From the NCBI RefSeq assembly GCF_000373365.1, contig NZ_KB891115.1:55512-119511 (forward strand): a stretch of 64,000 nt of DNA. The letters are read 5' to 3'. Position 1 is the stretch's first letter. Each line of letters starts with the position of its first letter. Source of the DNA: Parafrankia discariae. Lineage in GTDB: Bacteria > Actinomycetota > Actinomycetes > Frankiales > Frankiaceae. The position numbers were made by a program, and so were the translations under genes. Below the pieces are notes generated by a model. It made no database searches and was not told the DNA's origin. It saw only the letters and a program-made list of their open reading frames with translations. Of this stretch, positions 1 through 64,000 are shown piece after piece.

Positions 1-1340
1 GCCACGGTCGTACCACCCACGGTCGGCCCGCCAACCGCCGTACCGCCAGCGCCACCGGCGACGGTCGTACCACCCACCGTCGGCCCGCCAACCGCCGTAC
101 CGCGGCCACCGGCCACCGTCGTACCACCCACGGTCGGCCCACCAACCGCCGTACCGCCAGCGCCACCGGCGACGGTCGTACCACCCACCGTCGGCCCGCC
201 AACCGCCGTACCGCGGCCACCGGCCACCGTCGTACCACCCACGGTCGGCCCACCAACCGCCGTGCCACCGGCGCCACCGATGGTCGTACCGCCGATGGTC
301 GGCCCGCCGACCGCTATGCCACCGATCGAGACGCCGCCGCCTCGGCCGGAGGCGACGGTCGTACCACCCACGGTCGGCCCGCCAACCGCCACACCACGAC
401 CCCGCGAAACCGTCGTACCACCGACAGTGGGCCCGCCAACCGCCACACCACGACCCCGCGAAACCGTCGTACCGCCGACAGTGGGCCCGCCAACCGCCAC
501 ACCACGGCCACCACCGGCCACGGTCGTACCGCCCACAGTGGGCCCGCCAACCGCCACACCACGGCCACCACCGGCCACGGTCGTACCACCCACAGTGGGC
601 CCGCCAACCGCCGTACCACCGCCACCACCGGCGACAGTCGTACCACCGACGGTCGGCCCGCCAACCGCCGTACCGCCACCACCGGCCACGGTCGTACCAC
701 CCACAGTGGGCCCACCAACCGCCGTACCACCGCCACCACCGGCGACAGTCGTACCACCCACGGTCGGCCCACCAACCGCCGTACCACCGCCACCACCGGC
801 CACGGTCGTACCACCCACAGTGGGCCCGCCAACCGCCGTACCACCGCCACCACCGGCGACAGTCGTACCACCCACGGTCGGCCCGCCAACCGCCGTACCA
901 CCGCCACCACCGGCGACAGTCGTACCACCCACGGTCGGCCCACCAACCGCCGTACCACCGCCACCACCGGCCACGGTCGTACCACCCACAGTGGGCCCGC
1001 CAACCGCCGTACCACCGCCACCACCGGCGACAGTCGTACCACCCACGGTCGGCCCGCCAACCGCCGTACCACCGCCACCACCGGCGACAGTCGTACCACC
1101 CACGGTCGGCCCACCAACCGCCGTACCACCGCCACCACCGGCCACGGTCGTACCACCCACAGTGGGCCCGCCAACCGCCGTACCACCGCCACCACCGGCG
1201 ACAGTCGTACCACCCACGGTCGGCCCGCCAACCGCCGTACCACCGCCACCACCGGCGACAGTCGTGCCACCGACGGTCGGCCCACCGACCGCGGTGCCAC
1301 CGCCATCGGCGACGGTCGTGCCACCGACGGTCGGCCCGCC
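1..1340. repeat. 57-bp tandem repeat with 171-bp higher-order period
   Basis: The coding repeats of the secreted protein are tandem 57-bp units. Between about 600 and 1260 three slightly different units (marked by cacagtgggcccgcc, cacggtcggcccgcc and cacggtcggcccacc) recur in the same order, so the block itself repeats every 171 bp. Units nearer position 1 and 300-560 are more diverged. This implies recent amplification of a three-unit block, and the copy number may vary between strains or be misassembled. Confidence 0.85.
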
Positions 1341-1439
1341 AACCGCGGTCTGAGCAGAGGCGGGTGCTGCGAATGCGAAGGTCACAGCCGCCGGAACCGT
1401 GGCTAGCATTGCATAAACGCGGCTCTTGTTCAGAGTCAT
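1..1439 (-). CDS. Secreted glycine-rich repeat protein (3' end outside window)
   Basis: The minus frame starting at ATG 1439 stays open to base 1, so the gene is cut by the window edge (about 479 codons visible). An AGGAG ribosome site lies 4 bases upstream. Residues 1-30 form a signal peptide (Lys/Arg start, hydrophobic core, cleavage near PASA-QT). The rest is a 19-residue repeat, typically AVGGPTVGGTTVAGGGGGT, with variants carrying Ile, Arg or Ser near 250-540. It has no cysteine or enzyme motif and is exported. Such low-complexity beta/glycine repeats suit a surface or matrix structural role, but that is inference. The opposite strand and another minus frame are also open, because the repeat unit (57 bp) is a multiple of three; only this frame has a signal peptide and ribosome site. 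Confidence 0.8.
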   Translation of the reverse strand, partial: MTLNKSRVYAMLATVPAAVTFAFAAPASAQTAVGGPTVGGTTVADGGGTAVGGPTVGGTTVAGGGGGTAVGGPTVGGTTVAGGGGGTAVGGPTVGGTTVAGGGGGTAVGGPTVGGTTVAGGGGGTAVGGPTVGGTTVAGGGGGTAVGGPTVGGTTVAGGGGGTAVGGPTVGGTTVAGGGGGTAVGGPTVGGTTVAGGGGGTAVGGPTVGGTTVAGGGGGTAVGGPTVGGTTVAGGGGGTAVGGPTVGGTTVAGGGGTAVGGPTVGGTTVAGGGGGTAVGGPTVGGTTVAGGGRGVAVGGPTVGGTTVAGGGRGVAVGGPTVGGTTVSRGRGVAVGGPTVGGTTVSRGRGVAVGGPTVGGTTVASGRGGGVSIGGIAVGGPTIGGTTIGGAGGTAVGGPTVGGTTVAGGRGTAVGGPTVGGTTVAGGAGGTAVGGPTVGGTTVAGGRGTAVGGPTVGGTTVAGGAGGTAVGGPTVGGTTV

Positions 1440-2198
1440 GACACTCCTCTACTCATTTTCTGGCAGGGCCGCCGCCGGAACCACGACTACTTGGCTTTGA
1501 TCGCTGAACGGCGGCCTACGCTTAACCATCAGATGGAGAAGGGCGATGCACGGCCCGCTCGTCAGTGTCCCCGTCAGATGCGAAAAGAATGTCGAGAGAA
1601 TGAGAAAAGATCTGCCGAATATCATCCTGGCCAATCGCCGCGCCAAACCTTGGCTCGGCAAAAGGCACCGCCGGCTTGGGTTGTGTCGTCGGGGACAGGG
1701 TGCTGTAGGACTTACCCGGAGCCGCCCGGGGTCCACACCCCCCATCGACACTTTCCGCACCCGTCCGACTTCGGAGTGTGCCGGAGGTGAGGCGGGTACA
1801 CCCAGGCCACGGACCTGCGGCGGAGGGAGTAGACACGCATGACGGGACATAGGCGGTGGACCGCGGCTCCACGACGGCGTCGGACCTTCCGCGCGGGCCC
1901 GGATGAGGGCGGCGCTCCGGTTCGAGCCAGCTGGGCCGACCTGGCCCAGCTGGCCGCGTTCATGCTGCTGCTCGCCGCCCCGGACGCGGTCCCTGTCGCC
2001 ACGGCCACGCCGGGCGACCCGAGGCCCGGGGCCGCGTGCGTGACGCGGATGACTCCGACGGATCCGCCGAGGTTCCTCCAGTCCGGCCCCGGTTGCGGGC
2101 GTGACTGAGCCACAGGTCGGCGGTGCGCTTCTCCCCCGAGGTCGATTCCCCCGGGTTCGACACGGCCGTCAACGCCGCACCGCCCGCCTTCTCGCGGA
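1440..2198. other. Gene-poor interval
   Basis: Roughly 750 bases separate the secreted repeat gene from the hydrolase relic. Bases 1450-1690 are less GC-rich than the surroundings and should hold the promoter of the repeat gene. Several open frames of 90-130 codons exist on both strands, but none has a recognisable product, a good ribosome site or consistent codon bias, so no gene is called. Confidence 0.5.
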
Positions 2199-2923
2199 TC
2201 AGTCGAGCGGGAGGTCGAGGATGGGCCGCGTCTGGCCGGTGATGGCTGTGTGCCAGGCCGGGAGAACCGTGGCGGTGGCGTGCGGGACGGGTACGGGTCA
2301 CCCGGCCGACGGTCTCGCGGAAGTCGAGCAGCGCGTCGCGGTCACCGACGATCACAGGTATCGGCAGATCCAAGCGGCGCGGGGCGTCATCGGAGAACAC
2401 CGGCAGACGCTCGGTACGGGGTTTGAAATGACGGTGGGTCAGCACCATGTAGTCGAGAAACTCCTGGGTACACGGCGTCTCCAGGCCGGTGGCGGTCTGT
2501 ATCGCCGAGAAGAGGCGTTCCACGCGGTCCGGCCGTCGCCTCGCGTAGTCCAGCGCCAGCCACCCGCCGAGCGACGCTCCGACGACGGCCGCGCACGATC
2601 CCCAGCGCCCCGAGCACGTCGTCGAGCCGTCGCGCACGGGCCTCGGGGTTCAGCGGGGGACGTCCGGGCTCGCTCAGGCCCGGCTCGCCGATCAGGTCGA
2701 CCGCGTGGACGCGGAAGTGCTCCGCCCACAGCGGGACGTCACCCATCCACACCGCCGAGTTGCTCCCCGCGCCGTGCGGCGGCAGGAGGGGCGGCGCGCC
2801 CGCGGGGCCGGACGCCACGGCAAAGGTCACCCCTTCCCCCATGGACAGGCGCAGGTGCTCGGCCGGCACCGGCCAGTCGTCGAGGATCTCGAGGTAACGC
2901 CGCCGGATCTGTTCCCATGGCGG
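2199..2923 (-). pseudogene. Alpha/beta hydrolase relic (two frameshifts)
   Basis: Three reading frames together give one alpha/beta hydrolase. The first piece, 2923 to about 2600, contains WPVPAEHLRL, the oxyanion-type HGAGSN segment and HAVDLIGEPGLS. A shift near 2600 leads into the nucleophile elbow GASLGGW and the acid region VIVGDRDALLDF. A second shift near 2290 leads into the catalytic-His segment LPAWHTAITGQ, ending at the TGA at 2199-2201. A stretch after the elbow also looks deleted compared with family members I know. No good start remains: the frame runs straight out of the upstream HTH gene's stop. It is probably inactive unless the shifts are sequencing errors. Confidence 0.75.
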
Positions 2924-3346
2924 TCATGACTCGAGGACCGCCTTGGCGTGCTCGAGCAGCCACACGGTGTCGTCGATCCCGGCCAGGATAACGATCTTCA
3001 TGCGGGCTCGCTCGGCGTCGTAGACCGTCTCGATCCGCACGGGCGTGTCGCGGCGATGGGCGGTCGCGGCGGTGAGCAGGGTGCTCACCCGGCTCGCCGT
3101 GTCGGGGCTGACCGCCTCGACCTCGACGATGCTCGACACCTCGACGTGCCGCTCGCGCACGACCGTCTCCCGGGCTGGCGACGACAGCGAACGACCGGTG
3201 AAGGCCTCCAGATCCTCGTGCGCGATGCGGTACTGCTTGCCGATCCGCACCGCCTTCAGTTGCCCGCCACGCACGTATCCGCGCACTGTCCGCACATGCA
3301 GGCTCAGCAGATCGGCAACCTGCTCTACCGAGTAGAGAAGCTCCAC
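2924..3346 (-). CDS. Excisionase-type HTH DNA-binding protein
   Basis: The 140-residue product starts with a winged-helix/MerR-like HTH of the excisionase family (HTH_17): residues 3-52 include YSVEQVADLLSLHVRTVR, then GGQLKAVRIGKQYRI, the usual recognition helix and wing. Residues 60-140 form a second region of unknown fold ending in HAKAVLES. The GTG start at 3346 has a TAAGG element a few bases upstream and a consensus -10 hexamer about 32 bases upstream. It lies directly before the broken hydrolase in the same frame, so the two were probably an operon in which it was a regulator. No integrase lies nearby, so a phage excision role is not supported. Confidence 0.8.
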   Translation of the reverse strand: MELLYSVEQVADLLSLHVRTVRGYVRGGQLKAVRIGKQYRIAHEDLEAFTGRSLSSPARETVVRERHVEVSSIVEVEAVSPDTASRVSTLLTAATAHRRDTPVRIETVYDAERARMKIVILAGIDDTVWLLEHAKAVLES

Positions 3347-3367
3347 AAACGAACCTTAACACGACCT

Positions 3368-3384
3368 CTATAACGGAATTATAG
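3368..3384 (-). promoter_or_regulatory. Promoter -10 and possible autoregulatory palindrome of the HTH gene
   Basis: On the minus strand TATAAT occupies 3383-3378, well placed for the GTG at 3346. It sits inside the inverted repeat ctataa-cggaa-ttatag (3368-3384), in an AT-rich patch unlike the flanks. A repressor binding here would block the promoter; the HTH protein itself is the natural candidate. The -35 is weak. Confidence 0.5.
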
Positions 3385-3458
3385 GTAACGATAAATGCGA
3401 TTGAGGAAGGAGCCGCACGCCGGCGGGGTGCGGGCGGCGGGGTGCGGTCGGCGCGGGC

Positions 3459-4913
3459 TCACGCGTCGCTGGGGGCCAGCGGACGGCGGCGGGGCACGAA
3501 CGTGGTGATGGCCAGGGCGAGCAGGGCCGCGGCCCCGCCGATGACCATGGCCACCCGCAGGCCGTTCTGCCCGGGGACGGTGACCCCGGCGACGGTGATG
3601 GTGATGCCGGCCAGTACGGCTCCCCCGACCGCGCTGGCGATGGCGGCGCCGACGGTCCGCATGAGGCTGTTGAGGCTGTTGGCGGCGCCGGTCTCGGAGA
3701 TCGGGACCGCCGCCATGATGAGCGCCGGCATGGCGCCGTAGGCGAGCCCGATCCCGGCGCCGATGACGGTGGTGACCATCATGAGCTGCCAGATGGCGGA
3801 CATCAGCCCGATTCCCAGGCCGTAACCGGCGGCGATCAGGACGGCGCCGGCCATCAGGGTCGTCTTCGGCCCCCTGGCGGCGGAGATGCGCGCGGACAGC
3901 GGGGAGACGACCATCATCACCAGGCCCGTGGGCGTCAGGACCAGGCCGGTGACCAGCAGCGACTTCCCCAGTCCGTAGCCGGTGGCGGTGGGCAGCTGCA
4001 GGATCTGGGGCTGCACCAGCCGAACCGGCATGGTGGCCACCCCGAACATGATCGAGGCGAGGTTGGTGACCAGCACCTGACGTCGCGCGCTGGTGCGCAG
4101 GTCCACCAGCGGCTGCCGCGCGCGCAGCTCCCAGCGCCCCCACACCAGCAGGACCGCGACACCCGCGACGGCCAGCCCGAGGGTGCGGCCGCTGCCCCAG
4201 CCCCAGTCGGCCCCCTGGGAGATCGCCAGCAGCAGGCACACGAGCACGGTCGACAGCCCGACCGCGCCGACCAGGTCGACCCGCCCGCCGGTGCGGGCCC
4301 GGGATTCCGGGACCAGCCACAGCACGAGTGCCGTGGCGAGGACCCCCAGCCCCGCCGAGACCCAGAACAGCAGGTGCCAGCTGGCGTGGTCGGCGATCAG
4401 GGCCGCCGTGGGCAGCCCCACGGCACCACCGACGCCGAGCGAGGAGCTCATCGTCGCGGTCGCCGAACCGAGGCGCTCGGGTGGCAGCTCGTCGCGCATG
4501 ATGCTGATCCCCAGTGGGATGACTCCGGCCGACAGGCCCTGCAGTGTCCGCCCGACGACCAGCGGGATCAGGGTGGTGGACAGCCCGGCGACGGCCGAGC
4601 CGACCACCAGTAGGCCGAGGCTGGCCAGCAGCATGCGCCGTTTGCCGTACATGTCCCCGAGCCGGCCCGCCACCGGGGTGGCGACGGCGGAGGCGAGCAG
4701 CGTCGCGGTGATCGCCCACACCGCCCCGGACGCCGACGCGTGCACCAGCCGGGGCAGCTCGGGGAGCAGCGGGATCACCAGGCTCTGCATCGACGCGACC
4801 ACGATCCCCGAGAACGACAGAACCGCTACGACAACCCCCGGCCGCGGCGCCGTGGACGCGACGGCGCCGGCGGGCCTGGCAAGATCGGCGGGGCTGGCAA
4901 CGGAGTGGGACAC
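3459..4913 (-). CDS. MFS drug efflux transporter (DHA2 family)
   Basis: The 484-residue integral membrane protein has the length and hydrophobic pattern of 14-helix drug:H+ antiporters. The cytoplasmic loop motif A appears as GRLGDMYGKRR near residue 84, and the family motif C region follows (GVGGAVGLPTAALIADH). The GTG start at 4913 is preceded by GGAGG at a 7-base distance. It is divergent from a TetR regulator with a strong palindrome between them, the classic layout for a repressed efflux pump. The exported compound cannot be told from sequence. Confidence 0.9.
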   Translation of the reverse strand: MSHSVASPADLARPAGAVASTAPRPGVVVAVLSFSGIVVASMQSLVIPLLPELPRLVHASASGAVWAITATLLASAVATPVAGRLGDMYGKRRMLLASLGLLVVGSAVAGLSTTLIPLVVGRTLQGLSAGVIPLGISIMRDELPPERLGSATATMSSSLGVGGAVGLPTAALIADHASWHLLFWVSAGLGVLATALVLWLVPESRARTGGRVDLVGAVGLSTVLVCLLLAISQGADWGWGSGRTLGLAVAGVAVLLVWGRWELRARQPLVDLRTSARRQVLVTNLASIMFGVATMPVRLVQPQILQLPTATGYGLGKSLLVTGLVLTPTGLVMMVVSPLSARISAARGPKTTLMAGAVLIAAGYGLGIGLMSAIWQLMMVTTVIGAGIGLAYGAMPALIMAAVPISETGAANSLNSLMRTVGAAIASAVGGAVLAGITITVAGVTVPGQNGLRVAMVIGGAAALLALAITTFVPRRRPLAPSDA

Positions 4914-4955
4914 AGACGAGCCTCCGACCGCGAGAGCAGCATAAGATCAATTAAT

Positions 4956-4985
4956 TCATTCGATTTACTGGAGTAAATCAAATGA
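4956..4985. promoter_or_regulatory. TetR operator: 30-bp palindrome
   Basis: The core GATTTACTGGAGTAAATC (4962-4979) is a perfect inverted repeat. The symmetry extends to 14-base arms (4956-4969 and 4972-4985) with one mismatch. It lies in a markedly AT-rich patch between the divergent transporter and regulator genes and overlaps the ribosome site of the small leader gene. By position it should be bound by the TetR protein and repress both directions. Confidence 0.75.
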
Positions 4986-5101
4986 CTGACCCTCGCGCCG
5001 GAGGTGACGGCGATCATGTGGCGACGACCGGCGCGCACCGCGACGAAGACGGTGCTCATGGCGACGATGGCGGTGCGCACGGTGACGACGATGGTGGGTG
5101 A
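4982..5101 (+). CDS. Small His/Asp/Gly-rich leader protein (39 aa)
   Basis: ATG 4982 follows GGAG by 8 bases and opens a 39-codon frame ending in TGA at 5099-5101, which overlaps the GTG start of the TetR gene (GTGA). The product is hydrophilic, with repeated GAH and GDD units, five histidines and many aspartates, so metal binding is conceivable. It may serve mainly to couple translation of the regulator. I know no family for it. The ribosome site lies within the operator, so the regulator would be expected to affect its own leader. Confidence 0.45.
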   Translation: MTDPRAGGDGDHVATTGAHRDEDGAHGDDGGAHGDDDGG

Positions 5102-5835
5102 GGTCGATGACGGGCAGGGCGGTGCGGCCGGAGCGGGGCAGCGCGACCCGCGAGATGATCCTCAACACCGCGGAACGACTGTTTGCCGAGCGCGGAATGC
5201 ACGCGGTCTCCAACCGCCAGGTCAGCGAGGCGGCGGGGCAGAGCAACAACGCCGTGGTCAGCTACCACTTCGGCACGAAGGCCGACCTGGTACGCGCGAT
5301 CGCGCGCCGGCACGCCGACCAGATGGAGCGGATCCGGGTGACCCTGGTCGCCGAAGCCGCCGGCTCCGCCGACCTCCGCGACTGGGTGGCCTGCCTGGTC
5401 CGCCCGTCTACCGAGCACCTGACCGCCCTGGGCAGCCCCACCTGGTACGCGCGATTCCGCGCCCAGGTCGTGAACGACCCCGCCCTGCGCCGGGTCACCG
5501 TCGAGGAGTCACTCAGATCCGCCTCGCTGCGCCTGCTCCTGGTGGGCCTGAACCCGTGTCTGCCCGACCTGCCGGCCGACATCCGCGCCGTCCGGTGGGC
5601 CATGGCACGTCACCTGATCACGCAGATGTGCGTCGAACGTGAACGCGCCCTCGCCGAGGGCACCCCGACTCACGAACCGAGCTGGGACGCCCTCGCCACC
5701 AGCCTGATCGACGCGATCGTCGGGCTGTGGCAGGCCCCGGTGACACCGGTCCCGCCCGGGGGAACCACGACCGGCGAGCTGGGCTGCCACGCCGCCGGCG
5801 GCGCGCTCGAACAGGGTCAGCGGCCACCGCACTGA
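5098..5835 (+). CDS. TetR/AcrR family transcriptional regulator
   Basis: The 245-residue protein has a standard TetR N-terminal HTH: residues 16-65 read GSATREMILNTAERLFAERG and continue through SNRQVSEAAGQSNNAVVSYHFGTK. The C-terminal two-thirds is the ligand-binding, dimerising helical domain, followed by a Gly/Pro-rich tail. The GTG at 5098 overlaps the stop of the upstream leader; ATG 5107 is an alternative. It is divergent from the MFS pump and should repress it, released by a pump substrate. Confidence 0.88.
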   Translation: MRSMTGRAVRPERGSATREMILNTAERLFAERGMHAVSNRQVSEAAGQSNNAVVSYHFGTKADLVRAIARRHADQMERIRVTLVAEAAGSADLRDWVACLVRPSTEHLTALGSPTWYARFRAQVVNDPALRRVTVEESLRSASLRLLLVGLNPCLPDLPADIRAVRWAMARHLITQMCVERERALAEGTPTHEPSWDALATSLIDAIVGLWQAPVTPVPPGGTTTGELGCHAAGGALEQGQRPPH

Positions 5836-6054
5836 CCTGGTTCGCGGGTGCCGAGCGCGGCGACACCGCGGGCCATTCCCGTGATCACGGTGGCCGCGGC
5901 GTCCTGCGGCGTGGAGACCACCGTGGAGCCGAGGCCCGGCCTGACGATCGGAGACCCGCCGACGGGGCGCTGCACGCCGGTCGGCCTCGACCAGGGTCAG
6001 GCACACGTCGAGGCCCCCTGTGATCCAGCCGTGGCCGCGCCGGCAGCCGGGGCC

Positions 6055-6212
6055 GGCCCGGTCTCCCGGGCGGTGCCGCCACCGTCGCCCAGGAGAACCG
6101 ACACCGTGCCGTTCCCGGTGTTGGCGACGGCCAGGCTGTCATTGCCGTCCCCCGCCAGGTCACCCACCGCCACATCGGCCGGACCCGGGCCGGTGACGTG
6201 GTTGATCGCGGG
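6055..6212 (-). pseudogene. FG-GAP/VCBS repeat fragment
   Basis: A minus-strand stretch of about 52 codons encodes one integrin-like FG-GAP/VCBS blade: ADVAVGDLAGDGNDSLAVAN followed by TGNGTVSVLLGDGGGT. The D-x-D-x-D-type calcium loop is partly kept (GDLAGDGND). Such proteins normally have many blades and a signal peptide; neither is present in frame, so this is a relic. The rest of 5836-6736 holds no credible gene. Confidence 0.55.
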
Positions 6213-6736
6213 GGCGAACAGCCCGGCGACGCGACGCCTCCCCGCCACCCGTGCCCTCATGGACGTCCTCGCGTCGAGGTTCGCTGCCGTGGGCCGAACA
6301 CGCCCACATCCGGCCTCTCTCTCAGGTGGCCTGCCGCACCGGCCACCGCCCGCGCAGCAGCCCACCCCGCCACCGCCCGCGAGGCCCCAAGGCCGCACAT
6401 CATGATCACAACGACTGCGCGTCGCCCGCGGGTCCCGGCGGGTTCCGATCACGTAGCTCCCCGGGCTCGCCCCGATCGTGGCCCAGTGTCCACCGTCAGC
6501 CACCACGACACTCCCAACCGTCACCACGAGCCCCGGGCGCCCGGCTCGACGGCCGCCGTCCCGCCCGGGGCAACCGGACGAACTCCGCTCGCCGTAACCG
6601 TGGATCGGCCGGGCCCGACAGCCCTGCGCCCGACGGCCCTGCGCCCGGCGGCGTCGCGCCGCGCGCGTCGGCGGGACGCGTCGCCGGGTTCCGGGTACTC
6701 GTTGACCCCGACCGCGGACAGGGAGAGGTTTCCGGG

Positions 6737-7609
6737 ATGCAGCCGATGGCGGGAGCCGCCGCGGAGTGGGCGGCGGCCCAGGTCGCCGAGGTGCGCGATC
6801 ACCCTCGGGGGCGGATGGCGCTGTTGTCACGGACCTATCACGGACCGGTCGGGCGCGCGCCGCGGCACCTGCCCTTCCGACGGGCGGCGGTGTCGTTCAT
6901 GCACTGGCAGATCGAGCGTGGGGTGCTCAATCCCCCGGACGCGGACCCGCCGGGTAGCCGATGGTGGCGGAAGGTCAACGACCGGCTGCTGCTGGACGGC
7001 TGTGAGGCCATGGCGCGCTCGGGTGGTCTGCGGGGGGAGCCGTCCTCCCCGGCGATCGACCTGTGGTCGGCGTTCATCAGCGCGCCGACCCCCTGGAGCT
7101 GGTATCGCGCCCACAACGCGAGCATCGTCTCCGCCTACCTGGACAACCGGGCGCTCGCCGAGTTGGAACCGGCGGCCGAACGCTTCTTTCTCAACGTCGT
7201 CCTGCTCCGTGTTCTGTATGCGCACGCGCTGGTCGCGGCACCGCGGCTGTCACTGGGCAGGTTCGCCGTCCTGGGCCGGGCCGTCGGTGATCCGCGGCTC
7301 GGGATGGCGGGAATCTTTCTCTCGCTCGGGCGGGTCCTTCCCGATCGCTATCCGCCCGACGAGAATCTGCGGGACTACCTGGTGACGGAGCATGGCCTCG
7401 GGCGGTTTCTCGACTACGACGTGATCCAGCCACGGCTGCGGGAGCTGTACGAGTGGTCCGCCCTGGAACTCGGTCTTCCCGGGCTACGCGACCTCATCCG
7501 GGACGGCAGCCCGATCTACGCGTGGCCTTATGAGGAACGGCACGTCTGGGTGTCCGGCCGCGCGTCGCTGCCGGTGCGCGTTCTGCGCCGGGCGACCTCG
7601 CCGCGGTGA
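6737..7609 (+). CDS. Conserved protein of unknown function (290 aa)
   Basis: ATG 6737 follows GGGAGAGG by 8 bases. The product is soluble-looking, with a basic N-terminus carrying PRHLPFRRAAVSFMHWQIER and a W-rich centre (GSRWWRKVND, TPWSWYRAHNAS). The frame is open further upstream, but that extension is Pro/Arg low-complexity and matches shadow coding. I believe similar proteins occur in other actinobacteria but recall no function. It has no membrane helix or catalytic motif, and it stands alone with about 390 bases of free space downstream. Confidence 0.65.
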   Translation: MQPMAGAAAEWAAAQVAEVRDHPRGRMALLSRTYHGPVGRAPRHLPFRRAAVSFMHWQIERGVLNPPDADPPGSRWWRKVNDRLLLDGCEAMARSGGLRGEPSSPAIDLWSAFISAPTPWSWYRAHNASIVSAYLDNRALAELEPAAERFFLNVVLLRVLYAHALVAAPRLSLGRFAVLGRAVGDPRLGMAGIFLSLGRVLPDRYPPDENLRDYLVTEHGLGRFLDYDVIQPRLRELYEWSALELGLPGLRDLIRDGSPIYAWPYEERHVWVSGRASLPVRVLRRATSPR

Positions 7610-8000
7610 GCGACTCCCGCGGTTCCCACGACTCCGGCTCACCCGACTGACCGCCCCGGCGGTAGTTGACGATCTGTGGGCTGTTCGCACGCGCGGGCCG
7701 ATCCGGGACGACGAATCCACTAAGCGTGCACTCTCTGTCAAGGGCGTCGACCTAAGGTAACCGGAGGCATCGGAAACAGCTGAATACGGCCCGCCCCGTT
7801 GCGGCGCTTCCACGTCCGGCACGGCCTGCGCGAGCAGGCGCGGAAGCCGTCCCCGCCACCCGATCCCCGTCTCCCGCCCCGGTCCGGCCGGACCGGCGCG
7901 GACCGGGGCGGACCGGCGCGGACCGGCGCGGACCGGGGCGGGGCGGGAAAACACTAAGATCATATGGAGAGCGCCCGTCGCGGCGTTCATCCCTTCGGGA
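7610..8000. other. Intergenic region before the SARP regulator
   Basis: About 390 bases without a gene. It contains the 10-bp G/C tandem repeat at 7890-7941, followed immediately by an A-rich stretch (gggaaaacactaagatcatatgg) that probably includes the promoter of the regulator at 8001. Confidence 0.45.
7890..7941. repeat. 10-bp tandem repeat ggaccggcgc/ggaccggggc
   Basis: Five contiguous copies of ggaccgg(c/g)gc lie about 60 bases upstream of the SARP regulator start. SARP proteins bind short direct repeats spaced by a helical turn, and a 10-11 base period would fit, but a simple slippage repeat is equally possible. Confidence 0.7.
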
Positions 8001-11000
8001 GTGGGAACAGGCGTGGCAGTACGGCCATCGTCCGGCGGGCAGCTGTGCCTCCAGATTCTCGGTCCGTTGCGGCTGTGGCGCGACGGTGCCGAGCTGGACG
8101 CCGGGCCCCGCCAGCAGGCGTACCTGCTCGCGCTGCTGCTCGCCCGCGCCGGCCGGCCGACCAGCACCAGCGAGCTGATCGACCTGATCTGGGACGACGA
8201 CGTCCCCGCCTCGGCGGTCAACATCCTGCAGAAGTACGTCGGCGCGCTGCGGCGGCTGCTGGAACCCACGCTGCCCACCCGCGGAACCGGCTCGTACCTG
8301 CTGCGGCGCGGCGGCGGCTACCTGTTCGCGGCCGGCCCCGACCTGCTGGACGTCGTCGCCTTCCGGGAACTCGTCGCGGCGGCGCAGGAACGCCTCGCCC
8401 GGCAGGACCTCGACGGGGCGCTCGACCGCTACACGGAGGCGCTGGGGTGCTGGCACGGCCCCGCGGGCGACGGGCTGGCCCACGGATCGGGCGCGACGTC
8501 CGTCTTCGCCGCGCTCAACGGCGAGTTCTTCGACGCCTGTGTGGCTGCCGCCGAACTCGCGGTCGCGGTCGCGCGGAGCCAGCCCGGGCGGGTGCTCGCG
8601 CCGCTGCGCCTGGCCGCGGGAATGGCCCCGCTGCACGAGACCGTGCAGGCGAGCCTCGCCCTCACCCTCGCCGCCGCCGGTCAACAGGCGGAAGCCCTGT
8701 CCGTGCTGCGGACGGTCCGGGACCGGCTAGCCGAGGAACTCGGCATCGATCCCGGACCGGCGTTGCGGGCCGCGCACCTGCGGGTCCTGGGTCAGCCTCC
8801 GGCGTCCACCGCCTCCACCGCCTCCGCCGACACCGCCGACACCGCCGGCGCCACGGCCTCCGCCGGCGCGGACAGCGCGAACGGCGCGAACGACACCGAC
8901 AGCACCGGGACGGCGGAGGCCGCGGGCGTGACCGGCGCGACGGGCGGTGCCCCGCCGGGGCAGCCACCGACCGGGCCGCCCCCGCTCGTCGGCCGGGCCG
9001 GGGAGACGCCCGCCGGGCGGCCGTGGGTGCCGGCGCCCGGGACGGCGCACACCGACGGCCTGATCGGCCGGGGCGAGGAGCTCGCGACGCTGCGCCACGC
9101 GGTGGACGCGGCGTTCGCCGGTGGCGCGGGGCTCGTCGTCGTCGAGGGCGAACCGGGGGTCGGCAAGACCCGCCTGCTGGAGGAGGCCGGCGCCGAGGCG
9201 GACCGGCGCGGCGCGCTCGTCGTCTGGGGCGGCTGCCTCGAAGGTGACGGGACACCCTCGATGTGGCCGTGGGTGCAGGCGGTCGGGGTGGTCCTCGACG
9301 GCCTGCCGGCGGCGGCCCGCGACGAGTGGCATGCCGGTGAGCTCGGCCGCCTCGTGGAGCCCCGGGGTACCGTCCCCTCGGCGCCGGTCGTGGCGGACAC
9401 ACCGGTGCTGCCGGACAGCGGCGCCCAGTTCCGGCTGTTCGAGCGGGTCGTCGCGCTCGTCGGCCAGGTCGCGGCGCGCCGGCCGGTGGTGCTCGTCGTC
9501 GACGACCTGCAGTGGGCCGACGTCGCCTCTCTGCAGATGTTCAGCCATCTGGCGGCCCGGCTGCCCGACAGCACCACGGTCATCGGCGCGTTGCGGGACC
9601 GTGTTCCGGTGTCCGGTTCGGAGCTGTCGCGGATGCTGGCCGCGGCGAGCCGGCTGTCCCGGCACCGGCGGATCCGGCTCGGCCCGCTCGGCCCGACGGA
9701 GGTGGCCGAACTCGTCCACCGGGAGACCGGCCAGGTCCCGGGTTCCGGTGTCGTTCGCGGCATCCACGCCCGGACCGCCGGCAATCCTTTCTTCGTCCGG
9801 GAGCTGGCCCGGTTCCTGGCCGAGGGCGGGGACATCACCGAGGACGCCGTGGCCCGGGCCGGGGTGCCGTCCACCGTGCGCGACGTGGTCCGGGATCGGA
9901 TGGCCGGGCTCGACGACGACGCCAGAGGCCTGGTGCAGATCGCCGCGCTGATCGGCCGGGAGGTCGATCTCGGGCTGCTCGCGTCGGTGTCCGACCTGGC
10001 GGTGCAGACCTGCATCGACCGCCTTGAACCGCTGGACGCGCTGGGTCTGTTCGAGCCCGCGCCCGGCAACCCGTTCTCGTTCCGCTTCGCGCACGACCTG
10101 GTCCGCGAGTCGGTCGTCCGGACGACGGCGCCGGCGCGGGCGACCCGGCTGCACCTGCGGGTGGCGGACGCGCTGGAGCGCTCCGGCGCGGACGGCGAGT
10201 CCGTGGCCGAACGCCTCGCCCACCATCTGTGGGCCGCCGGCCCGCTGGCGGACCCGGCCCGGACCGCCGGCGCGCTGGAACGGGCCGGGCGGCGCGCCGC
10301 GGCCAAGTCGGCGTTCGACGCCGCCGCGCGGCAGCTGGTGTCGGCGGCACGGGTGGCGCGCACGGCGCACCTGGCGGAGCTGGAGCTGTCCGCGCTCTCG
10401 CAGCTCACCGCGGCGGTCGGGATGCGGTCCGGTTACGTCGGCTCCACGGCCGACCTGCTGGAACGGGCCGAGCATCTGGCTCGGGGCCTCGGCCGGGAAC
10501 GGGAGGCCGCCGACTTCCTCTTCTCCCGGTGGGCCGCCTGCTCCCAGGGCATCCAGCTCGACCAGGCCGGGCGGCTGGCCCGCCGGCTGCTCGAGGAGAG
10601 CGAGATGTCCACCGACCCGGTCGTCCGCGCGTACGGCCGGCACGCCTGGGGCATCCACCAGTGGGACGTCGGCGACATCGGCGAGGCGGTGCGGTACCTG
10701 AGCCAGTCCAACTCGATCGTGCGCGACGGCCTGGCCCAGCGCGAGGAGGACCCGCTGCGGCACGACCTGCAGCTGCTCTCCCCCGTGATGCTCGCGCTGA
10801 ACACCGCGCTGCACGGTGACGTCGACGGGGCGCGGGTGCTCCTCAAAAGGCTGGAGACCACCGCCGGCGACGACTCCTACGCGATCACGGTCTGGGCCGC
10901 GTTCGCCGTCACGGTGGCGGCGCTGGCCGGCGATCCGGCCTGGGCGCTGCGCGCGGCGGAACGCGGGATCGCGGTGGACCCGGAGTTCTCCTTCGTCTTC

Positions 11001-11426
11001 CTCGGCAGCTACCAGCGGCTGGCCCGGTGCTGGGCGCGAGCCGTCGCCGGCGAGGACCCGGCCGGCGCGGCGGCCGAGGCCGAGCGGATCATCATCGCCG
11101 CCCTGCTCGACCCGCCGCGTTCGGGCCTGGCCACCTGGTACGGGCTGCTCGCCGAGATGTGGCTGGCGGCCGGGCGGCCGGCCGAGGCGGCCGCCGCCCT
11201 TGACCGGGCCGACTCGGTCCTCGACACCTACGGCCAGCGCTACCCCGAGGGCCTGGTCCTCCTGCTGCGGGCCCGGCTGGCGCAGGCGCGTGGCGAGCCC
11301 GCCGCCGCCGTGCGGGCCGCCGCCGAGCGGGCCCGCGCGTTGTCCACCGAACGTGAGGCCCACCTGTTCGCCCACCGCGCCGAGGAACTGCTGGCCGGGC
11401 TGGAACGGGCGCCGACCGGCCACTGA
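8001..11426 (+). CDS. AfsR/SARP-type regulator with AAA ATPase and TPR-like region
   Basis: The 1141-residue protein begins with an OmpR-like winged helix (residues 15-100: LGPLRLWRDGAELDAG, then YLLALLLARAGRPTSTSELI) and a bacterial transcriptional activation domain (about 110-265, ending in ELGIDPGPALR). A 45-residue Ala/Thr/Asp linker follows. The AAA/STAND ATPase starts near 360; Walker A is GEPGVGKT at 383-390 and Walker B is VVLVVDDLQWAD near 500. The C-terminal 500 residues are Ala/Leu-rich helices typical of TPR arrays. It lacks a C-terminal LuxR HTH. Such proteins activate secondary-metabolite or stress operons. It converges with the GTPase operon ending at 11568; its target is unknown. 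The start may be GTG 8001 or GTG 8013. Confidence 0.88.
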   Translation: MGTGVAVRPSSGGQLCLQILGPLRLWRDGAELDAGPRQQAYLLALLLARAGRPTSTSELIDLIWDDDVPASAVNILQKYVGALRRLLEPTLPTRGTGSYLLRRGGGYLFAAGPDLLDVVAFRELVAAAQERLARQDLDGALDRYTEALGCWHGPAGDGLAHGSGATSVFAALNGEFFDACVAAAELAVAVARSQPGRVLAPLRLAAGMAPLHETVQASLALTLAAAGQQAEALSVLRTVRDRLAEELGIDPGPALRAAHLRVLGQPPASTASTASADTADTAGATASAGADSANGANDTDSTGTAEAAGVTGATGGAPPGQPPTGPPPLVGRAGETPAGRPWVPAPGTAHTDGLIGRGEELATLRHAVDAAFAGGAGLVVVEGEPGVGKTRLLEEAGAEADRRGALVVWGGCLEGDGTPSMWPWVQAVGVVLDGLPAAARDEWHAGELGRLVEPRGTVPSAPVVADTPVLPDSGAQFRLFERVVALVGQVAARRPVVLVVDDLQWADVASLQMFSHLAARLPDSTTVIGALRDRVPVSGSELSRMLAAASRLSRHRRIRLGPLGPTEVAELVHRETGQVPGSGVVRGIHARTAGNPFFVRELARFLAEGGDITEDAVARAGVPSTVRDVVRDRMAGLDDDARGLVQIAALIGREVDLGLLASVSDLAVQTCIDRLEPLDALGLFEPAPGNPFSFRFAHDLVRESVVRTTAPARATRLHLRVADALERSGADGESVAERLAHHLWAAGPLADPARTAGALERAGRRAAAKSAFDAAARQLVSAARVARTAHLAELELSALSQLTAAVGMRSGYVGSTADLLERAEHLARGLGREREAADFLFSRWAACSQGIQLDQAGRLARRLLEESEMSTDPVVRAYGRHAWGIHQWDVGDIGEAVRYLSQSNSIVRDGLAQREEDPLRHDLQLLSPVMLALNTALHGDVDGARVLLKRLETTAGDDSYAITVWAAFAVTVAALAGDPAWALRAAERGIAVDPEFSFVFLGSYQRLARCWARAVAGEDPAGAAAEAERIIIAALLDPPRSGLATWYGLLAEMWLAAGRPAEAAAALDRADSVLDTYGQRYPEGLVLLLRARLAQARGEPAAAVRAAAERARALSTEREAHLFAHRAEELLAGLERAPTGH

Positions 11427-11567
11427 CCGTCGCACCACGGCGACGCCCGGTGCGGGAATCGCGGAACCGATGCCCGCCCGGGGCCTGGCCCGCTCCCGAA
11501 AGCGACCCTGGCGCGGGGCGGAAGAACGGTCACCAGGTGCCGTCGAGTCGACGTCCGCTCATACGCA

Positions 11568-14477
11568 TCAGCAGTGGTCGGCCGTCCCCAGGGCGACCAG
11601 CGCGGTCCGCAGGACCGTCGCGGCGGGCGGGGCCGCGTTCCCACCGCCGGTGAGATCACCGCCGGGAGGTGCTTTGAGATAGACCGCCACCACCACCACC
11701 GGGTCCCGGGCCGGGGCGAACGCCACCGTCCAGGCATCGTTGTCCAGGTTGGCCGGGTCGGCGCCGACCTCCGGCGTCCCCGTCTTCGCCGCCACCTGGG
11801 CGCAGGGGACGGCGGCTCTGGTCGCCGTCCCCGCCTGGACGGCCGCGACCATCCCATCTCTGATCACGGCGGCGTTCTCCGCCGGGATGGCCGGCCGGGG
11901 CCGGGCCGCCGGTGCCCGCCAGAGCACCGCGCCATCCCGTTCGACCTGGGCGACCGTGTGGGGCGGACGCAGCTCGCCGCCTTCGGCCACCGCCGCGCCG
12001 ACCAGCGCCATCTGCAGCGGCGTGGCGGAGACGCATGCCTGGCCCAGCGCCAGCTGCTCCACCAGGCAGGGCCTGCCGTCCGCGGTCCGGGATCCGATGG
12101 AGGAGACGGCGAGCGGCAGGCCGTCCAGGTCGCAGAAGTCGTCGCCGCGGGGCGCCAGCCCGAGAGCCGCGCAGGCGGACCGGCCCGCCGGCGCGGAGCC
12201 GGGCGTCCCGAATCCGAGGGCGGCGGCCGCGTGAGCGATGCGCTCCGCGCCGAGGTCCTTGCCGACCAGGGCGAAAGCGGTGTTGCAGGACTCGCGCAAC
12301 GCGTCCACCAGGGCCGGGATGCCGGCCAGCGTGGTGGCTGGGCAGGTGCCGTGACCGAAGTTCCGCAACGACCTGCCGTCTGGCAACGGCACGTCGGAAT
12401 GCGGGACCAGGTGATAGCCGCCCAGTCTGGCCGGGTCGATCGCGGCGGTGGTGACCATTTTGAACACCGAGCCCGGCTGGATGGGAGTTCCGGGGGAGGT
12501 AGCGAGATCGTCATCGTCGGCGATGGCCAGTACTCCGCCGGTACGCGGGTCCAGGGCCACCACGGCGCCGCGGGCGCCCGGGGCGGCGTCCCTCGCCTCC
12601 CGTAGCGCGCGGACCGCCGCCTCCTGAATCCTGGTGTCGTACGAGGTCCTCAGGTCGGCGGGCCGGCACCGCCGTCCCAGCGCGCCGTGCGGGCCGGACC
12701 GGTCCTCCCCCGGTGGTGAGCCGCATTCGAGCTGCATCGACCAGGCGTACTCCAGCCCGCTGGCGCTGGTGCTTCCCGAGGACGGCCGGAACTCTCCGAC
12801 AGGCGGGCCCGCCGACGACCGGCGACGAGCCGGGAGCTGGCCGGACCAGTCGGTGGCGGCGAGCACCTGGCCGTCCGCGGTGAGGATCCGGCCCCGGTCG
12901 AAGGTCGCCCGCTCCGTGCGGACGATCCCCCCACCCGGGTCGTAGCGATCCAGGCGCGGGCCGGCGGCCAGGAGCTGCGCGTGCAGCAGCGAGAGGGCGG
13001 CGACCGCGGCCAGCAGCCCGGCGAGCGCCGGTGCCCGCCAGGACCGCGACGGCCGTCGGCCGGCCGGTGACGCGGCGGGGGCGGCGGGGACGACGGGGGC
13101 GGTGTGGACGGGGAACGAGGCGGTGGCGGCTGGTCGCGGCCCGGCGCAGCCCGCCGCCAGCCCGACGATGCCGAGCACCACCAGCATGGAGGTGCCCCCG
13201 GCCGAGAGCAGAGGGGTCGTGATGCCGGAGATCGGCAGTACCCGGGTCGTCGCCAGCGCCGGCCAGGCGATGTTGGCCGCCAACATGACGGACAGCCCCA
13301 CCAGCCAGGCCCGCAGCCAGGACTCCTCCCCGGCCCGCCGGGCGAGCCTGAACAGCTGGACGAGCAGCAGGACGTAGAGCGCGCCGGTCAGCAGGGTGCC
13401 GATGAGGCCGAACTCCTCGCCGAGCACCGCCAGGATGAAGTCGTTGCGCCGCTCCAGCCCGATGCTGTCCACTCTGCCGAGGCCCGGCCCGGCACCGAGC
13501 ACCCCGCCGCGCGCGTAGGCGAGCAGCGCCATCCCGGGCTGGTGGAGTGTCGCTCCCGCGCCGTGACCACCCCGGTAGAAGGGGTCCTTCCACAGGGCGA
13601 GCCGCTCCCCCAGCACCCCGAGGTGGACGATCATCGCCAGCACGGCCAGCAGCAGGAACCCCACGGTCGCCATGGCGGCGTAACGCCAGCGGCTGGTGAC
13701 GTGGACGACGACGCCGACGATGCCGATGAAGAGCACCACGGCGGGCCCGAGGTCACTGAGTTTCACGAAGATCAGGGTGGCCAGAACCGCCGGCACCAGC
13801 GCGTACTCGGCCAGCATCCAGACAGCCCGGGACGACCGGTGGGCCCCCCACAGGCGAGGGACGTCCGAGGGCGCCCTCAGCCGGAAGGCGATCCAGCCGA
13901 GAAGACAGAACCGGAACACCTCGGTCGGCTGGATATGCAGCGGGCCCAGGGAGAGGCCGATCTGGGCACCCCGGTCGACCGGACTGGCCAGCGCCAGCGC
14001 GCAGGAACCCACTGTCAGGGCGAGCAGCACCACGTTCGTGCGCTGGATCCGCCGGTTGCGGGCCGGCCCCTCCGGCAGCCGGTCGGCCGCCGCGAGCGAC
14101 CGGCCCAGAGAGAACAGCGCGGCACCGGCGCCGACGGCGGTCAGGTAGGCGGCGAGGGAGCCCAACGTCTCGACGCCGACCCGCATCCGCAGGACGAAGC
14201 CGATCGCCGCGAGCACCTGGATGGTGATCACCAGCGGGACAAGGGCCGGATCGCCGACGCGCCGGGCGCCCCGGAGCAGAAACACCGTGGTCGCCGTGTG
14301 CACACCGACGGTGACGACGGCCGGCACCGGGTCGACCATGGCCGGCCGGTGCCACCACAGGGCGAAGACCAGCCCGGAGAGGAGCACGCCCGGCCCCGCG
14401 GCGCCCGGCAGCATCGGCGAACCCGCCGACCACTGCCTGTCCGCCCGACCGGAGAGACCGGTGGCGGTGGCCGTCAC
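11568..14477 (-). CDS. SEDS (FtsW/RodA) glycosyltransferase fused to class B penicillin-binding protein
   Basis: One 969-residue chain carries both halves of a peptidoglycan synthase. Residues 1-430 are a multi-helix SEDS polymerase with hallmark elements ALWKDPF, GEEFGLIGTLL and the TTPLLSAGGTSML loop. After a Pro/Ala linker and one membrane helix comes a compact class B PBP with the RGRIL motif and the three transpeptidase motifs: S670-V-F-K673, S730-C-N732 and K898-T-G. The pedestal before the transpeptidase is shorter than in separate PbpA proteins. Normally rodA/ftsW and pbp are neighbouring genes. The GTG start at 14477 overlaps the stop of the upstream GTPase-partner gene (GTGA), so it is translationally coupled to the GTPase operon. 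It polymerises lipid II and crosslinks glycan at the membrane. Confidence 0.88.
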   Translation of the reverse strand: MTATATGLSGRADRQWSAGSPMLPGAAGPGVLLSGLVFALWWHRPAMVDPVPAVVTVGVHTATTVFLLRGARRVGDPALVPLVITIQVLAAIGFVLRMRVGVETLGSLAAYLTAVGAGAALFSLGRSLAAADRLPEGPARNRRIQRTNVVLLALTVGSCALALASPVDRGAQIGLSLGPLHIQPTEVFRFCLLGWIAFRLRAPSDVPRLWGAHRSSRAVWMLAEYALVPAVLATLIFVKLSDLGPAVVLFIGIVGVVVHVTSRWRYAAMATVGFLLLAVLAMIVHLGVLGERLALWKDPFYRGGHGAGATLHQPGMALLAYARGGVLGAGPGLGRVDSIGLERRNDFILAVLGEEFGLIGTLLTGALYVLLLVQLFRLARRAGEESWLRAWLVGLSVMLAANIAWPALATTRVLPISGITTPLLSAGGTSMLVVLGIVGLAAGCAGPRPAATASFPVHTAPVVPAAPAASPAGRRPSRSWRAPALAGLLAAVAALSLLHAQLLAAGPRLDRYDPGGGIVRTERATFDRGRILTADGQVLAATDWSGQLPARRRSSAGPPVGEFRPSSGSTSASGLEYAWSMQLECGSPPGEDRSGPHGALGRRCRPADLRTSYDTRIQEAAVRALREARDAAPGARGAVVALDPRTGGVLAIADDDDLATSPGTPIQPGSVFKMVTTAAIDPARLGGYHLVPHSDVPLPDGRSLRNFGHGTCPATTLAGIPALVDALRESCNTAFALVGKDLGAERIAHAAAALGFGTPGSAPAGRSACAALGLAPRGDDFCDLDGLPLAVSSIGSRTADGRPCLVEQLALGQACVSATPLQMALVGAAVAEGGELRPPHTVAQVERDGAVLWRAPAARPRPAIPAENAAVIRDGMVAAVQAGTATRAAVPCAQVAAKTGTPEVGADPANLDNDAWTVAFAPARDPVVVVAVYLKAPPGGDLTGGGNAAPPAATVLRTALVALGTADHC

Positions 14478-17074
14478 GGCAGAAGGTACTGAGCGAGGAG
14501 CCACATGACCACGACGGCCACGCTGAGCAGCCCCGCCGCCAGCGCGACCGTGACGATCCAGTCCCCGGGCGCGGACCGGTCCAGGGGACTGCCGCCGCTC
14601 CAGGCAGCGGTCAGGTCGTCATCGGCCGCGTCGTAGTCGCTGTAGGCCGGGCTGTCCGCGTACGCCGGGTTGTCGCGCTGCGCCGGGTTGTCGCGCTGCG
14701 CCGGGCCGCCGTGGCCGGCTGGACCGGCCCCGGCCGGCGCGCCAGCCGACGGGGCTGCCGCCGGGTAGGGGTACGGCGCCTGCCCGCCCTCTCGCCACGG
14801 ATCCTGGCGGGCACCGGCGTGGCTCCCGTCCGCGGGAGCGAGCGGCCCGGCGCTCGCCCCGGGGGCAGCCGTCGAGGCTGGCAGTGCGGCCTGCGGCGGC
14901 CCGGCCGGGACGGCCTGTCTGCTTTTCCGGCGGGGCGGGAGCGCCGGGCGGCCGATCGACCCCCGCCACAGGTCGACGACATGATCGACAAGGACCTGCT
15001 CGGCCCGCACCGAGGCCGTCTCCCGCGCGGCGTCCAGGAGGTCGGAGATCAGGCCTGACGGGAGGCCCTGTCTGAGGAGCCTGCGCAGCTCCTCGATGAA
15101 CTGACGATCCGTGGCGACACGCGGATCCACGAGATCCGGCCGGAACAGCAGGTCGACCACCAGTCGACGCTCCGGGACGGGGTCGAGAAGCCCCTCGGGC
15201 TCCGCCCACAGCGGACCGAGGCGCTCACCGGTGAGGTGACGGCGGACGCGCCCACGCCGTCTGATGGCCTCCGGCCCGTGCTCGGCCGCGCTTCGACCGC
15301 TCCGGCCGGCCTGCAGGAACCGGATTTCGAGCACGTGCAGCGTGACCGCGAGGATGATCGGCTGGGTGGGGACGTCCGCGCCGGCGGGGAGCCGCTGGGC
15401 GATGTGGTCCACCGACACTCCAGCGAGCAGGCGTTCGAGCGCCGCCGCGAACTCCCGTCGTTGCGCCGAGTCCGGCGGCGGAGCCGACGAATGGTCCCTG
15501 GCCCGCGGGCCGTCCCGTTCGGGCCGGCCGGCCTCGGCCCAGATCTCGACGGCGGTCCGCGCGGCGCGCAGCCGCCCGGCGGCGCTCGGCTGCCCGGCCT
15601 CGAACCGGCCCAACCAGCTTTCCACGGCCACCCGCACCTCGGTCGGACCGAGGCCGCATTCGTTCACGGCCTGCTGGATCGCGACCTCCACGTTCTTGCC
15701 GAGACCGCTGTCATCCGCGGCGGCGCCGCCACCCACCGCGAAATGGTCACTCACGGTGACACCATCCGCGGCGGCACCGTCCGGCACCGCGCCGAGCGAC
15801 TTGTCGAGAACGGCCTCGATGGTTCGCTCTCCGAGGACCAGCCGCACGCGCTGGGCGGACGTCGGCAGCAAGGAGGTCGTCCCCAGCTTCCACCCGGTCC
15901 GCACCCATCGGAGCCCGGCCGCGTCGAGGCGCCGCAGCTCCGCGCACAGGGAGTCCATGGTCTCCGGCCGATCGAGCTCCGCCCGGTCGCGCTCGCCGCC
16001 ACGCCCCTGCAGCACGCTGCGCAGGGAATAGAGAGGACGGGAGACCGCCTCGGGCGCGCCCGAGGCACGGACGACCCATGAGGCGACGTCCGCCGGCGAC
16101 TCGGGAAGTGGCCCGGTGATCATGCGAGCCACCTCGGCGTACCCGCCGTCCTGGTAGGCCGCCACCAGATCGGCCGCGATCTCCCCGGCGGCGCCGGACT
16201 CCTCGGGGGGCCGCCCCGGCGGATAGCGCACGCGCAGGCGGTTCAGTTCGAAGTCCGACTGGCCGGTGCGGGCCAGGAAGATGTGGCGCAGCGAGGACTG
16301 CTGTTCCGCCGTCTCGCCGGTGGAGAACGACCAGTCATGGTCGGGCACCCGGCTCAGCAGCTTGGTGAGCACCATGATGAGGCCGAACATCAGCGGTTCA
16401 GGCCGGCCTTGATAGCCGACGATGCTGACCTGGCGGGTCGGGTCGGCCAGGAGCGCGGCCACCAGATGGACGAGCGGGTCACCGAGCCCGGACGCGGCCT
16501 GGTCGAGCTCCGCGTACGACGCCCCGACCTCCGCGGTGTTCAGCTCCGCCATCACCAGCGGCTGGCTGACGGCGTGGGCGTCGACCTGCTCGGCCGCCGG
16601 CCCGGACTCGCCGGACCGCCGGCCACCGAACCAGCCCGGCCAGGCCTGCAGCGCGAGCGCCCGCAGCGGCCGGAGGTGCGCCGCCGGGCCGACGAGGGCG
16701 TGCGCGAGAACCGACGAGCGGCCCAGCGGGTCGCGCGCGACGACCCTGCGGATGACGGCCGCCTCCGCCCCGGCCAGGCCGCACCGCAGGTAACACAGCG
16801 ATCCGTCCGACATCCGTGGTCGCGCCGGCCCGGCCTGAGCGGCACCAGCCGGGGCAGCGCTCGCCGAGGTGGCGCCGGGTGGGACGGTGCCGGCCAGGAC
16901 GGCGCCGAGCAGCCGGTCGTTCCAGACGGAGAGCCGGCGCTGGTCGGAGAGCGAGGTCGAGGCGGGCCCGATGCCCTCCAGGCCGAGTGGCGACCGCTGC
17001 CCCGGCACCCAGTGGAAGACGATCTGATCGATCAGATCGCTCTGGTCCGAGGCGGCGTCCGGGCCGCTGCCCAT
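14474..17074 (-). CDS. GTPase-associated protein (GAP1-like), C-terminally membrane-anchored
   Basis: The 866-residue product starts at ATG 17074, one base after the stop of the GTPase gene; the longer open frame upstream is the GTPase's shadow. Residues 10-130 (IDQIVFHWVPGQRSPLGLEG, then DRLLGAVLAG) and the following LCYLRCG and SVLAHALVG segments resemble the N-terminal and middle domains I recall for 'GTPase-associated protein 1'. The rest is mostly helical without catalytic motifs. The last 150 residues are Pro/Ala/Gln-rich with YADSPAYSDYDAADDD, then a single C-terminal transmembrane helix (about 838-862), making it a tail-anchored protein facing the cytoplasm. It probably works with the GTPase just upstream and the cell-wall synthase just downstream; the biochemical role is unknown. 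Confidence 0.72.
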   Translation of the reverse strand: MGSGPDAASDQSDLIDQIVFHWVPGQRSPLGLEGIGPASTSLSDQRRLSVWNDRLLGAVLAGTVPPGATSASAAPAGAAQAGPARPRMSDGSLCYLRCGLAGAEAAVIRRVVARDPLGRSSVLAHALVGPAAHLRPLRALALQAWPGWFGGRRSGESGPAAEQVDAHAVSQPLVMAELNTAEVGASYAELDQAASGLGDPLVHLVAALLADPTRQVSIVGYQGRPEPLMFGLIMVLTKLLSRVPDHDWSFSTGETAEQQSSLRHIFLARTGQSDFELNRLRVRYPPGRPPEESGAAGEIAADLVAAYQDGGYAEVARMITGPLPESPADVASWVVRASGAPEAVSRPLYSLRSVLQGRGGERDRAELDRPETMDSLCAELRRLDAAGLRWVRTGWKLGTTSLLPTSAQRVRLVLGERTIEAVLDKSLGAVPDGAAADGVTVSDHFAVGGGAAADDSGLGKNVEVAIQQAVNECGLGPTEVRVAVESWLGRFEAGQPSAAGRLRAARTAVEIWAEAGRPERDGPRARDHSSAPPPDSAQRREFAAALERLLAGVSVDHIAQRLPAGADVPTQPIILAVTLHVLEIRFLQAGRSGRSAAEHGPEAIRRRGRVRRHLTGERLGPLWAEPEGLLDPVPERRLVVDLLFRPDLVDPRVATDRQFIEELRRLLRQGLPSGLISDLLDAARETASVRAEQVLVDHVVDLWRGSIGRPALPPRRKSRQAVPAGPPQAALPASTAAPGASAGPLAPADGSHAGARQDPWREGGQAPYPYPAAAPSAGAPAGAGPAGHGGPAQRDNPAQRDNPAYADSPAYSDYDAADDDLTAAWSGGSPLDRSAPGDWIVTVALAAGLLSVAVVVMWLLAQYLLP

Positions 17075-17075
17075 G

Positions 17076-18203
17076 TCAGACGCCCACCGATCCGGTCCGC
17101 TGGGCGACGAAGGCTTCGCGATCGATGATTCCGCCCATCGCGAACACCGCCACCAGTACCTCCAGCACCCGGTTGGGCTGAACCCGGCGGCGGAACGAGC
17201 CGGACCCGTCGAGGGCCTTCTCCGCCCCGGTCGCCGAGGCGAAGTGCAGAGTCGCCCGCTGGCATTCACGCACGGGCGCGAGCCAGGCCGTCGCGTCCCG
17301 GCTGTACAGGAGCGCGTACGCGAAAGAGCTCTCGTCGTGGATGTCGTCCAGGTTCACCCACTCCCGCAGGCGTTCCTTGCGATACCAGTCCTGGACCGGC
17401 GGCTGAAACCGCAGGACGTCGGCCTTGTTCACCACGACCGCGGCGTTGACGTCGTACAGACCGGTGTTGAGGTTCTTACGGCCGACGAGCTTGAGCTGAC
17501 CGAGGACCGCGTTGAACGCCTCGTCCTCAAGTTTCTGCCGGTCGCCCACCAGACCGCTGTGGTGCGGGTCGACGACGAAGACGAGGGCCCCGGCGGCGTT
17601 CACGAAGTCGGCCGAGCGCTTGTTACGGACGAAGCTCTCGCCACTGATGTCATAGAAGGTGACGAGGCGGTCGCGCCCGGTCCGCAGATTGCTGACGATC
17701 ACGGCGTCGATGAACTCCACCGGCTGGTCCGGCGTCTGGGTGGCCGCCAGGACCTTCGAGTCGACCAGCAGCGGGTCGACCTGCTTGGTTACGTAGTCCT
17801 GGTGTCGGCGCGGGTCCGCCACCGTCACCGACAGGCCGAGATCGTCGAGGCCGCGCTGGTTCACGAGCTGGCCGATCATCGCCGCCAGCAGATGACTCTT
17901 CCCCACCCCCGTCGCGCCGACCATCCCGATCATGAACGGCTCGCCGTACCAGCCGTAGGGATAGAACAGGTAGTGCGGCTGGTCCTTGTACGGGTTGGGG
18001 CATTTCACGTACTTGGTCGCCAGCCAGGCCTGGAACCGCCGCCGCTGCGGGTCCTGGTCCTCCTCCCGGAAGCGCCGGAGAAGGTTCTCGTCGACGGGCT
18101 CGTACTTCTCCTGCTCGGCGTTGTACTCGTGGAACTCGCCCTCGTAGGCGTCCGGCCACTCCTCGAAGACGTACAGGCAGATCGGGCATCGCACCTCGGA
18201 CAC
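17076..18203 (-). CDS. Zinc-finger GTPase (double-GTPase 2 type)
   Basis: The 375-residue protein has an N-terminal CxxC (RCPICLYVF, Cys6 and Cys9) with another Cys at 68, suggesting a split zinc knuckle. The P-loop GATGVGKS spans residues 96-103. Switch/Walker B is LVTFYDISGES, and the guanine-specificity motif is VVVNKADV. These mark a P-loop GTPase of the family I recall as double-GTPase 2. The GTG start at 18203 follows GGGGGA; upstream extensions lack a ribosome site. It sits between a kinase-like gene (25-base gap) and its partner gene (1-base gap). It is cytoplasmic and likely a switch for the membrane partners in the operon. Confidence 0.8.
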   Translation of the reverse strand: MSEVRCPICLYVFEEWPDAYEGEFHEYNAEQEKYEPVDENLLRRFREEDQDPQRRRFQAWLATKYVKCPNPYKDQPHYLFYPYGWYGEPFMIGMVGATGVGKSHLLAAMIGQLVNQRGLDDLGLSVTVADPRRHQDYVTKQVDPLLVDSKVLAATQTPDQPVEFIDAVIVSNLRTGRDRLVTFYDISGESFVRNKRSADFVNAAGALVFVVDPHHSGLVGDRQKLEDEAFNAVLGQLKLVGRKNLNTGLYDVNAAVVVNKADVLRFQPPVQDWYRKERLREWVNLDDIHDESSFAYALLYSRDATAWLAPVRECQRATLHFASATGAEKALDGSGSFRRRVQPNRVLEVLVAVFAMGGIIDREAFVAQRTGSVGV

Positions 18204-18228
18204 GGCTGTCCCCCGTTTCCAGTTACCG

Positions 18229-19644
18229 CTACAGGCCGCGCAGACCGACGATGACCACAACCACGAGCACCAGGGCCGCGATCAGCGGGATCGCGTACCG
18301 GGCCCACTGGTCCGCCCTGGTTTCCGGCCACGGCTGCGGTGCGGTGCCGTGCGACGGCTGTGGCGGCGTGTCCCGCCCGGTGCGGCGTCGTTCCTTGTCG
18401 TCCCGCAGGGCTTTGAACTGCTCGAGCCCAGCCACCATCCCCGCGGGGTCGTGCCGAGTCCGATGCGCGGGCTGTGCCGCACCCAGCCGTTTGAGCATCT
18501 CGCCCGCGGTCACCCGGGAGTTGGGCCGGAAGACCCCGGAGAAGAAGTAGTCGTCGAACCATTCCGTTGTGATGGGCGGGTCGGCGTCGAACCGCCCGGG
18601 GCCGGACTGGCCCGGCCCGAACTGGTCGGTGTCGAACTGCCCGGGGCCGGACTGGCCCGGGCCGAACTGGTCGTCTCGGCGCTGGTTCCCGCGGGCGCCG
18701 TCCAGCAGGCCGGCCAGGGCCTCCGGCGGCTGGCCGGTGGCGAGGTGCAGGATGATCAGGCAGGCTCGGGAGACGTCCTCGGTGTGGTCGGCGTAGAGGT
18801 CGTCCCGGGGCGGATCAAGGGTGCTCCACGGCGGCGTGTCGACATGCAGGCGGCGTTCCCCCGCCCAGCAGGCATGGCTGAAGTCGAGGATGAGGGCGGT
18901 CTCGCCGTCCCAGAGGATGTTCTCCGGGGTCAGGTCCCGGTGCACGATCCCGGCGGTGTGCAGCCAGTACAGACCCATGAGAAGACTGACCGCGAAGCGG
19001 CGGCCCTCCTCGCGGCCCAGCCGTCCCCCGCTCCGCAGCCGCCGCCCCAGCGTCTCGCCCCGGGGCAGCGACGTCGTCAGGAGGAAGGGGGCGTCGCCCT
19101 CGCCGTAGCAGATCAGGCGGACCAGCTCGTCCGGGTACGGGTGGCCCCGGCCGGGGCTCGGGCCGTCCCGGCGCATGGCGTGCCAGAGAGTGAGGAGAAT
19201 CTCGATCTCTCCGCGGAGTTCCTCCGCCACCCGCCCGTCGGCCGGGGCGACCAGTTTGCGGGCCACGGCCTGACGATGACCGTCCGGGGTGACCAGCGTG
19301 CCGCGCCGCACCTGGTACGGCGGGCCGCTGACCTCGCTGGTGGACCGGAACCGCACCCACCAGCTCTCCTGACGGCCCTCCGGAGTGTCGCCGGTGACAC
19401 GCTCGTCGTTCTCGGGCATGCCGTTCCCCGGTATGCCGTGCTCAGGCGTCTCGTGCTCGGGTGCGCCGCTTTCGGGCGTGTCGTACTCGGGAACGCCGTA
19501 ACTGGGAACGCCGTAGTCGGGTGTGCCGTAGTCGGACGCCGCGTAGTCGGGCGTGCCGTAGTCGGGAGTGTTGTAGTCAGGAGTGCTGTAGTCGGGAGTT
19601 TCGTTCTCGGATATGTAGTATTCGGGCACCTCGTGCTCACTCAT
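18229..19644 (-). CDS. Membrane-anchored protein kinase-like protein
   Basis: The 471-residue protein starts at ATG 19644, which overlaps the stop of the 27-residue gene. Residues 5-60 are tandem TPDYG-like pentapeptides rich in Tyr, Asp and Pro. The kinase fold follows: a beta-3 Lys in VARKLV, the catalytic loop H235-R-D237-L-T-P-E-N242, and D254-F-S in place of DFG. No clear activation-loop TPE or APE motif is seen. An insert has QFGPGQSGPG repeats. The C-terminus is one transmembrane helix, so the kinase domain is cytoplasmic. DFS instead of DFG leaves the metal-binding Asp, so activity is possible but unproven. Its place beside GTPases and a cell-wall synthase recalls PknA/PknB-type control of wall growth. 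Confidence 0.78.
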   Translation of the reverse strand: MSEHEVPEYYISENETPDYSTPDYNTPDYGTPDYAASDYGTPDYGVPSYGVPEYDTPESGAPEHETPEHGIPGNGMPENDERVTGDTPEGRQESWWVRFRSTSEVSGPPYQVRRGTLVTPDGHRQAVARKLVAPADGRVAEELRGEIEILLTLWHAMRRDGPSPGRGHPYPDELVRLICYGEGDAPFLLTTSLPRGETLGRRLRSGGRLGREEGRRFAVSLLMGLYWLHTAGIVHRDLTPENILWDGETALILDFSHACWAGERRLHVDTPPWSTLDPPRDDLYADHTEDVSRACLIILHLATGQPPEALAGLLDGARGNQRRDDQFGPGQSGPGQFDTDQFGPGQSGPGRFDADPPITTEWFDDYFFSGVFRPNSRVTAGEMLKRLGAAQPAHRTRHDPAGMVAGLEQFKALRDDKERRRTGRDTPPQPSHGTAPQPWPETRADQWARYAIPLIAALVLVVVVIVGLRGL

Positions 19645-19720
19645 TCCGGTGCACCGCCCACCAGGCGACGCCCGCGACATTCCCGAGCAGGAGTGCCAGC
19701 AGGATCATCTGCATGATCAT
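19637..19720 (-). CDS. Small single-helix membrane peptide (27 aa)
   Basis: ATG 19720 starts 6 bases after the stop of the 252-residue gene and ends at TGA 19637-19639, overlapping the kinase start (ATGAGTGA). The peptide is hydrophobic from Met1 to Trp22 (ILLALLLGNVAGVAWW is the core) and ends in the charged tail HRNE: a typical single-pass small membrane protein. It is too short to be scored by usual gene finders. The tight fit between two genes and the coupled overlap argue that it is translated, or at least that this spacing is kept for coupling. A role as regulatory subunit of the kinase or wall synthase is speculation. Confidence 0.55.
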   Translation of the reverse strand: MIMQMILLALLLGNVAGVAWWAVHRNE

Positions 19721-19726
19721 ATTTGT

Positions 19727-20485
19727 TCACCGGTGCCCCCTGGCCTGCGCTGCCGGCGTCCGCCCGAGCACCCCGCCGAGAACGAACCAGCCCGGCTCCC
19801 AGTAGAGATCCAGCCAGGTGTGCCCGACCTTCAGCGGGTACCCCCAGTCGTGCGGATCCAGCACGAGCTTCTCGGTCAGTGGCGTCTCGCCGACGACCAC
19901 CTCATGGCGCGGGTTCGACGACGGCGTGATCGTGAGCTGACCGTGCGGATCGACGCGCACCGCGGCGTGCCTGCGAGTCGAGATGTGCTGGTCCCGCCGA
20001 CCCGAGACGAGCAGGACCAGCTCCTGGTTGATGTCGGTGGCCGGCCCCAGTGCCCGGGGCCGGCTGCGGTCCAGCGGGTTGGCGATGTACGCCTGCAGCC
20101 CCAGGTCGACGGGCACCAGCGGCTGGCACTCCGGGCGACCTGGCCGGACGTCGGTGCTGCTCTCCAGCTCCACGACGAAACGGTCGTGGAACCGGACCGG
20201 CGGCCGGCCCTCCCGCTCCAGGATCGCCGTCAGCGTGTCCCGGACGGCCCGGCTCAGCCCGACCCGGCGAGCCCCCAGTGTCTGCGTGATCTGCCGGTGG
20301 TCATCCGGATTGACCCGCGCCAGGACCGAGCCGGGCGCGACAAGGCCGCGGTCGTACGTCGCCCGCAGGCTTGCGTCATACGTCTGCATGGCGAGCTGGT
20401 CCAGCAGGTCAGATGAACGCTGACCGCCCGCGAGCAGGTGGCTCGCCCATTCCCGCCTGCGTCTCCATTGCGCCTCGGCGCTCAC
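19727..20485 (-). CDS. Unknown protein, first gene of the GTPase/cell-wall operon
   Basis: The 252-residue soluble protein starts at GTG 20485. It is helical in residues 1-50 (RRREWASHLLAGGQRSSDLL), then alternates short strands: RFVVELESS, LVPVDLGLQAY, RHAAVRVDPHGQLTI and EVVVGETPL. The end is Trp-rich (DWGYPLKVGHTWLDLYWEPGW). I do not recognise the family. There is no nucleotide-binding motif, signal peptide or membrane helix; the strand-rich C-terminal half might be a beta-sandwich binding domain. Being first in the operon and 6 bases from the membrane peptide, it should be made together with the kinase, GTPase and synthase. Confidence 0.65.
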   Translation of the reverse strand: MSAEAQWRRRREWASHLLAGGQRSSDLLDQLAMQTYDASLRATYDRGLVAPGSVLARVNPDDHRQITQTLGARRVGLSRAVRDTLTAILEREGRPPVRFHDRFVVELESSTDVRPGRPECQPLVPVDLGLQAYIANPLDRSRPRALGPATDINQELVLLVSGRRDQHISTRRHAAVRVDPHGQLTITPSSNPRHEVVVGETPLTEKLVLDPHDWGYPLKVGHTWLDLYWEPGWFVLGGVLGRTPAAQARGHR

Positions 20486-20700
20486 ACGCGTCTGTCACTT
20501 GAATACACGGCCGCCCCCCAACGACACGAACAGTGCATTGTCAGCATACGGTACAGCCACCGCCCTCGGCGGGGCACCCAGCCGGCGGTCAGATAACTGT
20601 TGGGCGGTTGGACGTCGACCGACCCGGTGGCGATGACAGCGGTGGTAGGTTTGCCGGGCCGCCGGCGGTTTCACCTCGGTCGGGGCGGCGCGGGGGGGCT
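20486..20700. promoter_or_regulatory. Divergent promoter region between two GTPase operons
   Basis: This 215-base interval must hold the promoters of the minus-strand operon (20485 leftwards) and the plus-strand operon (20701 rightwards). It is less GC-rich around 20485-20560 (cacttgaatacacgg, cattgtcagcatacgg). I could not pick convincing paired -35/-10 elements on either strand. Shared divergent control would make the two GTPase modules co-regulated. Confidence 0.5.
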
Positions 20701-20763
20701 ATGAGTACGACCAGCAAAAAGCACACGAGGTCCGGGCACACGAGGTCCGGCCGTGGCGGCTGA
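20701..20763 (+). CDS. 20-residue basic leader peptide
   Basis: ATG 20701 follows a run of seven G (strong ribosome site). The frame MSTTSKKHTRSGHTRSGRGG ends in TGA 20761-20763, overlapping the GTG start (20753) of the GTPase gene by 11 bases. HTRSG is directly repeated at DNA level (cacacgaggtccgg twice). It is strongly basic and has no known family. Translational coupling or attenuation is the simplest role. Confidence 0.4.
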   Translation: MSTTSKKHTRSGHTRSGRGG

Positions 20764-21895
20764 CGCCCCGCCAGACCCGCCGGTGCCGGCGGGCCCGGCG
20801 GTGCCGGCGGGCCCGGCGGCATCGTCCCGGCGGCGGATCGGGCTGTGGGGAGCCACCCAGAGCGGCAAGACGACTCTGCTGGCGGCACTGCAGATCGCCG
20901 CCGGCCAGCAGTCCGCGGGCAGCGACTGGATGGTCGTCGGCGCCGACCAGACGTCGTCGGAGTTCCTGGGCCGCAACATCGACATCCTGATCAAAGACAA
21001 GAAGTTCCCTGAGGGGACAATGGGTCCCGAGCCGCTCTCGTGGCTCTTCTACCGGCCCGACCCACCACACCGCGGGTTGACCCGATGGCTGCGCGAGCGG
21101 TTCCGCCGTCCGTTGGCCACCGGCCAGCAGACGTTCGAGATCAACACGCTGGACGTCGGCGGGTACATGTTCCTCAACCATCCCGGCGAGGTGCTGGACG
21201 ACCCGAACGAGCTGTACTACGACGACGAGGACGCGGGGATCCCGCTCTTCGAAGGCCAGCGGACCTCGAGCGAGGAGGCCGACGAGGTAATCCGCAAACT
21301 GGCGGACTGCGACGGGCTGATCTACCTGTTCGACCCGGTAATCGAGTACCAGGAAAAGAACTCCTACCAGTACTTCGCGCGCGTCCTCAACGAGATCGCG
21401 CGGCTGTCCCACGACTCCGGGCGGATCCGGGACGGCAGGCTGCCGCACTACCTGGCCGTCTGCGTCAACAAAATCGACGATCCGGCCGTTTACCGGAGGG
21501 CGTACCAGGCCGGCTACCTGCTCACCGGCGACAACGAGCTGCTGCTGCCCGAGGTTCCCGCCGACTACGCCCAGGAGCTGTTCGAGACCCTGTGCGTAGG
21601 CCAGGAGGCGGGCACCGCCGAACAGGTTCTCGGCGTCATCCGGCAGTACTTCGACCCGAGCCGGGTGTCCTACTTCGCGACGTCGTCCATCGGGTTCTAC
21701 GTGCGCCCGGGCCGGCTGTTCCGGCACAGCGACTACCGGAACGTGGCCGAGGGAGATGACGGGCACCCCCGGATCCGCGGGGAGATCCGGCCGATCAACG
21801 TCCTCGAGCCGTTCCTGTGGCTGGAGCACGCGATCCGGCGGAACCCGCCGCCGCAGCCGGCGCAGCCACAGCCACCGGAGCCCGCGGCGCCGTGA
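20753..21895 (+). CDS. P-loop GTPase (double-GTPase 1 type)
   Basis: After a Pro/Ala tail the 380-residue protein has the P-loop GATQSGKT at 33-40. The switch/Walker B region is FEINTLDVGGYMF, a CDGLIYLFDP strand follows, and the specificity motif CVNKIDDP sits near 240. The C-terminus carries FATSSIGFYV and RPINVLEPFLWL, shared with the GTPase at 29343-30581. It lacks Cys motifs and membrane helices. It overlaps the partner gene downstream by GTGA, so the two are made in step. The family is the one I recall as double-GTPase 1 from conflict-system analyses; the effector remains unknown. Confidence 0.82.
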   Translation: MAADAPPDPPVPAGPAVPAGPAASSRRRIGLWGATQSGKTTLLAALQIAAGQQSAGSDWMVVGADQTSSEFLGRNIDILIKDKKFPEGTMGPEPLSWLFYRPDPPHRGLTRWLRERFRRPLATGQQTFEINTLDVGGYMFLNHPGEVLDDPNELYYDDEDAGIPLFEGQRTSSEEADEVIRKLADCDGLIYLFDPVIEYQEKNSYQYFARVLNEIARLSHDSGRIRDGRLPHYLAVCVNKIDDPAVYRRAYQAGYLLTGDNELLLPEVPADYAQELFETLCVGQEAGTAEQVLGVIRQYFDPSRVSYFATSSIGFYVRPGRLFRHSDYRNVAEGDDGHPRIRGEIRPINVLEPFLWLEHAIRRNPPPQPAQPQPPEPAAP

Positions 21896-24000
21896 GCCGA
21901 CCGCCGGTCCCGGCCGATCGCACTCTGGCGGCGGGCTGGGCGCTGATGGGCAAGGAACGGGGCGGCTACACCGACTACGTCGTGCTCCGTTCGAACGAGG
22001 CCTACTTCAGCAGGTCCGCCTACCAGTCGATCCTGCACCGGTACTCCCCGGGGACACCGCCCCCGGCGCAGCGGCCCAACCTGCCGGGCGCGCTGCCCTG
22101 GGTGACGGTCAGCTACGCCCCGCGCGGCCGTGGCAGCGGGGACACCGTGCTCGGGATCGCCGAGCGCGCCTGGTCCGACGAGGTCGACGCGTCGGGCCGC
22201 CGGGTCGCCCGGACGCTCCTGCTCTGCGTACCGTTCAGCGCGCTCGCCGCCGCGCCGGTCTCCTATCTGGGCCTGCACGCCGCCCTGGCCGGCCCGGAAC
22301 TCCGGCACGCGACGACCGCGGACGACCGCGGTGACGACGGGACCGCCGGAGGTGGGGGTGCGGGAGGTGGGGGTACGGGGGACGGCCCGGACGGGCTACC
22401 GGTGGCCGTGCCGCGTCTCGACCCGGCCGGCATCGGCGACTACCTGGCCCGCGGGGGCGAGCGGCTGTTCCTGCTGGCCGCCGAGACGGCGGCGCTCGTC
22501 CTCGCCGGCCGGGTGGCCATCGTCGGCGCCCCGGTCACCGGGCCCGACGAACGGCCCGCGCGGGCACGGCTGCGGTTCCTCGACGCGGTCGCCGCGCTGC
22601 TGCCCTACGGCCACCGGGCCCGGCTGACCGCCAGCACCTGGGCGGTCAGCGGCGCCGCGCACCGCATCCGGCTCGCCTTCACCGACCGGCCCCGCCGGGG
22701 TGACCTGGTGATGCGCTGGCGCGACCCGCACGAACACCCCGCGGAGCTGCTGGGCCCGTCCGCCGACTACTACAACCTGCTGCTGCGGCTGCGCGACCAG
22801 ATGGGCAGCTCACCGGCCGACCTCGTCGCCCACCTCGCCGGGTACCCCGCCGGCCGGCGCCGGGTCGGCCCGCCCGAGCACGCCTACTTCTGCCTCTTCC
22901 GACTGACCGGCAGTGGCGTCGCGGACGCGATGGGCGATCTGATCGCCCGGCGGCTGAACCCGCGACGGGTGTGGCCCGGCACCGAGTCCGCCGAGCCCGC
23001 GGCGCGGGAGGCCGCCTGGGAACAGGCGTTGGAGGACGCCGCCGGGCTGGTACGGACCGCCCGGGACGACATCCCGCCCCCTGACGCCGCGTCCCCCGGA
23101 CGCACGCCACCCGGCAGCACCAGAGCGCGGACGTTCGACGACGAACTACGGGCCCGGGTCGCCCAGGTCCCGGTCGCGGGGGACGGCCTCGTGCTCGAGC
23201 TGATGCGCCTGGCCATCCTGGACGACGTCCAGACCGACAACGCCCGGCCCGCCCACACCCGGATCCGCCACGTCGACCACGGCGCGGCGGAGTCGACGCG
23301 ACGCTGGCTGAGCTGGCTCGAGGGCGCGCCCGAGCTCGCCGAGCGGACGCGTCTCTTCCGCGGCGTGCTCGACGGCTCTCCCGTCTCGGATGTCGTCGCC
23401 GCGCTCGACGGCCAGGACAGGTATCTGCTGTCGCTCTCCCAGCTCGCCAGGCTCGTCGGCGCCGGCCCCGTCCTGGTGAGCCTGCTGACTCCGTGGTTGT
23501 GGCGGGTCGCCCCGACCCTGTCGCCACGCCACCAGCGGGAGTGGGCCGCCGAGATCCGCGGCTTTCGGATCGGGTCCGCCGGCGAAGCCGCCGACTACGA
23601 CCTGCTCCTGCTGATGATGGGCGAGGCGCCCGGCAGGCCGTTGCGGCACCGGATTCACCGGATGGAAGCCGACTACGTGACCGCCCTGGGGGACCGCTTC
23701 GCCGACCTGGTGCGGGAACAGGGCGTCGACGGGCGGGTCGACCAGGTCCTGAGCACGCTGGCCCGGTCCGTCGGCGACACCGACGCCGACTGGCCGAAGG
23801 ATCCGGCGAAGGCGGACCTCATGCTCCAGGCCCTGGAGCCGTTCGTGCGCCAGGTACGGGCGGGCGCGGACGCCCGCCGCCGGCCTCCCGGGCTGACCGC
23901 GCTGACCGACGCGGTCAGCCGCTACCTGCGGGACAACCCGCGGGCCAGACGGCGGCCGGCCGGCAGGCGCTGGCTCGACGCATGGCTACCCACCGGATAG
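21892..24000 (+). CDS. GTPase-associated protein (GAP1-like)
   Basis: The GTG at 21892 overlaps the GTPase stop. The 702-residue protein starts with the signature seen in the partner at 25861-29346: GWALMGKERGGYTDYVVLRS, then ILHRYSPGTPPP and LPWVTVSYA. A glycine-rich linker (GGGGAGGGGTGDG) separates the N-terminal domain from the middle helical domain (LFLLAAETAALVLAGRVAIV). The C-terminal half is helical and rich in Arg/Leu, with no catalytic motif and no membrane segment. It converges with the Hsp70-like gene, the stops being 10 bases apart. It presumably binds or modulates its GTPase. Confidence 0.72.
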   Translation: MSRPPVPADRTLAAGWALMGKERGGYTDYVVLRSNEAYFSRSAYQSILHRYSPGTPPPAQRPNLPGALPWVTVSYAPRGRGSGDTVLGIAERAWSDEVDASGRRVARTLLLCVPFSALAAAPVSYLGLHAALAGPELRHATTADDRGDDGTAGGGGAGGGGTGDGPDGLPVAVPRLDPAGIGDYLARGGERLFLLAAETAALVLAGRVAIVGAPVTGPDERPARARLRFLDAVAALLPYGHRARLTASTWAVSGAAHRIRLAFTDRPRRGDLVMRWRDPHEHPAELLGPSADYYNLLLRLRDQMGSSPADLVAHLAGYPAGRRRVGPPEHAYFCLFRLTGSGVADAMGDLIARRLNPRRVWPGTESAEPAAREAAWEQALEDAAGLVRTARDDIPPPDAASPGRTPPGSTRARTFDDELRARVAQVPVAGDGLVLELMRLAILDDVQTDNARPAHTRIRHVDHGAAESTRRWLSWLEGAPELAERTRLFRGVLDGSPVSDVVAALDGQDRYLLSLSQLARLVGAGPVLVSLLTPWLWRVAPTLSPRHQREWAAEIRGFRIGSAGEAADYDLLLLMMGEAPGRPLRHRIHRMEADYVTALGDRFADLVREQGVDGRVDQVLSTLARSVGDTDADWPKDPAKADLMLQALEPFVRQVRAGADARRRPPGLTALTDAVSRYLRDNPRARRRPAGRRWLDAWLPTG

Positions 24001-24016
24001 GACCCGGTTCCTATCC
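23995..24016. terminator. Bidirectional hairpin between converging operons
   Basis: GGATAGGA-CCCGGT-TCCTATCC is a perfect 8-base stem with a 6-base loop. It contains the stop codons of both converging genes (TAG at 23998-24000; TAG on the minus strand at 24011-24013). No U-tract follows, as is common in actinobacteria. Confidence 0.55.
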
Positions 24017-25864
24017 CAACGGCAGCACGGTGGACGGCCCGCCGTCGGCCGGGCTGAGCAGCAGCACGCCCAGGCGGGAGCGATCCACCCGGATCCCGAC
24101 GTGGTATTCACCGGGCGCCAGCCCGACCGGCAGCGGGACGCGCACCGCCTCCGGGCTGGCGCCGCCACCGACCCGGACGTCCACGGCCAGCACCTCACCG
24201 GCGGACCCGTCATGGTGGACGGTGACCGGCCGGCCGGCGTGCTCACCCCGTTCCAGGGGGACATCGCCCGCCGAGATCACCCGCAGGTTCCCCGCGCCCA
24301 GCCGCCCGGCCAGGACGCGGTGGACGCGCACGCTCACCGTGTGCGGGTAGAGCTCGACGGCACGGACCCTCCCCGCGGCGAGCAGCGCGGCCCCCCGGGC
24401 AGCCGCGTACTCCGGTTCGGCGACCGGCCGCACCGCCACCTCCGCCGCCGCGCCGCCCGGTGGGTCGACGGGCCAGGTCTCGGCGATGGCCTGCCGGACC
24501 GCCATCGCCGCCAGCGGCAGGAAGCCCAGACCACCGACGATGATCACCTCGAGCCAGGGCTCGTCCGCGGCCGGCCGCGGGGCCCCGGCTCCCGGCGGTG
24601 TGTCGTCCGGCGGCGCGGAGGGGCGGCGCAGGTCGTCCCGGTGGCGCAGCAGCCCACCGACGGCGGCCCGCACCGTCCGGGCCACTGGTTGGAAGGCGGC
24701 CAGCGTCTCGCCCGCGGTCAGCCGCCGGCCGGAACCGAAGACCAACGCACCGGCGCCCAGCCGACGGGGATCCCCGGCAGCTCTCGCCAGCACCGCGACG
24801 GCCCGCTCCCGGCTGGCGCGGACACCGTCCAGGAACGTCAGGACCAGTTCTGTCTCCGCCCCGACCCGAGCCGAGTCATCCGCCCGAGCCGGGTCGCCTC
24901 TCGACCAGGTGTCCCCCAGCCGCGCCGGGTAGCTCAGCGGCCACGTTGTTCCAGGCGGGGCCGCGTCCCCCGGCGGCCACATGTTCCGCGGTGCCGGGCC
25001 GCCCAGTGGCAGCGGGCCGCTGACCCGCGCGGTCCTGTCGTCCGATGTCGGTCCGCTGATCAGTGGGGTCTCGTCGCCCGGGGGCGTCGCCGCTTCGCCG
25101 TCCGGGCCGCTGTCGTCCAGATCAGGATCGTCCGGGTCGGCATCGTCCAGGTCGGCATCGTCCGGGTCGCTGTCGTCCGGGCCGCCGGGGCCGGCGCGGC
25201 GGACGGCATCCGCGGCGAAGCGGCGGCCGGCGTACCCGGGCTGGAGACGGCGTTCCAGCAGCCGAACGGTCGCGACACCCACCGGAGCGGTGTCGGCCAG
25301 GTCAGGGCAGATCTCCACCAGCGCGGCCTCCACGGCGTCCGCGCCGATGTCGCAGACTAGGACGAGGCGTCCCGCCGGGGCGAGGTCTCCGGCGGCCGCG
25401 AGCCGGGCGGCCCGGACGGCCGCGGCGCAGACCGCGGTGCTGTGAACAGTGACCGCGCCCGGGGGCAGCCGGAGGCTGTCGGCCAGCGTCCGCCGGACCC
25501 GGGCCCGGGTCCGGGCACCCGCCTCGTCGCGGAAACTGTCGCCGGCCACGGCGACGGTGAGGCCGGCGACCGATGCCAGGTCCCGCGCGCCGGCCTCTCC
25601 CATGATCATGAATCCGGTGTCACCGGTCAGTTCCGCGAGGAGTTCCCGTCCGGCCGCCGACGGGTCCCGCCGCGCGTTGGCGTGACCGGTGACCAGCCAC
25701 GTCCCCGGCCGGACGGGGGCGGACCCGATGTCGCCGGTCCAGGAACGACCGCGTCCCAGGACGTCTCCCGGGGCACCCGCCGAGACGGCGTCCAGGACGA
25801 CGATCCTGGTGAACTGAGTGCCGAGGTCGACGCCCGCACGGCGGCCGGGCGGTGCCGCGCTCAT
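24011..25864 (-). CDS. Hsp70/actin-fold ATPase-like protein
   Basis: The 617-residue protein begins with phosphate-1 motif AGVDLGTQFTRIVVLD. Phosphate-2 is degenerate (VLVCDIGADAVEAALVE instead of DLGGGT), and the adenosine motif is IIVGGLGFLPLAAMAV. Between them is an Asp/Pro-rich insert (DDSDPDDADLDDADPDD, DNA about 25090-25190) and a low-complexity segment. The C-terminal 120 residues are strand-rich (VRVHRVLAGRLGAGNLRV), like a reduced substrate-binding domain. ATG 25864 overlaps the stop of the GTPase-partner gene (ATGA). Hsp70-like ATPases accompany some NTP-dependent conflict systems; here it may chaperone or sense the GTPase complex. ATP turnover is uncertain given the altered phosphate-2 loop. 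Confidence 0.75.
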   Translation of the reverse strand: MSAAPPGRRAGVDLGTQFTRIVVLDAVSAGAPGDVLGRGRSWTGDIGSAPVRPGTWLVTGHANARRDPSAAGRELLAELTGDTGFMIMGEAGARDLASVAGLTVAVAGDSFRDEAGARTRARVRRTLADSLRLPPGAVTVHSTAVCAAAVRAARLAAAGDLAPAGRLVLVCDIGADAVEAALVEICPDLADTAPVGVATVRLLERRLQPGYAGRRFAADAVRRAGPGGPDDSDPDDADLDDADPDDPDLDDSGPDGEAATPPGDETPLISGPTSDDRTARVSGPLPLGGPAPRNMWPPGDAAPPGTTWPLSYPARLGDTWSRGDPARADDSARVGAETELVLTFLDGVRASRERAVAVLARAAGDPRRLGAGALVFGSGRRLTAGETLAAFQPVARTVRAAVGGLLRHRDDLRRPSAPPDDTPPGAGAPRPAADEPWLEVIIVGGLGFLPLAAMAVRQAIAETWPVDPPGGAAAEVAVRPVAEPEYAAARGAALLAAGRVRAVELYPHTVSVRVHRVLAGRLGAGNLRVISAGDVPLERGEHAGRPVTVHHDGSAGEVLAVDVRVGGGASPEAVRVPLPVGLAPGEYHVGIRVDRSRLGVLLLSPADGGPSTVLPLG

Positions 25865-28800
25865 CTGGTCGACCCGGCCAGGCCGGCGCCGGCCTGGCCG
25901 GGCGCGCCCGAGCCGGCGGCGATGCCCGCGGCCCCGGTCCGGAGGAACGCCGCCACCAGGTCCGGGCGCACGGCCTGGAGCAGCTTCAGCAGGTGGGCGA
26001 GCCGCCCGGACGGCCGCTGCCGCTCCCGGTAGCGGACGATCTGCAGCGCCGCCAACAGTGCCTCGTCCCCGAAGGGCACCAGAACCCGCAGGTCGGGGAT
26101 CTTGTTGTCCGGGCCCGCCAGCGCCGTCTGGAAGACGTGCAGGGCCGGCGGTGGCCCGTTCGACGGCGTGAGCCAGCTCAGCCAGCCGTTGTCGGGGGCA
26201 CCCAGCGCGGTGAACACACCCGCCCGGGTCAACTGGATGACCAGGCTGACCGCGGCCGCGGGCAGCTCCCGCAGCGCCGCCTGGACGGCGTCGCCACCAC
26301 CCGCGAGACGCACCAGCAGCAGGGCTCCCTCGTGCACCCGGGCCACCCGGGCGGCGTCCTTCCCCCCGGTACGGATCATCCGGGCGAGGGCGGGGTCGAG
26401 TCGCTCGAAGACCGCCAGGCGGTCGGCGAACGTGACGGCGTCCTGCACGTCGGCCATGGTGCCGTCGGAGAGCAGGGTCGCGAGCGCGTCGGCCTCGTCG
26501 GACTCCCGGCCGAACCGGCCGGCGAGCACGGTCTGCCGCCGGCCGCGTGCCTTCTCCAGGCTTCTACCGGCTGTCAGCGGCGAGAGGAAGGCCGGGTTCG
26601 CGTCGGTCAGCACCTCGAGCAGGTCGTCGGCCTGGTCGAAGTCCAGCGCGTCGTGCCAGATCGACATCGCCTGTATCAGGCCCGCCGTGTCCTGGAAGAG
26701 GGTGCGGGCCGCCAGCAGCCGGCCGAAGTAGTCCTGACCGTAGCCCGTCCGTGGCTGGGTGGCCTCCGGCAGGTCGTCCCAGCGCACGATCAGCCTGGGC
26801 CGGCGGCCGGACGTCTGCGCCCCGGTCGTGAACGCGAGCCGGAAAGGGGCCGGGTCGCTGGCCGCGGTGGCCGCGGTCATCCCGGCGAGCAGGCCGGCCG
26901 GCAACAGGGCCAGCACCGCCTCGACGAAGGCCAGGCGCTGCCCCACGGACAGCGTCGCCGGGGCGCCCACCACCGACACCGGCCCGTCGAGCAGGCCGGC
27001 CGCGACGGCGGCGACCGCGCCGAAACCGAACGCGTCGACGTCGTGGGCGATCCGGTGCTGGTCGGCGGTGACCAGCGGCAGCCGGCTCGGCCGGGTTCCC
27101 GCCGCGGCCTGGGCCTGGAGACACAGGTCGACCAGGCTGACACCCGATTCCAGGAACCGCTGGTATCCGGTGTGGCAACACCAGCCCGAGCCACGCACCG
27201 CGATCCGTCCGCCGCCGTCGCCGAACAGCACCAAACCGTCATCACCGGCGGCGGACGTGTACAGCCGGGCGAGCTCCCAGATCCCCCGGCCGTCGCCCGA
27301 GCCGGGCGGCGGGGCCGGGGCCGGGTCCACCCAGCCCGCTCCGAGCGCCGCCCGGCTGCCCGCGGCCGGCCGGGGCGGGCCGGCTTCCGGGTCACCGGCC
27401 GGATCACCGGCCGGGTCGCCGGCCGCGGCCACCGGGTTCCTCCGCAGCAGGCCGCGTCTGGGCCTGGGCTCACCGATCAGCTCGCCCAGCCGCTGCCGCT
27501 CCTCGGCGCGGCGGTTCGGCGACAGATCGTCCAGGATGGCCGTCCAGAACCTGCGACGGGCCGTGCTGAACGGTGCCTGGTCGGCTTCGGCCCGCAGCCA
27601 GTCCTCGAGTGCCGGCACGAGGGCCGCCGCCCAGCCCTGCCACGCGGCGAGCCGGGCGAGGGTCTGCAGCGCGCGCTCGCCGATCCCGGCCTGGGCGCCG
27701 ACCGCGGCCAGATCCGGGTAGCCGACAGCCTCCCGGCCCTCCCAGACGAGCAGCACCTTGAACGGACGCAGCACGGCCTCGCTCTGCGGCCTCCCGGCGG
27801 CGGCCAACCACTCCACCAGCTCCAGCAGCCCGGGCGTTCCGCGGGTGTCGAAGTACCGCACCAGCACCTGCAGGGTGCACACCGGGTCGAGGGCCAGCCT
27901 GTCCCGCACAGGTGCCCAGGCGTCACCCTGGCCGGCCGGCCCTCCGTGCTCCCGGATGATGTCCGTGGCGAGGGTGATCGCGTCCGCCGGCGGCGAGGTG
28001 TCGCCGGGCCAGGGAGTCAGCAGCCCGCCGACCATCGCGGCGGACATCGCCCCGGGAGCCCGCTGCAGATGGGGCGCCAGCTGGTGGTACTCCCGTCCAC
28101 CGGCGACGCAGAGCTGTACGGCGAGGTCGGCCACCGGACGGGCCAGCGCCGGGGTCCAGTGGCGGGCGACACGCGCCAGGTCGTCCGGCCGGGCGTGCGG
28201 GACGAGCCGCGGCACCAGGATGCCGGCCGGGTCCGCCAGCCCCGGCAGGGCGTCCAGGTAGCGCCGGATGGTCTCCAGGCCGGCCTCGCCGGCGGCGACC
28301 CGGGTGTCCAGGTCCCGCGCGGCGGCCTCGGCGAGGGCCTGGACGATCTCACCGGGGCGGCTGAAGCTGCGCGGCACGGTGTCCGACGCGAGCCAGCCCA
28401 GGAGGGCGCGCAGCCGTGCCTCGTCAGGCTCCCGGTGCTCGGGGGTGGGCACCCAGGCGACGTCGGCCGGCTGGTCGCCGTCGAGCAGGTAGGTCAGCAG
28501 GGCGGCGTAGCGCGCGCCCCATCCGTCGGACGCACCGGGCCCGCCGGACGGACCCGGCGGGCTGGACGGACCCGGCGGGTCGTCGAGGTCGAAGCGCGGC
28601 GGGGCCAGGGGGTCGACCTGCCGGCCGGTGCCGCCGAGCTGCTGCCCGAAGGCGACGCGGACCCGGTGGCTGGTCGTGACGTCCACCCAGGTGCCAGCGG
28701 CGAGGACACCCTCGGCACCGGCCGGCAACAGCGCGACGACCAGGTCGAGGAAGGCGATCCGGGCCGGTTGGGCCGCCAGCTCGGGGACGGCGCGCAGCGT

Positions 28801-29346
28801 GATCGGGCCATCCAGCGCCAGCCCGGCGGCGGCGATCGCGCCGCGCAGGTAGCGCGGGGCGGGTCCGGCCAGGGCTCCGGCCCGGCGGTCGGGCCAGCCG
28901 GGGACCGACAGGTGCAGCGGCTGCTCGCCGTACATCTGGTGCACCCGCCCGAGGTCGCTCACCGTCACGTCCCGCACCGTCTCGTACAGCGCCGCGAAAC
29001 TCCCCAGCCCCCAGCGGAAGTCGTCCAGTGGAAGGCAGAAGAAGCGGGTGGGGACGACGACCCGGTTGGTGGCGTCGACCGCCGTGGACGGCTCCGCGGG
29101 CCACTCACGGATCGCCACGCCCACGTAGGGGGTGTCGCCCGAGGTGGCCGCGGTGAAGGTGATCCAGGGCAGCGCGTCCGGCTCGTCCGGGTGCTCGCCG
29201 GCCGGCGAGCCGGGCGAGAAATGCTGAATGATCCGTTCCAGCGCGGCCGGCCGCAGCCGGGCGGCGGAGGAGCACAGGATCTGGTAGTCGTCGCGCTGCC
29301 CGGGTTCCTTGCCCAGCAGCGCCCAGTCGAGGTCGACGCCGGTCAC
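25861..29346 (-). CDS. Large GTPase-associated protein (GAP1-like, 1161 aa)
   Basis: GTG 29346 overlaps the stop of the GTPase gene (GTGA). The N-terminus (DLDWALLGKEPGQRDDYQIL, HFSPGSPAGEH, ALPWITFTAA) parallels the 702-residue partner at 21892-24000. A second half starting near residue 700 repeats a similar architecture (ARLYTSAAGDDGLVLF, then LLDGPVSVVGAPATLSVGQR and VEAVLALLPAGLLAG), so the protein may be an internal duplication of the middle domain. It is helical and Ala/Leu/Asp-rich, without membrane segment or catalytic motif. The same strand frame is open much further upstream, but that is the GTPase's shadow. It likely partners the GTPase of this operon. Confidence 0.72.
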   Translation of the reverse strand: MTGVDLDWALLGKEPGQRDDYQILCSSAARLRPAALERIIQHFSPGSPAGEHPDEPDALPWITFTAATSGDTPYVGVAIREWPAEPSTAVDATNRVVVPTRFFCLPLDDFRWGLGSFAALYETVRDVTVSDLGRVHQMYGEQPLHLSVPGWPDRRAGALAGPAPRYLRGAIAAAGLALDGPITLRAVPELAAQPARIAFLDLVVALLPAGAEGVLAAGTWVDVTTSHRVRVAFGQQLGGTGRQVDPLAPPRFDLDDPPGPSSPPGPSGGPGASDGWGARYAALLTYLLDGDQPADVAWVPTPEHREPDEARLRALLGWLASDTVPRSFSRPGEIVQALAEAAARDLDTRVAAGEAGLETIRRYLDALPGLADPAGILVPRLVPHARPDDLARVARHWTPALARPVADLAVQLCVAGGREYHQLAPHLQRAPGAMSAAMVGGLLTPWPGDTSPPADAITLATDIIREHGGPAGQGDAWAPVRDRLALDPVCTLQVLVRYFDTRGTPGLLELVEWLAAAGRPQSEAVLRPFKVLLVWEGREAVGYPDLAAVGAQAGIGERALQTLARLAAWQGWAAALVPALEDWLRAEADQAPFSTARRRFWTAILDDLSPNRRAEERQRLGELIGEPRPRRGLLRRNPVAAAGDPAGDPAGDPEAGPPRPAAGSRAALGAGWVDPAPAPPPGSGDGRGIWELARLYTSAAGDDGLVLFGDGGGRIAVRGSGWCCHTGYQRFLESGVSLVDLCLQAQAAAGTRPSRLPLVTADQHRIAHDVDAFGFGAVAAVAAGLLDGPVSVVGAPATLSVGQRLAFVEAVLALLPAGLLAGMTAATAASDPAPFRLAFTTGAQTSGRRPRLIVRWDDLPEATQPRTGYGQDYFGRLLAARTLFQDTAGLIQAMSIWHDALDFDQADDLLEVLTDANPAFLSPLTAGRSLEKARGRRQTVLAGRFGRESDEADALATLLSDGTMADVQDAVTFADRLAVFERLDPALARMIRTGGKDAARVARVHEGALLLVRLAGGGDAVQAALRELPAAAVSLVIQLTRAGVFTALGAPDNGWLSWLTPSNGPPPALHVFQTALAGPDNKIPDLRVLVPFGDEALLAALQIVRYRERQRPSGRLAHLLKLLQAVRPDLVAAFLRTGAAGIAAGSGAPGQAGAGLAGSTR

Positions 29347-30581
29347 GACGCCGGCCCCGACGCCGCCTGGGTGATCCGGGTCACCAGGCTCACGATCGGC
29401 TCCAGCACGTTCATCGGCCGCACCAGACCGCGGACGCGGGCCTGCCCACCGGTCATCACCACGTTCGCGTAGTCGGCAGGACTGAACCTCCCGTCCTGGT
29501 CGAGGTGGAAGCCGATGGACGAGGTCGCGTAGTAGCGAACCCGATCCTTCTGGAAGAGTCCGTCGATCGCGCCGCGCAGGTAGGAGGCGCTCGGCGAGCT
29601 CGCGCAGAGCTGCTCGAAATAGCGGCTGGCGACCTTGTCGTCCAGCCTGGGCGACCCGGGCCGGGCAGCCAGCTCGGCGAGCTGGGTGGGATCCAGTGCC
29701 ACCCCGAGGACCCTCGGGTCGTCGAACTTCGTGATGCAGACGGAGAGATGGTGCGGCAGCGCCCCGCCCTGGGTGTCCCCCGCGGCGCGGACCCGCCGGA
29801 ACACCCGGTTGATCATGGCGTCGAAGTAGGCGAGGTTGTCGCGGTCCTCCCGCTCCCGGATCGGGTCCAGGAGCAGGACGATCCCGTCGCAGCGGACAAG
29901 GTAGTCCATGAGCTCGGTCTGCGCCGCGAGCCGCGGCCCCGGCGAGGGGCCGGCCAGGGTGCTCGGCCCGGGGTCGTCGTCGAACCTCAGGTCGTCGCCG
30001 CCGCGACCGACGACAGCGAGGCCGTTGCCGACGCCGTTGCCGCGACTGTCGCCGTTGCCGCGACTGTCGCCACGCGTGCCGTTTCGGGTGTCCCCGGCCC
30101 CGGCGTCTCTGAAGAAGCTGCCGGGGACGTCCAGGAAGTCGAGCGAGAAATCGATCGGTCTCGGGCTGCTCGGCCCGGACGGCCGCACCCGGCCCTGGAA
30201 GTCGAGCCGCAGCTTGGTCGTGGCCTGGGTCGCCTTCGGGAAGGTGTGCGTCTGGAGCAGCGTGTTCTTCAGCTCCTCGAAGGCGACCTCTGTCGTGGTG
30301 TCCCCGTTGGAGACGGTCCACTGGACGGATCTGCCCCGCGGCTGGCGGGCCGCGTGCTGCATGGCCGCGAGCTGTATGACGGCCATCATGGTCGTCTTCC
30401 CGCTGCTCGCCGCTCCCCACAGCCCGATGCGCACCTGCTTCGGGGACCGCCGGTCCCGCCGGGGCGGGGGGGCCGGCGGGACCGGCGGGACCGGGGAAAG
30501 CCGGTCAGACGGCACAGTCCCTCCAGACCGGGAGTAGCGACCGCTGGACCCGGAGAACCGGCCGGACGTCGGACGTGTCAC
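29343..30581 (-). CDS. P-loop GTPase (double-GTPase 1 type)
   Basis: The 412-residue protein starts at GTG 30581, overlapping the upstream stop (GTGA). A Ser/Pro-rich lead precedes P-loop GAASSGKT at about 56-63. Switch/Walker B is LDFLDVPGSFF, CDGIVLLLDP follows, and the specificity motif is CITKFDDP (TKxD variant). An insert has GNGDSRGNG repeats. The end (YYATSSIGFHL, RPMNVLEPIVSL) matches the GTPase at 20753-21895, so both belong to one family but have diverged strongly elsewhere. It is flanked by a vWA-like gene and its large partner in a fully overlapping operon. Confidence 0.82.
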   Translation of the reverse strand: MTRPTSGRFSGSSGRYSRSGGTVPSDRLSPVPPVPPAPPPRRDRRSPKQVRIGLWGAASSGKTTMMAVIQLAAMQHAARQPRGRSVQWTVSNGDTTTEVAFEELKNTLLQTHTFPKATQATTKLRLDFQGRVRPSGPSSPRPIDFSLDFLDVPGSFFRDAGAGDTRNGTRGDSRGNGDSRGNGVGNGLAVVGRGGDDLRFDDDPGPSTLAGPSPGPRLAAQTELMDYLVRCDGIVLLLDPIREREDRDNLAYFDAMINRVFRRVRAAGDTQGGALPHHLSVCITKFDDPRVLGVALDPTQLAELAARPGSPRLDDKVASRYFEQLCASSPSASYLRGAIDGLFQKDRVRYYATSSIGFHLDQDGRFSPADYANVVMTGGQARVRGLVRPMNVLEPIVSLVTRITQAASGPAS

Positions 30582-32779
30582 CACACACCGCCCGTCGCGG
30601 CCCCGGCGGCCGGGCCGGCGGCGCCGGCGGCCGAACTGGCGGCGTCGGTGCACAGCGGCAGCGGCAGCGGCCGGCCGGCCGGCCCGGCGAGCACCCCCAG
30701 CGCTTCGGCGACCTGCCTTGCCGACGCCGTCCCGAGGCGGAGCAGCGCGTCCGCGCCCAGTACGTTCCAGGCCGTCCCGGCCCGGGCCGGGACGGCCGCG
30801 CCCGCCTGGGCGAGGTCGGTGCTCAGTTCCCCCCGCACGGCCACCCGGCGCGGGCCCCGTTCGGCGACCAGGTCGTCCATGATCCTTCTCCAGTCGTGAC
30901 GGACCAGGCAGGGCAGCGTCAGGTCGTCCGCCTCCTGCCTCGGCGGATGCGGCGGCCGGGCGCCGATGGTCACCAACGCGGCGGCGGCCCCGCGGCGCCA
31001 GGGCAGCCGGGCCGCGGCGGCCAGTGCGTCCTCCAGGGCCGCGGCGAAGTCATGCTGCGGTGCGCTCGGACGCCAGTCCCGCAGCACCGCGCGGACCCGC
31101 GTCACCGTTCCCGGCCCCGCGGCGCGCACCGTCGGCTCCCGCCCGCGCCGCGACCGGCCCAGAAAATCGTGATCGTCGAAACCGAGCACCGTGAACCGGA
31201 GCGACTCCGGGTCGGCGTGCTCGGCCTCGACCAGGGCGAGCAGGTCCTCGACCAGCCGCAGCCGGGGGGCGACGGCCTGGGCCGTCCCGGCCGTCTCCAC
31301 CAGGCAGACGACGTCCACCGGGCTGGCGCCGTAGTACCGAGGGAGGCCGGCCAGCAGCTCCGGCCAACCCGAACCCGGGTTGTCGACCCGGATGCCGTCG
31401 GGTTCGAGGAAGCGAACCCGGCCCGGCCCGTCCAGGGCCAGCCGCAGCCGCAGCTCGGTGCCCGGGGCCACCGCGGCCCAGCCGAGGGCGATCGGCGCCC
31501 AGCGGTACGGATCCGAATCGGTGTGGGCGCTGACCGGCCCGCCGGCCACGATCGCCAGCGCCAGCTCGGCCGGAGCGAAGCCGGGCGCCGTGACGGTGAC
31601 CTCGGCGGTCGGCGGCTGCCCACCGGTGGCGACGGCCCCGGGGTGGAACAGATCCCGGGTGCGCAGGCGCACCTGCCGGGTGGCCTGGTCGACCTCCGCC
31701 ACGACCAGCCCGTAGCTGACGGCGAGCGGCACCCGCCGCAGCGCCGTGTCGAAGGCGACGACGAGGCTCTCCCCGCGGCGGGCGCGGGCCTGATGAACCC
31801 CCGGGCCACCGCCGGCCCGGCGCTGGTTGTCAGCCTGGCGCCGCTCGTGCCCGTCAGCCCCGCGCCGCCCGTCAGCCCGTCGCGGATTGTCGGCCCGGCG
31901 CAGGCTGTCGGCCAGGGCGTTCCCGGCCTGGCTGATCATCGGCCAGTCGACCGCCGGCCGGACCAGCAGGATCTCGGCGGCCCGCGTCCCGTCCACCGCG
32001 GCGAGCACCGGGGCGAGCGAAGCGGGTCGGATGTCGTCCCCCAGGCCGCCGGCGAGGCTCAGGCGGCGGGCGTCCCGGTCCGCGGGCAGGGCGGGGAGCA
32101 GCTCCGACCAGTCCCAGGCCCGGGTCGCCACCGGTCGGCCGGGCACCCCGCCTGGGCCGGGCGCCAGCGAGCTGACGACCACGGCGTCGGGCTGGAGCTC
32201 CACGACCGTGATCCGTCCGGCCTCGCCCGGCCCCATCCGGCGAAGCAGCGAGCTGAGCACGACCGCCAGCTCCGGCGCCGACGGCCGGCCGGACGCGCCC
32301 ACCGGGCCGGTGGAGGTCGCGATCGCCGCCCGCTCAGCGCCGCGCGCCGCCCGCTCAGCCGCAAGCGCCGCCCGCTCGGCGGCGAGGGCGGCCGCGCTCG
32401 GTGGCCCGCCGTGGACGAGCGCAGCGAGGCGGGCCGGCAGATCCGGGTCGGCATGTTCCAGGGCGGTGTGCTCCAGGGCCGCGAGCACCCGGGCGACCGC
32501 CCGCAGATCGCGGCGGCGCCGGGCCCGCGTCAACCGCTCGTCGAACGCCCGCCGCAGCTCCGCCGTCACCTCGCCGAGGACGTAGTCGCCACGCAACTGC
32601 CAGCCGCAGCGCGGGCAGGTGACGTCCTGCCGCTCGACCCGCCGGTGGCAGACCGGACAGCCGGCCGCCGCTGCTGCCGTTGTCGCCGGGGCGGGGTTCC
32701 AGGCCACCGGAGTCGTCTCCCCCATCATCTGGTGATCGCGGACATCGCCCGCGCCGGGGCCGGGGGCGACGCTCAGCAC
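30578..32779 (-). CDS. Zinc-ribbon/vWA-like protein of the GTPase operon
   Basis: The N-terminal 70 residues carry a four-cysteine zinc ribbon (GCPVCHRR and CPRCGWQLR). A helical, Ala/Arg-rich region follows, with a low-complexity ADNQRRAGG insert. The centre has beta-rich segments (TAEVTVTAPGFAPAELALAI). The C-terminal 250 residues look like a von Willebrand A fold: PVDVVCLVETAGTAQ, FTVLGFDDHDF, and LEDALAAAARLPW. The MIDAS DxSxS motif is not intact, so metal-dependent ligand binding is doubtful. vWA proteins are typical partners in NTPase conflict systems. The start is uncertain (GTG 32779, or an ATG near 32728). Confidence 0.6.
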   Translation of the reverse strand: MLSVAPGPGAGDVRDHQMMGETTPVAWNPAPATTAAAAAGCPVCHRRVERQDVTCPRCGWQLRGDYVLGEVTAELRRAFDERLTRARRRRDLRAVARVLAALEHTALEHADPDLPARLAALVHGGPPSAAALAAERAALAAERAARGAERAAIATSTGPVGASGRPSAPELAVVLSSLLRRMGPGEAGRITVVELQPDAVVVSSLAPGPGGVPGRPVATRAWDWSELLPALPADRDARRLSLAGGLGDDIRPASLAPVLAAVDGTRAAEILLVRPAVDWPMISQAGNALADSLRRADNPRRADGRRGADGHERRQADNQRRAGGGPGVHQARARRGESLVVAFDTALRRVPLAVSYGLVVAEVDQATRQVRLRTRDLFHPGAVATGGQPPTAEVTVTAPGFAPAELALAIVAGGPVSAHTDSDPYRWAPIALGWAAVAPGTELRLRLALDGPGRVRFLEPDGIRVDNPGSGWPELLAGLPRYYGASPVDVVCLVETAGTAQAVAPRLRLVEDLLALVEAEHADPESLRFTVLGFDDHDFLGRSRRGREPTVRAAGPGTVTRVRAVLRDWRPSAPQHDFAAALEDALAAAARLPWRRGAAAALVTIGARPPHPPRQEADDLTLPCLVRHDWRRIMDDLVAERGPRRVAVRGELSTDLAQAGAAVPARAGTAWNVLGADALLRLGTASARQVAEALGVLAGPAGRPLPLPLCTDAASSAAGAAGPAAGAATGGVW

Positions 32780-33036
32780 GTCGCCGTTCGGCCGTTCGGC
32801 CGGACGGCCGCCGCGAGCCGGGCCGCGACGGGCCTCCGGCCGCGGTGGACGTCCCCGACCACCCGGCAGGCGTCCCGAAGCGGGGATCCTCGCGCAGCCA
32901 CGGAGACGGGCCGGCGGGCTCGGGCACCGACACGCCTACCCCACGGAAGGCGGAGCGGGCGGACTGCCGGATGACGGCGACAGCAGCCGTGTCCGTGGTC
33001 GTTCCGGTTGGGCGCCGGCCGGCGCCGGCGGACCGC

Positions 33037-34605
33037 TCAGTGCCCCCATCGACCATAGGTGTCGCCGGAGTCGCCGTCGAAGAACGGACCCGGGGGCTGG
33101 ACCGGATCGCCGCTCGGGTAGGGCTGCCGGCCATCGTCCTGCCGCACGGCGGTGACCGGTTGTGACCGGGGACGTCCCAGCAGACTGTCGAGCCAGGACC
33201 GCCGAGACACGGTCTGCTGCGCCGGGACAGCGGGCCCGGTCGAGAACGACTGGGGGAACAGGAACTGCTCCGGGTTGCGCCTGGCCTGCCGGAGCGCCCG
33301 GCGTTTGTACTGTTCGAGGGCGGCCTCGCTGGCCTGCTCGACCGCCTCGGCCCCCATCTCCCAGCCCAGTTGTCGGCGGCGGTGCAGGCCGGTGTTCTCC
33401 AGGATGGTGTCCGCCCGCCGCTGCCGGATGCGATCCTCCTCGGCCCGCAGCCGGCTCCTCCCGTCGAGGGCGACCGCCTGCTCGTAGTCGGTCGGTGGGC
33501 CGATCGAGATGAAGAACTTGACGATGATGGGCAGGCACTCGATCGCCGTGATGAACACCAGCAGGAAGCGGTGGGCGAGCCCCAGCGCCGGCCGGTGCGC
33601 GGTCAGGTTGTCCAGCGCCTCCATGCGAATGAGCAGGCCGTTTTCCTTGCCGTTCTCTTTCCGGAAGCTGTTGACGGACTCGGTGCGCTGCCCGGTTAGG
33701 GTCTCCAGCTCCGCGGACACCTCGGTCAGCCGGGAGCGCGCGGTCGTCACCTCGGCTCCACGGGTGCTCTCGCCCGCCGTCCGCGCGTTCTGCTGGGCCG
33801 TGGTGAGCTGCCGTTTCAGCTCGTCCAGCTCACCTTTGAGGCGATCACGGATCGCCACCTTCTCCGCGTAGGCGGGACCCCGGCCGACCCTGGTGCTGCC
33901 GCAGGTGCCCTCGTTCTCGCAGACGACGTTCTGCTCGGCCTGGTTGTACTCGGTCTGCTTGGCGTCAACCAGCCCCTGAACGCGGATGACCTCGGGATCC
34001 TTGCTGACGTCCACGGAGGCGTCGGAGTCGATCGTGTTCTGCAGCTGGTCCCGCTCCGCGGTCAGCGCCGTGATTCGCCGGCCGCGTTCGTCGGTCTGCG
34101 AGGTCGCCAGGAACGCGCTCTCCCGCTCGCTGCGCATCTGCGCGAGCTCGGTCGTGATCTCCGCCTCGAAGATGCGCAGCACCAGCGGGGTGGAGATGAC
34201 CACGCCGATCAGCAGCGCGAGAACGAGCCGGGGAAGGGCGACCGGCAGGATCTGGTACCAGTGATCCCGACGCTGCATCGAGACCACGAGCCACCGGTCC
34301 AGGCTCATGATGGCAAAACCCCAGGCCAGGCCGAGGATCAGGTAGAAGAACGGGTTCAGACCCAGCGCCATGCGCAGCGCGAACGCGCAGGAGATGGCAG
34401 CCATGGTCGACGTCGTGAGCACGGCGCCGCCGATACCCACGTACTTCGCCACGTCGGACGGAAACCGGTTCAGTATCTCCGTGTTGGCACCGGACAGCCA
34501 CAGCAGGATGCGCGTGACCCGCGACTGGCGGCGGGTGACGTCCGGCGTGGCGGTGCCCGGCGGACCGCCCGGCCCCGGGCTGCCCAGAAAAAAATTGTTT
34601 GACAT
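33037..34605 (-). CDS. DUF4407 membrane protein
   Basis: ATG 34605 follows GGGGAG by 5 bases. The 522-residue protein has membrane helices at the N-terminal third (about 40-145: YVGIGGAVLTTSTMAAISCA, FFYLILGLAWGFAIMSLDRW, LPRLVLALLIGVVISTPLVL). A long charged coiled-coil loop follows (150-310), with a CENEGTCG pair of cysteines that could form an extracytoplasmic disulfide, and a last helix (FLLVFITAIECLPIIVKFFI). The C-terminus is a long cytoplasmic Arg/Gln-rich tail ending in Pro/Gly. This matches the DUF4407 family. It lies 257 bases upstream of the vWA gene and probably gives the GTPase complex a membrane sensor. Confidence 0.82.
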   Translation of the reverse strand: MSNNFFLGSPGPGGPPGTATPDVTRRQSRVTRILLWLSGANTEILNRFPSDVAKYVGIGGAVLTTSTMAAISCAFALRMALGLNPFFYLILGLAWGFAIMSLDRWLVVSMQRRDHWYQILPVALPRLVLALLIGVVISTPLVLRIFEAEITTELAQMRSERESAFLATSQTDERGRRITALTAERDQLQNTIDSDASVDVSKDPEVIRVQGLVDAKQTEYNQAEQNVVCENEGTCGSTRVGRGPAYAEKVAIRDRLKGELDELKRQLTTAQQNARTAGESTRGAEVTTARSRLTEVSAELETLTGQRTESVNSFRKENGKENGLLIRMEALDNLTAHRPALGLAHRFLLVFITAIECLPIIVKFFISIGPPTDYEQAVALDGRSRLRAEEDRIRQRRADTILENTGLHRRRQLGWEMGAEAVEQASEAALEQYKRRALRQARRNPEQFLFPQSFSTGPAVPAQQTVSRRSWLDSLLGRPRSQPVTAVRQDDGRQPYPSGDPVQPPGPFFDGDSGDTYGRWGH

Positions 34606-35316
34606 GACGCTCCCCGTTAACGTCATTACCCGGCACCGCGGCGGCTTGACAGCCCGCCCAGCCGGATGAAGTGGCCCATCAGAACACTACCCGTAGACCG
34701 GATCCCGCGGCCGGCCGCGGCTCGTTTCCGGCCGGCTCGTCACGGCCGGCTCGTTCCGGCCGGCATCGTCACAACCGGCATCGTCACGGCCGGCGCCGCG
34801 ATGGCCGCAGGGCCAGGCGAAACGACAGGTGTGGCAGCGCCCGCCGGCGGAAAATCCGTGCTGTGCCCCCCATGCTGTTCCCCCGCCCACAGCGCCGCCA
34901 CCGGGCAGCCGGCAACCGCCCCGGTGTCAGGCTCGATGCCCGTGCCCTCGACGCCCGTCCCCAGATGCCCGCGCGGCGGCTCCGCCGATTGAACGTACCG
35001 CATACTGACGGCGAACCACAGGCGTATTCAGGGTCAGTTGTGCGTTCGGCAGCTGACCAGGCCCGCCGGCCGCTCGCGGTGGTCCGTGGTTGACCCGAAC
35101 CCGACCAACGCCGGTGACACGACACAGAGTGACGGCGGACGGGATGACGGCGAACTCAACGACACCTGGCAGGGTTCGCTGGCTGGATGAATGTCCGGCC
35201 GGTACGGGCACGACCGACCGGACGGTTCGCCCCGTCGGTTGCGCCGAGTGGCCACTATGATGCCGTCACCATGACGCGGCCGGGGGGAGAACGAGGCGAA
35301 CGGGCCTCACCACGAC
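34606..35316. other. Divergent intergenic region upstream of DUF4407 and the WD40 kinase
   Basis: About 700 bases without a convincing gene. Bases 34690-34800 have irregular cggccgg(c/t)(t/a)cgtc repeats. A -10 hexamer TATGAT lies at 35256-35261 for the kinase gene, with no clear -35. A short uORF (ATG 35271, 18 codons) overlaps the kinase start out of frame. Open frames on both strands lack ribosome sites and product similarity. Confidence 0.5.
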
Positions 35317-37428
35317 ATGATGTCTGATTCGGAGTTGCTTCGTAGATGGCTCAGCACGCACATACCAGAGGCGGTGGCGGCTAGGCGGCCCGAGTACAGC
35401 CTGGGCGAGGAGCTGGGCTCGGGCGGCTACGGGCTTGTCCTCATGGCCACCCATCGGGAAATGGGAAGCCCGAGTGCGATCAAGGGAATGCCCGGCACAA
35501 CCGCCGAGGCGCGACTCCTGGCCGGACTTGATCACCCGCACGTGGTGCGAGTGTACGACTCCTTCAAGTATTCCGTCCAACATTCCGGCGGTCCCGGCGA
35601 TCTTTATCTGATCGTGATGGAATACCTGCCCGGCGGCACCCTGCAGACGCGGCGGAACAGCCTCTCCCCCGAGCAGTCCTGCGCGGTCGGGCTCGCGGCC
35701 GCCGCCGGACTGGAACACGCCCACGAACGCGGCCTGCTGCACCGCGACGTCAAACCCGCCAATATCCTCTTCGCGGAGGATGGCACGTTGAAGGTCTGCG
35801 ACTTCGGACTCGCGAAGCTGTTCGAGGGGTCGCCCGTCCGCACCAGCAATGTGGTCGGCACCGAACCGTACATGGCACCCGAGCAGTTCACCAGGGACGG
35901 CCTCACCCGGGCCACCGACGTCTACGCCCTCGGCGTTGTGCTCTATCAGCTCCTGACGCGCCGCCTCCCCTTCGACCCCAGGGGGCCCAAGCCGATGTGG
36001 CGTGCGCACATCGAGGACGAGCCCCCGCACATGACCGGTGTGCACGACCGACTGGCCCAGGTCATCCTGCGCGCCCTGGAGAAAAACCCGGCCGACCGCC
36101 ACGCCCACGCCGCCGAGTTCGCCATGGACCTCGCCCAGGCCGCCACCGACATCTATCAGCCGGGCTGGGCCGGCAAGTCCCGCACCGGGCTGCCCCTGAA
36201 CCTGACAGGCCTGCCGGAAGAGCTGATCGACATCATCCGCGGCCCGACCGGGCCGCACAAGGCGGCTGTCCCCCACGTCAGTCAGGTCGACCAGATCAGC
36301 CGGGTCACGCAACGCACCCGTTCACTCACGGAAAACCGGTCGCCGGTCTGGCCCACAGGTGAGACCAGACGACCGGATCCCGGCGTGCCCGCCTCGCGCG
36401 CCTTCGGCGGCCCTCTGCGCGGTCACGAGGAGTCCGTCCACGCGGTGGCGTTCTCCTCGGCGAGGCCCATCCTCGCCAGCGCCGGCGCCGACCAGACCAT
36501 TCGGCTGTGGAATCTGACCAGCCCAGCCGATCCGCGGATCTTCGGCAGACCACTACCCGGCCACACCGGCGCTGTCCTCTCGTTGGCGTTCTCCCCGGAA
36601 GCGGAGATCCTCGCCAGCGCGGGCGCTGACAGCGTGATCCGACTGTGGGATCTGACCGACCCGACCGCCCCCGTCCACGTCGGCAAGGCACTGCGAGGAC
36701 ACACCGGCCAGGTGAACTCGGTGGCCTTCTCACCCGATGGACGCACGCTCGCCAGCGGCGGCAAGGACGAGACCGTCCGGCTGTGGGACGTGACCAACCC
36801 GGCCACCACGCGCCCGATCCGCGCGCCACTTCGCGGCCACACCGGCCGGGTGCTTTCAGTGGCCTTCTCCCGGGACGGGCAGACCCTCGCCAGCGCCAGC
36901 GCCGACCGGACGGTCCGGCTGTGGGATCTGACCGACCGCGCCGCCCCCCAGCTCCTCGGCGAACGGCTCGACGGCCACGTCGGCTGGGTTTATTCGGTGG
37001 CGTTCTCCCCGCATCAGAGCATCCTCGCCAGCTCCAGCATCAACGTCTCCCTGCGGGCGACGTCCACGGTGTCGTTGTGGGATGTGGCCAGCCCGGCGGC
37101 CCCCCGCTTTCTCAGCGAGCCGTTGCGGGCCAGACGTGCGGCGGTCAACGCGGTGGCCTTCTCGCCGGCCGGGAACATTCTCGCCAGCGCCGGGTGCGAC
37201 CAGGTGGTGCGGCTGTGGGACACGACCGCACCGGCTGACCCCCGCCCCCTCGGCGAGCCGCTGCGCGGCCACGCCGGCTGGGTGAACTCGGTGGCCTTCT
37301 CCCAGTACGGCGACGTCCTCGCCAGCGCGGGCGAGGACGGCACGGTACGTCTATGGCCGACGCGACATCACGGGGCCGGTCCGCACACCTCGTTTCAGGG
37401 TCGCTCAGGTGATGACCGGCGAAGTTAG
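35317..37428 (+). CDS. Serine/threonine protein kinase with WD40 propeller
   Basis: Residues 25-280 form a Hanks-type kinase: G-loop LGSGGYG, a Lys in SAIKGM, catalytic loop H142-R-D144-V-K-P-A-N, CDFGLA and VGTEPYMAPEQ are all intact. After a 90-residue linker come seven WD40 repeats (GHxxxVxxVAFSP ... VRLWD, from about residue 367), enough for one closed propeller. No membrane helix is present, unlike PknB, so the protein is cytosolic. The propeller should bind protein partners. It starts at ATG 35317 or 35320 with a weak ribosome site. It is divergent from the DUF4407 gene and borders the GTPase island, so a regulatory link is plausible but not shown. Confidence 0.9.
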   Translation: MMSDSELLRRWLSTHIPEAVAARRPEYSLGEELGSGGYGLVLMATHREMGSPSAIKGMPGTTAEARLLAGLDHPHVVRVYDSFKYSVQHSGGPGDLYLIVMEYLPGGTLQTRRNSLSPEQSCAVGLAAAAGLEHAHERGLLHRDVKPANILFAEDGTLKVCDFGLAKLFEGSPVRTSNVVGTEPYMAPEQFTRDGLTRATDVYALGVVLYQLLTRRLPFDPRGPKPMWRAHIEDEPPHMTGVHDRLAQVILRALEKNPADRHAHAAEFAMDLAQAATDIYQPGWAGKSRTGLPLNLTGLPEELIDIIRGPTGPHKAAVPHVSQVDQISRVTQRTRSLTENRSPVWPTGETRRPDPGVPASRAFGGPLRGHEESVHAVAFSSARPILASAGADQTIRLWNLTSPADPRIFGRPLPGHTGAVLSLAFSPEAEILASAGADSVIRLWDLTDPTAPVHVGKALRGHTGQVNSVAFSPDGRTLASGGKDETVRLWDVTNPATTRPIRAPLRGHTGRVLSVAFSRDGQTLASASADRTVRLWDLTDRAAPQLLGERLDGHVGWVYSVAFSPHQSILASSSINVSLRATSTVSLWDVASPAAPRFLSEPLRARRAAVNAVAFSPAGNILASAGCDQVVRLWDTTAPADPRPLGEPLRGHAGWVNSVAFSQYGDVLASAGEDGTVRLWPTRHHGAGPHTSFQGRSGDDRRS

Positions 37429-37534
37429 AGTGCGCGGCGACACGGCACGCGCGTGGGCGATGGCCAGGCCAGGCGGGGCCGCCAGGGCATCATCGTCCAG
37501 GGGTCCGTCGACCGGTGGAACGGGCGCCGTTCCG

Positions 37535-37578
37535 GGCCGTGTGCTCTCCCGAGCCGGGAGTAGGCAGCGCACACGGCC
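37535..37578. terminator. Nested hairpin between converging genes
   Basis: GGCCGTGTGC (37535-37544) pairs with GCACACGGCC (37569-37578), and inside it CTCCCG-AGC-CGGGAG (37546-37560) forms a second hairpin. It lies between the converging WD40 kinase and secreted-protein genes, a good place for a bidirectional terminator. Confidence 0.65.
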
Positions 37579-37599
37579 TCGGATCGGGCTGTCGTCAGG

Positions 37600-38203
37600 T
37601 CAGGGCGCGTCGATGCAGACCGACCTCGCGATCACCACGTTCTCGAGCCCTCCGAGCAGGTTGATCGCGACCGCGTCGACCGTGAGGGTGCCGTCAGGCG
37701 CGGTGGACTGCTGATTGAGGGTTATCGTGCCCAGGCCGGCGGGCAGGGCCACCGTGGTGTTCGGGACCGGGCCGACCTGGAGCGGGATCGGGATGCCGAG
37801 CAGATGGAGCTCCCCGTCCGCGATCACCGTCTTTCCGGTGACGTTTCCGGTGGCGGGGTCGTAGGCGCAGGACGAATCGACCGCGCCGACCGTCACACCG
37901 GCGAGGGTCGACAGGGAGACGGACAGCCCGGCGACCGCGGCGTGGGCGGTCGTCGGACCCGCCTCGGCACCGATGGCCCCAGTGCTGAGCAACGGCGGCA
38001 GGTTGAGGCCGGCCAGATAGCTCGGTGAGGTGCCCGGGAAGTTGCTGACGACGAGCGGGCCGATGGGGAGGACCCCCGTCGCCTGGATGCCGACCGCCGT
38101 GTTCGGCGCCGCCGCGGAGGCGGGCGCGCTCGTCGCGATCGCCGTGCCGCCGGCGACGGCGAGAACGCCGGCGCAGCTGCACGCGCCGTGTCCACATTTT
38201 CAT
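37600..38203 (-). pseudogene. Secreted protein with frameshift in signal peptide
   Basis: ATG 38203 has an AAGGGA ribosome site and begins MKMWTRRV. The signal-peptide core (GVLAVAGGTAIATSAPASA) and the mature protein lie in another frame, preceded by an in-frame TGA. One or two bases must be lost or gained near 38170-38180. The mature part (AVGIQATGVLPIGPLVVSNF, then PAGLGTITLNQQ and NVVIARSVCIDAP, with two Cys) looks like a secreted 'choice-of-anchor P'-type protein of about 180 residues. An internal ATG at 37992 would give only the C-terminal part without export. A sequencing error would make it intact. Confidence 0.65.
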
Positions 38204-38540
38204 GAATGTTCCCTTCTGCGGGTTCGGGGAACAATTTCCACGACAGCACCGGGCCGACGGAAACTCTTTTTCGGACCTTCGGCCCGGGGTTGTCGCGGAC
38301 TAGTTCCCGGGCAGAAAGTAACGGGCACCCCATCCGGACACGGGCTTCACATCGGGAGATGGAGGTTCATCACCGAAGACGCGATCGGATTTTTATCAGC
38401 TCACATGAGTCGCCTCGGTGACGAAGACGGCCGCGCCGGGCCAGCCCCGCCGAGATGCGCCATCCCAGATCAGGTCGATCAGTTCGCTCGCGCCGATCGC
38501 CCGGCCCGCCAGGGCCGAGCGGGCCGCGTAGCCTGGTCGG
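38204..38540. other. Intergenic region
   Basis: About 340 bases between the divergent frameshifted secreted gene and the SRPBCC gene. It should hold both promoters. Bases 38270-38410 are relatively AT-rich. I see no gene. Confidence 0.4.
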
Positions 38541-38936
38541 ATGACATGGCGAGCGCTGCACCTCTCACAGCCCATCGAGCGCGCCCCCGAGGCCGTCACG
38601 GCCTTCGCCGGGAACCCGGAGAACCTTCCCCGGTGGGCGGCGGGCCTGAGCAACGGCATCCGGTTCGAGGAAGGGCGCTGGGTGACGGACTCACCGATGG
38701 GAACGGTCGAGGTCGCCTTCACGGGCCCGGTGCGGCACGGTGTGCTCGACCATGATGTAACGCTCCCGGACGGAACGGTGGTGCACAATCCGCTCCGGGT
38801 ACTGCGCAACAACGAGGGCAGCGAAGTCGTGTTCACGCTCTACCGGCTGCCCGGCGTGACGGACGACGACTTCGACCGGGACACGGCGCTCATCCGCGCG
38901 GACCTCGGACGCCTACGGAGCATCCTGGAGTCCTGA
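38541..38936 (+). CDS. SRPBCC-fold small protein
   Basis: The 131-residue protein has the START/SRPBCC pattern: the first strand RALHLSQPIERAPEAVTAFA, then NPENLPRWAAGLSNGI with the helix-gripping motif, strands MGTVEVAFTGP and SEVVFTLYRLPG, and a long C-terminal helix (DRDTALIRADLGRLRSILES). The family binds hydrophobic ligands in a cavity. It stands alone; the ligand is unknown. Confidence 0.75.
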   Translation: MTWRALHLSQPIERAPEAVTAFAGNPENLPRWAAGLSNGIRFEEGRWVTDSPMGTVEVAFTGPVRHGVLDHDVTLPDGTVVHNPLRVLRNNEGSEVVFTLYRLPGVTDDDFDRDTALIRADLGRLRSILES

Positions 38937-38983
38937 CGGTGCCCGGCTGCGGGCTCTCGGGCACCGCCAGCCGGAGCGTCGGC

Positions 38984-39175
38984 TCAGAGGTCCGCCGCGG
39001 CGGCGGTGTACTGGTTGTCGGTGACGTGTTCGAGCCAGGTGGCGCCGTCGCCGTCGGAGGTTCCTTCGTAGAGCGCCAGGTGGACCATGAAGGCGGTGGG
39101 TGTCGCGCCGTGCCAGTGCTCCTCGCCCGGTGGGGTATGGCGGCCGGCGCCGGGCGGAGGCCCGATAGGTTCGAC
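38984..39175 (-). pseudogene. C-terminal cupin fragment
   Basis: About 63 codons between two minus-strand stops read HTPPGEEHWHGATPT and MVHLALYEGTSDGDG, ending DNQYTAAADL. The E-x-H-W-H-G element is the metal-binding second cupin motif. The N-terminal half and a start are missing. It is a relic of a small cupin, possibly of the carboxymuconolactone decarboxylase/cupin type. Confidence 0.55.
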
Positions 39176-39251
39176 TCATGGGCGATTCACCGAACTCGGC
39201 GGCCGAGCGTGGACGTGTCGGTGCGCGTCGCCACGGCCGGGGGACGATGTG

Positions 39252-40649
39252 ATGCGGCTCGAGGACCTGCGCGGCCTGGACCTGTTCGCCGGGTTGAGCG
39301 ACGAGCAGCTCGCGGAGCTCGCCGGGGGAGGCGCTGAACTCCGGATCGAGCCGGGTGTGGTGCTGTTCCGCGAAGGCGAACCCGCCGATTTCTGGTGGGT
39401 GCTGATCGACGGTGCCATCGACCTGGTGCGTCAGCTCGGTGGTGAACCGTCCGTGGTTGGCCAGCTCACCGTCCCGGGACGGTGGGCCGGTGGTTTCCGG
39501 GCGTGGGACGAGCAGGGCGTGTACCTCGCCACCGGGCGTGGCGCGGCGGCCGGTCGGATACTGCGGATGCCCACCGACGTGCTGCGGGCCAGGGTCGACT
39601 CCTGGTTTCCGCTCGGCGGCCACCTCATCCGGGGTGTGTACGGCACGGCACGGTCCATCGAGGCGACGGCCCGCCACCGTGAGTCACTCGCCGCCCTTGG
39701 CACGCTCGCCGCCGGCCTGGCACACGAGATCAACAATCCGGCGGCGGCCGCCACCCGCGCCGCCGCCGACGTCACGGACATCTTCCAGACAATGCTGGCC
39801 GCCCTACCCCGGCTCGCGTCCGGTGGGCTCACCGCCGGCCAGTTCGCCGAACTCGACGCCCTGCGCGCCGCGATCAGACCATTCACGGAGCCCCCGTCCC
39901 CGCTGGCCATGGCCGACCTGGAGGACGACCTTTCGGCATGGCTCGCCGACCACGGCGTCGAGGACGAGTGGGCGATCGCGGCGCCGCTCGCCGCGGCCGG
40001 AGCGGACGTCGCCTGGTGCGACCGGGCGGGGGGCATCCTCGGCGACGGACCGTCGCTCCACGCGGGTCTGCAATGGGTCGCCGGCGCCCTGGCCGCCACC
40101 GGCATGCTCGAGGAACTCGGCGAAGCGACCCGGCGGATCTCCGGGCTGGTCACCGCGATCACGTCCTACTCGCAGATGGACCGGGGCTCGCTGCAACTCG
40201 TCGACATCACCGAGGGCCTCGAGAGCACCGTGGCGGTCCTCGGCCATCGGCTCGGCGCCGGCATCGCGGTCGTCCGTGACTATGCGACCGACGTGCCCCG
40301 CCTCCAGGTACATGCCGGCGAACTGAACCAGGTCTGGACGAATCTCATCGACAACGCCGTCGACGCGATGAACGGCACCGGGACCCTCACCCTGACCACC
40401 CGTACCGAACCAGGCACGGTCCTCGTCGACATCACCGACACCGGCCACGGCATGCCCCCCGAGGTCGCGGCCCGCGCGTTCGACGCGTTCTTCACCACCA
40501 GGAACGTCGGCCAGGGCGCCGGCCTCGACATCGCACGTCGCATCGTCACCGAACGCCACGCCGGCACCATCGGCATCACCTCCCGCCCCGGCCGCACCAC
40601 ACTCCACGTCCGCCTTCCCAGCACCCGCGCCGCGGCGAGCAACGGCTGA
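39252..40649 (+). CDS. Histidine kinase with cyclic-nucleotide-binding domain
   Basis: The 465-residue protein starts at ATG 39252 (GTG 39249 possible) after GGGGGAC; the longer upstream frame has no support. Residues 10-115 are a cNMP-binding-like domain (LFREGEPADFWWVLIDGAID). The dimerisation helix has the phospho-acceptor H158 in GTLAAGLAHEINNP. The ATPase domain has N-box NLIDNAVDAM, G1 DTGHGMP and G2 GQGAGLDIA. There are no membrane helices, so it is cytosolic. In other actinobacteria such kinases sit beside thioredoxin reductases with the same sensor domain; here that reductase is at 57187. No response regulator is adjacent. Confidence 0.88.
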   Translation: MRLEDLRGLDLFAGLSDEQLAELAGGGAELRIEPGVVLFREGEPADFWWVLIDGAIDLVRQLGGEPSVVGQLTVPGRWAGGFRAWDEQGVYLATGRGAAAGRILRMPTDVLRARVDSWFPLGGHLIRGVYGTARSIEATARHRESLAALGTLAAGLAHEINNPAAAATRAAADVTDIFQTMLAALPRLASGGLTAGQFAELDALRAAIRPFTEPPSPLAMADLEDDLSAWLADHGVEDEWAIAAPLAAAGADVAWCDRAGGILGDGPSLHAGLQWVAGALAATGMLEELGEATRRISGLVTAITSYSQMDRGSLQLVDITEGLESTVAVLGHRLGAGIAVVRDYATDVPRLQVHAGELNQVWTNLIDNAVDAMNGTGTLTLTTRTEPGTVLVDITDTGHGMPPEVAARAFDAFFTTRNVGQGAGLDIARRIVTERHAGTIGITSRPGRTTLHVRLPSTRAAASNG

Positions 40650-40943
40650 CCGACGCGCCCCGGACGGCCCGAGCGACCATCAGCAGCCGGCCTGGCGCGG
40701 CGGGTGCCGGTCAAGAAGGTCGAGACGGCGGTGCGAGTGCTGTTCGACGCGGGTGGCACGCTGGCGACCACCGTCGTCGCCGAGCGGGCCGGGGAGTTGG
40801 CCCATCGCGCCGCCGGCTTCGCCGTCAACCTGCAACGCGTCTTCAACGTCGACAACTACCCGGTGCTGGATCCGGTCGACGACGGGCACACGTCGCGGCT
40901 CAACGTGGACCTGCTGCGCCAGCAGTTCGGGCTGCCCTCGTGA
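40650..40943 (+). pseudogene. Probable C-terminal fragment of BREX PglZ
   Basis: The frame continues from the kinase stop: SAAGLARRVPVKKVETAVRV, FDAGGTLATTVVAERAG, then AVNLQRVFNVDNYPVLDPVD and LNVDLLRQQFGLPS before TGA. This resembles the winged-helix C-terminus of PglZ phosphatases of type 2 BREX systems as I remember it. There is no start or phosphatase domain. It is therefore a remnant; the family assignment is moderate. Confidence 0.4.
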
Positions 40944-41100
40944 CCGGCGCCGCCGTCAGTCCCCCTCCGGGAACATCACCGCGACCGCCGCACGGACGGA
41001 CGCCTCCGGGAGGCGAGCACCGGCAGGAGGCGTGGGTCGCCCGCCTCGTGACGCACAACCCGCGCCGTCTCTGTTCGAACAGGCCGGCGTCGACTTCGCT

Positions 41101-41132
41101 TTTGCGGGTTTGCGGGTTTGCGGGCTTGCGGG
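41101..41132. repeat. 8-bp tandem repeat (t/c)ttgcggg
   Basis: Four contiguous copies of tttgcggg/cttgcggg, followed by degraded copies (cttggcgg, cttgcgag). It lies in the short gap downstream of the DUF6624 gene. No function is apparent. Confidence 0.7.
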
Positions 41133-41170
41133 CTTGGCGGCTTGCGAGCGGCGCTCGCGGGGATCTCGGA

Positions 41171-41695
41171 TCAGTCGCGCGGGTTCGTCATCAGGGCCCG
41201 ATACTCGTCGAACGGTCCGAGCCCGGCGGCGGCTCGCCGTTCGTCGAGACGGTCTGGTTCGGCGATCGGTTGGGGCCGCAGCTCACCCAAGCCGTCGGCT
41301 CCACGCCAGAACTGAGTGCCGTAGAGCTGTAGATCACCGCGGGCACGCCGGACCCGATCCGTCAGATACGCCAGGTCAGCTGGGGACGCCGCACCGGAGT
41401 CGACCGCCGCGGCCAGCAGCTCCAGGCATTCGGCCTGGAAGACGGGATCGTGATCGGCGTGTTGCGCCAGCAGCCAGGCATCATGCGCGCCCGCCTCACC
41501 CACCAGCGAACTGTCCGGCCAGCCGTGCTCGGCGACAACGTTCCTCAGCCAGGCTGTGTTGTCCTCGTCGACCGCGCCGAGCCTCGCGAGCTCGTCCTCG
41601 TCAGCGTCGTCGCCGGGACGGGCTGGCCAGGCCCGACGCATCGCCTGGTCAGCTTCGACCCGCCGCGCCAACTCCGCCCGCAACACCTCGTCCAT
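41171..41695 (-). CDS. DUF6624 domain protein
   Basis: The 174-residue protein starts at ATG 41695. Residues 1-75 (RAELARRVEADQAMRRAWPA, then VDEDNTAWLRNVVAEHGWPD) and 80-165 (HDAWLLAQHADHDPVFQAEC, YLTDRVRRARGDLQLYGTQF) match the DUF6624 pattern. This includes the conserved NTxxL and QHAD...Q segments and YGTQ near the end. It is soluble and its function is unknown. An open frame extends 23 codons further, but without better start signals. Confidence 0.75.
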   Translation of the reverse strand: MDEVLRAELARRVEADQAMRRAWPARPGDDADEDELARLGAVDEDNTAWLRNVVAEHGWPDSSLVGEAGAHDAWLLAQHADHDPVFQAECLELLAAAVDSGAASPADLAYLTDRVRRARGDLQLYGTQFWRGADGLGELRPQPIAEPDRLDERRAAAGLGPFDEYRALMTNPRD

Positions 41696-42648
41696 ACGGC
41701 CAGTGTGCAGGTGAGGCGAAACACGTAACAGCCCGGTCTGTTCGGACGGACGAACCGCCGTCACGCCGTGGGCGATCAGTTCGCCCGACGTGGGACTACG
41801 CCGCCTCGGGCTCCGTCCGGCGCAGGCCGTCGCCGGCGTGGGTCAGGTGCTCGCCCGCGCGATCTGGACCAACGACCTCGCCTTCATTCCGTTCACCGCC
41901 TACTGGCTCTGGACCGCCGTCGTGTCCGTACTGCTGCTCAGCGGACGGCTGGCCGTCGTAGAAGCAGACAGAGCGGGCCGGTGAAGATTCCGGGGAGGCG
42001 GGGGCACTCAACCACGGCCCGAAACAGCGCTTGTCCGTCTCCCCCGCCAACGGGGACCGCCTACACATCCAGAGCGAGGCGAGGAAGCCGACGGCTGACA
42101 CCGTCCGATCCTCGGTTTCGCGACGGTACTTCGGCCCGAGTTCCGCGGTCAGCCCTGTCTCCACCGCTCAGTTCAGCTATCCTTGGTCGCCCGACGCGCT
42201 GATCCCGGTCTCGATCGGCAGCACGGCGCCACCGAGACGCTATAGCTGTCCGGCCGGTCACTACCGGGCCCCGACCAGGGACGATGCCCAGTTACCACGC
42301 CGACCGTAACATCATCTACCGAATCGAACGGACGTTCCGTACACCTGGCGGTCGCCGGCCTATCGCTCAGCAGCCGACAACCATCGGTGCCTGTAGGCGA
42401 TCCATATCCTGATCGACCAAAGACCGGTCACCCCTGAAATGAGCCGGAGCCGGAACCCGGAGCCTCCCCCTGGTGGCGATGATGCGCGAGCCGTCCGGCC
42501 GCGCTGGAGCACGAGACGATGGGTCGATTGCGGATACGAATCGGTTCGACGCATTGCTTGCCAGAGGTTTTCGGCGCCTGCGAACATGCGCTGGAAGGGA
42601 TCCCGCTTCTCGAGAAACGGTGACCGGCGAATCACGGGAGCGTCCGCA
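41696..42648. other. Gene-poor interval with a membrane-protein fragment
   Basis: Bases 41790-41984 (plus) encode up to 64 residues ending in a hydrophobic helix (FIPFTAYWLWTAVVSVLLL) and a short charged tail. It could be the end of a lost membrane protein or a small protein; the ribosome site is poor. The rest, 41985-42648, is comparatively AT-rich, without a gene, and should carry the promoter of the sulfotransferase operon. Confidence 0.35.
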
Positions 42649-43776
42649 GTGAACAAGGTCGGAAAAGTTGACGACATTCACGCCGCCGCCACGGCCCTGA
42701 CCGGCCTCACCGATTTCGGCCCACCCGACTATCATGAGGGGCTTGAGATCATCCTGGCCGCCTACCAGGACGAGGCCGACCTTACGCCGCTCGGCGTCGC
42801 GATGGCCCGCGACGAGTTGCGCGACATTCTGGTGGCCCGTCTGTTCAGCGAGGCCGGCTGGCGGCGCTATCCCGAGTACGCCGAGGTTCCGATCGAACGG
42901 CCACTGTTCATCGTCGGAATGCCCCGCACCGGCACGACCACGCTGCACCGGCTGCTGACCGCCGATCCGGCCCACCAGGGCCTGGAACTGTGGCTGGGCG
43001 CGGCTCCGCGTCCCCGTCCGCCACGCCCGAGCTGGGCCGACGATCCGATCTTCCAGCTCGTCCAGGGGGCGATCCAGGCATTTCTGGATCGGAACCCGGG
43101 CTATCTCGGTATCCACAACCGGGACGCGGCGAAGGTCGAGGAATGCTGGCTGCTCACCCGTCAGTCGATGCTGTCGGCCTTCTTCGAGTTCACCGGGCAC
43201 GTGCCGACCTACTCGAGCTGGCTGGCCGGGCAGGACTGGACCGCCGCCTACGAGCGCCACCGCCGCAACCTGCAGCTGATCGGACTGCCCACACCCGACC
43301 GGACCTGGGTGCTCAAGTACTCCGGCCACATGCTGTGCCTGGACGCTCTGCTGGCCACCTATCCGGACGCGTTGATCGTGCACACCCACCGCCGGCCGGC
43401 CAGCACCGTGCTCGGCTCGGCCTGCAGCATGGTGAGCCGGCTCGCGGCGGGCAAGTCCACCAGCTTCCACGGCGACGCGATCGGCCCGGCCCTGCTGGAG
43501 CTGGCCGACCGCGCCCTGACCCGCTTCGCGGCGGACCGGGCCCGCCACGACCAGGCCCATTTCCACGACGTGGAGTTCGACGAGTTCACCGCCGACCCCC
43601 ACGGGGTCATCGCCGGGATCTACGACCGGCTCGGCCGCCCGGTGCCCGAGCACGCCCGCGCCGCCATGGCCGAGGTCCTCGCCGAGGACGACCGGCTGCG
43701 GTCCCACCGTTATGACCTGGCCGAGTTCGGCGTCACCGCCGAGCAGGCCAACGCCCGCCTCGCCGGTGTGGTCTGA
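42649..43776 (+). CDS. Sulfotransferase family protein
   Basis: The 375-residue protein starts at GTG 42649 with GGGAG 8 bases upstream; the longer open frame lacks conservation signals. The PAPS 5'-phosphosulfate loop GMPRTGTT is at residues 90-97 (FIVGMPRTGTTTLHRLLTAD). The 3'-phosphate region appears as VLKYSGHMLCL ... ALIVHTHRRPASTVLGSACS. It transfers sulfate from PAPS to a hydroxyl or amine. It is the first of three same-strand genes (gap 28 bases to an alpha-oxoamine synthase), so the acceptor may be the product of the next two enzymes. Confidence 0.85.
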   Translation: MNKVGKVDDIHAAATALTGLTDFGPPDYHEGLEIILAAYQDEADLTPLGVAMARDELRDILVARLFSEAGWRRYPEYAEVPIERPLFIVGMPRTGTTTLHRLLTADPAHQGLELWLGAAPRPRPPRPSWADDPIFQLVQGAIQAFLDRNPGYLGIHNRDAAKVEECWLLTRQSMLSAFFEFTGHVPTYSSWLAGQDWTAAYERHRRNLQLIGLPTPDRTWVLKYSGHMLCLDALLATYPDALIVHTHRRPASTVLGSACSMVSRLAAGKSTSFHGDAIGPALLELADRALTRFAADRARHDQAHFHDVEFDEFTADPHGVIAGIYDRLGRPVPEHARAAMAEVLAEDDRLRSHRYDLAEFGVTAEQANARLAGVV

Positions 43777-43804
43777 CCGCCCACCGCACCGAACGGAGGA
43801 CATG

Positions 43805-45052
43805 ATGACCACGACGGCGCCCACCCGGACGGCGAACGCGGCCCTGGCCCGGTGGGGGTTCTCCGAATGGACCGCGCGGACCCGACGGACCGGCGAGTTC
43901 ATCGACACCCCTGAGCTGGACGGGGTCAACGACGCGGTCATCAGCGTCGACGGCCGCCCTATGGTCAACTTCTCCGGCATCGGCATCCTGGGCTGGCAGC
44001 ACGACCCGGAGGTCCGCGAGGTCTTTGCCGCCGCGGCGGCCGAGTACGGCCTGGTCGTCGGCGGTTCGCGGCTGGTCCAGGGCCTCTCCCGGCCGCACCT
44101 GGAACTCGAGAAGCTCGTGGCCGAGATCACCGGCCAGGAGAAGGCGCTCACCTTCGCCACCGGCCTGCTGGCGAACCTCGGTTTCGTCCACGCGATGAAG
44201 GCCCGGTTCTCGTTCGCCGGCGAACCCGGGGTGAACAACGCCGACATGGTCCTGGTGCTCGACTGGGACAGCCACTGGAGCATGTGGAAGGCCGCCGACG
44301 GGTTCAAGTACGGGCGCAACCTGTTCGCCTTCCAGCACAACGACGTCGCGGAGCTGCGGACGCTGCTGGCCGAGCTGGGCGACCGGCGGGTCGTGGTCGG
44401 TTTCGAGACGGTCTACTCGTCCGACGGCTCGATCGCCCCGGTGGGTGAGATCCTTGATGCCTGCGAGGAGTTCGGGGCGGTCAGTTTCGTCGACGACGCC
44501 AACGGGTTCATGGCGTACGGCAACGGTGGCCACCGGTTCGCGGCGGAATACGAGGCGCTGCGCCGCGCCACCTTCCGGATGGTGTCGTTCGGAAAGGCCG
44601 TCGGTCTGTCCGGCGGCGCCATCGTCGGGCCGGCGGACGCCATCGACGCGTTCCGTTTCCTGTCAGGCACGTCGATTTTCACGACGAACATCCAGCCACC
44701 AACCGCGCAGGCCATCAGGCACGTGCTCGAGCGGATGCGGCGCGACCCGTCGGTGATGGAGCGCTATCTCGACCGGATTGACCGGCTGCGGGAACGTCTG
44801 ATCGCGATCGGTTGCTCCATTAATTCCACGCCAACCTTCGTCACCTCGATCGCCGTCGGTTCCAACGAGACCGCCGTGCGGGTGCGGCGGGACTTTTTCG
44901 AGCGCGGCTACCTGGTGCCGATTTTCGTCTATCCGGCGGTCCGGAAAAACGAGGCGGTGATCCGCCTGCTCGTGAACGACCGGCTGTCCGACGAGCAGCT
45001 CGACGGTTTCGTCGACACGCTGGCCGAGCTCCGGACGATCCACGGCTTCTGA
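43805..45052 (+). CDS. Alpha-oxoamine synthase (KBL/BioF/SPT-like PLP enzyme)
   Basis: The 415-residue enzyme starts at ATG 43805 (5 bases after GGAGG; ATG 43802 is too close). The fold-type I PLP signature is clear: GSRLVQGLSRPHLELE, H157 in WDSHWSMW stacking on PLP, and K264 in SFGKAVGLSGG as the Schiff-base lysine. The usual D-E/D-x-H stretch reads D230-D-A-N233, so the His near the cofactor is Asn. Members condense an amino acid with an acyl-CoA or acyl carrier protein, releasing CO2. Between a sulfotransferase and a short-chain reductase, a serine palmitoyltransferase-like first step of a sphingoid or related lipid is the best guess. BioF or KBL activity is less likely, as no biotin or threonine genes are nearby. 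Confidence 0.82.
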   Translation: MTTTAPTRTANAALARWGFSEWTARTRRTGEFIDTPELDGVNDAVISVDGRPMVNFSGIGILGWQHDPEVREVFAAAAAEYGLVVGGSRLVQGLSRPHLELEKLVAEITGQEKALTFATGLLANLGFVHAMKARFSFAGEPGVNNADMVLVLDWDSHWSMWKAADGFKYGRNLFAFQHNDVAELRTLLAELGDRRVVVGFETVYSSDGSIAPVGEILDACEEFGAVSFVDDANGFMAYGNGGHRFAAEYEALRRATFRMVSFGKAVGLSGGAIVGPADAIDAFRFLSGTSIFTTNIQPPTAQAIRHVLERMRRDPSVMERYLDRIDRLRERLIAIGCSINSTPTFVTSIAVGSNETAVRVRRDFFERGYLVPIFVYPAVRKNEAVIRLLVNDRLSDEQLDGFVDTLAELRTIHGF

Positions 45053-45099
45053 CACCGCCCAGCCCGCCGCGGGCCGGGCCGGGTCGAGCGAGGGGCACC

Positions 45100-46023
45100 A
45101 TGAATTCCCAGTCACCAGATCCCGCGTCACCGTCCGCGGCGGTCGCCCGGCCGCTCGCCCCGTCGGTCGCCCGGCCGCTCGCCCGGCCAGCACCTCGGCC
45201 AGTCGCCCTGGTCACCGGGTGTTCGAGCGGCATCGGCCTGCGCAGCGTCCCGGCGCTGGTCCGGCGGGGGTTCCACGTCGTCGCCACCCTGCGCGACCTG
45301 GACCGCCGCGGGGCACTCGACAAGGTCGCCGACGAGCACGTCACGGTGCTCCGGGTGGACGTCACCGACCAGCGGACGATCGACGAGACCGTCGCCGCCG
45401 TCCTGGCCGCGACCGGCCGTATCGACGTACTGGTCAACAACGCGGGGACGGCGCCGCCGAACTTCGTCGAGGAGGCACCGCTGGCGCAGTGGCGATCGGT
45501 GTTCGAGACCAACCTGTTCGGCCAGGTCGCGATGACCAACGCCGTCCTGCCCGCGATGCGGGCACGGGGCCGGGGCCGGGTGGTGATGGTCTCCAGCGTG
45601 GGCGGGCGGGCTCCGACTCCCATGCTCGGCGTCTACTGCGCCTCGAAGTTCGCCCTCGAGGGGTACGCCGAGACCCTGCGGCTGGAACTGCGGCACTCGG
45701 GCATCGACGTGGTGCTGGTCGAACCGGGCTCCTACCGGACGGCGATCTACGACACGCCGCTGCTGGACGCCCCCGTCCCGGTCGAGTCGCCCTACGCGGA
45801 CGACTTCGTCCGGCTGCGCGCCTTCTACGGCGAGTACATCGCCCACCACCTGCGCGACCCCGACGAGGTCGCGGAACTGGTCGCGACCCTGGCCGCCCGG
45901 CCGCGCCGGCGCCTGCGCCATCCGGTCGGCACCGACGCCTGGATCAAGCTCGCACTGCACGCCCTGCTCCCCTGGCCGGCCTACGAGCGGCTGACCCGGC
46001 GGCTGATCGGCCTGCGGCCGTAG
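45100..46023 (+). CDS. Short-chain dehydrogenase/reductase
   Basis: After an Ala/Pro-rich lead the 307-residue enzyme has the NAD(P) motif VTGCSSGIG, then NNAG in VLVNNAG and catalytic S and Y179-x-x-x-K183 (YCASK). The sequence VSSVGGRAPTPMLGVYCASK resembles classical SDRs acting on lipids, and the C-terminal helix is hydrophobic (LALHALLPWPAYERL), suiting membrane association. It starts 47 bases after the oxoamine synthase and could reduce its beta-keto product, as 3-ketosphinganine reductase does. It converges with the Wadjet operon; the stops are 12 bases apart. Confidence 0.85.
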   Translation: MNSQSPDPASPSAAVARPLAPSVARPLARPAPRPVALVTGCSSGIGLRSVPALVRRGFHVVATLRDLDRRGALDKVADEHVTVLRVDVTDQRTIDETVAAVLAATGRIDVLVNNAGTAPPNFVEEAPLAQWRSVFETNLFGQVAMTNAVLPAMRARGRGRVVMVSSVGGRAPTPMLGVYCASKFALEGYAETLRLELRHSGIDVVLVEPGSYRTAIYDTPLLDAPVPVESPYADDFVRLRAFYGEYIAHHLRDPDEVAELVATLAARPRRRLRHPVGTDAWIKLALHALLPWPAYERLTRRLIGLRP

Positions 46024-46034
46024 ACGCCGCCGAG

Positions 46035-47462
46035 TCAGCCGGGCCATCCGGCCAAGCCCGCCTTTTCCGCCAGTTCAGCCAGTCCCGCCAGATCCGCCAG
46101 TCCCGCCAGATCCGCCAGCAGGATCGGCACGAGGCGCTCCTCGTAGATCGCGATGTTGTGCGCGCGGACGGCCTGGGCCAGACCGGCGTCCCAGGGCGCT
46201 TCACTGACCTGCCCGGGCCGCGCTGTCCGTCCGTCCTCGATGCCGGGCCCGGACGTAGCCGCGCCCGGGAGCGCGGCGACGTAGTCGGCGGTGCTCATGC
46301 GCCACGGCACGGCGCCGGAGCGGGCCATGACGTGGGCGGCGATGCGCAGCCCGTCGCCATCGAAGTCGCCGTGGTAGCGCAGGCGCAGACCTGCCTGCGT
46401 GAGCTGGTGCAGGAGCAGAACGGCGGCGCTGGACGGCCAGCCCGAGGTACACACCAGCGGTGGGCAGCGCGCGCCGAAGCGCCCGATCGCCATCGCGATG
46501 ACCGACGGGTTCTCCACGACCCCCACCGTCACCGCACCCCCACGCTCCTCGCCGGTGCCGGTGCCGGCGTCACCGTTGGCCCCGCGGCCCCGGCCGGCCC
46601 CGGCCTCCCCGCCCGCTCGGGCCGTTCCCGCTCCCGCCATCCGCAGGCCGGGGCAGGCCCGGAGCTGGGCCAGGGTGACGATGCTGGCCTGGCCCACGTC
46701 AGCCCACAGCCGCAGCGCGCGGCTCAGCGCGTCGTCGCCGGTGGGGCGCAGACCCGCGACGAGCGCCTGGGCGGAAAGTGCGTCGCGGGCGACCCCGGCG
46801 CGTTCCCACAGCATGCGGCGTTCCCCCGCGCCGGTCGGCGCGGGCACACCGTACCGGGCGGCGAGACCGCGCAGGACCAGGGTCGACAGCCGTGTCCCGT
46901 CGTCGAGCGCGTGGGTGCGGCCGAGCAGCGCGTCGGCGAGGGCAGGCAGCGGACGTCCGTCCGCCGGGCAGGCGGCGAGGACGCGGAGCGCGGCGTCGAG
47001 CAGGGCGCGGGTGTCGTCCACCGAACCGCCGACGAGCCCGGCCCGCCGCGCGTCGGCGGCCCAGGGGCGCAGCGCCGGCTCGGCGACGACGACGGGGTGC
47101 GCGGTCAGCCAGTCCCACAGCTCGCTCCGGGCGTGCGCGGCGGCGGCGCGGGAGCCGGCCCGGTCACCGATCGGGCCCAGCAGTGCCTCGGCGACGGCGC
47201 GGGTGTCGACGCCGAAGGTGGCGGCCAGCAGGGCGTCGAGGCGGTCCAGACGGATGGTGGTGTGCGGGCCGGGCAGCCGGTCCAGGCCGAACAGGTCGGC
47301 GAGCGCGGACTGCTGGTCCTCGTCGAGGGGCCCGACCCGCACCGAGGTGACCGGACGTCCGGTCGAAAGGCGGTCGTGCACTGCACCCCACAGCGGTGCG
47401 AGCGCCGGGCCACCGAGGGCGTCGATGATCGCGGCACGTCCCGGCGGCTGTGCCGACGTCAC
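46035..47462 (-). CDS. jetD: Wadjet JetD (TIGR02679; DUF3323-DUF2399)
   Basis: The last gene of the operon. GTG 47462 overlaps the jetC stop (GTGA). The 475-residue protein has the N-terminal DUF3323 region (LSTGRPVTSVRVGPLDEDQQ) and a C-terminal Toprim-like DUF2399 domain with catalytic acidic motif D366-F-D-G-D-G and TSGWPSSAAVLLLHQL. JetD is the nuclease subunit that cleaves small circular DNA extruded by the JetABC SMC complex. A Gly/Ala linker near 285-315 and a C-terminal LAGLADLAG repeat are lineage-specific additions. Confidence 0.9.
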   Translation of the reverse strand: MTSAQPPGRAAIIDALGGPALAPLWGAVHDRLSTGRPVTSVRVGPLDEDQQSALADLFGLDRLPGPHTTIRLDRLDALLAATFGVDTRAVAEALLGPIGDRAGSRAAAAHARSELWDWLTAHPVVVAEPALRPWAADARRAGLVGGSVDDTRALLDAALRVLAACPADGRPLPALADALLGRTHALDDGTRLSTLVLRGLAARYGVPAPTGAGERRMLWERAGVARDALSAQALVAGLRPTGDDALSRALRLWADVGQASIVTLAQLRACPGLRMAGAGTARAGGEAGAGRGRGANGDAGTGTGEERGGAVTVGVVENPSVIAMAIGRFGARCPPLVCTSGWPSSAAVLLLHQLTQAGLRLRYHGDFDGDGLRIAAHVMARSGAVPWRMSTADYVAALPGAATSGPGIEDGRTARPGQVSEAPWDAGLAQAVRAHNIAIYEERLVPILLADLAGLADLAGLAELAEKAGLAGWPG

Positions 47463-50400
47463 AGGGCCCGGCCGTCGGCATCGGTGAGCCGCTGACCATT
47501 CCAGGTGAAGCGGGCGGTGGTGACCGCGTCGTCAGTGCCGTCCCCGGTGATGAGCGTGTGGATCGCGATCCCGTCGAGCTCGCGGTACGTGCACCACTCG
47601 TGATCCGAAGTGATCATCAAGTCGAGGTCGAGGGAGGCGAGCAGCTCGAAGACCTGGCCGCGGTTCGTGCTGTCGACACCGACGAAGACCTCGTCGAGAA
47701 GGATCAGGCGGGGTGCGGTCGGTGCGGACTGGTAGTGCGCGGCGAGGGCCGCGAACAGCGGCAGATGCAGCGCGATGGCCTTCTCCCCGCCGGACAGCGC
47801 GCCGTGCAGCTTCTTGGTCAGCGGCTGCCAGCCCTGCTCGGTCCCCCGGTCGATGCGGACGATGAACTGGTGCCACGCCGTGTAGTCGAAGACCTGCAGC
47901 AGCAGCTCCTCCCATCCCGTGGTGTCGTCCTTGTCGCGGGCATCGTCGAGGCGCCCGCGCAGGAAGGTGTGCAGGGCGTCGCGGTCGGCGGCACCGAGCT
48001 GGGTCGGGTCACGCAGGAGCAGGTCACGGGCCTGGCGGGTCGCGGCGGGCAGCGCCGGGTCGACCCGCCACAGGATCTGAACGGCGATCTTCGACGCGGT
48101 GCGCACCTTCTCCAGGCGGCTGTTCATGTCGGCGACGAGCGCGTTCGCCTGGCGGATCCGGTCAGCGAGGTGCCGGCGGGTGTTGCCGGTCAGGGTGCGG
48201 TCGAACAGGTCGCGCTCACCCTCGGTGATCTCGGTGCGGGCACGGTCGCGTTCGTCGCGGATGCCGTCGTGCAGATGGGCGACGCCGACCCGGATGCCGT
48301 CGACCGCCGCGGTGAGGATCTGGATGTCCTCGTCGGGATCGACGACGAGCTCGGCCCGATCGGCGAGGATCTGCCGGCACTGGTGCAAGGCGTCGGTCAG
48401 CCGGGTCTCGGCATCCTTGATGTTGCGCACGGTGTGCGGGACGGACCCGAGCGTGGCCGCGACGGAACGCGCCTGGTCGAGGGTCGCGCGCACCCCGTCG
48501 GCCGGGGACAGCCGCAGGTCCAGCCGCGCGTCGGCGGCCAGGGTGCTGATGCCGAGCCGCCGGAATCCGCCGGCCTGGGCGTCTCGGCTTTCGACGGCTT
48601 CGCGCCGCCGCTCCTGGTCGACGACGCGCTGGGTGTTGAGCTCGCCGACGCGGGCGTCGAGTGTGCGCAGCGACCCACGCATCGTCATCCGTGCCGTCGC
48701 CAGCTCCCCCATCCGGTTGCGCAGGCCGGTGATCTCGTCGAGGACCTGGCGGTACCCGGGACCGATCGCCGCCTCGACGCCGGCGAGCTTGGCGGCGACC
48801 CGCTCGGCCTCACCGTCCCGTTCCGCGGACGACTCCGCGAGCGTCTGCGCGGCCTCCCGGGAGGTGGCCGCCACCTCGGCGGCGGCGACCGCGGCCGCGC
48901 CGGTCGCGACGGCATGCTGGTGACGGTCGAACCAGTCGTCGGCGAGCCGGCGGAAGATGTCGACGGCCTCCTCGACGGTGTCGAGGGCGGCCCGTTCGGT
49001 CGGCAGCCCGTGCTCGGCGCCCACGGCGGTCAGGGCCCGGGTCGCGACGCTGACGGCCGCAGCCGCCTCCCGCAGCCCTTCGACGGACCGGCTGACCAGG
49101 TCGGCACGCGCGCCGAGGTTCGCCTCCGCGGTGTCGAGGGCGGCACGGGCGTCGTGGACGGCCTGATGCGCGGGCTGGGCCCGACGGTCGGCCGCGATCC
49201 GTTCCCGCCGTGCGCGCAGCTCGCCGCGCTCCCGGTCCAGGCCGGCGAGGATGTCGTCCAGCGTGCTGATCAGTGCGGTCAGCTCGGCGAGGCGGCGGCG
49301 CCGGGCCCGGTCGCGGGCGAGCGCGCCGATGTGGGCGGGTTCGGTTTTCGACCAGCTGCCGCGCAGCGCGGCCAGCCGCCAGGTGCCGTCGGCACCGACC
49401 GCGATCGGATGCCCACCGGCGACACCGGCGACACCGGAGAGGCCGGACGCGCCGGACGCACCGGGGAGGTCGGACACACCGGCGGGGCCGGGCGCGGCCA
49501 CCTCGGGCACAGTTCCCTCGGACGCACTTCCCATGGCCGCAGCCGCCTCGGGCGTTCCGGCGGCGAAGGCGATTGTGGCGATCAGGCGCCGTACCCGGTC
49601 GGCGGGCACGGCGGCGTCCGGCTCGGGTTCGAGTACCGTACTCAGGCCACCTCCCGGGGCCGACGGGAGAAGATCGACATCGAGATCGGTGTCATGCCCG
49701 GCGACGACCAGCCGGCCCGTCGGGAACACCCAGGAGTCGAGCAGGCCGGAAGCCTCCAGCGCCGCCTCGACGCCTGCCTGCGTGGCAGGGTCGACGCCGT
49801 CCCGGAAGGACACCAGCCGCCACAACGGGGCGCCGGGACGTCCGGTGCGGTCGGCGGTGCGGGTCGGCGGGGCGGCCGGCGGCAGCTCGGTGGCAGTCGC
49901 GAGATCGTCCCGTTCGGCGGTGTGCCCGGCGTGTTCGGTGGCCCGCTCGGCCTGGTCCCGGGTCAGCTCGGCGGTCCGGGCCGCGATCGCCTCCAGCAGC
50001 GGGCCGGCGGTCGCTTCGACGAGCCGCAGCACGTCGGGTTCGCTCTCCACCGCGGCGAGCAGCGCGGCCGGGTCGTCGAAGCGCAGCTCAGTACAGCCGG
50101 CGGCCCACCGGGCCAGTGCCTCGCCGAGCGCCGTCACCTCGTCGGCGTACGCCGCGGCCGCGGCGTCGCGGTCCGCCGTGGCGGCGGCCAGTGCCTCGCG
50201 GGCGTGTTCGAGGCGCCGCTCGGCACCGGTCCGCGCGATGACCGCCGACTCGCGGTCGCCCAGCGCGCGGCGCACGGCGCGAAGCTGCCGGACCCGGGCG
50301 TCGACCGCCGCACGGACCAGGACCCGCGGCCGCACCGCGTCGGCCCGCTCCATGCGAGCCCGCTCCATGCCGGCCTGCCCCGCCCCGGCGCCGACCGGCC

Positions 50401-51853
50401 CGGGCCGCGCCACCCCGGCCGCCTGATCGGCCACGATGGCGGCGATGGAGTCGTAGGTGATGGCCAGGCCGGCCCGGTCGGCGGCACCGCGGGCGTGGTC
50501 GCGCGCCGCCGCGCTCTCGGCCGCGGCCCGCGCGGCGGCCGCCTGGCTCCTCCCGGCGGTCTCCTGATCGGTATCCGCTCGGGTCCGCGCCTGTCGGGCC
50601 TGCCGGCGGGCGTCCTCGGCGCGCCCGGCCGCGTCCCGGGCGTCCCGGCGCAGCTCGTCGAGCTGGCCGCCGGCCCGGTAGGCCTCGCTGAGTATCAGGC
50701 CCTCGATGCGCGCCTCGAGCCGCTCCCGCTCGCTTTCGGCGGCGGTGACGCGCTCGTCGAGCGCGTCACGTTCCGCCACGACGCGTTCGTACTCCGCCTG
50801 GCTCTCCCGAGCCGTGCGGGTGATGTCGTCCAAAGTGCTGGTGGCGGAGATGAGCCCACCGGCGGCCGCCCGCAGCACCCGGCCCGCGTAGGCACGCTGG
50901 CGGTCGGCGAGCAGCCGGGCAGCCTCCACCTCCTCGTCGAGGCGGCGGATGTTCTCCCGCTGGCGGTCCAGGCGTTCGAACCCCTCGGCGAGCTCGGCGA
51001 TCTCGGCGGTGCCCAGCGGCGGCAGGGCCCGGGAGAGCAGCGTCGACAGCAGGGACGGGTCGAGCCGCTCCGACAGCTTGGGGGTGCGCAGCTGCAGCAT
51101 GGCGGTGATCAGAGCGCTGTAGCGCTGCTCGTTCAGCCCACCGAACAGCGCGGCGCGGACGACCGCCCGGTAGTCCGCCGCGCTGTCGTACACCTGGCCG
51201 GTGTCCCCGAGGTCGGCCGCGAGCCGCTTGCGAGTCAGTGGGGCGTTCGCCTCGTCGACCACGCTCAGCCCACCGGGCTGGCCGATCCGCCGGCTGGTCG
51301 TGAAGTAGTCCGCCGACACCGTGGTCGTGTGCTGGGATGCCTGGAGCCGTGCACCGCAGGTGAACCAGCGCCCACCGTCGCCGTCGGACGCCTCGCCCGA
51401 GCCGGCGGACGCGGCGGCGCGCACGCCCTTCCCGGCGTCCGCGGCCGCGCCGACGTCTATGTCGGCGTGGGCGTCGGTGTCAGTGCCGGTGCCGGTGTCG
51501 GTGTCGGTGTCGGTGTCGAAGCGGAACTCGATCCAGACGTAGCCGACGCGGGTCCGGCCGCTGGCGCCGTCTCCCATCAGGTTCCAGTGCATGGTGCGTT
51601 CCGAACCACCGAACGTCGACAGCCTCCGGGCCTGCAGGTTGGCGTCCAGCAGGTAGGGCAGCAGCAGTTCGAGCGCCTTGGACTTGCCCGTCCCGTTGCG
51701 TCCGCGCAGCAGCAGCCGGCCACGGTGGAAGCCGAAGGTCTCGTCGTAGTACCGCCAGACGTTGACGATCCCGGCGCGGTGCGGCCGCCAGCGTGCGGCT
51801 CGGTCGGCCGGCGTGAGCTGGACCGGGCGGAGGGGTGGGTGAATCACTTCCAC
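47459..51853 (-). CDS. jetC: Wadjet JetC, SMC/MukB-like ATPase (TIGR02680)
   Basis: The 1464-residue SMC-like ATPase starts at GTG 51853, 7 bases after an AGGAGG that overlaps the jetB stop; the open frame continues about 190 codons further upstream only as shadow. Walker A is GRNGTGKS at 51-58, near the start as in SMC heads. Long Arg/Glu/Ala coiled coils follow. The C-terminal head has the signature LSGGEKAIAL and Walker B LILLDEVFVGVD. An unusual Asp/Thr repeat (DTDTDTGTGTDTD, near residues 118-140) sits in the N-terminal head. JetC drives DNA loop extrusion. Confidence 0.92.
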   Translation of the reverse strand: MEVIHPPLRPVQLTPADRAARWRPHRAGIVNVWRYYDETFGFHRGRLLLRGRNGTGKSKALELLLPYLLDANLQARRLSTFGGSERTMHWNLMGDGASGRTRVGYVWIEFRFDTDTDTDTGTGTDTDAHADIDVGAAADAGKGVRAAASAGSGEASDGDGGRWFTCGARLQASQHTTTVSADYFTTSRRIGQPGGLSVVDEANAPLTRKRLAADLGDTGQVYDSAADYRAVVRAALFGGLNEQRYSALITAMLQLRTPKLSERLDPSLLSTLLSRALPPLGTAEIAELAEGFERLDRQRENIRRLDEEVEAARLLADRQRAYAGRVLRAAAGGLISATSTLDDITRTARESQAEYERVVAERDALDERVTAAESERERLEARIEGLILSEAYRAGGQLDELRRDARDAAGRAEDARRQARQARTRADTDQETAGRSQAAAARAAAESAAARDHARGAADRAGLAITYDSIAAIVADQAAGVARPGPVGAGAGQAGMERARMERADAVRPRVLVRAAVDARVRQLRAVRRALGDRESAVIARTGAERRLEHAREALAAATADRDAAAAAYADEVTALGEALARWAAGCTELRFDDPAALLAAVESEPDVLRLVEATAGPLLEAIAARTAELTRDQAERATEHAGHTAERDDLATATELPPAAPPTRTADRTGRPGAPLWRLVSFRDGVDPATQAGVEAALEASGLLDSWVFPTGRLVVAGHDTDLDVDLLPSAPGGGLSTVLEPEPDAAVPADRVRRLIATIAFAAGTPEAAAAMGSASEGTVPEVAAPGPAGVSDLPGASGASGLSGVAGVAGGHPIAVGADGTWRLAALRGSWSKTEPAHIGALARDRARRRRLAELTALISTLDDILAGLDRERGELRARRERIAADRRAQPAHQAVHDARAALDTAEANLGARADLVSRSVEGLREAAAAVSVATRALTAVGAEHGLPTERAALDTVEEAVDIFRRLADDWFDRHQHAVATGAAAVAAAEVAATSREAAQTLAESSAERDGEAERVAAKLAGVEAAIGPGYRQVLDEITGLRNRMGELATARMTMRGSLRTLDARVGELNTQRVVDQERRREAVESRDAQAGGFRRLGISTLAADARLDLRLSPADGVRATLDQARSVAATLGSVPHTVRNIKDAETRLTDALHQCRQILADRAELVVDPDEDIQILTAAVDGIRVGVAHLHDGIRDERDRARTEITEGERDLFDRTLTGNTRRHLADRIRQANALVADMNSRLEKVRTASKIAVQILWRVDPALPAATRQARDLLLRDPTQLGAADRDALHTFLRGRLDDARDKDDTTGWEELLLQVFDYTAWHQFIVRIDRGTEQGWQPLTKKLHGALSGGEKAIALHLPLFAALAAHYQSAPTAPRLILLDEVFVGVDSTNRGQVFELLASLDLDLMITSDHEWCTYRELDGIAIHTLITGDGTDDAVTTARFTWNGQRLTDADGRAL

Positions 51854-51864
51854 GATTCGTCCTC

Positions 51865-53205
51865 CTAGCCCGCCCCGTCGCCCGCCGGGCGGGGCGGCAG
51901 ATTCTCCAGCCGCGAACGGTCCTCGTGATGGACGCGGTAGCGCTCCGCCGCGGGCAGCGCCCGTACCAGGGCCGACCCCGCGGGGTGGCCCGCGTCCACC
52001 GCGGCGAGGCCGAACATGCGCAGTTCGGCGAGCGCGTCCCCGGCGAGCCGCCGGGCACCGTCGTCCGAGCGATACGTCCTGCCCCAGGACGGCAGCCGGT
52101 CGAGCAGTCGTCCCGCCGCGACCGTGAGCTGTTCGGCGGTGAGACCGGCCGGCGCGGCACGCAGCGCGTCGAGCAGTGTCAGCGCGGCTATCTTGGCGGT
52201 GCTTGTGTCGTCGGGGAACCGGCTGTCGGTCGCGAGGCCGTCCGGGTCGACGAGCAGGTAGCCCTCCGCTCGTTCCTCCAGCTCGAACCCGGCCAGCTCG
52301 GCGGCCCGCCGGACCTGCGCCCGGCCGGTCGTGGTGGCGAGGTACGCCAGCTGTGCCTCCGTGAGCTCCGCGCGGTACACGACCGGGTCGTCGACCAGGC
52401 GCCGGATCACGGAGTGACGCAGCCACAGGTTCCGGCGGGCGTCGGAGACCGTCGGCGCCGCGGACGCCGCGTCCCCGTAACGCGGCTCGACGAGCATCCC
52501 GGCGATGAACCGGTCGACATCAATGCCGTCCTCCGTCTCCTTGCCCGCCTCCGTCCCCGTCCCCGCCCCGGCCGGGGCGGTGGCCTCCGTCCCGGCCGGG
52601 GCCACCCGTGACGGCGCGGTCGGTGCGGCGAGCAGGCCCACCAGGCGGGTGGTGTCAACCCGGTACAGCACCTTCGCGTCCTCGGACTGCACGTAGGCGT
52701 CGGTGACACCGTCCACCGCGCTCACCATGCCGAGCTGCTCCAGGTGCTTCAGGGCGTCGACGTACGCCATCCGCTCCGCCCGGACCGCCGGGTCGAACGG
52801 CGGCAGCGCCGCGTCCGCCGCGCAGGCCGCAGAGACCCGGTCGGCCAGCAGCCCGATCGTCGTGACAGGCCCGCCCATCAGCTCCGCGGCGACGACGCAG
52901 AAGAGCACGTACCGGCGACGGTCGAACGGCGCCCGCGTCGACCGGGCCCGCCGCGCCGGGCGGGACGGATCCGGCTCCGAACGGATCTTCACGAGCCGCG
53001 CGTAGCCGGCCCGCGGTTCGACCAGGACCTGCCAGCCGCAGTAGTAGTCGAACCAGTCGCGGATCGGCCCGCGCCGGCGCCGCACGACCGCGAACCCCTC
53101 CGGGCTGCCGGTGGACGTCAGCAGCGGACTGCCGAGCAGCAGCCGGATTCCGCGCGCGACGTCCTCCCTCTCGTCCCGGACGTGCTGGTTCGCCGACGAG
53201 CTCAT
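51865..53205 (-). CDS. jetB: Wadjet JetB (TIGR02678; DUF2398)
   Basis: ATG 53205 overlaps the jetA stop (ATGA). The 446-residue protein matches TIGR02678: DVARGIRLLLGSPLL, YCGWQVLVEPRAGYARLVKI and YVLFCVVAAELMG, with the RYGDAASA and LWLRHSVIRRLVDDPVVYRA segments further on. It is the MukE-like kite subunit bridging JetA and JetC. An Ala/Gly/Glu spacer (about residues 200-225) is inserted. It is separated from jetC by 11 bases. Confidence 0.9.
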   Translation of the reverse strand: MSSSANQHVRDEREDVARGIRLLLGSPLLTSTGSPEGFAVVRRRRGPIRDWFDYYCGWQVLVEPRAGYARLVKIRSEPDPSRPARRARSTRAPFDRRRYVLFCVVAAELMGGPVTTIGLLADRVSAACAADAALPPFDPAVRAERMAYVDALKHLEQLGMVSAVDGVTDAYVQSEDAKVLYRVDTTRLVGLLAAPTAPSRVAPAGTEATAPAGAGTGTEAGKETEDGIDVDRFIAGMLVEPRYGDAASAAPTVSDARRNLWLRHSVIRRLVDDPVVYRAELTEAQLAYLATTTGRAQVRRAAELAGFELEERAEGYLLVDPDGLATDSRFPDDTSTAKIAALTLLDALRAAPAGLTAEQLTVAAGRLLDRLPSWGRTYRSDDGARRLAGDALAELRMFGLAAVDAGHPAGSALVRALPAAERYRVHHEDRSRLENLPPRPAGDGAG

Positions 53206-54875
53206 CGTCCGGCGCTGGATCCGGGCGCGACCGGAGTCAGGATCGGAGATCCGGCCGGCGCGCTCCGTGCCGGCGGCGCAGGCGGCGGGGGCAGCCCAGG
53301 CGGCACGGGCGGCACGGGCGGCACGGGCACACTCACGATCGAGGGCTGGATGCCGCGGGCCACCGGCCGGCCGAGGAGCGCGATGTCGACAATGTGATCA
53401 GGCGCGGTGAGGACACCGCGGGGCGTGCGGATCACCGCCAGCCGGCCGTCGCCGGTCGGCCGGGCCACGATCTCCACCTGTCCGTCGGAGGTCGTCGCGC
53501 GCCGCGCCCCCGAGCTGTCGACCGGCCCGTCGAGCGCCTGGCCCAGCAGGTCCAGCAGGCGGGCGAGCGCCTCATGATCCAGCGTGCCCAACGCCGACAG
53601 CCGGACCGGGCCGTCAGTACGCAGCCGCGCCCACACGGCTTCCAGCTCGGCCCGTTCGCGCCGAGCCCGTTCCTCCCGCTCGCGGCGGACCGCGGCGACG
53701 TCGCGGACCCGGCCCGTCCGGCTGAAACGCTCGGCCCGGCCGCCGCGCCGCAGCAGTGTGGACACCTCGACGGACGGCGCCGCCGCCCAGCTCATCCCGA
53801 CGGGGATCAGTTCCGGGTCGGTGTGGCGCAGGTGGGCGTGGCGGGCCGGGGTCAGCCCGAAGGCGGCGCCCCACAGCCGGTGCAGATCGTCCTCGGCGGG
53901 GGCGGCTGCGAACACGCGGGCGAGCACCTGGAAGTCACGCGCCGCGCTCGACGAACGCCGCCGCGACTCTCCGATGCGTTCCAGGGTCGCGAGCAGGGCG
54001 ACGATCGCGCGCCGTGCCACCGTGTGCAGCTCGTCCGCCCGCGGCCGGGCGCCGTCACCCGGGTCGAACCACAGCCGCAGCCCTTCCCAGCGCAGCCGGC
54101 GATGCTCCAGCCAGGCCGGCACCGGGTCCTGCGCGCCCATCGGCGACAGCTCGGCGCCGAGCAGCGCCCGCCGCCGCAAGGTGGCGACGCCCAGCGACTC
54201 GACCCGCCGGATCGCGTCCCGGATGGCCCGCGACCGGTGGTCGAGGTCGGTCACGAACTCCTGCAGGTAGGTCACCGTCGCCCGTTTCACCTCATGGAAG
54301 GTGTCGAGGTCGGCGTTCTCCGCGCGCAGCAGCCGCTGCAGCTCGCCGTTGAACTGCTTGGTGTTCGACCGCAGTGCCTCCAGGTGGCTCTCCAGCTCGC
54401 TGAGCGTGGTGAAAACCCGACGGTCCGCGGACGTCGGCTCGAGCAGCAGGCCGTACAGGGCGTCGAGCCGGTCCGTGATGGCGTCCAGAACGGCGGTCTG
54501 CAGAGCTCCCGCCGACGCGAGCACCTCCAGGGCGTGCTGGACACCGGCGAACGCGGCCTCCCCGCGCCGGGTCAGCGAGTAATGCAGGTTGCCGCGCTCG
54601 TACTCGGCGGCGGTGGAGTAGTCCGCGCTGTGGTTCTGGATGACGTCGAGCAGCTGCCACTTACCCAGCTGCGCCAGCGCCCGGCCGAGCTCGTCCGGGT
54701 CGAGGTCGCGGAAGAACCCGACGGAGGCCAGCCGCCCGTCGATGTCGTCGAGCCCGAGGGCGGTCTCCAGTCGCTCGTTGGCGTCGCCGAACACGTGCAG
54801 AATCGCGGTGTACAGATCAGCGTTCTGCTCGGTCGCGAAGCGGAACATCTCCGGCGGCACGCGACGCGCGGCCAT
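53202..54875 (-). CDS. jetA: Wadjet JetA (TIGR02677; DUF2397)
   Basis: First gene of the type II Wadjet operon. ATG 54875 begins MAARRVPPEMFRFATEQNAD, typical of the family. The 557-residue protein corresponds to a MukF-like kleisin; helices include LETALGLDDIDGRLASVGFF, FNGELQRLLRAENADLDTF and FDPGDGARPRADELH. The C-terminal 60 residues are a Pro-rich tail (VPVPPVPPVPPGLPPPP), which looks unconserved. The operon order A-B-C-D with stop-start overlaps is complete, so the anti-plasmid system appears functional. Confidence 0.9.
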   Translation of the reverse strand: MAARRVPPEMFRFATEQNADLYTAILHVFGDANERLETALGLDDIDGRLASVGFFRDLDPDELGRALAQLGKWQLLDVIQNHSADYSTAAEYERGNLHYSLTRRGEAAFAGVQHALEVLASAGALQTAVLDAITDRLDALYGLLLEPTSADRRVFTTLSELESHLEALRSNTKQFNGELQRLLRAENADLDTFHEVKRATVTYLQEFVTDLDHRSRAIRDAIRRVESLGVATLRRRALLGAELSPMGAQDPVPAWLEHRRLRWEGLRLWFDPGDGARPRADELHTVARRAIVALLATLERIGESRRRSSSAARDFQVLARVFAAAPAEDDLHRLWGAAFGLTPARHAHLRHTDPELIPVGMSWAAAPSVEVSTLLRRGGRAERFSRTGRVRDVAAVRREREERARRERAELEAVWARLRTDGPVRLSALGTLDHEALARLLDLLGQALDGPVDSSGARRATTSDGQVEIVARPTGDGRLAVIRTPRGVLTAPDHIVDIALLGRPVARGIQPSIVSVPVPPVPPVPPGLPPPPAPPARSAPAGSPILTPVAPGSSAGR

Positions 54876-55031
54876 CGACGCCTCCCCGCACTCGCGCACT
54901 CCCGCGAGAACTCCGCGAATCCGGCAGCCTTGGTGATCGGCCGCCCGTCTCAGTGTAGGCAGACGACATCCTGGGCCGGACCAGGGTGGTGCGGTGGGTA
55001 CGGAGCAGATCCGCATGAGGGCGAACGGCGG

Positions 55032-55380
55032 TCAGGCAGTCGACTCGGCGGGTGCCGCGCGGACACGCGGGATGACATCGTCGCCGAAGCGCCGGATCTG
55101 ATCGACGGTTTCGGTCCGGGGCACGAGGTTGATGGTGTCGAAACGTTCGTCGGCGGCGAACTCGGTGATGATCCGGGGCCGGGGCCGGGGCCGGGGCCGG
55201 GGCCGGGGCCGGGCCGCCGGCGGCGTCGGTGAGCGGGTAGTGGCCGCCGGACACGCTCACCACCCCGTCGGACGTCCACAACGCCCGCATCGTGTCGATG
55301 GCCTCGCTCGTCGCCGCGACGGTCTGACCGGGGGTAGTGAGCAGGAGCATACCGCCCGAGCGGGCATCAACCCAGAGCAT
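55032..55380 (-). pseudogene. LLM-class flavin oxidoreductase relic with GGGGCC expansion
   Basis: The first part (ATG 55380: EAIDTMRALWTSDGVVSVSG, then GHYPLTDAAGG) and the last part (RIITEFAADERFDTINLVPR, then QIRRFGDDVIPRVR, TGA 55032) are C-terminal pieces of an F420/FMN-dependent luciferase-like oxidoreductase. They are in different frames, joined by a Pro/Ala-coding GGGGCC repeat. The TIM-barrel N-terminal two-thirds is absent. It follows the aldehyde dehydrogenase on the same strand with overlap, consistent with a decayed operon partner. Confidence 0.7.
55175..55210. repeat. GGGGCC hexanucleotide repeat, six copies
   Basis: Six perfect tandem GGGGCC units followed by gggcc. The plus strand has regularly spaced four-G runs that could form a G-quadruplex. 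It lies exactly at the frame break of the LLM relic, so slippage here may have caused the break. Confidence 0.9.
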
Positions 55381-56791
55381 CGGTGATCGGCGCGTCCGTC
55401 CCCATCGTCACGATCAGCTTCCGGTTGGCGAACTCCTTGATGCCGAGGTGGGACAGCTCCCGGCCGTAGCCGGACCGCTTGATGCCGCCGAAGGGCAGTT
55501 CCGGCTCGGATGACGTCGGATGGTTAATCCACACCATGCCGCTCTCGATCCGACTGGCGACTGCACGCGCCCGGGAGATGTCGCCGCTGAACACCGCGCC
55601 GCCGAGACCGTAAGGCGAGTCGTTCGCCAAGGAGACCGCCTCGTCATCGTCTTGTACCCGATAGACGACCGCGATCGGTCCGAACAGCTCCTCGCGAAAG
55701 GCGCGCATCTTCGGCGTCACGCCGACGAGGACCGTGGGTTGCACGAACGCTCCGGGGCGGTCGACGTGCCCGCCGCCGACGACCGCGGTCGCTCCCTCGT
55801 CCAGCGCGTCGCGGACCTGGTCCACCAGCGTCTGGGCGGCCTGCTCGGAGCACACCGGTGCCAGCGTGGTGGCCTCGTCAACGGGGTCACCCGGAACCAG
55901 CTCGCGCATCCGTTCGGCCAGCGCGGTCACGAACCGGTCGAATACCTCGGATATCACGATCATCCGCTTGGCGCTCACGCAGCTTTGCCCCATGTTGTGC
56001 AGGCGGCCGACCAGGGCAGCTTCGACGGTGCGGTCAAGGTTGTTGTCATCGAGCACGATGAACGGGTCGCTGCCGCCCAGCTCGAGGACGCTCTTCTTCA
56101 CGTTTCGGCCGGCGGTCTCACCGACGCTGACGCCGGCCCGGTCGCTTCCGGTCAGCGAGGCGCCCCGAACGACATCCGACTCGATCACCCGGTAGACCTC
56201 GCGGCCGGGAACCAGGAGGTTTGTGTACACACCTCGCGGCACGCCCGCGTCGGCGAACAGCTGCTCGACGGCTAGCGCCGACTGCGGCGTATTACTTGCG
56301 GGCTTCAGCAGAACGGTGTTCCCCAACACCAGGTTGGGCGCCGCGAACCGGACTGTCTGGTAAACCGGGAAGTTCCAGGGCTGAACACCAAGGATCACCC
56401 CCAGTGGATCATTGACGATGGCGGCCGAACCGTCCCTGAAATCCAACGGCTCGTCGGCGAGCAGCACGGGGGCCTTGTCGGCGTAGTACTGCAGGATCCG
56501 CGCGGAAAGGTCAATCTCGGCGCGGCTGTGCCGGATGAGCTTGCCCATCTCAAGAGTCACCAGCCGGGCCAGGTGCTCGCTGCGCTCACGCATCAGCTGC
56601 GCGGCTCGACCGACCAGCGTGGCCCGTTCGTCAACGCTGGTACCGCGCCAGGACTGGAATGCCTGATGTGCCTCTCGGACCGCGTGGTCGACGGCCTGCT
56701 CGCGCATGGGAGAGAATTCACGCATAATTTCGTTATTATATGGGTTGATGCTGGCGATTGGACTATGTCGGACGGCAGAAGACGTAGGCAT
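55367..56791 (-). CDS. NAD(P)-dependent aldehyde dehydrogenase (succinate-semialdehyde type)
   Basis: ATG 56791 follows GAGGGGGGAA; an upstream 17-codon extension is unlikely. The 474-residue enzyme has PWNFPVYQ, the LELGGSDPF glutamate and catalytic C271 in GQSCVSAKR, and ends with ELPFGGIKRSGYGRELSHLG. Motif order and length match class 3-like bacterial SSDH (GabD2-type). It oxidises an aldehyde to the acid; the physiological substrate is not fixed by sequence. It is divergent from the thioredoxin reductase across a 395-base gap. Confidence 0.9.
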   Translation of the reverse strand: MPTSSAVRHSPIASINPYNNEIMREFSPMREQAVDHAVREAHQAFQSWRGTSVDERATLVGRAAQLMRERSEHLARLVTLEMGKLIRHSRAEIDLSARILQYYADKAPVLLADEPLDFRDGSAAIVNDPLGVILGVQPWNFPVYQTVRFAAPNLVLGNTVLLKPASNTPQSALAVEQLFADAGVPRGVYTNLLVPGREVYRVIESDVVRGASLTGSDRAGVSVGETAGRNVKKSVLELGGSDPFIVLDDNNLDRTVEAALVGRLHNMGQSCVSAKRMIVISEVFDRFVTALAERMRELVPGDPVDEATTLAPVCSEQAAQTLVDQVRDALDEGATAVVGGGHVDRPGAFVQPTVLVGVTPKMRAFREELFGPIAVVYRVQDDDEAVSLANDSPYGLGGAVFSGDISRARAVASRIESGMVWINHPTSSEPELPFGGIKRSGYGRELSHLGIKEFANRKLIVTMGTDAPITDALG

Positions 56792-57186
56792 GGACTGTTC
56801 CCCCCTCGACGTTCCGGACACATACGTCCTTACCGCGAACACCGGACAAAGTCGAATGTGTACCTCAGCATGACCTAGCCTGGTTTACCCGGTGGTCTTG
56901 GTGGTATTCCGCCAGGACGTAGCCAGCCGACGTGTACGGGTCGATGAAGCGGGTAGCCCAGCCAGTATTTGGGGCTTCGAGTCTGGTGCGGTCGGTCTGA
57001 CGCGAGGCGCGGTGTCCGTCGTCGCCCACGTGTGCTGTCTGGCCGGATTCGGATTACTGCCGAGATGCGGTGATGGATGTCGCGGACTGCGGAGGTCCGG
57101 CAGCGGCCCGGCGGGCAGGGACCGAGGACGGCCGCGGGCGCCGGCTCCCGAGACCGCCCCGCGGCGCACCCGGATCGGAGAAGTTC
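56792..57186. promoter_or_regulatory. Divergent promoter region, ALDH / thioredoxin-reductase fusion
   Basis: This 395-base gap contains an AT-rich segment near the ALDH start side (taatttcgttattatatggg just inside the gene, aatgtgtacctcagcatgac at 56855) and the GGAGAAG ribosome site for the ATG at 57187. I cannot fix the promoter elements. No extra gene is supported. Confidence 0.35.
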
Positions 57187-58890
57187 ATGACGATTACGGA
57201 CACAGCCGGAGTCACCGAGTCTCCAGACAGCTACGGCGCGTACCCGCGGCTGTCGACCGCCCAGATCGAGACCCTCGCGACCCGAGGTGACCGCCAAGAC
57301 GCCGCGCCCGGCGAAGTGCTGATCCGGGAGGGTGAACCGAGCGATCGGTTCGTGGTCATCCTGCGGGGTTCGGTGCAGGTGATCACGGGTTACGGCAGCG
57401 ACGAGCCCCAGCGGCTCCTCGTCCACGGAACTGGGCGCTTCCTCGGTGAGCTCGGCCTCCTGGCCGGGCAGCCGTCTTTCTACACCGCCGTCGCCGGCGA
57501 GGGCACCGAGATCCTCATCGTCCCAGTGGAGCAGCTTGCGGAACTCCTGCAGTGCGACGCCCGACTCGGCGACCTGATCGTGCGGGCCTTCTTCATCCGG
57601 CGAGAGATACTCATCGGCCTCGATGCGGGTTTCCGGATTATTGGCTCCCGCTACAGCCCGGACACCCGACGGCTGCGCGAGTTCGCCGCCCGAAACCGCC
57701 TGCCACACCGGTACGTCGACCTCGAGGAGGACACCGACGCGGAGGAGGCCCTGCGCGCTCTCGGCCTGACCCCCGAGGACACACCCGTCGTGATCTGGCG
57801 GGATGGAAAAGTCCTGCGCAACCCGAGCAACGCGAGACTGGCGCAGGCGATCGGGCTGACGACCCCGCGCCCGGACGGTGGCGTTCGGGATCTGCTCGTG
57901 ATCGGAGCCGGACCAGCCGGGCTCGCCGCTGCCGTCTACGGTGCCGCGGACGGCCTGACCACCACCGCGTTCGACGCGACCGCCACCGGAGGCCAGGCGG
58001 CAACGTCCTCCCGGATCGAGAACTACCTCGGCTTTCCCGCCGGGATCTCGGGGGCGGAACTCGCCGAGCGGGCCGCCATCCAGGCCCGCCGGTTCGGTGC
58101 TGAGATCAACCTGCCGGCCGAGGCCGTGTCGCTGGTACCGGACGGCGAGCTGCAGGCCGCGTCGCTGAATCTCGACGGCCAGCAGGTTGAGATCGTCAGC
58201 AGGACCGTCGTCGTCGCCACCGGCGCCCGCTACCGCGAACTGGACGTGCCCGGTATCAGCGAGTTCGCGGCAGCCAGCGTGTGCTACGCGGCCACCTTCA
58301 TGGAAGCCCGACAGTGCGCCCGTCATCCCGTCGCCGTCGTGGGCGGCGGCAACTCGGCCGGGCAGGCCGCCGTGTTTCTCGCGGAGGTTGCGCCGCGCGT
58401 ATACCTGCTGGCCCGCGAACACGATCTCCGCCAGAAGATGTCGAGGTACCTGGTGGACCGGATCAGCCGTCATCCGCGGATCGTCGTCCGCACCCATACC
58501 CGCCTACAGCGCGCCGAGGGAAACGGCGGCCTGGAAGCGCTCGTCACTGAGGACCTCCACTCCGGCGAACAGGAGTCGATACCCGTCCACATGCTCTTCG
58601 TCTTCATCGGCGCACGGCCCCACACCGACTGGCTGGGCGACATTGTCGCGCTGGACGCCGACGGATTCGTCCTGACCGGAACCGACGCCGTCTCGGCCCC
58701 CCGGGGCGACCGCTCGCGACGTCCGGGCCGCCCGCCACACCGTCTGGAAACCAGCCGACCGGGGGTGTTCGCCGCCGGAGACGTCCGTCACGGCGCCACC
58801 CGAAGGGTCGGCTCCGCCGTCGGCGACGGCGCCGCCGCCGTTCAGATGCTTCACGACCACCTGCAGCGGACCGGAAGCGCGGCGCGCTGA
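57187..58890 (+). CDS. Cyclic-nucleotide-binding / glutaredoxin-like / thioredoxin reductase fusion
   Basis: ATG 57187 follows GGAGAAG. The 567-residue protein has three parts. Residues 18-140 are a cNMP-binding domain (LIREGEPSDRFVVILRGSVQ, then FLGELGLLAGQ). Residues 150-225 are glutaredoxin-like (FRIIGSRYSPDTRRLREFAA, CxxC replaced by SRYS). From 238 on is an FAD thioredoxin-reductase fold: VIGAGPAGLAAAVYG for FAD, VVGGGNSAGQAAVFL for NAD(P), and FAAGDVRHG at the end. The usual redox CxxC of thioredoxin reductase is absent (ASVCYAATFMEA). The family occurs widely in actinobacteria; the electron acceptor is uncertain. It probably responds to the same signals as the histidine kinase at 39252. 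Confidence 0.87.
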   Translation: MTITDTAGVTESPDSYGAYPRLSTAQIETLATRGDRQDAAPGEVLIREGEPSDRFVVILRGSVQVITGYGSDEPQRLLVHGTGRFLGELGLLAGQPSFYTAVAGEGTEILIVPVEQLAELLQCDARLGDLIVRAFFIRREILIGLDAGFRIIGSRYSPDTRRLREFAARNRLPHRYVDLEEDTDAEEALRALGLTPEDTPVVIWRDGKVLRNPSNARLAQAIGLTTPRPDGGVRDLLVIGAGPAGLAAAVYGAADGLTTTAFDATATGGQAATSSRIENYLGFPAGISGAELAERAAIQARRFGAEINLPAEAVSLVPDGELQAASLNLDGQQVEIVSRTVVVATGARYRELDVPGISEFAAASVCYAATFMEARQCARHPVAVVGGGNSAGQAAVFLAEVAPRVYLLAREHDLRQKMSRYLVDRISRHPRIVVRTHTRLQRAEGNGGLEALVTEDLHSGEQESIPVHMLFVFIGARPHTDWLGDIVALDADGFVLTGTDAVSAPRGDRSRRPGRPPHRLETSRPGVFAAGDVRHGATRRVGSAVGDGAAAVQMLHDHLQRTGSAAR

Positions 58891-58900
58891 TGACAGGTCT

Positions 58901-59305
58901 CTAGACGGATGCCGGGAGGGTGTGTCGCAGTAGGGCACCGACCCCGCCGGTCGGCGACTCCGGTCGATCGGCCGGGACGGTGTGCACCGCGGCGGCGGTC
59001 CCCAGGGCGGCCCTGACCAGCGCGTCCACCTGCCCCACCCGGACCGGGCTCGTCACCTCGGCCAGGTCCGCGGGATCCACGGCGATGTCGTTGACCTCCG
59101 GCCCTATCCACGCGACCTCCGGCCCTGTCCACGCCGGTTCGCCCGCGGGAACCCCTTCGGCCAGCAGCGGGTGGCTCACCCGTGCCCGGCGCAGGGCCTC
59201 GACCGTCGCATCCAGGCCGTCCGCGGCGTCCAAGGCGACCGGACCCGACAGTCCCGCCTCGCCCGCCGCCTGCCCGGAACCAGCCGAACCCGCCGAATCT
59301 GGCAC
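58901..59305 (-). pseudogene. C-terminal part of an Rv2629-like (BaeRF) protein
   Basis: Residues 25-134 of this frame (LDATVEALRRARVSHPLLAE, AWIGPEVNDIAVDPADLAEV, then ALVRAALGTAAAVHTVPAD and GGVGALLRHTLP) match the C-terminus of Rv2629/eRF1-like proteins, which are usually about 370 residues. The N-terminal two-thirds is missing. A short duplication (AWTGPEVAWIGPEVN) is visible. It could still be expressed as a 134-residue protein from 59305, but decay is more likely. Confidence 0.55.
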
Positions 59306-59760
59306 GGCTTCGGCATCCGGAGACGCCGCGCGGAACGCCGGCGCGGTCCCGGCCGCTGGTTCACGGCCGAGGCGACCACTTCTGATGCCCCGCGCCGGGC
59401 CGGAAAACCACCGACGCGCGCCGCCGGCCGCCTGTCAGCCTCCTCCTCCTCTGAGCCAGCGCACGGTCCAAGCCAGCGCACGGTCCAAGCCAGCGCACGG
59501 TCCAAGCCAGCGCACGCCTGGGAACTCCGCCCGGGATCCTGTGCCCACATCGGTTGGGTCCACAGAAGCCGGGCAGCCTCTACCGCGAGCACGCCGGCCG
59601 AGGCAACGCCCCAGGATCTCCCGTGGCGGCCAACAGACGACCATCACCGCCGGCTCTCCGCCGCCGAGGGCGGCCCGGCCTGACGCCCGGTCCGGCCTGA
59701 CGCCCGGTCCGGCCGGCGCCGCGTCGACCCCACCTGGTTCGGTGCTTAGGAGGTCACCTC
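59306..59760. other. Intergenic region with a 17-bp tandem repeat
   Basis: About 450 bases without a convincing gene. It holds the tandem repeat at 59457-59516 and duplicated tgacgcccggtccggcc at 59682-59715. The AGGAGG ribosome site of the next gene lies at its end. Confidence 0.5.
59457..59516. repeat. 17-bp tandem repeat cagcgcacggtccaagc
   Basis: Three perfect copies and a partial fourth, with no spacers. They fall in the upstream remnant of the Rv2629-like fragment. The head-to-tail arrangement excludes a CRISPR array. Confidence 0.85.
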
Positions 59761-60714
59761 ATGAGACGCACCCGAAACACATGGAAGGCCGGTACTCGGG
59801 AGGCCCGCGCCGAGGCAACCCGCCAGGACCGTGTGGCGAAAGCGTTGGGGTTGTTCAGCCTCGGCCTCGGCGCGGCCGAGATCGGTGCGCCCACGGCAGT
59901 GGTCCGGGTTACCGGCACCGAGAACACGGCGGCGAGCAGGGCGGTGTCGAGGGCCCTGGGCACACGCGAGATCGCCAGCGGTGTCTGCGTGCTGGGCAGC
60001 AGGCGCCCGGGGCGCTGGCTGTGGGGACGGGTCGCGGGCGACGCGATCGACCTGTCCGTCCTGGTGATCGCCGTCCTGCGGCATCGCGACGACCTGCCGC
60101 GCCTGCTCCGCCAGGCCACTGCGGCGGGTGCGATCGTGGGGGTCACCATCGCCGACGTGATCGCCGCCCGGCGGCACGCCGGCGGCCCGTCCATCGGTCC
60201 GATGCGGGCGCGATCGAGCACCACGGTGCGCCGCACGCCCGATGATCTCTACCGCACGTGGCACGACCTCGAGGTGCTGCCGACCTTCATGTACCACCTG
60301 GACTCGGTCCGGACCTCGAACGGCCACTCGCACTGGAAGACAAGGGGTCCTGCCGGCACGACGGTCGAGTGGGACGCCGAGATCGTCGAGGACCGTCCGG
60401 GAGAGCTGATCGGCTGGCGGTCGGTCGGCGACGCGGACGTGCGCAACGCCGGAACGGTGCGGTTCGTCCCGGCACCGGGTGGCCGGGGCACCGAGGTGCA
60501 TGTCGAGCTGGAGTACGACGTTCCCGCGGGGGCGCCGGGAGCCGCGGTGGCGAAGCTGCTGGGCGAGGAGCCCGGACAGCAGATCGCCGACGACCTGCGC
60601 CGCTTCAAGCAACTGATGGAGACCGGTGAGGTCGTCCGGTCCGAAGGATCTCCGACCGGTGCCCGATCCGCCGTGCACCTGCTGGGCCAACATCCCGCCC
60701 GGCCGCTGGGCTGA
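59761..60714 (+). CDS. Membrane-associated SRPBCC (cyclase/dehydrase-like) protein
   Basis: ATG 59761 follows AGGAGG by 7 bases. The 317-residue protein has two to three membrane helices in residues 25-140 (ALGLFSLGLGAAEIGAP, then DAIDLSVLVIAVLRH and ATAAGAIVGVTIADVIAARR). A polyketide-cyclase-type SRPBCC domain spans 155-300 (TTVRRTPDDLYRTWHDLEVL, TTVEWDAEIVEDRPGELIGW, then GRGTEVHVELEYDVPAG). Such two-part proteins are frequent next to the zinc alcohol dehydrogenase found here, suggesting a joint role in membrane or envelope stress. The ligand is unknown. Confidence 0.82.
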   Translation: MRRTRNTWKAGTREARAEATRQDRVAKALGLFSLGLGAAEIGAPTAVVRVTGTENTAASRAVSRALGTREIASGVCVLGSRRPGRWLWGRVAGDAIDLSVLVIAVLRHRDDLPRLLRQATAAGAIVGVTIADVIAARRHAGGPSIGPMRARSSTTVRRTPDDLYRTWHDLEVLPTFMYHLDSVRTSNGHSHWKTRGPAGTTVEWDAEIVEDRPGELIGWRSVGDADVRNAGTVRFVPAPGGRGTEVHVELEYDVPAGAPGAAVAKLLGEEPGQQIADDLRRFKQLMETGEVVRSEGSPTGARSAVHLLGQHPARPLG

Positions 60715-60823
60715 ACGCGGTCAGGCGCGCGGCCCACGACTCGTCGTCGGTGGGCCCAGAGCGCCAGGCAGGCTCGGAGACCCGGAAAGAATCCTTTGAT
60801 TTGTCGGAACGGAGGGCGGACGC

Positions 60824-61996
60824 ATGCGAGCGAACTGCTGGCTCGGTCGGGGCGAGGTCGATGTGGTGCAGGTCCCCGACCCGAAGATCCTCAACAACCG
60901 TGACGCCGTGGTCCGCGTCACCAGCACCGCCATCTGTGGGTCCGACCTGCACCTCTACAACGGCTTCGTGCCCACCATGAAGAAGGGCGACGTGCTGGGC
61001 CACGAGTTCATGGGAGAGGTCGTCGAGGTCGGCCGCGAGGTCCGAAAGCTGCGCGTCGGTGACCGCGTCGTGGTCCCGTTCCCCATCGCCTGCGGGCAGT
61101 GCAACACCTGCCTCGCCGGCGACTACTCGCTGTGCGAGAACTCCAACCCCAACGCCGCGCTGGCGGAGAAGATCCTCGGCCACCCAGTGGCCGGCATCTT
61201 CGGCTACTCGCACATGCTCGGCGGCTATCCCGGCGGTCAGGCCGAGTACGCCCGGGTGCCGTTCGCCGACGTCGGACCCATCAAGATCGAGGACGACCTG
61301 CCCGACGAGCAGGTGCTGTTCCTGTCCGACATCCTGCCCACCGGCTATATGGGCGCCGAGTTCTGCGACATCACGCCCGGGGATGTCATCGCGGTCTGGG
61401 GCGCCGGTCCGGTCGGACAGTTCGCCATCGCCAGCGCCTACCTGCTCGGCGCGGAGCGCGTCGTCGCGATCGACCGTTTCCCCAACCGGCTGGCGATGGC
61501 CGCTGACCGGTCCGGCGCGGACACGATCAACTACGAGGACACCGACGTCCGTGAGTCCCTGCTGGAGATGACCGGCGGACGCGGACCCGACGCCTGCATC
61601 GACGCCGTCGGTCTGGAGGCGCACCACGCCGCTCCCGCCGCCTACTCCTACGACCGCGCGAAGCAGATGGCGCGGCTGGAGACCGACCGACCGTTCGCGC
61701 TGCGGGAGGCGATCCGCAACTGCCGCAACGGCGGCATCGTCTCGGTGATCGGCGTCTACGGAGGACTGGTCGACAAGTTCCCCATGGGCTCGTTCATGAA
61801 CCGCGGCCTGACCATGCGGACTGGGCAGTGCCACGTCCAGCGCTACCTGCGCCCGCTGCTCGACCGGATCCGCGCCAAGCAGATCGACCCGAGCTTCGTC
61901 ATCACCCACCGCCTGAGCCTCGACGAGGCCCCCGACGGCTACTCCATCTTCCGCGACAAGGAGGAGGAATGCGTCAAGGTGGTACTCGCGCCCTGA
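60824..61996 (+). CDS. Zinc-dependent alcohol/formaldehyde dehydrogenase-like enzyme
   Basis: ATG 60824 follows GGAGGG. The 390-residue medium-chain dehydrogenase has the catalytic zinc ligands C38 (ICGSD) and H60-E61 (GHEFMG) and structural zinc Cys at 90, 93, 96 and 104. A Rossmann fold follows with [11 protein letters not shown]. Length and the insert around [16 protein letters not shown] place it in the glutathione-independent formaldehyde dehydrogenase-like group. It likely oxidises an alcohol or hydrated aldehyde with NAD. It lies 109 bases behind the membrane SRPBCC gene on the same strand. Confidence 0.9.
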
Positions 61997-62225
61997 CCCC
62001 GCGGGCCCGCGCGACCCTGATCGGTTTTCAGGTGTCGCCGGACCGGGCAGGGCAGGGAGCGGTAAACACCCCGCGGGTAGCACCCGTCGGGCCGATATCG
62101 GGCGGTGTGGCCGGCTTCGCCTGGCTGGTTCAGCCAGGACACCCTAGCCGGGATGGTTTGGACGGCCCATGGTGGCACGTTCGACTTCTGGCCTTTTCCG
62201 CTCGCTCCTAGCTGGGAGCAGGCTC
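61997..62225. promoter_or_regulatory. Upstream region of dnaK
   Basis: A 229-base region that should hold the dnaK promoter. I looked for a HAIR (HspR) palindrome and a CIRCE element and found neither. A GGGAG ribosome site lies at 62214-62218. Confidence 0.35.
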
Positions 62226-64000
62226 ATGGCCAAGGCAGTAGGTATCGACCTGGGCACGACCAACTCGGTGATCGCCGCGTGGGAGGGTGGCGAGGCCAGG
62301 GTCATCCCGAACTCCGAGGGATCGCGGACGACCCCGTCCGTGGTCGCGTTCACGGAAAGCGGGGAGCGCCTCGTCGGTCAGTTGGCAAGGCGGCAGGCGA
62401 TCCTCAATCCGAAGGGCACGATCTCCTCGGCGAAGCGGTTCGTCGGGCGGCACTACGACGAGATCAGCGAGGAAGCCAAGGCGGTCGCCTTCGACGTCGT
62501 GCCCGGCCCCGGCGGCGCCGTCCGCTTCAAGGTGCGGGACAAGCTCTATTCGCCGGAGGAGATCAACGCGCTGGTGCTGCGCAAGCTTGCCGACGACGCC
62601 GCCAAGCAGTTCGGCGAGAAGGTCACCGAAGCGGTCATCACGGTGCCCGCCTACTTCAACGACGCGCAGCGCACCGCCACCCGGGACGCTGGCCGCATCG
62701 CCGGCCTGGAGGTGCTGCGGATCATCAACGAGCCGACCGCGGCCGCGCTGGCCTACGGGCTGGACAAGAAGCAGCACGAGACCGTGCTCGTGTTCGACCT
62801 CGGCGGCGGTACGTTCGACGTGAGCGTCCTCGACGTCGGTGACGGGGTGGTCGAGGTGCGCTCGACCGCCGGCGACAGCCACCTGGGCGGGGACGACTTC
62901 GACCGCCGGCTGGTCGACCACCTGGCCGACGACTTCCAGCGTGACCGGGGCATCGACCTGCGCACGGATCCACAGGCACTGCAGCGGCTCTTCGAAGCCG
63001 CGGAGAAGGCCAAGGTCGAGCTGAGCTCGGTGACCCAGACCCAGGTCAACCTGCCGTTCATCACCGCTGACGCGTCCGGGCCGACGCACCTGACGACCAC
63101 GGTCATGCGCTCGACGTTCGAGCAGATCACCGGCGATCTGCTGGAACGGACCATGGGACCGGTGAACCAGGCGACGGAGGACGCCAAGGTCACGGCGGAC
63201 GACCTGGATGAGGTGATCCTGGTCGGCGGCGCCACCCGGATGCCGGCGGTGCAGAAGCTGGTCCGGCGGCTGACCGGCGGCAAGGAACCGAACATGAGCG
63301 TCAACCCGGACGAGGTGGTGGCGCTCGGGGCCTCGATCCAGGCAGGGGTGCTCAAGGGCGAGGTCAAGGACGTGCTGCTGCTCGATGTCACCCCGCTGTC
63401 GCTCGGCCTGGAAACCCGCGGTGGTGTGATGACGAAGATCGTCGAGCGGAACACCACGATCCCGGTTCGGCGATCGGAGGTGTTCACCACCGCGGAGGAC
63501 AACCAGTCCGCTGTCGACGTGGTCGTGCTGCAGGGCGAGCGGGAACGCGCCGCGGACAACCGGGTGCTCGGCCGCTTCCGGCTGGAGAACATCCGGCCGG
63601 CCCCGCGCGGCGAGCCCCAGATCGAGGTCACCTTCGACATCGATGCCAACGGCATCCTCAACGTCACCGCACGGGACAAGGACACCGGAGCCGAGCAGAA
63701 GATCACCATTACGGAAAGCTCGACCCTCGACAAGAGCGAGGTCGAGCGAATGATCGGCGAGGCCGAACGGCACCGAAATGAGGACGAGGCGCTGCGCGCG
63801 GCGATCGACGCCCGCAACGAACTCGACTCGGTCGCCTATCAGGTCGAGCGCCGGTTGGCGGACCTCGGGGACGCTGCGCCGGCGCACGAGAAGGCCCGCG
63901 CCGAAATGCTCGTCGCCGACGCTCGGCAGGCCGTCCAGGAGGAAGCGCCGCTCGACCGGGTCCGGTCACTCAGCTCGGATCTCCAGCAGCTCTACCACGC
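62226..64000 (+). CDS. dnaK: Chaperone DnaK (Hsp70), 3' end outside window
   Basis: ATG 62226 begins [17 protein letters not shown]. All ATPase motifs are intact: phosphate-1 GIDLGTTNS, connect-1 [12 protein letters not shown], phosphate-2 [12 protein letters not shown] and adenosine [10 protein letters not shown]. The substrate domain follows ([20 protein letters not shown]), as does the start of the helical lid. About 591 codons are visible and the frame is open at 64000. The sequence is a true DnaK, unlike the degenerate Hsp70-like protein at 24011. It is preceded by a metabolic gene rather than a heat-shock repressor site, so it may be a second copy rather than the main dnaK-grpE-dnaJ locus. 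Confidence 0.95.

Follow-up and report, generated by a model that had tools for sequence, protein, structure and literature searches.

A one-chain SEDS–class B PBP encoded beside a DO-GTPase and a kinase in Frankiaceae, possibly the wall-side part of a GTPase-centred module

DO-GTPase/GAP1 conflict systems, which include actinobacterial tubulin and kinase themes, are described in sections of Kaur et al. 2020 (PMC7159879) that tie them to multicellular bacteria and in which inactive captured enzymes act as effectors. Neither FtsW nor penicillin is mentioned in the main text of that paper, and its sections 17 and 29 list no SEDS or PBP component. On the side of wall synthesis, passages of PMC10449877 report that single-ORF SEDS–PBP fusions exist in nature, mention a SpoVE–SpoVD fusion and name Asp262 of Escherichia coli RodA (D262) as catalytic, and a passage of PMC6207328 reports that synthetic linked SEDS–PBP fusions are active. 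In the literature that we searched on SEDS–PBP fusions, DO-GTPases, inactive SEDS or PBP proteins and Frankia walls (mostly non-subscription sources, bioRxiv not included), no link between a SEDS or PBP protein and a GTPase system was found. What is new here, as far as gene content and sequence tell, is the comparative part: a SEDS–PBP-like gene that recurs in a GTPase module, and does so in two forms.

The window, by which we mean the whole 64,000-nucleotide stretch that was analysed (G000:C14:55512-119511, from a 7.89-Mb assembly that is 99.6% complete), carries on its minus strand a gene string that runs from a 252-residue protein through a 27-residue membrane peptide, a kinase-like protein, a DO-GTPase and its tail-anchored partner to the SEDS–PBP fusion (Table 1). 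The gaps are short, and the string, which spans 11568-20485, is an apparent operon. It contains two overlaps of the translational-coupling kind, one between peptide and kinase and the other between partner and fusion, where the start of the fusion overlaps the stop of the partner as GTGA (14477-14474). Such an overlap had been proposed in a preliminary description of this DNA, as had a 969-residue chain holding SEDS and PBP domains with SxxK, SxN and KTG motifs, and a kinase-like membrane protein in the same string; reading frame, Pfam matches and motifs agree on the chain, and the HRD motif and C-terminal membrane segment on the kinase. The genes that this description took for a GTPase operon are also present as an apparent operon, with the correction that the GTPase is encoded at 17076-18203, that its neighbour at 14474-17074 is a partner with no recognised GTPase domain, and that the string reaches 20485.

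Table 1. Features of the fused synthase and of the genes around it (positions in the window)
Feature	Position	Strand	Basis or remark
SEDS–class B PBP fusion, 969 aa, GTG start	11568..14477	-	ORF reading, Pfam, PDB profile search
Transpeptidase Pfam match within fusion	11619..12569	-	SxxK, SxN, KTG
SEDS (FtsW/RodA) Pfam match within fusion	13158..14030	-	D346 present, catalytic-type aspartate
Tail-anchored GTPase partner, 866 aa, GAP1-like by position	14474..17074	-	no Pfam match up to E 10
DO-GTPase (PF19993), N-terminal Cys-rich region (CPIC, CPNP)	17076..18203	-	Pfam
Ser/Thr kinase-like protein, HRD, C-terminal membrane segment	18229..19644	-	Pfam, motif, hydropathy
27-aa membrane peptide, overlaps kinase start	19637..19720	-	counterpart reading in 4/4 window-type loci
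252-aa protein, first gene of string, no family assigned	19727..20485	-	
Second, divergent GTPase-like gene	20753..21895	+	
Partner of second GTPase, start uncertain	21817..24000	+	GAP1-M match weak, sub-cut-off, E 0.013

Both Pfam domains of the fusion lie in one uninterrupted chain that opens with GTG at 14477 and whose stop ends at 11568. FTSW_RODA_SPOVE (PF01098) matched at E 3.7e-38 (131.9 bits, cut-off 26.4), covering only positions 69-346 of the 356 in the profile, and Transpeptidase (PF00905) at E 4.6e-37 (128.3 bits, cut-off 22.1). The SxxK motif is S670/K673, SxN is S730/N732 and KTG occupies residues 898-900; the SEDS aspartate D346 is kept in 4/4 window-type rows, its register against E. 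coli RodA D262 being taken from the alignment of the sister, degenerate family. A simple hydropathy scan gave ten hydrophobic segments N-terminal to residue 460 and a further one at about 485-503, in keeping with the roughly ten membrane helices of a SEDS glycosyltransferase. PDB matches, 4ra7 and 4jbf among them, span residues 521-946, and no separate Pfam match to an N-terminal pedestal/dimerisation domain was obtained. Because the fusion scored under every NCBIfam equivalog cut-off (the best, ftsW, at 142.7 versus 337.5 bits), it is a divergent member of both the SEDS and PBP families. An AlphaFold2 model of the window fusion alone was unusable (mean pLDDT 41.9, pTM 0.31). Frankia sp. EI5c (L013, NZ_LRTK01000001.1) has a conserved fusion with 86-87% identity, as does another genome of the genus with 71%, and in a third a 13-nt linker difference makes SEDS and PBP two overlapping ORFs. 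The window fusion is under purifying selection, with a dN/dS of 0.34 against EI5c over 967 codons; the corresponding values are 0.18 for the GTPase, 0.18 for the second GTPase, 0.43 for the kinase and 0.57 for the partner (the PBP row of a second species pair, out of frame, was left out).

The preliminary description had also raised the question of further rodA/ftsW and pbp genes. Besides the fusion, the genome has three SEDS genes and seven transpeptidase domains, which rules out the fusion as its sole SEDS/PBP pair. Within the genome, the closest match of the SEDS half is a SEDS gene on contig C108 (31%, E 1.6e-21), and that of the PBP half is the adjoining PBP (33%, E 3.4e-26). This second pair, RodA and PbpA, is flanked on one side by FhaA, FhaB and a PP2C phosphatase and on the other by two Ser/Thr kinases, one of them with PASTA domains, an arrangement (FhaA-FhaB-PP2C-RodA-PbpA-kinase-PASTA kinase) that we take to be the pknB cluster. 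Because both halves are nearest to a neighbouring RodA and PbpA, a rodA-pbpA pair seems to have been joined into the fusion and provided with a kinase and GTPase of its own. It shares the SEDS-PBP order of the genome's own pair, and it has the same two domains, with conserved catalytic residues, as RodA–PbpA and as E. coli RodA–PBP2 in the passages of PMC10449877 on that complex; unlike RodA–PbpA, it is one chain, only about 31-33% identical to the nearest pair in the genome, and has a GTPase and a kinase gene of its own as neighbours where RodA–PbpA has the FhaA-FhaB-PP2C-kinase cluster. Earlier single-ORF fusions likewise have both domains in one reading frame, and the passages on them in PMC10449877 mention neither a GTPase link nor a degenerate sister family.

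The DO-GTPase scored 29 bits against PF19993 (cut-off 27, E 1e-06). Its CPIC and CPNP stretches are invariant in 7/7 aligned GTPases, and its Cys-rich N-terminus gave no zinc-ribbon match in Pfam. No Pfam family, and hence no GAP1, matched the partner even at E 10, and it is not clearly alignable with the Pfam-positive GAP1 ORFs of the genus (hhalign probability 7%, E 0.005); it aligned with the partners of the tubulin-form loci described below (probability 98.7, E 2e-16), and its placement is of the GAP1 type, directly downstream of the DO-GTPase and with a membrane tail. The locus thus resembles the systems of Kaur et al. in having a DO-GTPase with a Cys-rich N-terminus followed by a tail-anchored partner, in its kinase linkage, in sister loci that carry the actinobacterial tubulin theme (Tubulin_2 above cut-off) and in components that resemble captured enzymes, often inactive. 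Unlike in the GAP1-N2 tubulin theme, no tubulin gene was found in the window form; its string shares a transmembrane kinase with HRD with the GAP1-N2 kinase theme but gave no PP2C or vWA gene in Pfam scans of its five larger genes; and, unlike the systems in the sections cited above, it has a partner without a Pfam GAP1 match and an intact SEDS–PBP. We tentatively read the fusion as a dedicated wall synthase controlled by GTPase and kinase, the wall-side part of a membrane-bound, GTPase-centred module, although we put this reading at somewhat less than even.

Occurrence of the SEDS–PBP-like gene follows that of the GTPase. A GTPase profile (A1) matched 16 of 35 Frankiaceae genomes at E 1e-20, and a profile of the degenerate SEDS–PBP proteins (A2), with up to 23 candidates scored per genome, matched 13 of the 35 at E 1e-25, all within the GTPase-bearing 16. 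The gene is therefore present in 13/16 genomes with the GTPase and in 0/19 without it, so that a refuting condition named in the preliminary description, an equal presence of the fusion in relatives lacking the GTPase genes, does not hold. At phylum scale, a search of 396 genomes with the intact profile (E 1e-60, two candidates scored per genome) returned the window genome only and no other intact relative. In 12/13 carriers the gene shares contig and strand with the GTPase and follows it downstream at a distance of about 1 to 2.7 kb; in the other, G018, it sits apart from the GTPase on a short contig. Three GTPase genomes gave no A2 match. In two (G032 and G033) nothing recognisable occupies the place of the gene, and in the third (G025) the GTPase partner continues through a membrane segment into a motif-less PBP-like domain (aPBP profile E 2.9e-05, and 2.8e-10 in a further comparison), a predicted protein that would physically tie the GTPase partner to a PBP part. 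Adjacent rodA and pbpA genes fuse easily, and the fusion keeps the order of the genome's own pair, as expected of an accessory RodA–PbpA fusion that is only co-transcribed with a GTPase system to which it is unrelated; such a chance neighbourhood is nevertheless very improbable, given the co-occurrence, the linkage, the same place of the gene in both forms of the locus and the partner–PBP fusion of G025.

Two very different forms of the locus occur inside one genus. The window form, found in four genomes (G000, G005, G004 and G002), retains the SEDS aspartate, SxxK, SxN and KTG in 4/4 and the kinase HRD in 4/4; Tubulin_2 had no match in genomes G000 and G002 or, for G004 and G005, within the fetched regions. 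The tubulin form is found in G001, G003, G007, G012, G013, G014, G029 and G030, and G018 probably belongs to it; Tubulin_2 matched above cut-off in the sister genomes G001 and G003. Its string encodes a membrane protein with an FN3TM-profile match, the Tubulin_2 protein, a second membrane protein, a kinase-like protein, the DO-GTPase, the partner and the SEDS–PBP-like protein, and is closed by a second GTPase and partner in 4/8 loci; G014 and G029 have their tubulin gene on a different contig. Co-existence of the two forms was seen in none of the six genomes of the genus. The 252-residue protein of the window form was considered as a remnant of the membrane protein beside the tubulin, and an hhalign probability of 0.1 rules against this.

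The tubulin form has lost the residues that the window form keeps. Its SEDS aspartate is replaced in 8/8 loci (E, E, T, R, R, R and H, and R in L033), with an Asp one residue off the position, on either side, in L029. The PBP motifs are lost in the six loci with an alignable PBP part (L026, L031, L033, L034, L035 and L036), as scored in a loose alignment that leaves out L025, which has no recognised PBP part, and the PBP half of L029, and in which the L033 contig ends before the KTG region. The kinase HRD aspartate is lost in 11/11 other Frankiaceae loci examined and in 2/3 loci outside the family, L037 retaining PRD (this comparison leaves out L036 and L040), and the tubulin signature GGTG[AT]G is retained in 16/16 tubulin ORFs examined. 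Kinase and synthase residues are thus kept together or lost together across loci, suggesting that kinase action and wall synthesis may be parts of a single process, with the tubulin-like protein possibly taking over where both are dead. Catalysis is not certainly the ancestral or common job of the SEDS–PBP-like protein, because the form in 9/13 carriers is non-intact (residues were examined in eight, G018 being left out). These losses bear on a serious though unlikely rival, in which the SEDS–PBP protein is an outside-in sensor with lipid II, nascent wall or a beta-lactam as its ligand and signals the state of the wall inward to the GTPase and the kinase, and also to the tubulin of the sister form; catalysis would then be a retained or secondary property of the window lineage. 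A protein that is kept without its SEDS aspartate in 8/8 loci, and without PBP motifs wherever they are scorable, would suit a sensor, and the G025 fusion, with a cytosolic partner, a membrane segment and an outer motif-less PBP, is built like a receptor; the window lineage, however, keeps all catalytic residues of both enzymes under purifying selection, beyond what binding needs. The dead forms and the receptor-like build of G025 fit sensing of the outside, and the live form fits output; for the window lineage we lean, without great confidence, towards output.

FTSW_RODA_SPOVE matched 5/5 degenerate members (best E 7.8e-08), and a PDB profile search with the degenerate protein found E. coli RodA (8tj3, E 2.5e-07) and FtsW (5.6e-04). 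Transpeptidase matched 0/5 at E up to 1 and PenA-type transpeptidases were reached in the PDB search at E 0.02 only, over a short N-terminal stretch, so the PBP relation of the degenerate proteins rests on position, this short aligned stretch and profile comparison. The profile–profile alignment of degenerate and intact sets had a probability of 99.8 (E 1.5e-29) over SEDS and the start of PBP. A SEDS tree, which contains long branches, split 11 fused rows (4 intact, 7 degenerate) from 20 ordinary SEDS rows of seven genomes (row L084 left out) with support of 100/99.9, and a clade of the intact fusions with ordinary RodA was rejected (p-AU 0.0002). Together with the profile alignment, these results show that the SEDS parts of intact and degenerate proteins have a common ancestor; the live form was retained, or the dead one arose, a single time in Frankiaceae. 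The tree of PBP parts left the branching unresolved. Among profile HMMs, only that of the degenerate SEDS separated intact fusions (58-106 bits) from ordinary proteins (17-25 bits). Because it has diverged, the degenerate family scored lower with the intact-SEDS HMM (3-22 bits) than did the genome's own RodA (59 bits), and the degenerate-PBP HMM gave no separation (intact fusions 17-28 bits versus ordinary PBPs up to 25).

With the same profiles, no SEDS–PBP match was found in nine GTPase loci outside Frankiaceae (L037-L044 and L095, L043 being cut by the contig end just after the GTPase partner) or in five further Tubulin_2 loci (L049-L053). Since neither these loci nor, at E 1e-60 with two candidates scored per genome, the phylum sample outside the window genome gave a match, the SEDS–PBP component looks like something that Frankiaceae added to a tubulin/GTPase system of wider occurrence. 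Tubulin_2 and GAP1-M also matched in the Corynebacterium glutamicum laboratory strain, which is not known to have a SEDS–PBP partner. The GTPase matched 0/50,697 phage records, which speaks against a phage origin and has no bearing either way on the trigger, and 1/72,556 plasmid records, which speaks against a plasmid origin; the one match, an 11.85-Mb Nonomuraea record, holds a tubulin-type locus without a SEDS–PBP match.

Within Frankiaceae, too, the distribution is patchy: 22/35 genomes, same-genus members included, lack a SEDS–PBP profile match. Frankia is filamentous and forms sporangia and vesicles, and SEDS–PBP pairs of the SpoVE/SpoVD type, dedicated to sporulation, exist. A developmental synthase, with the module building septa, sporangia or vesicle walls and with GTPase and kinase as its switches, is accordingly another serious rival, a shade less probable in our estimate than the sensor; the patchiness, like the two differing forms in a single genus, is more irregular than one would expect of a synthase at the core of development. 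We return to the reading of the fusion as a controlled wall synthase. The window fusion would be a competent lipid II polymerase and cross-linker, separate from the housekeeping wall machinery. GTPase and partner may sit at the membrane beneath the synthase and control it from inside the cell, a placement that we infer because partner and kinase end in membrane segments and because G025 joins the partner to a PBP domain; the tail-anchored kinase may share in this control from the cytoplasmic side. The trigger would probably be an invader or envelope damage, and the outcome a cross-wall or patch of locally deposited peptidoglycan. The protein of the sister lineages has lost its catalytic residues and would work with the tubulin-like protein, probably as a lipid II- or peptidoglycan-binding or a dominant-negative scaffold.

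The module would probably serve containment or the response to envelope stress. A role in conflict is suggested by analogy, from the resemblance to the systems of Kaur et al. and from the presence in the window of a Wadjet defence system of type II. PADLOC assigned no family to the fusion, the partner, the 252-residue gene or the second GTPase pair and has no model specific to the operon; the GTPase gave a weak mad8 match and the kinase generic kinase-domain matches (mad6 and PD-T4-6). A bolder version, which we consider doubtful, is a walling-off response: a GTPase-centred system of filamentous actinobacteria in two interchangeable builds, one combining a tubulin-like filament with a dead SEDS–PBP and a pseudokinase and the other a live kinase with a live fused polymerase and cross-linker, the live one sealing an infected or damaged hyphal compartment with peptidoglycan on command, so that a whole wall synthase would be the effector of a conflict system. 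The comparison suggests a use of wall synthesis as a switchable response. Peptidoglycan synthesis would then be a controlled output of a GTPase-centred conflict or stress system, of which we found no description in the literature searched. Dead and live forms within one genus constitute a natural experiment, in which one membrane protein has or lacks catalysis, occurs with or without tubulin and is accompanied by a live or a dead kinase, that makes the role of tubulin and GTPase in the widespread systems directly testable, and a natural one-chain SEDS–PBP would be useful for structural work on the coupling of polymerisation and cross-linking.

Beyond what the preliminary description had contained are the DO-GTPase/GAP1 relation, the tubulin sister form with its degenerate SEDS–PBP, and a second GTPase pair next door (20753-24000), the partner of which has a GAP1-M match below cut-off in all four window-type genomes (E 0.004-0.013).

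Each of the four loci of the window type has a counterpart of the 27-aa membrane peptide, and its reading frame invariably runs into the start of the kinase gene; in two of the genomes, G004 and G002, the peptide reading begins with TTG. The SEDS–PBP fusion of G004 is split into two ORFs by a 13-nt linker difference (locus L022:2358-5281 (-)); these ORFs overlap as GTGA, and the split is either a real fission or an assembly error. In G025, a Frankiaceae genome with the DO-GTPase and no SEDS–PBP-like gene match, a membrane segment joins the GTPase partner to a PBP-like domain devoid of the SxxK, SxN and KTG motifs (locus L027:5480-9094 (-)).

Elsewhere in G004, a large protein (locus L024:7412-11418 (-)) has, fused to its C-terminus, a DO-GTPase with 69-70% identity to that of the window. 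A MoxR-like AAA ATPase adjoins this fusion, which is a possible bridge between MoxR–vWA and DO-GTPase systems. Among the control genomes of the profile searches, Corynebacterium glutamicum was positive for Tubulin_2 and GAP1-M, and may therefore offer a laboratory model organism for the tubulin-type system.

Within the window, a further module (24011-34626 (-)) adjoins the GTPase/fusion locus; it comprises the DUF4407 protein, the zinc-ribbon-like protein and the two large ORFs listed in the table, and the profiles of the second GTPase and its partner match stretches inside it. PADLOC identified type II Wadjet genes (46035-55016 (-)).

Coordinates of the peptide and of other genes in the window
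Feature	Position	Strand	Basis
27-aa membrane peptide	19637-19720	-	
Large ORF, no Pfam match	24011-25864	-	
Large ORF, no Pfam match	25861-30420	-	
Zinc-ribbon-like protein	30578-32779	-	
DUF4407 protein	33037-34626	-	
Ser/Thr kinase–WD40 repeat fusion	35317-37428	+	
JetD2	46035-47462	-	PADLOC
JetC2	47459-52426	-	PADLOC
ORF in place expected for JetB	51865-53205	-	Position only
JetA2	53202-55016	-	PADLOC
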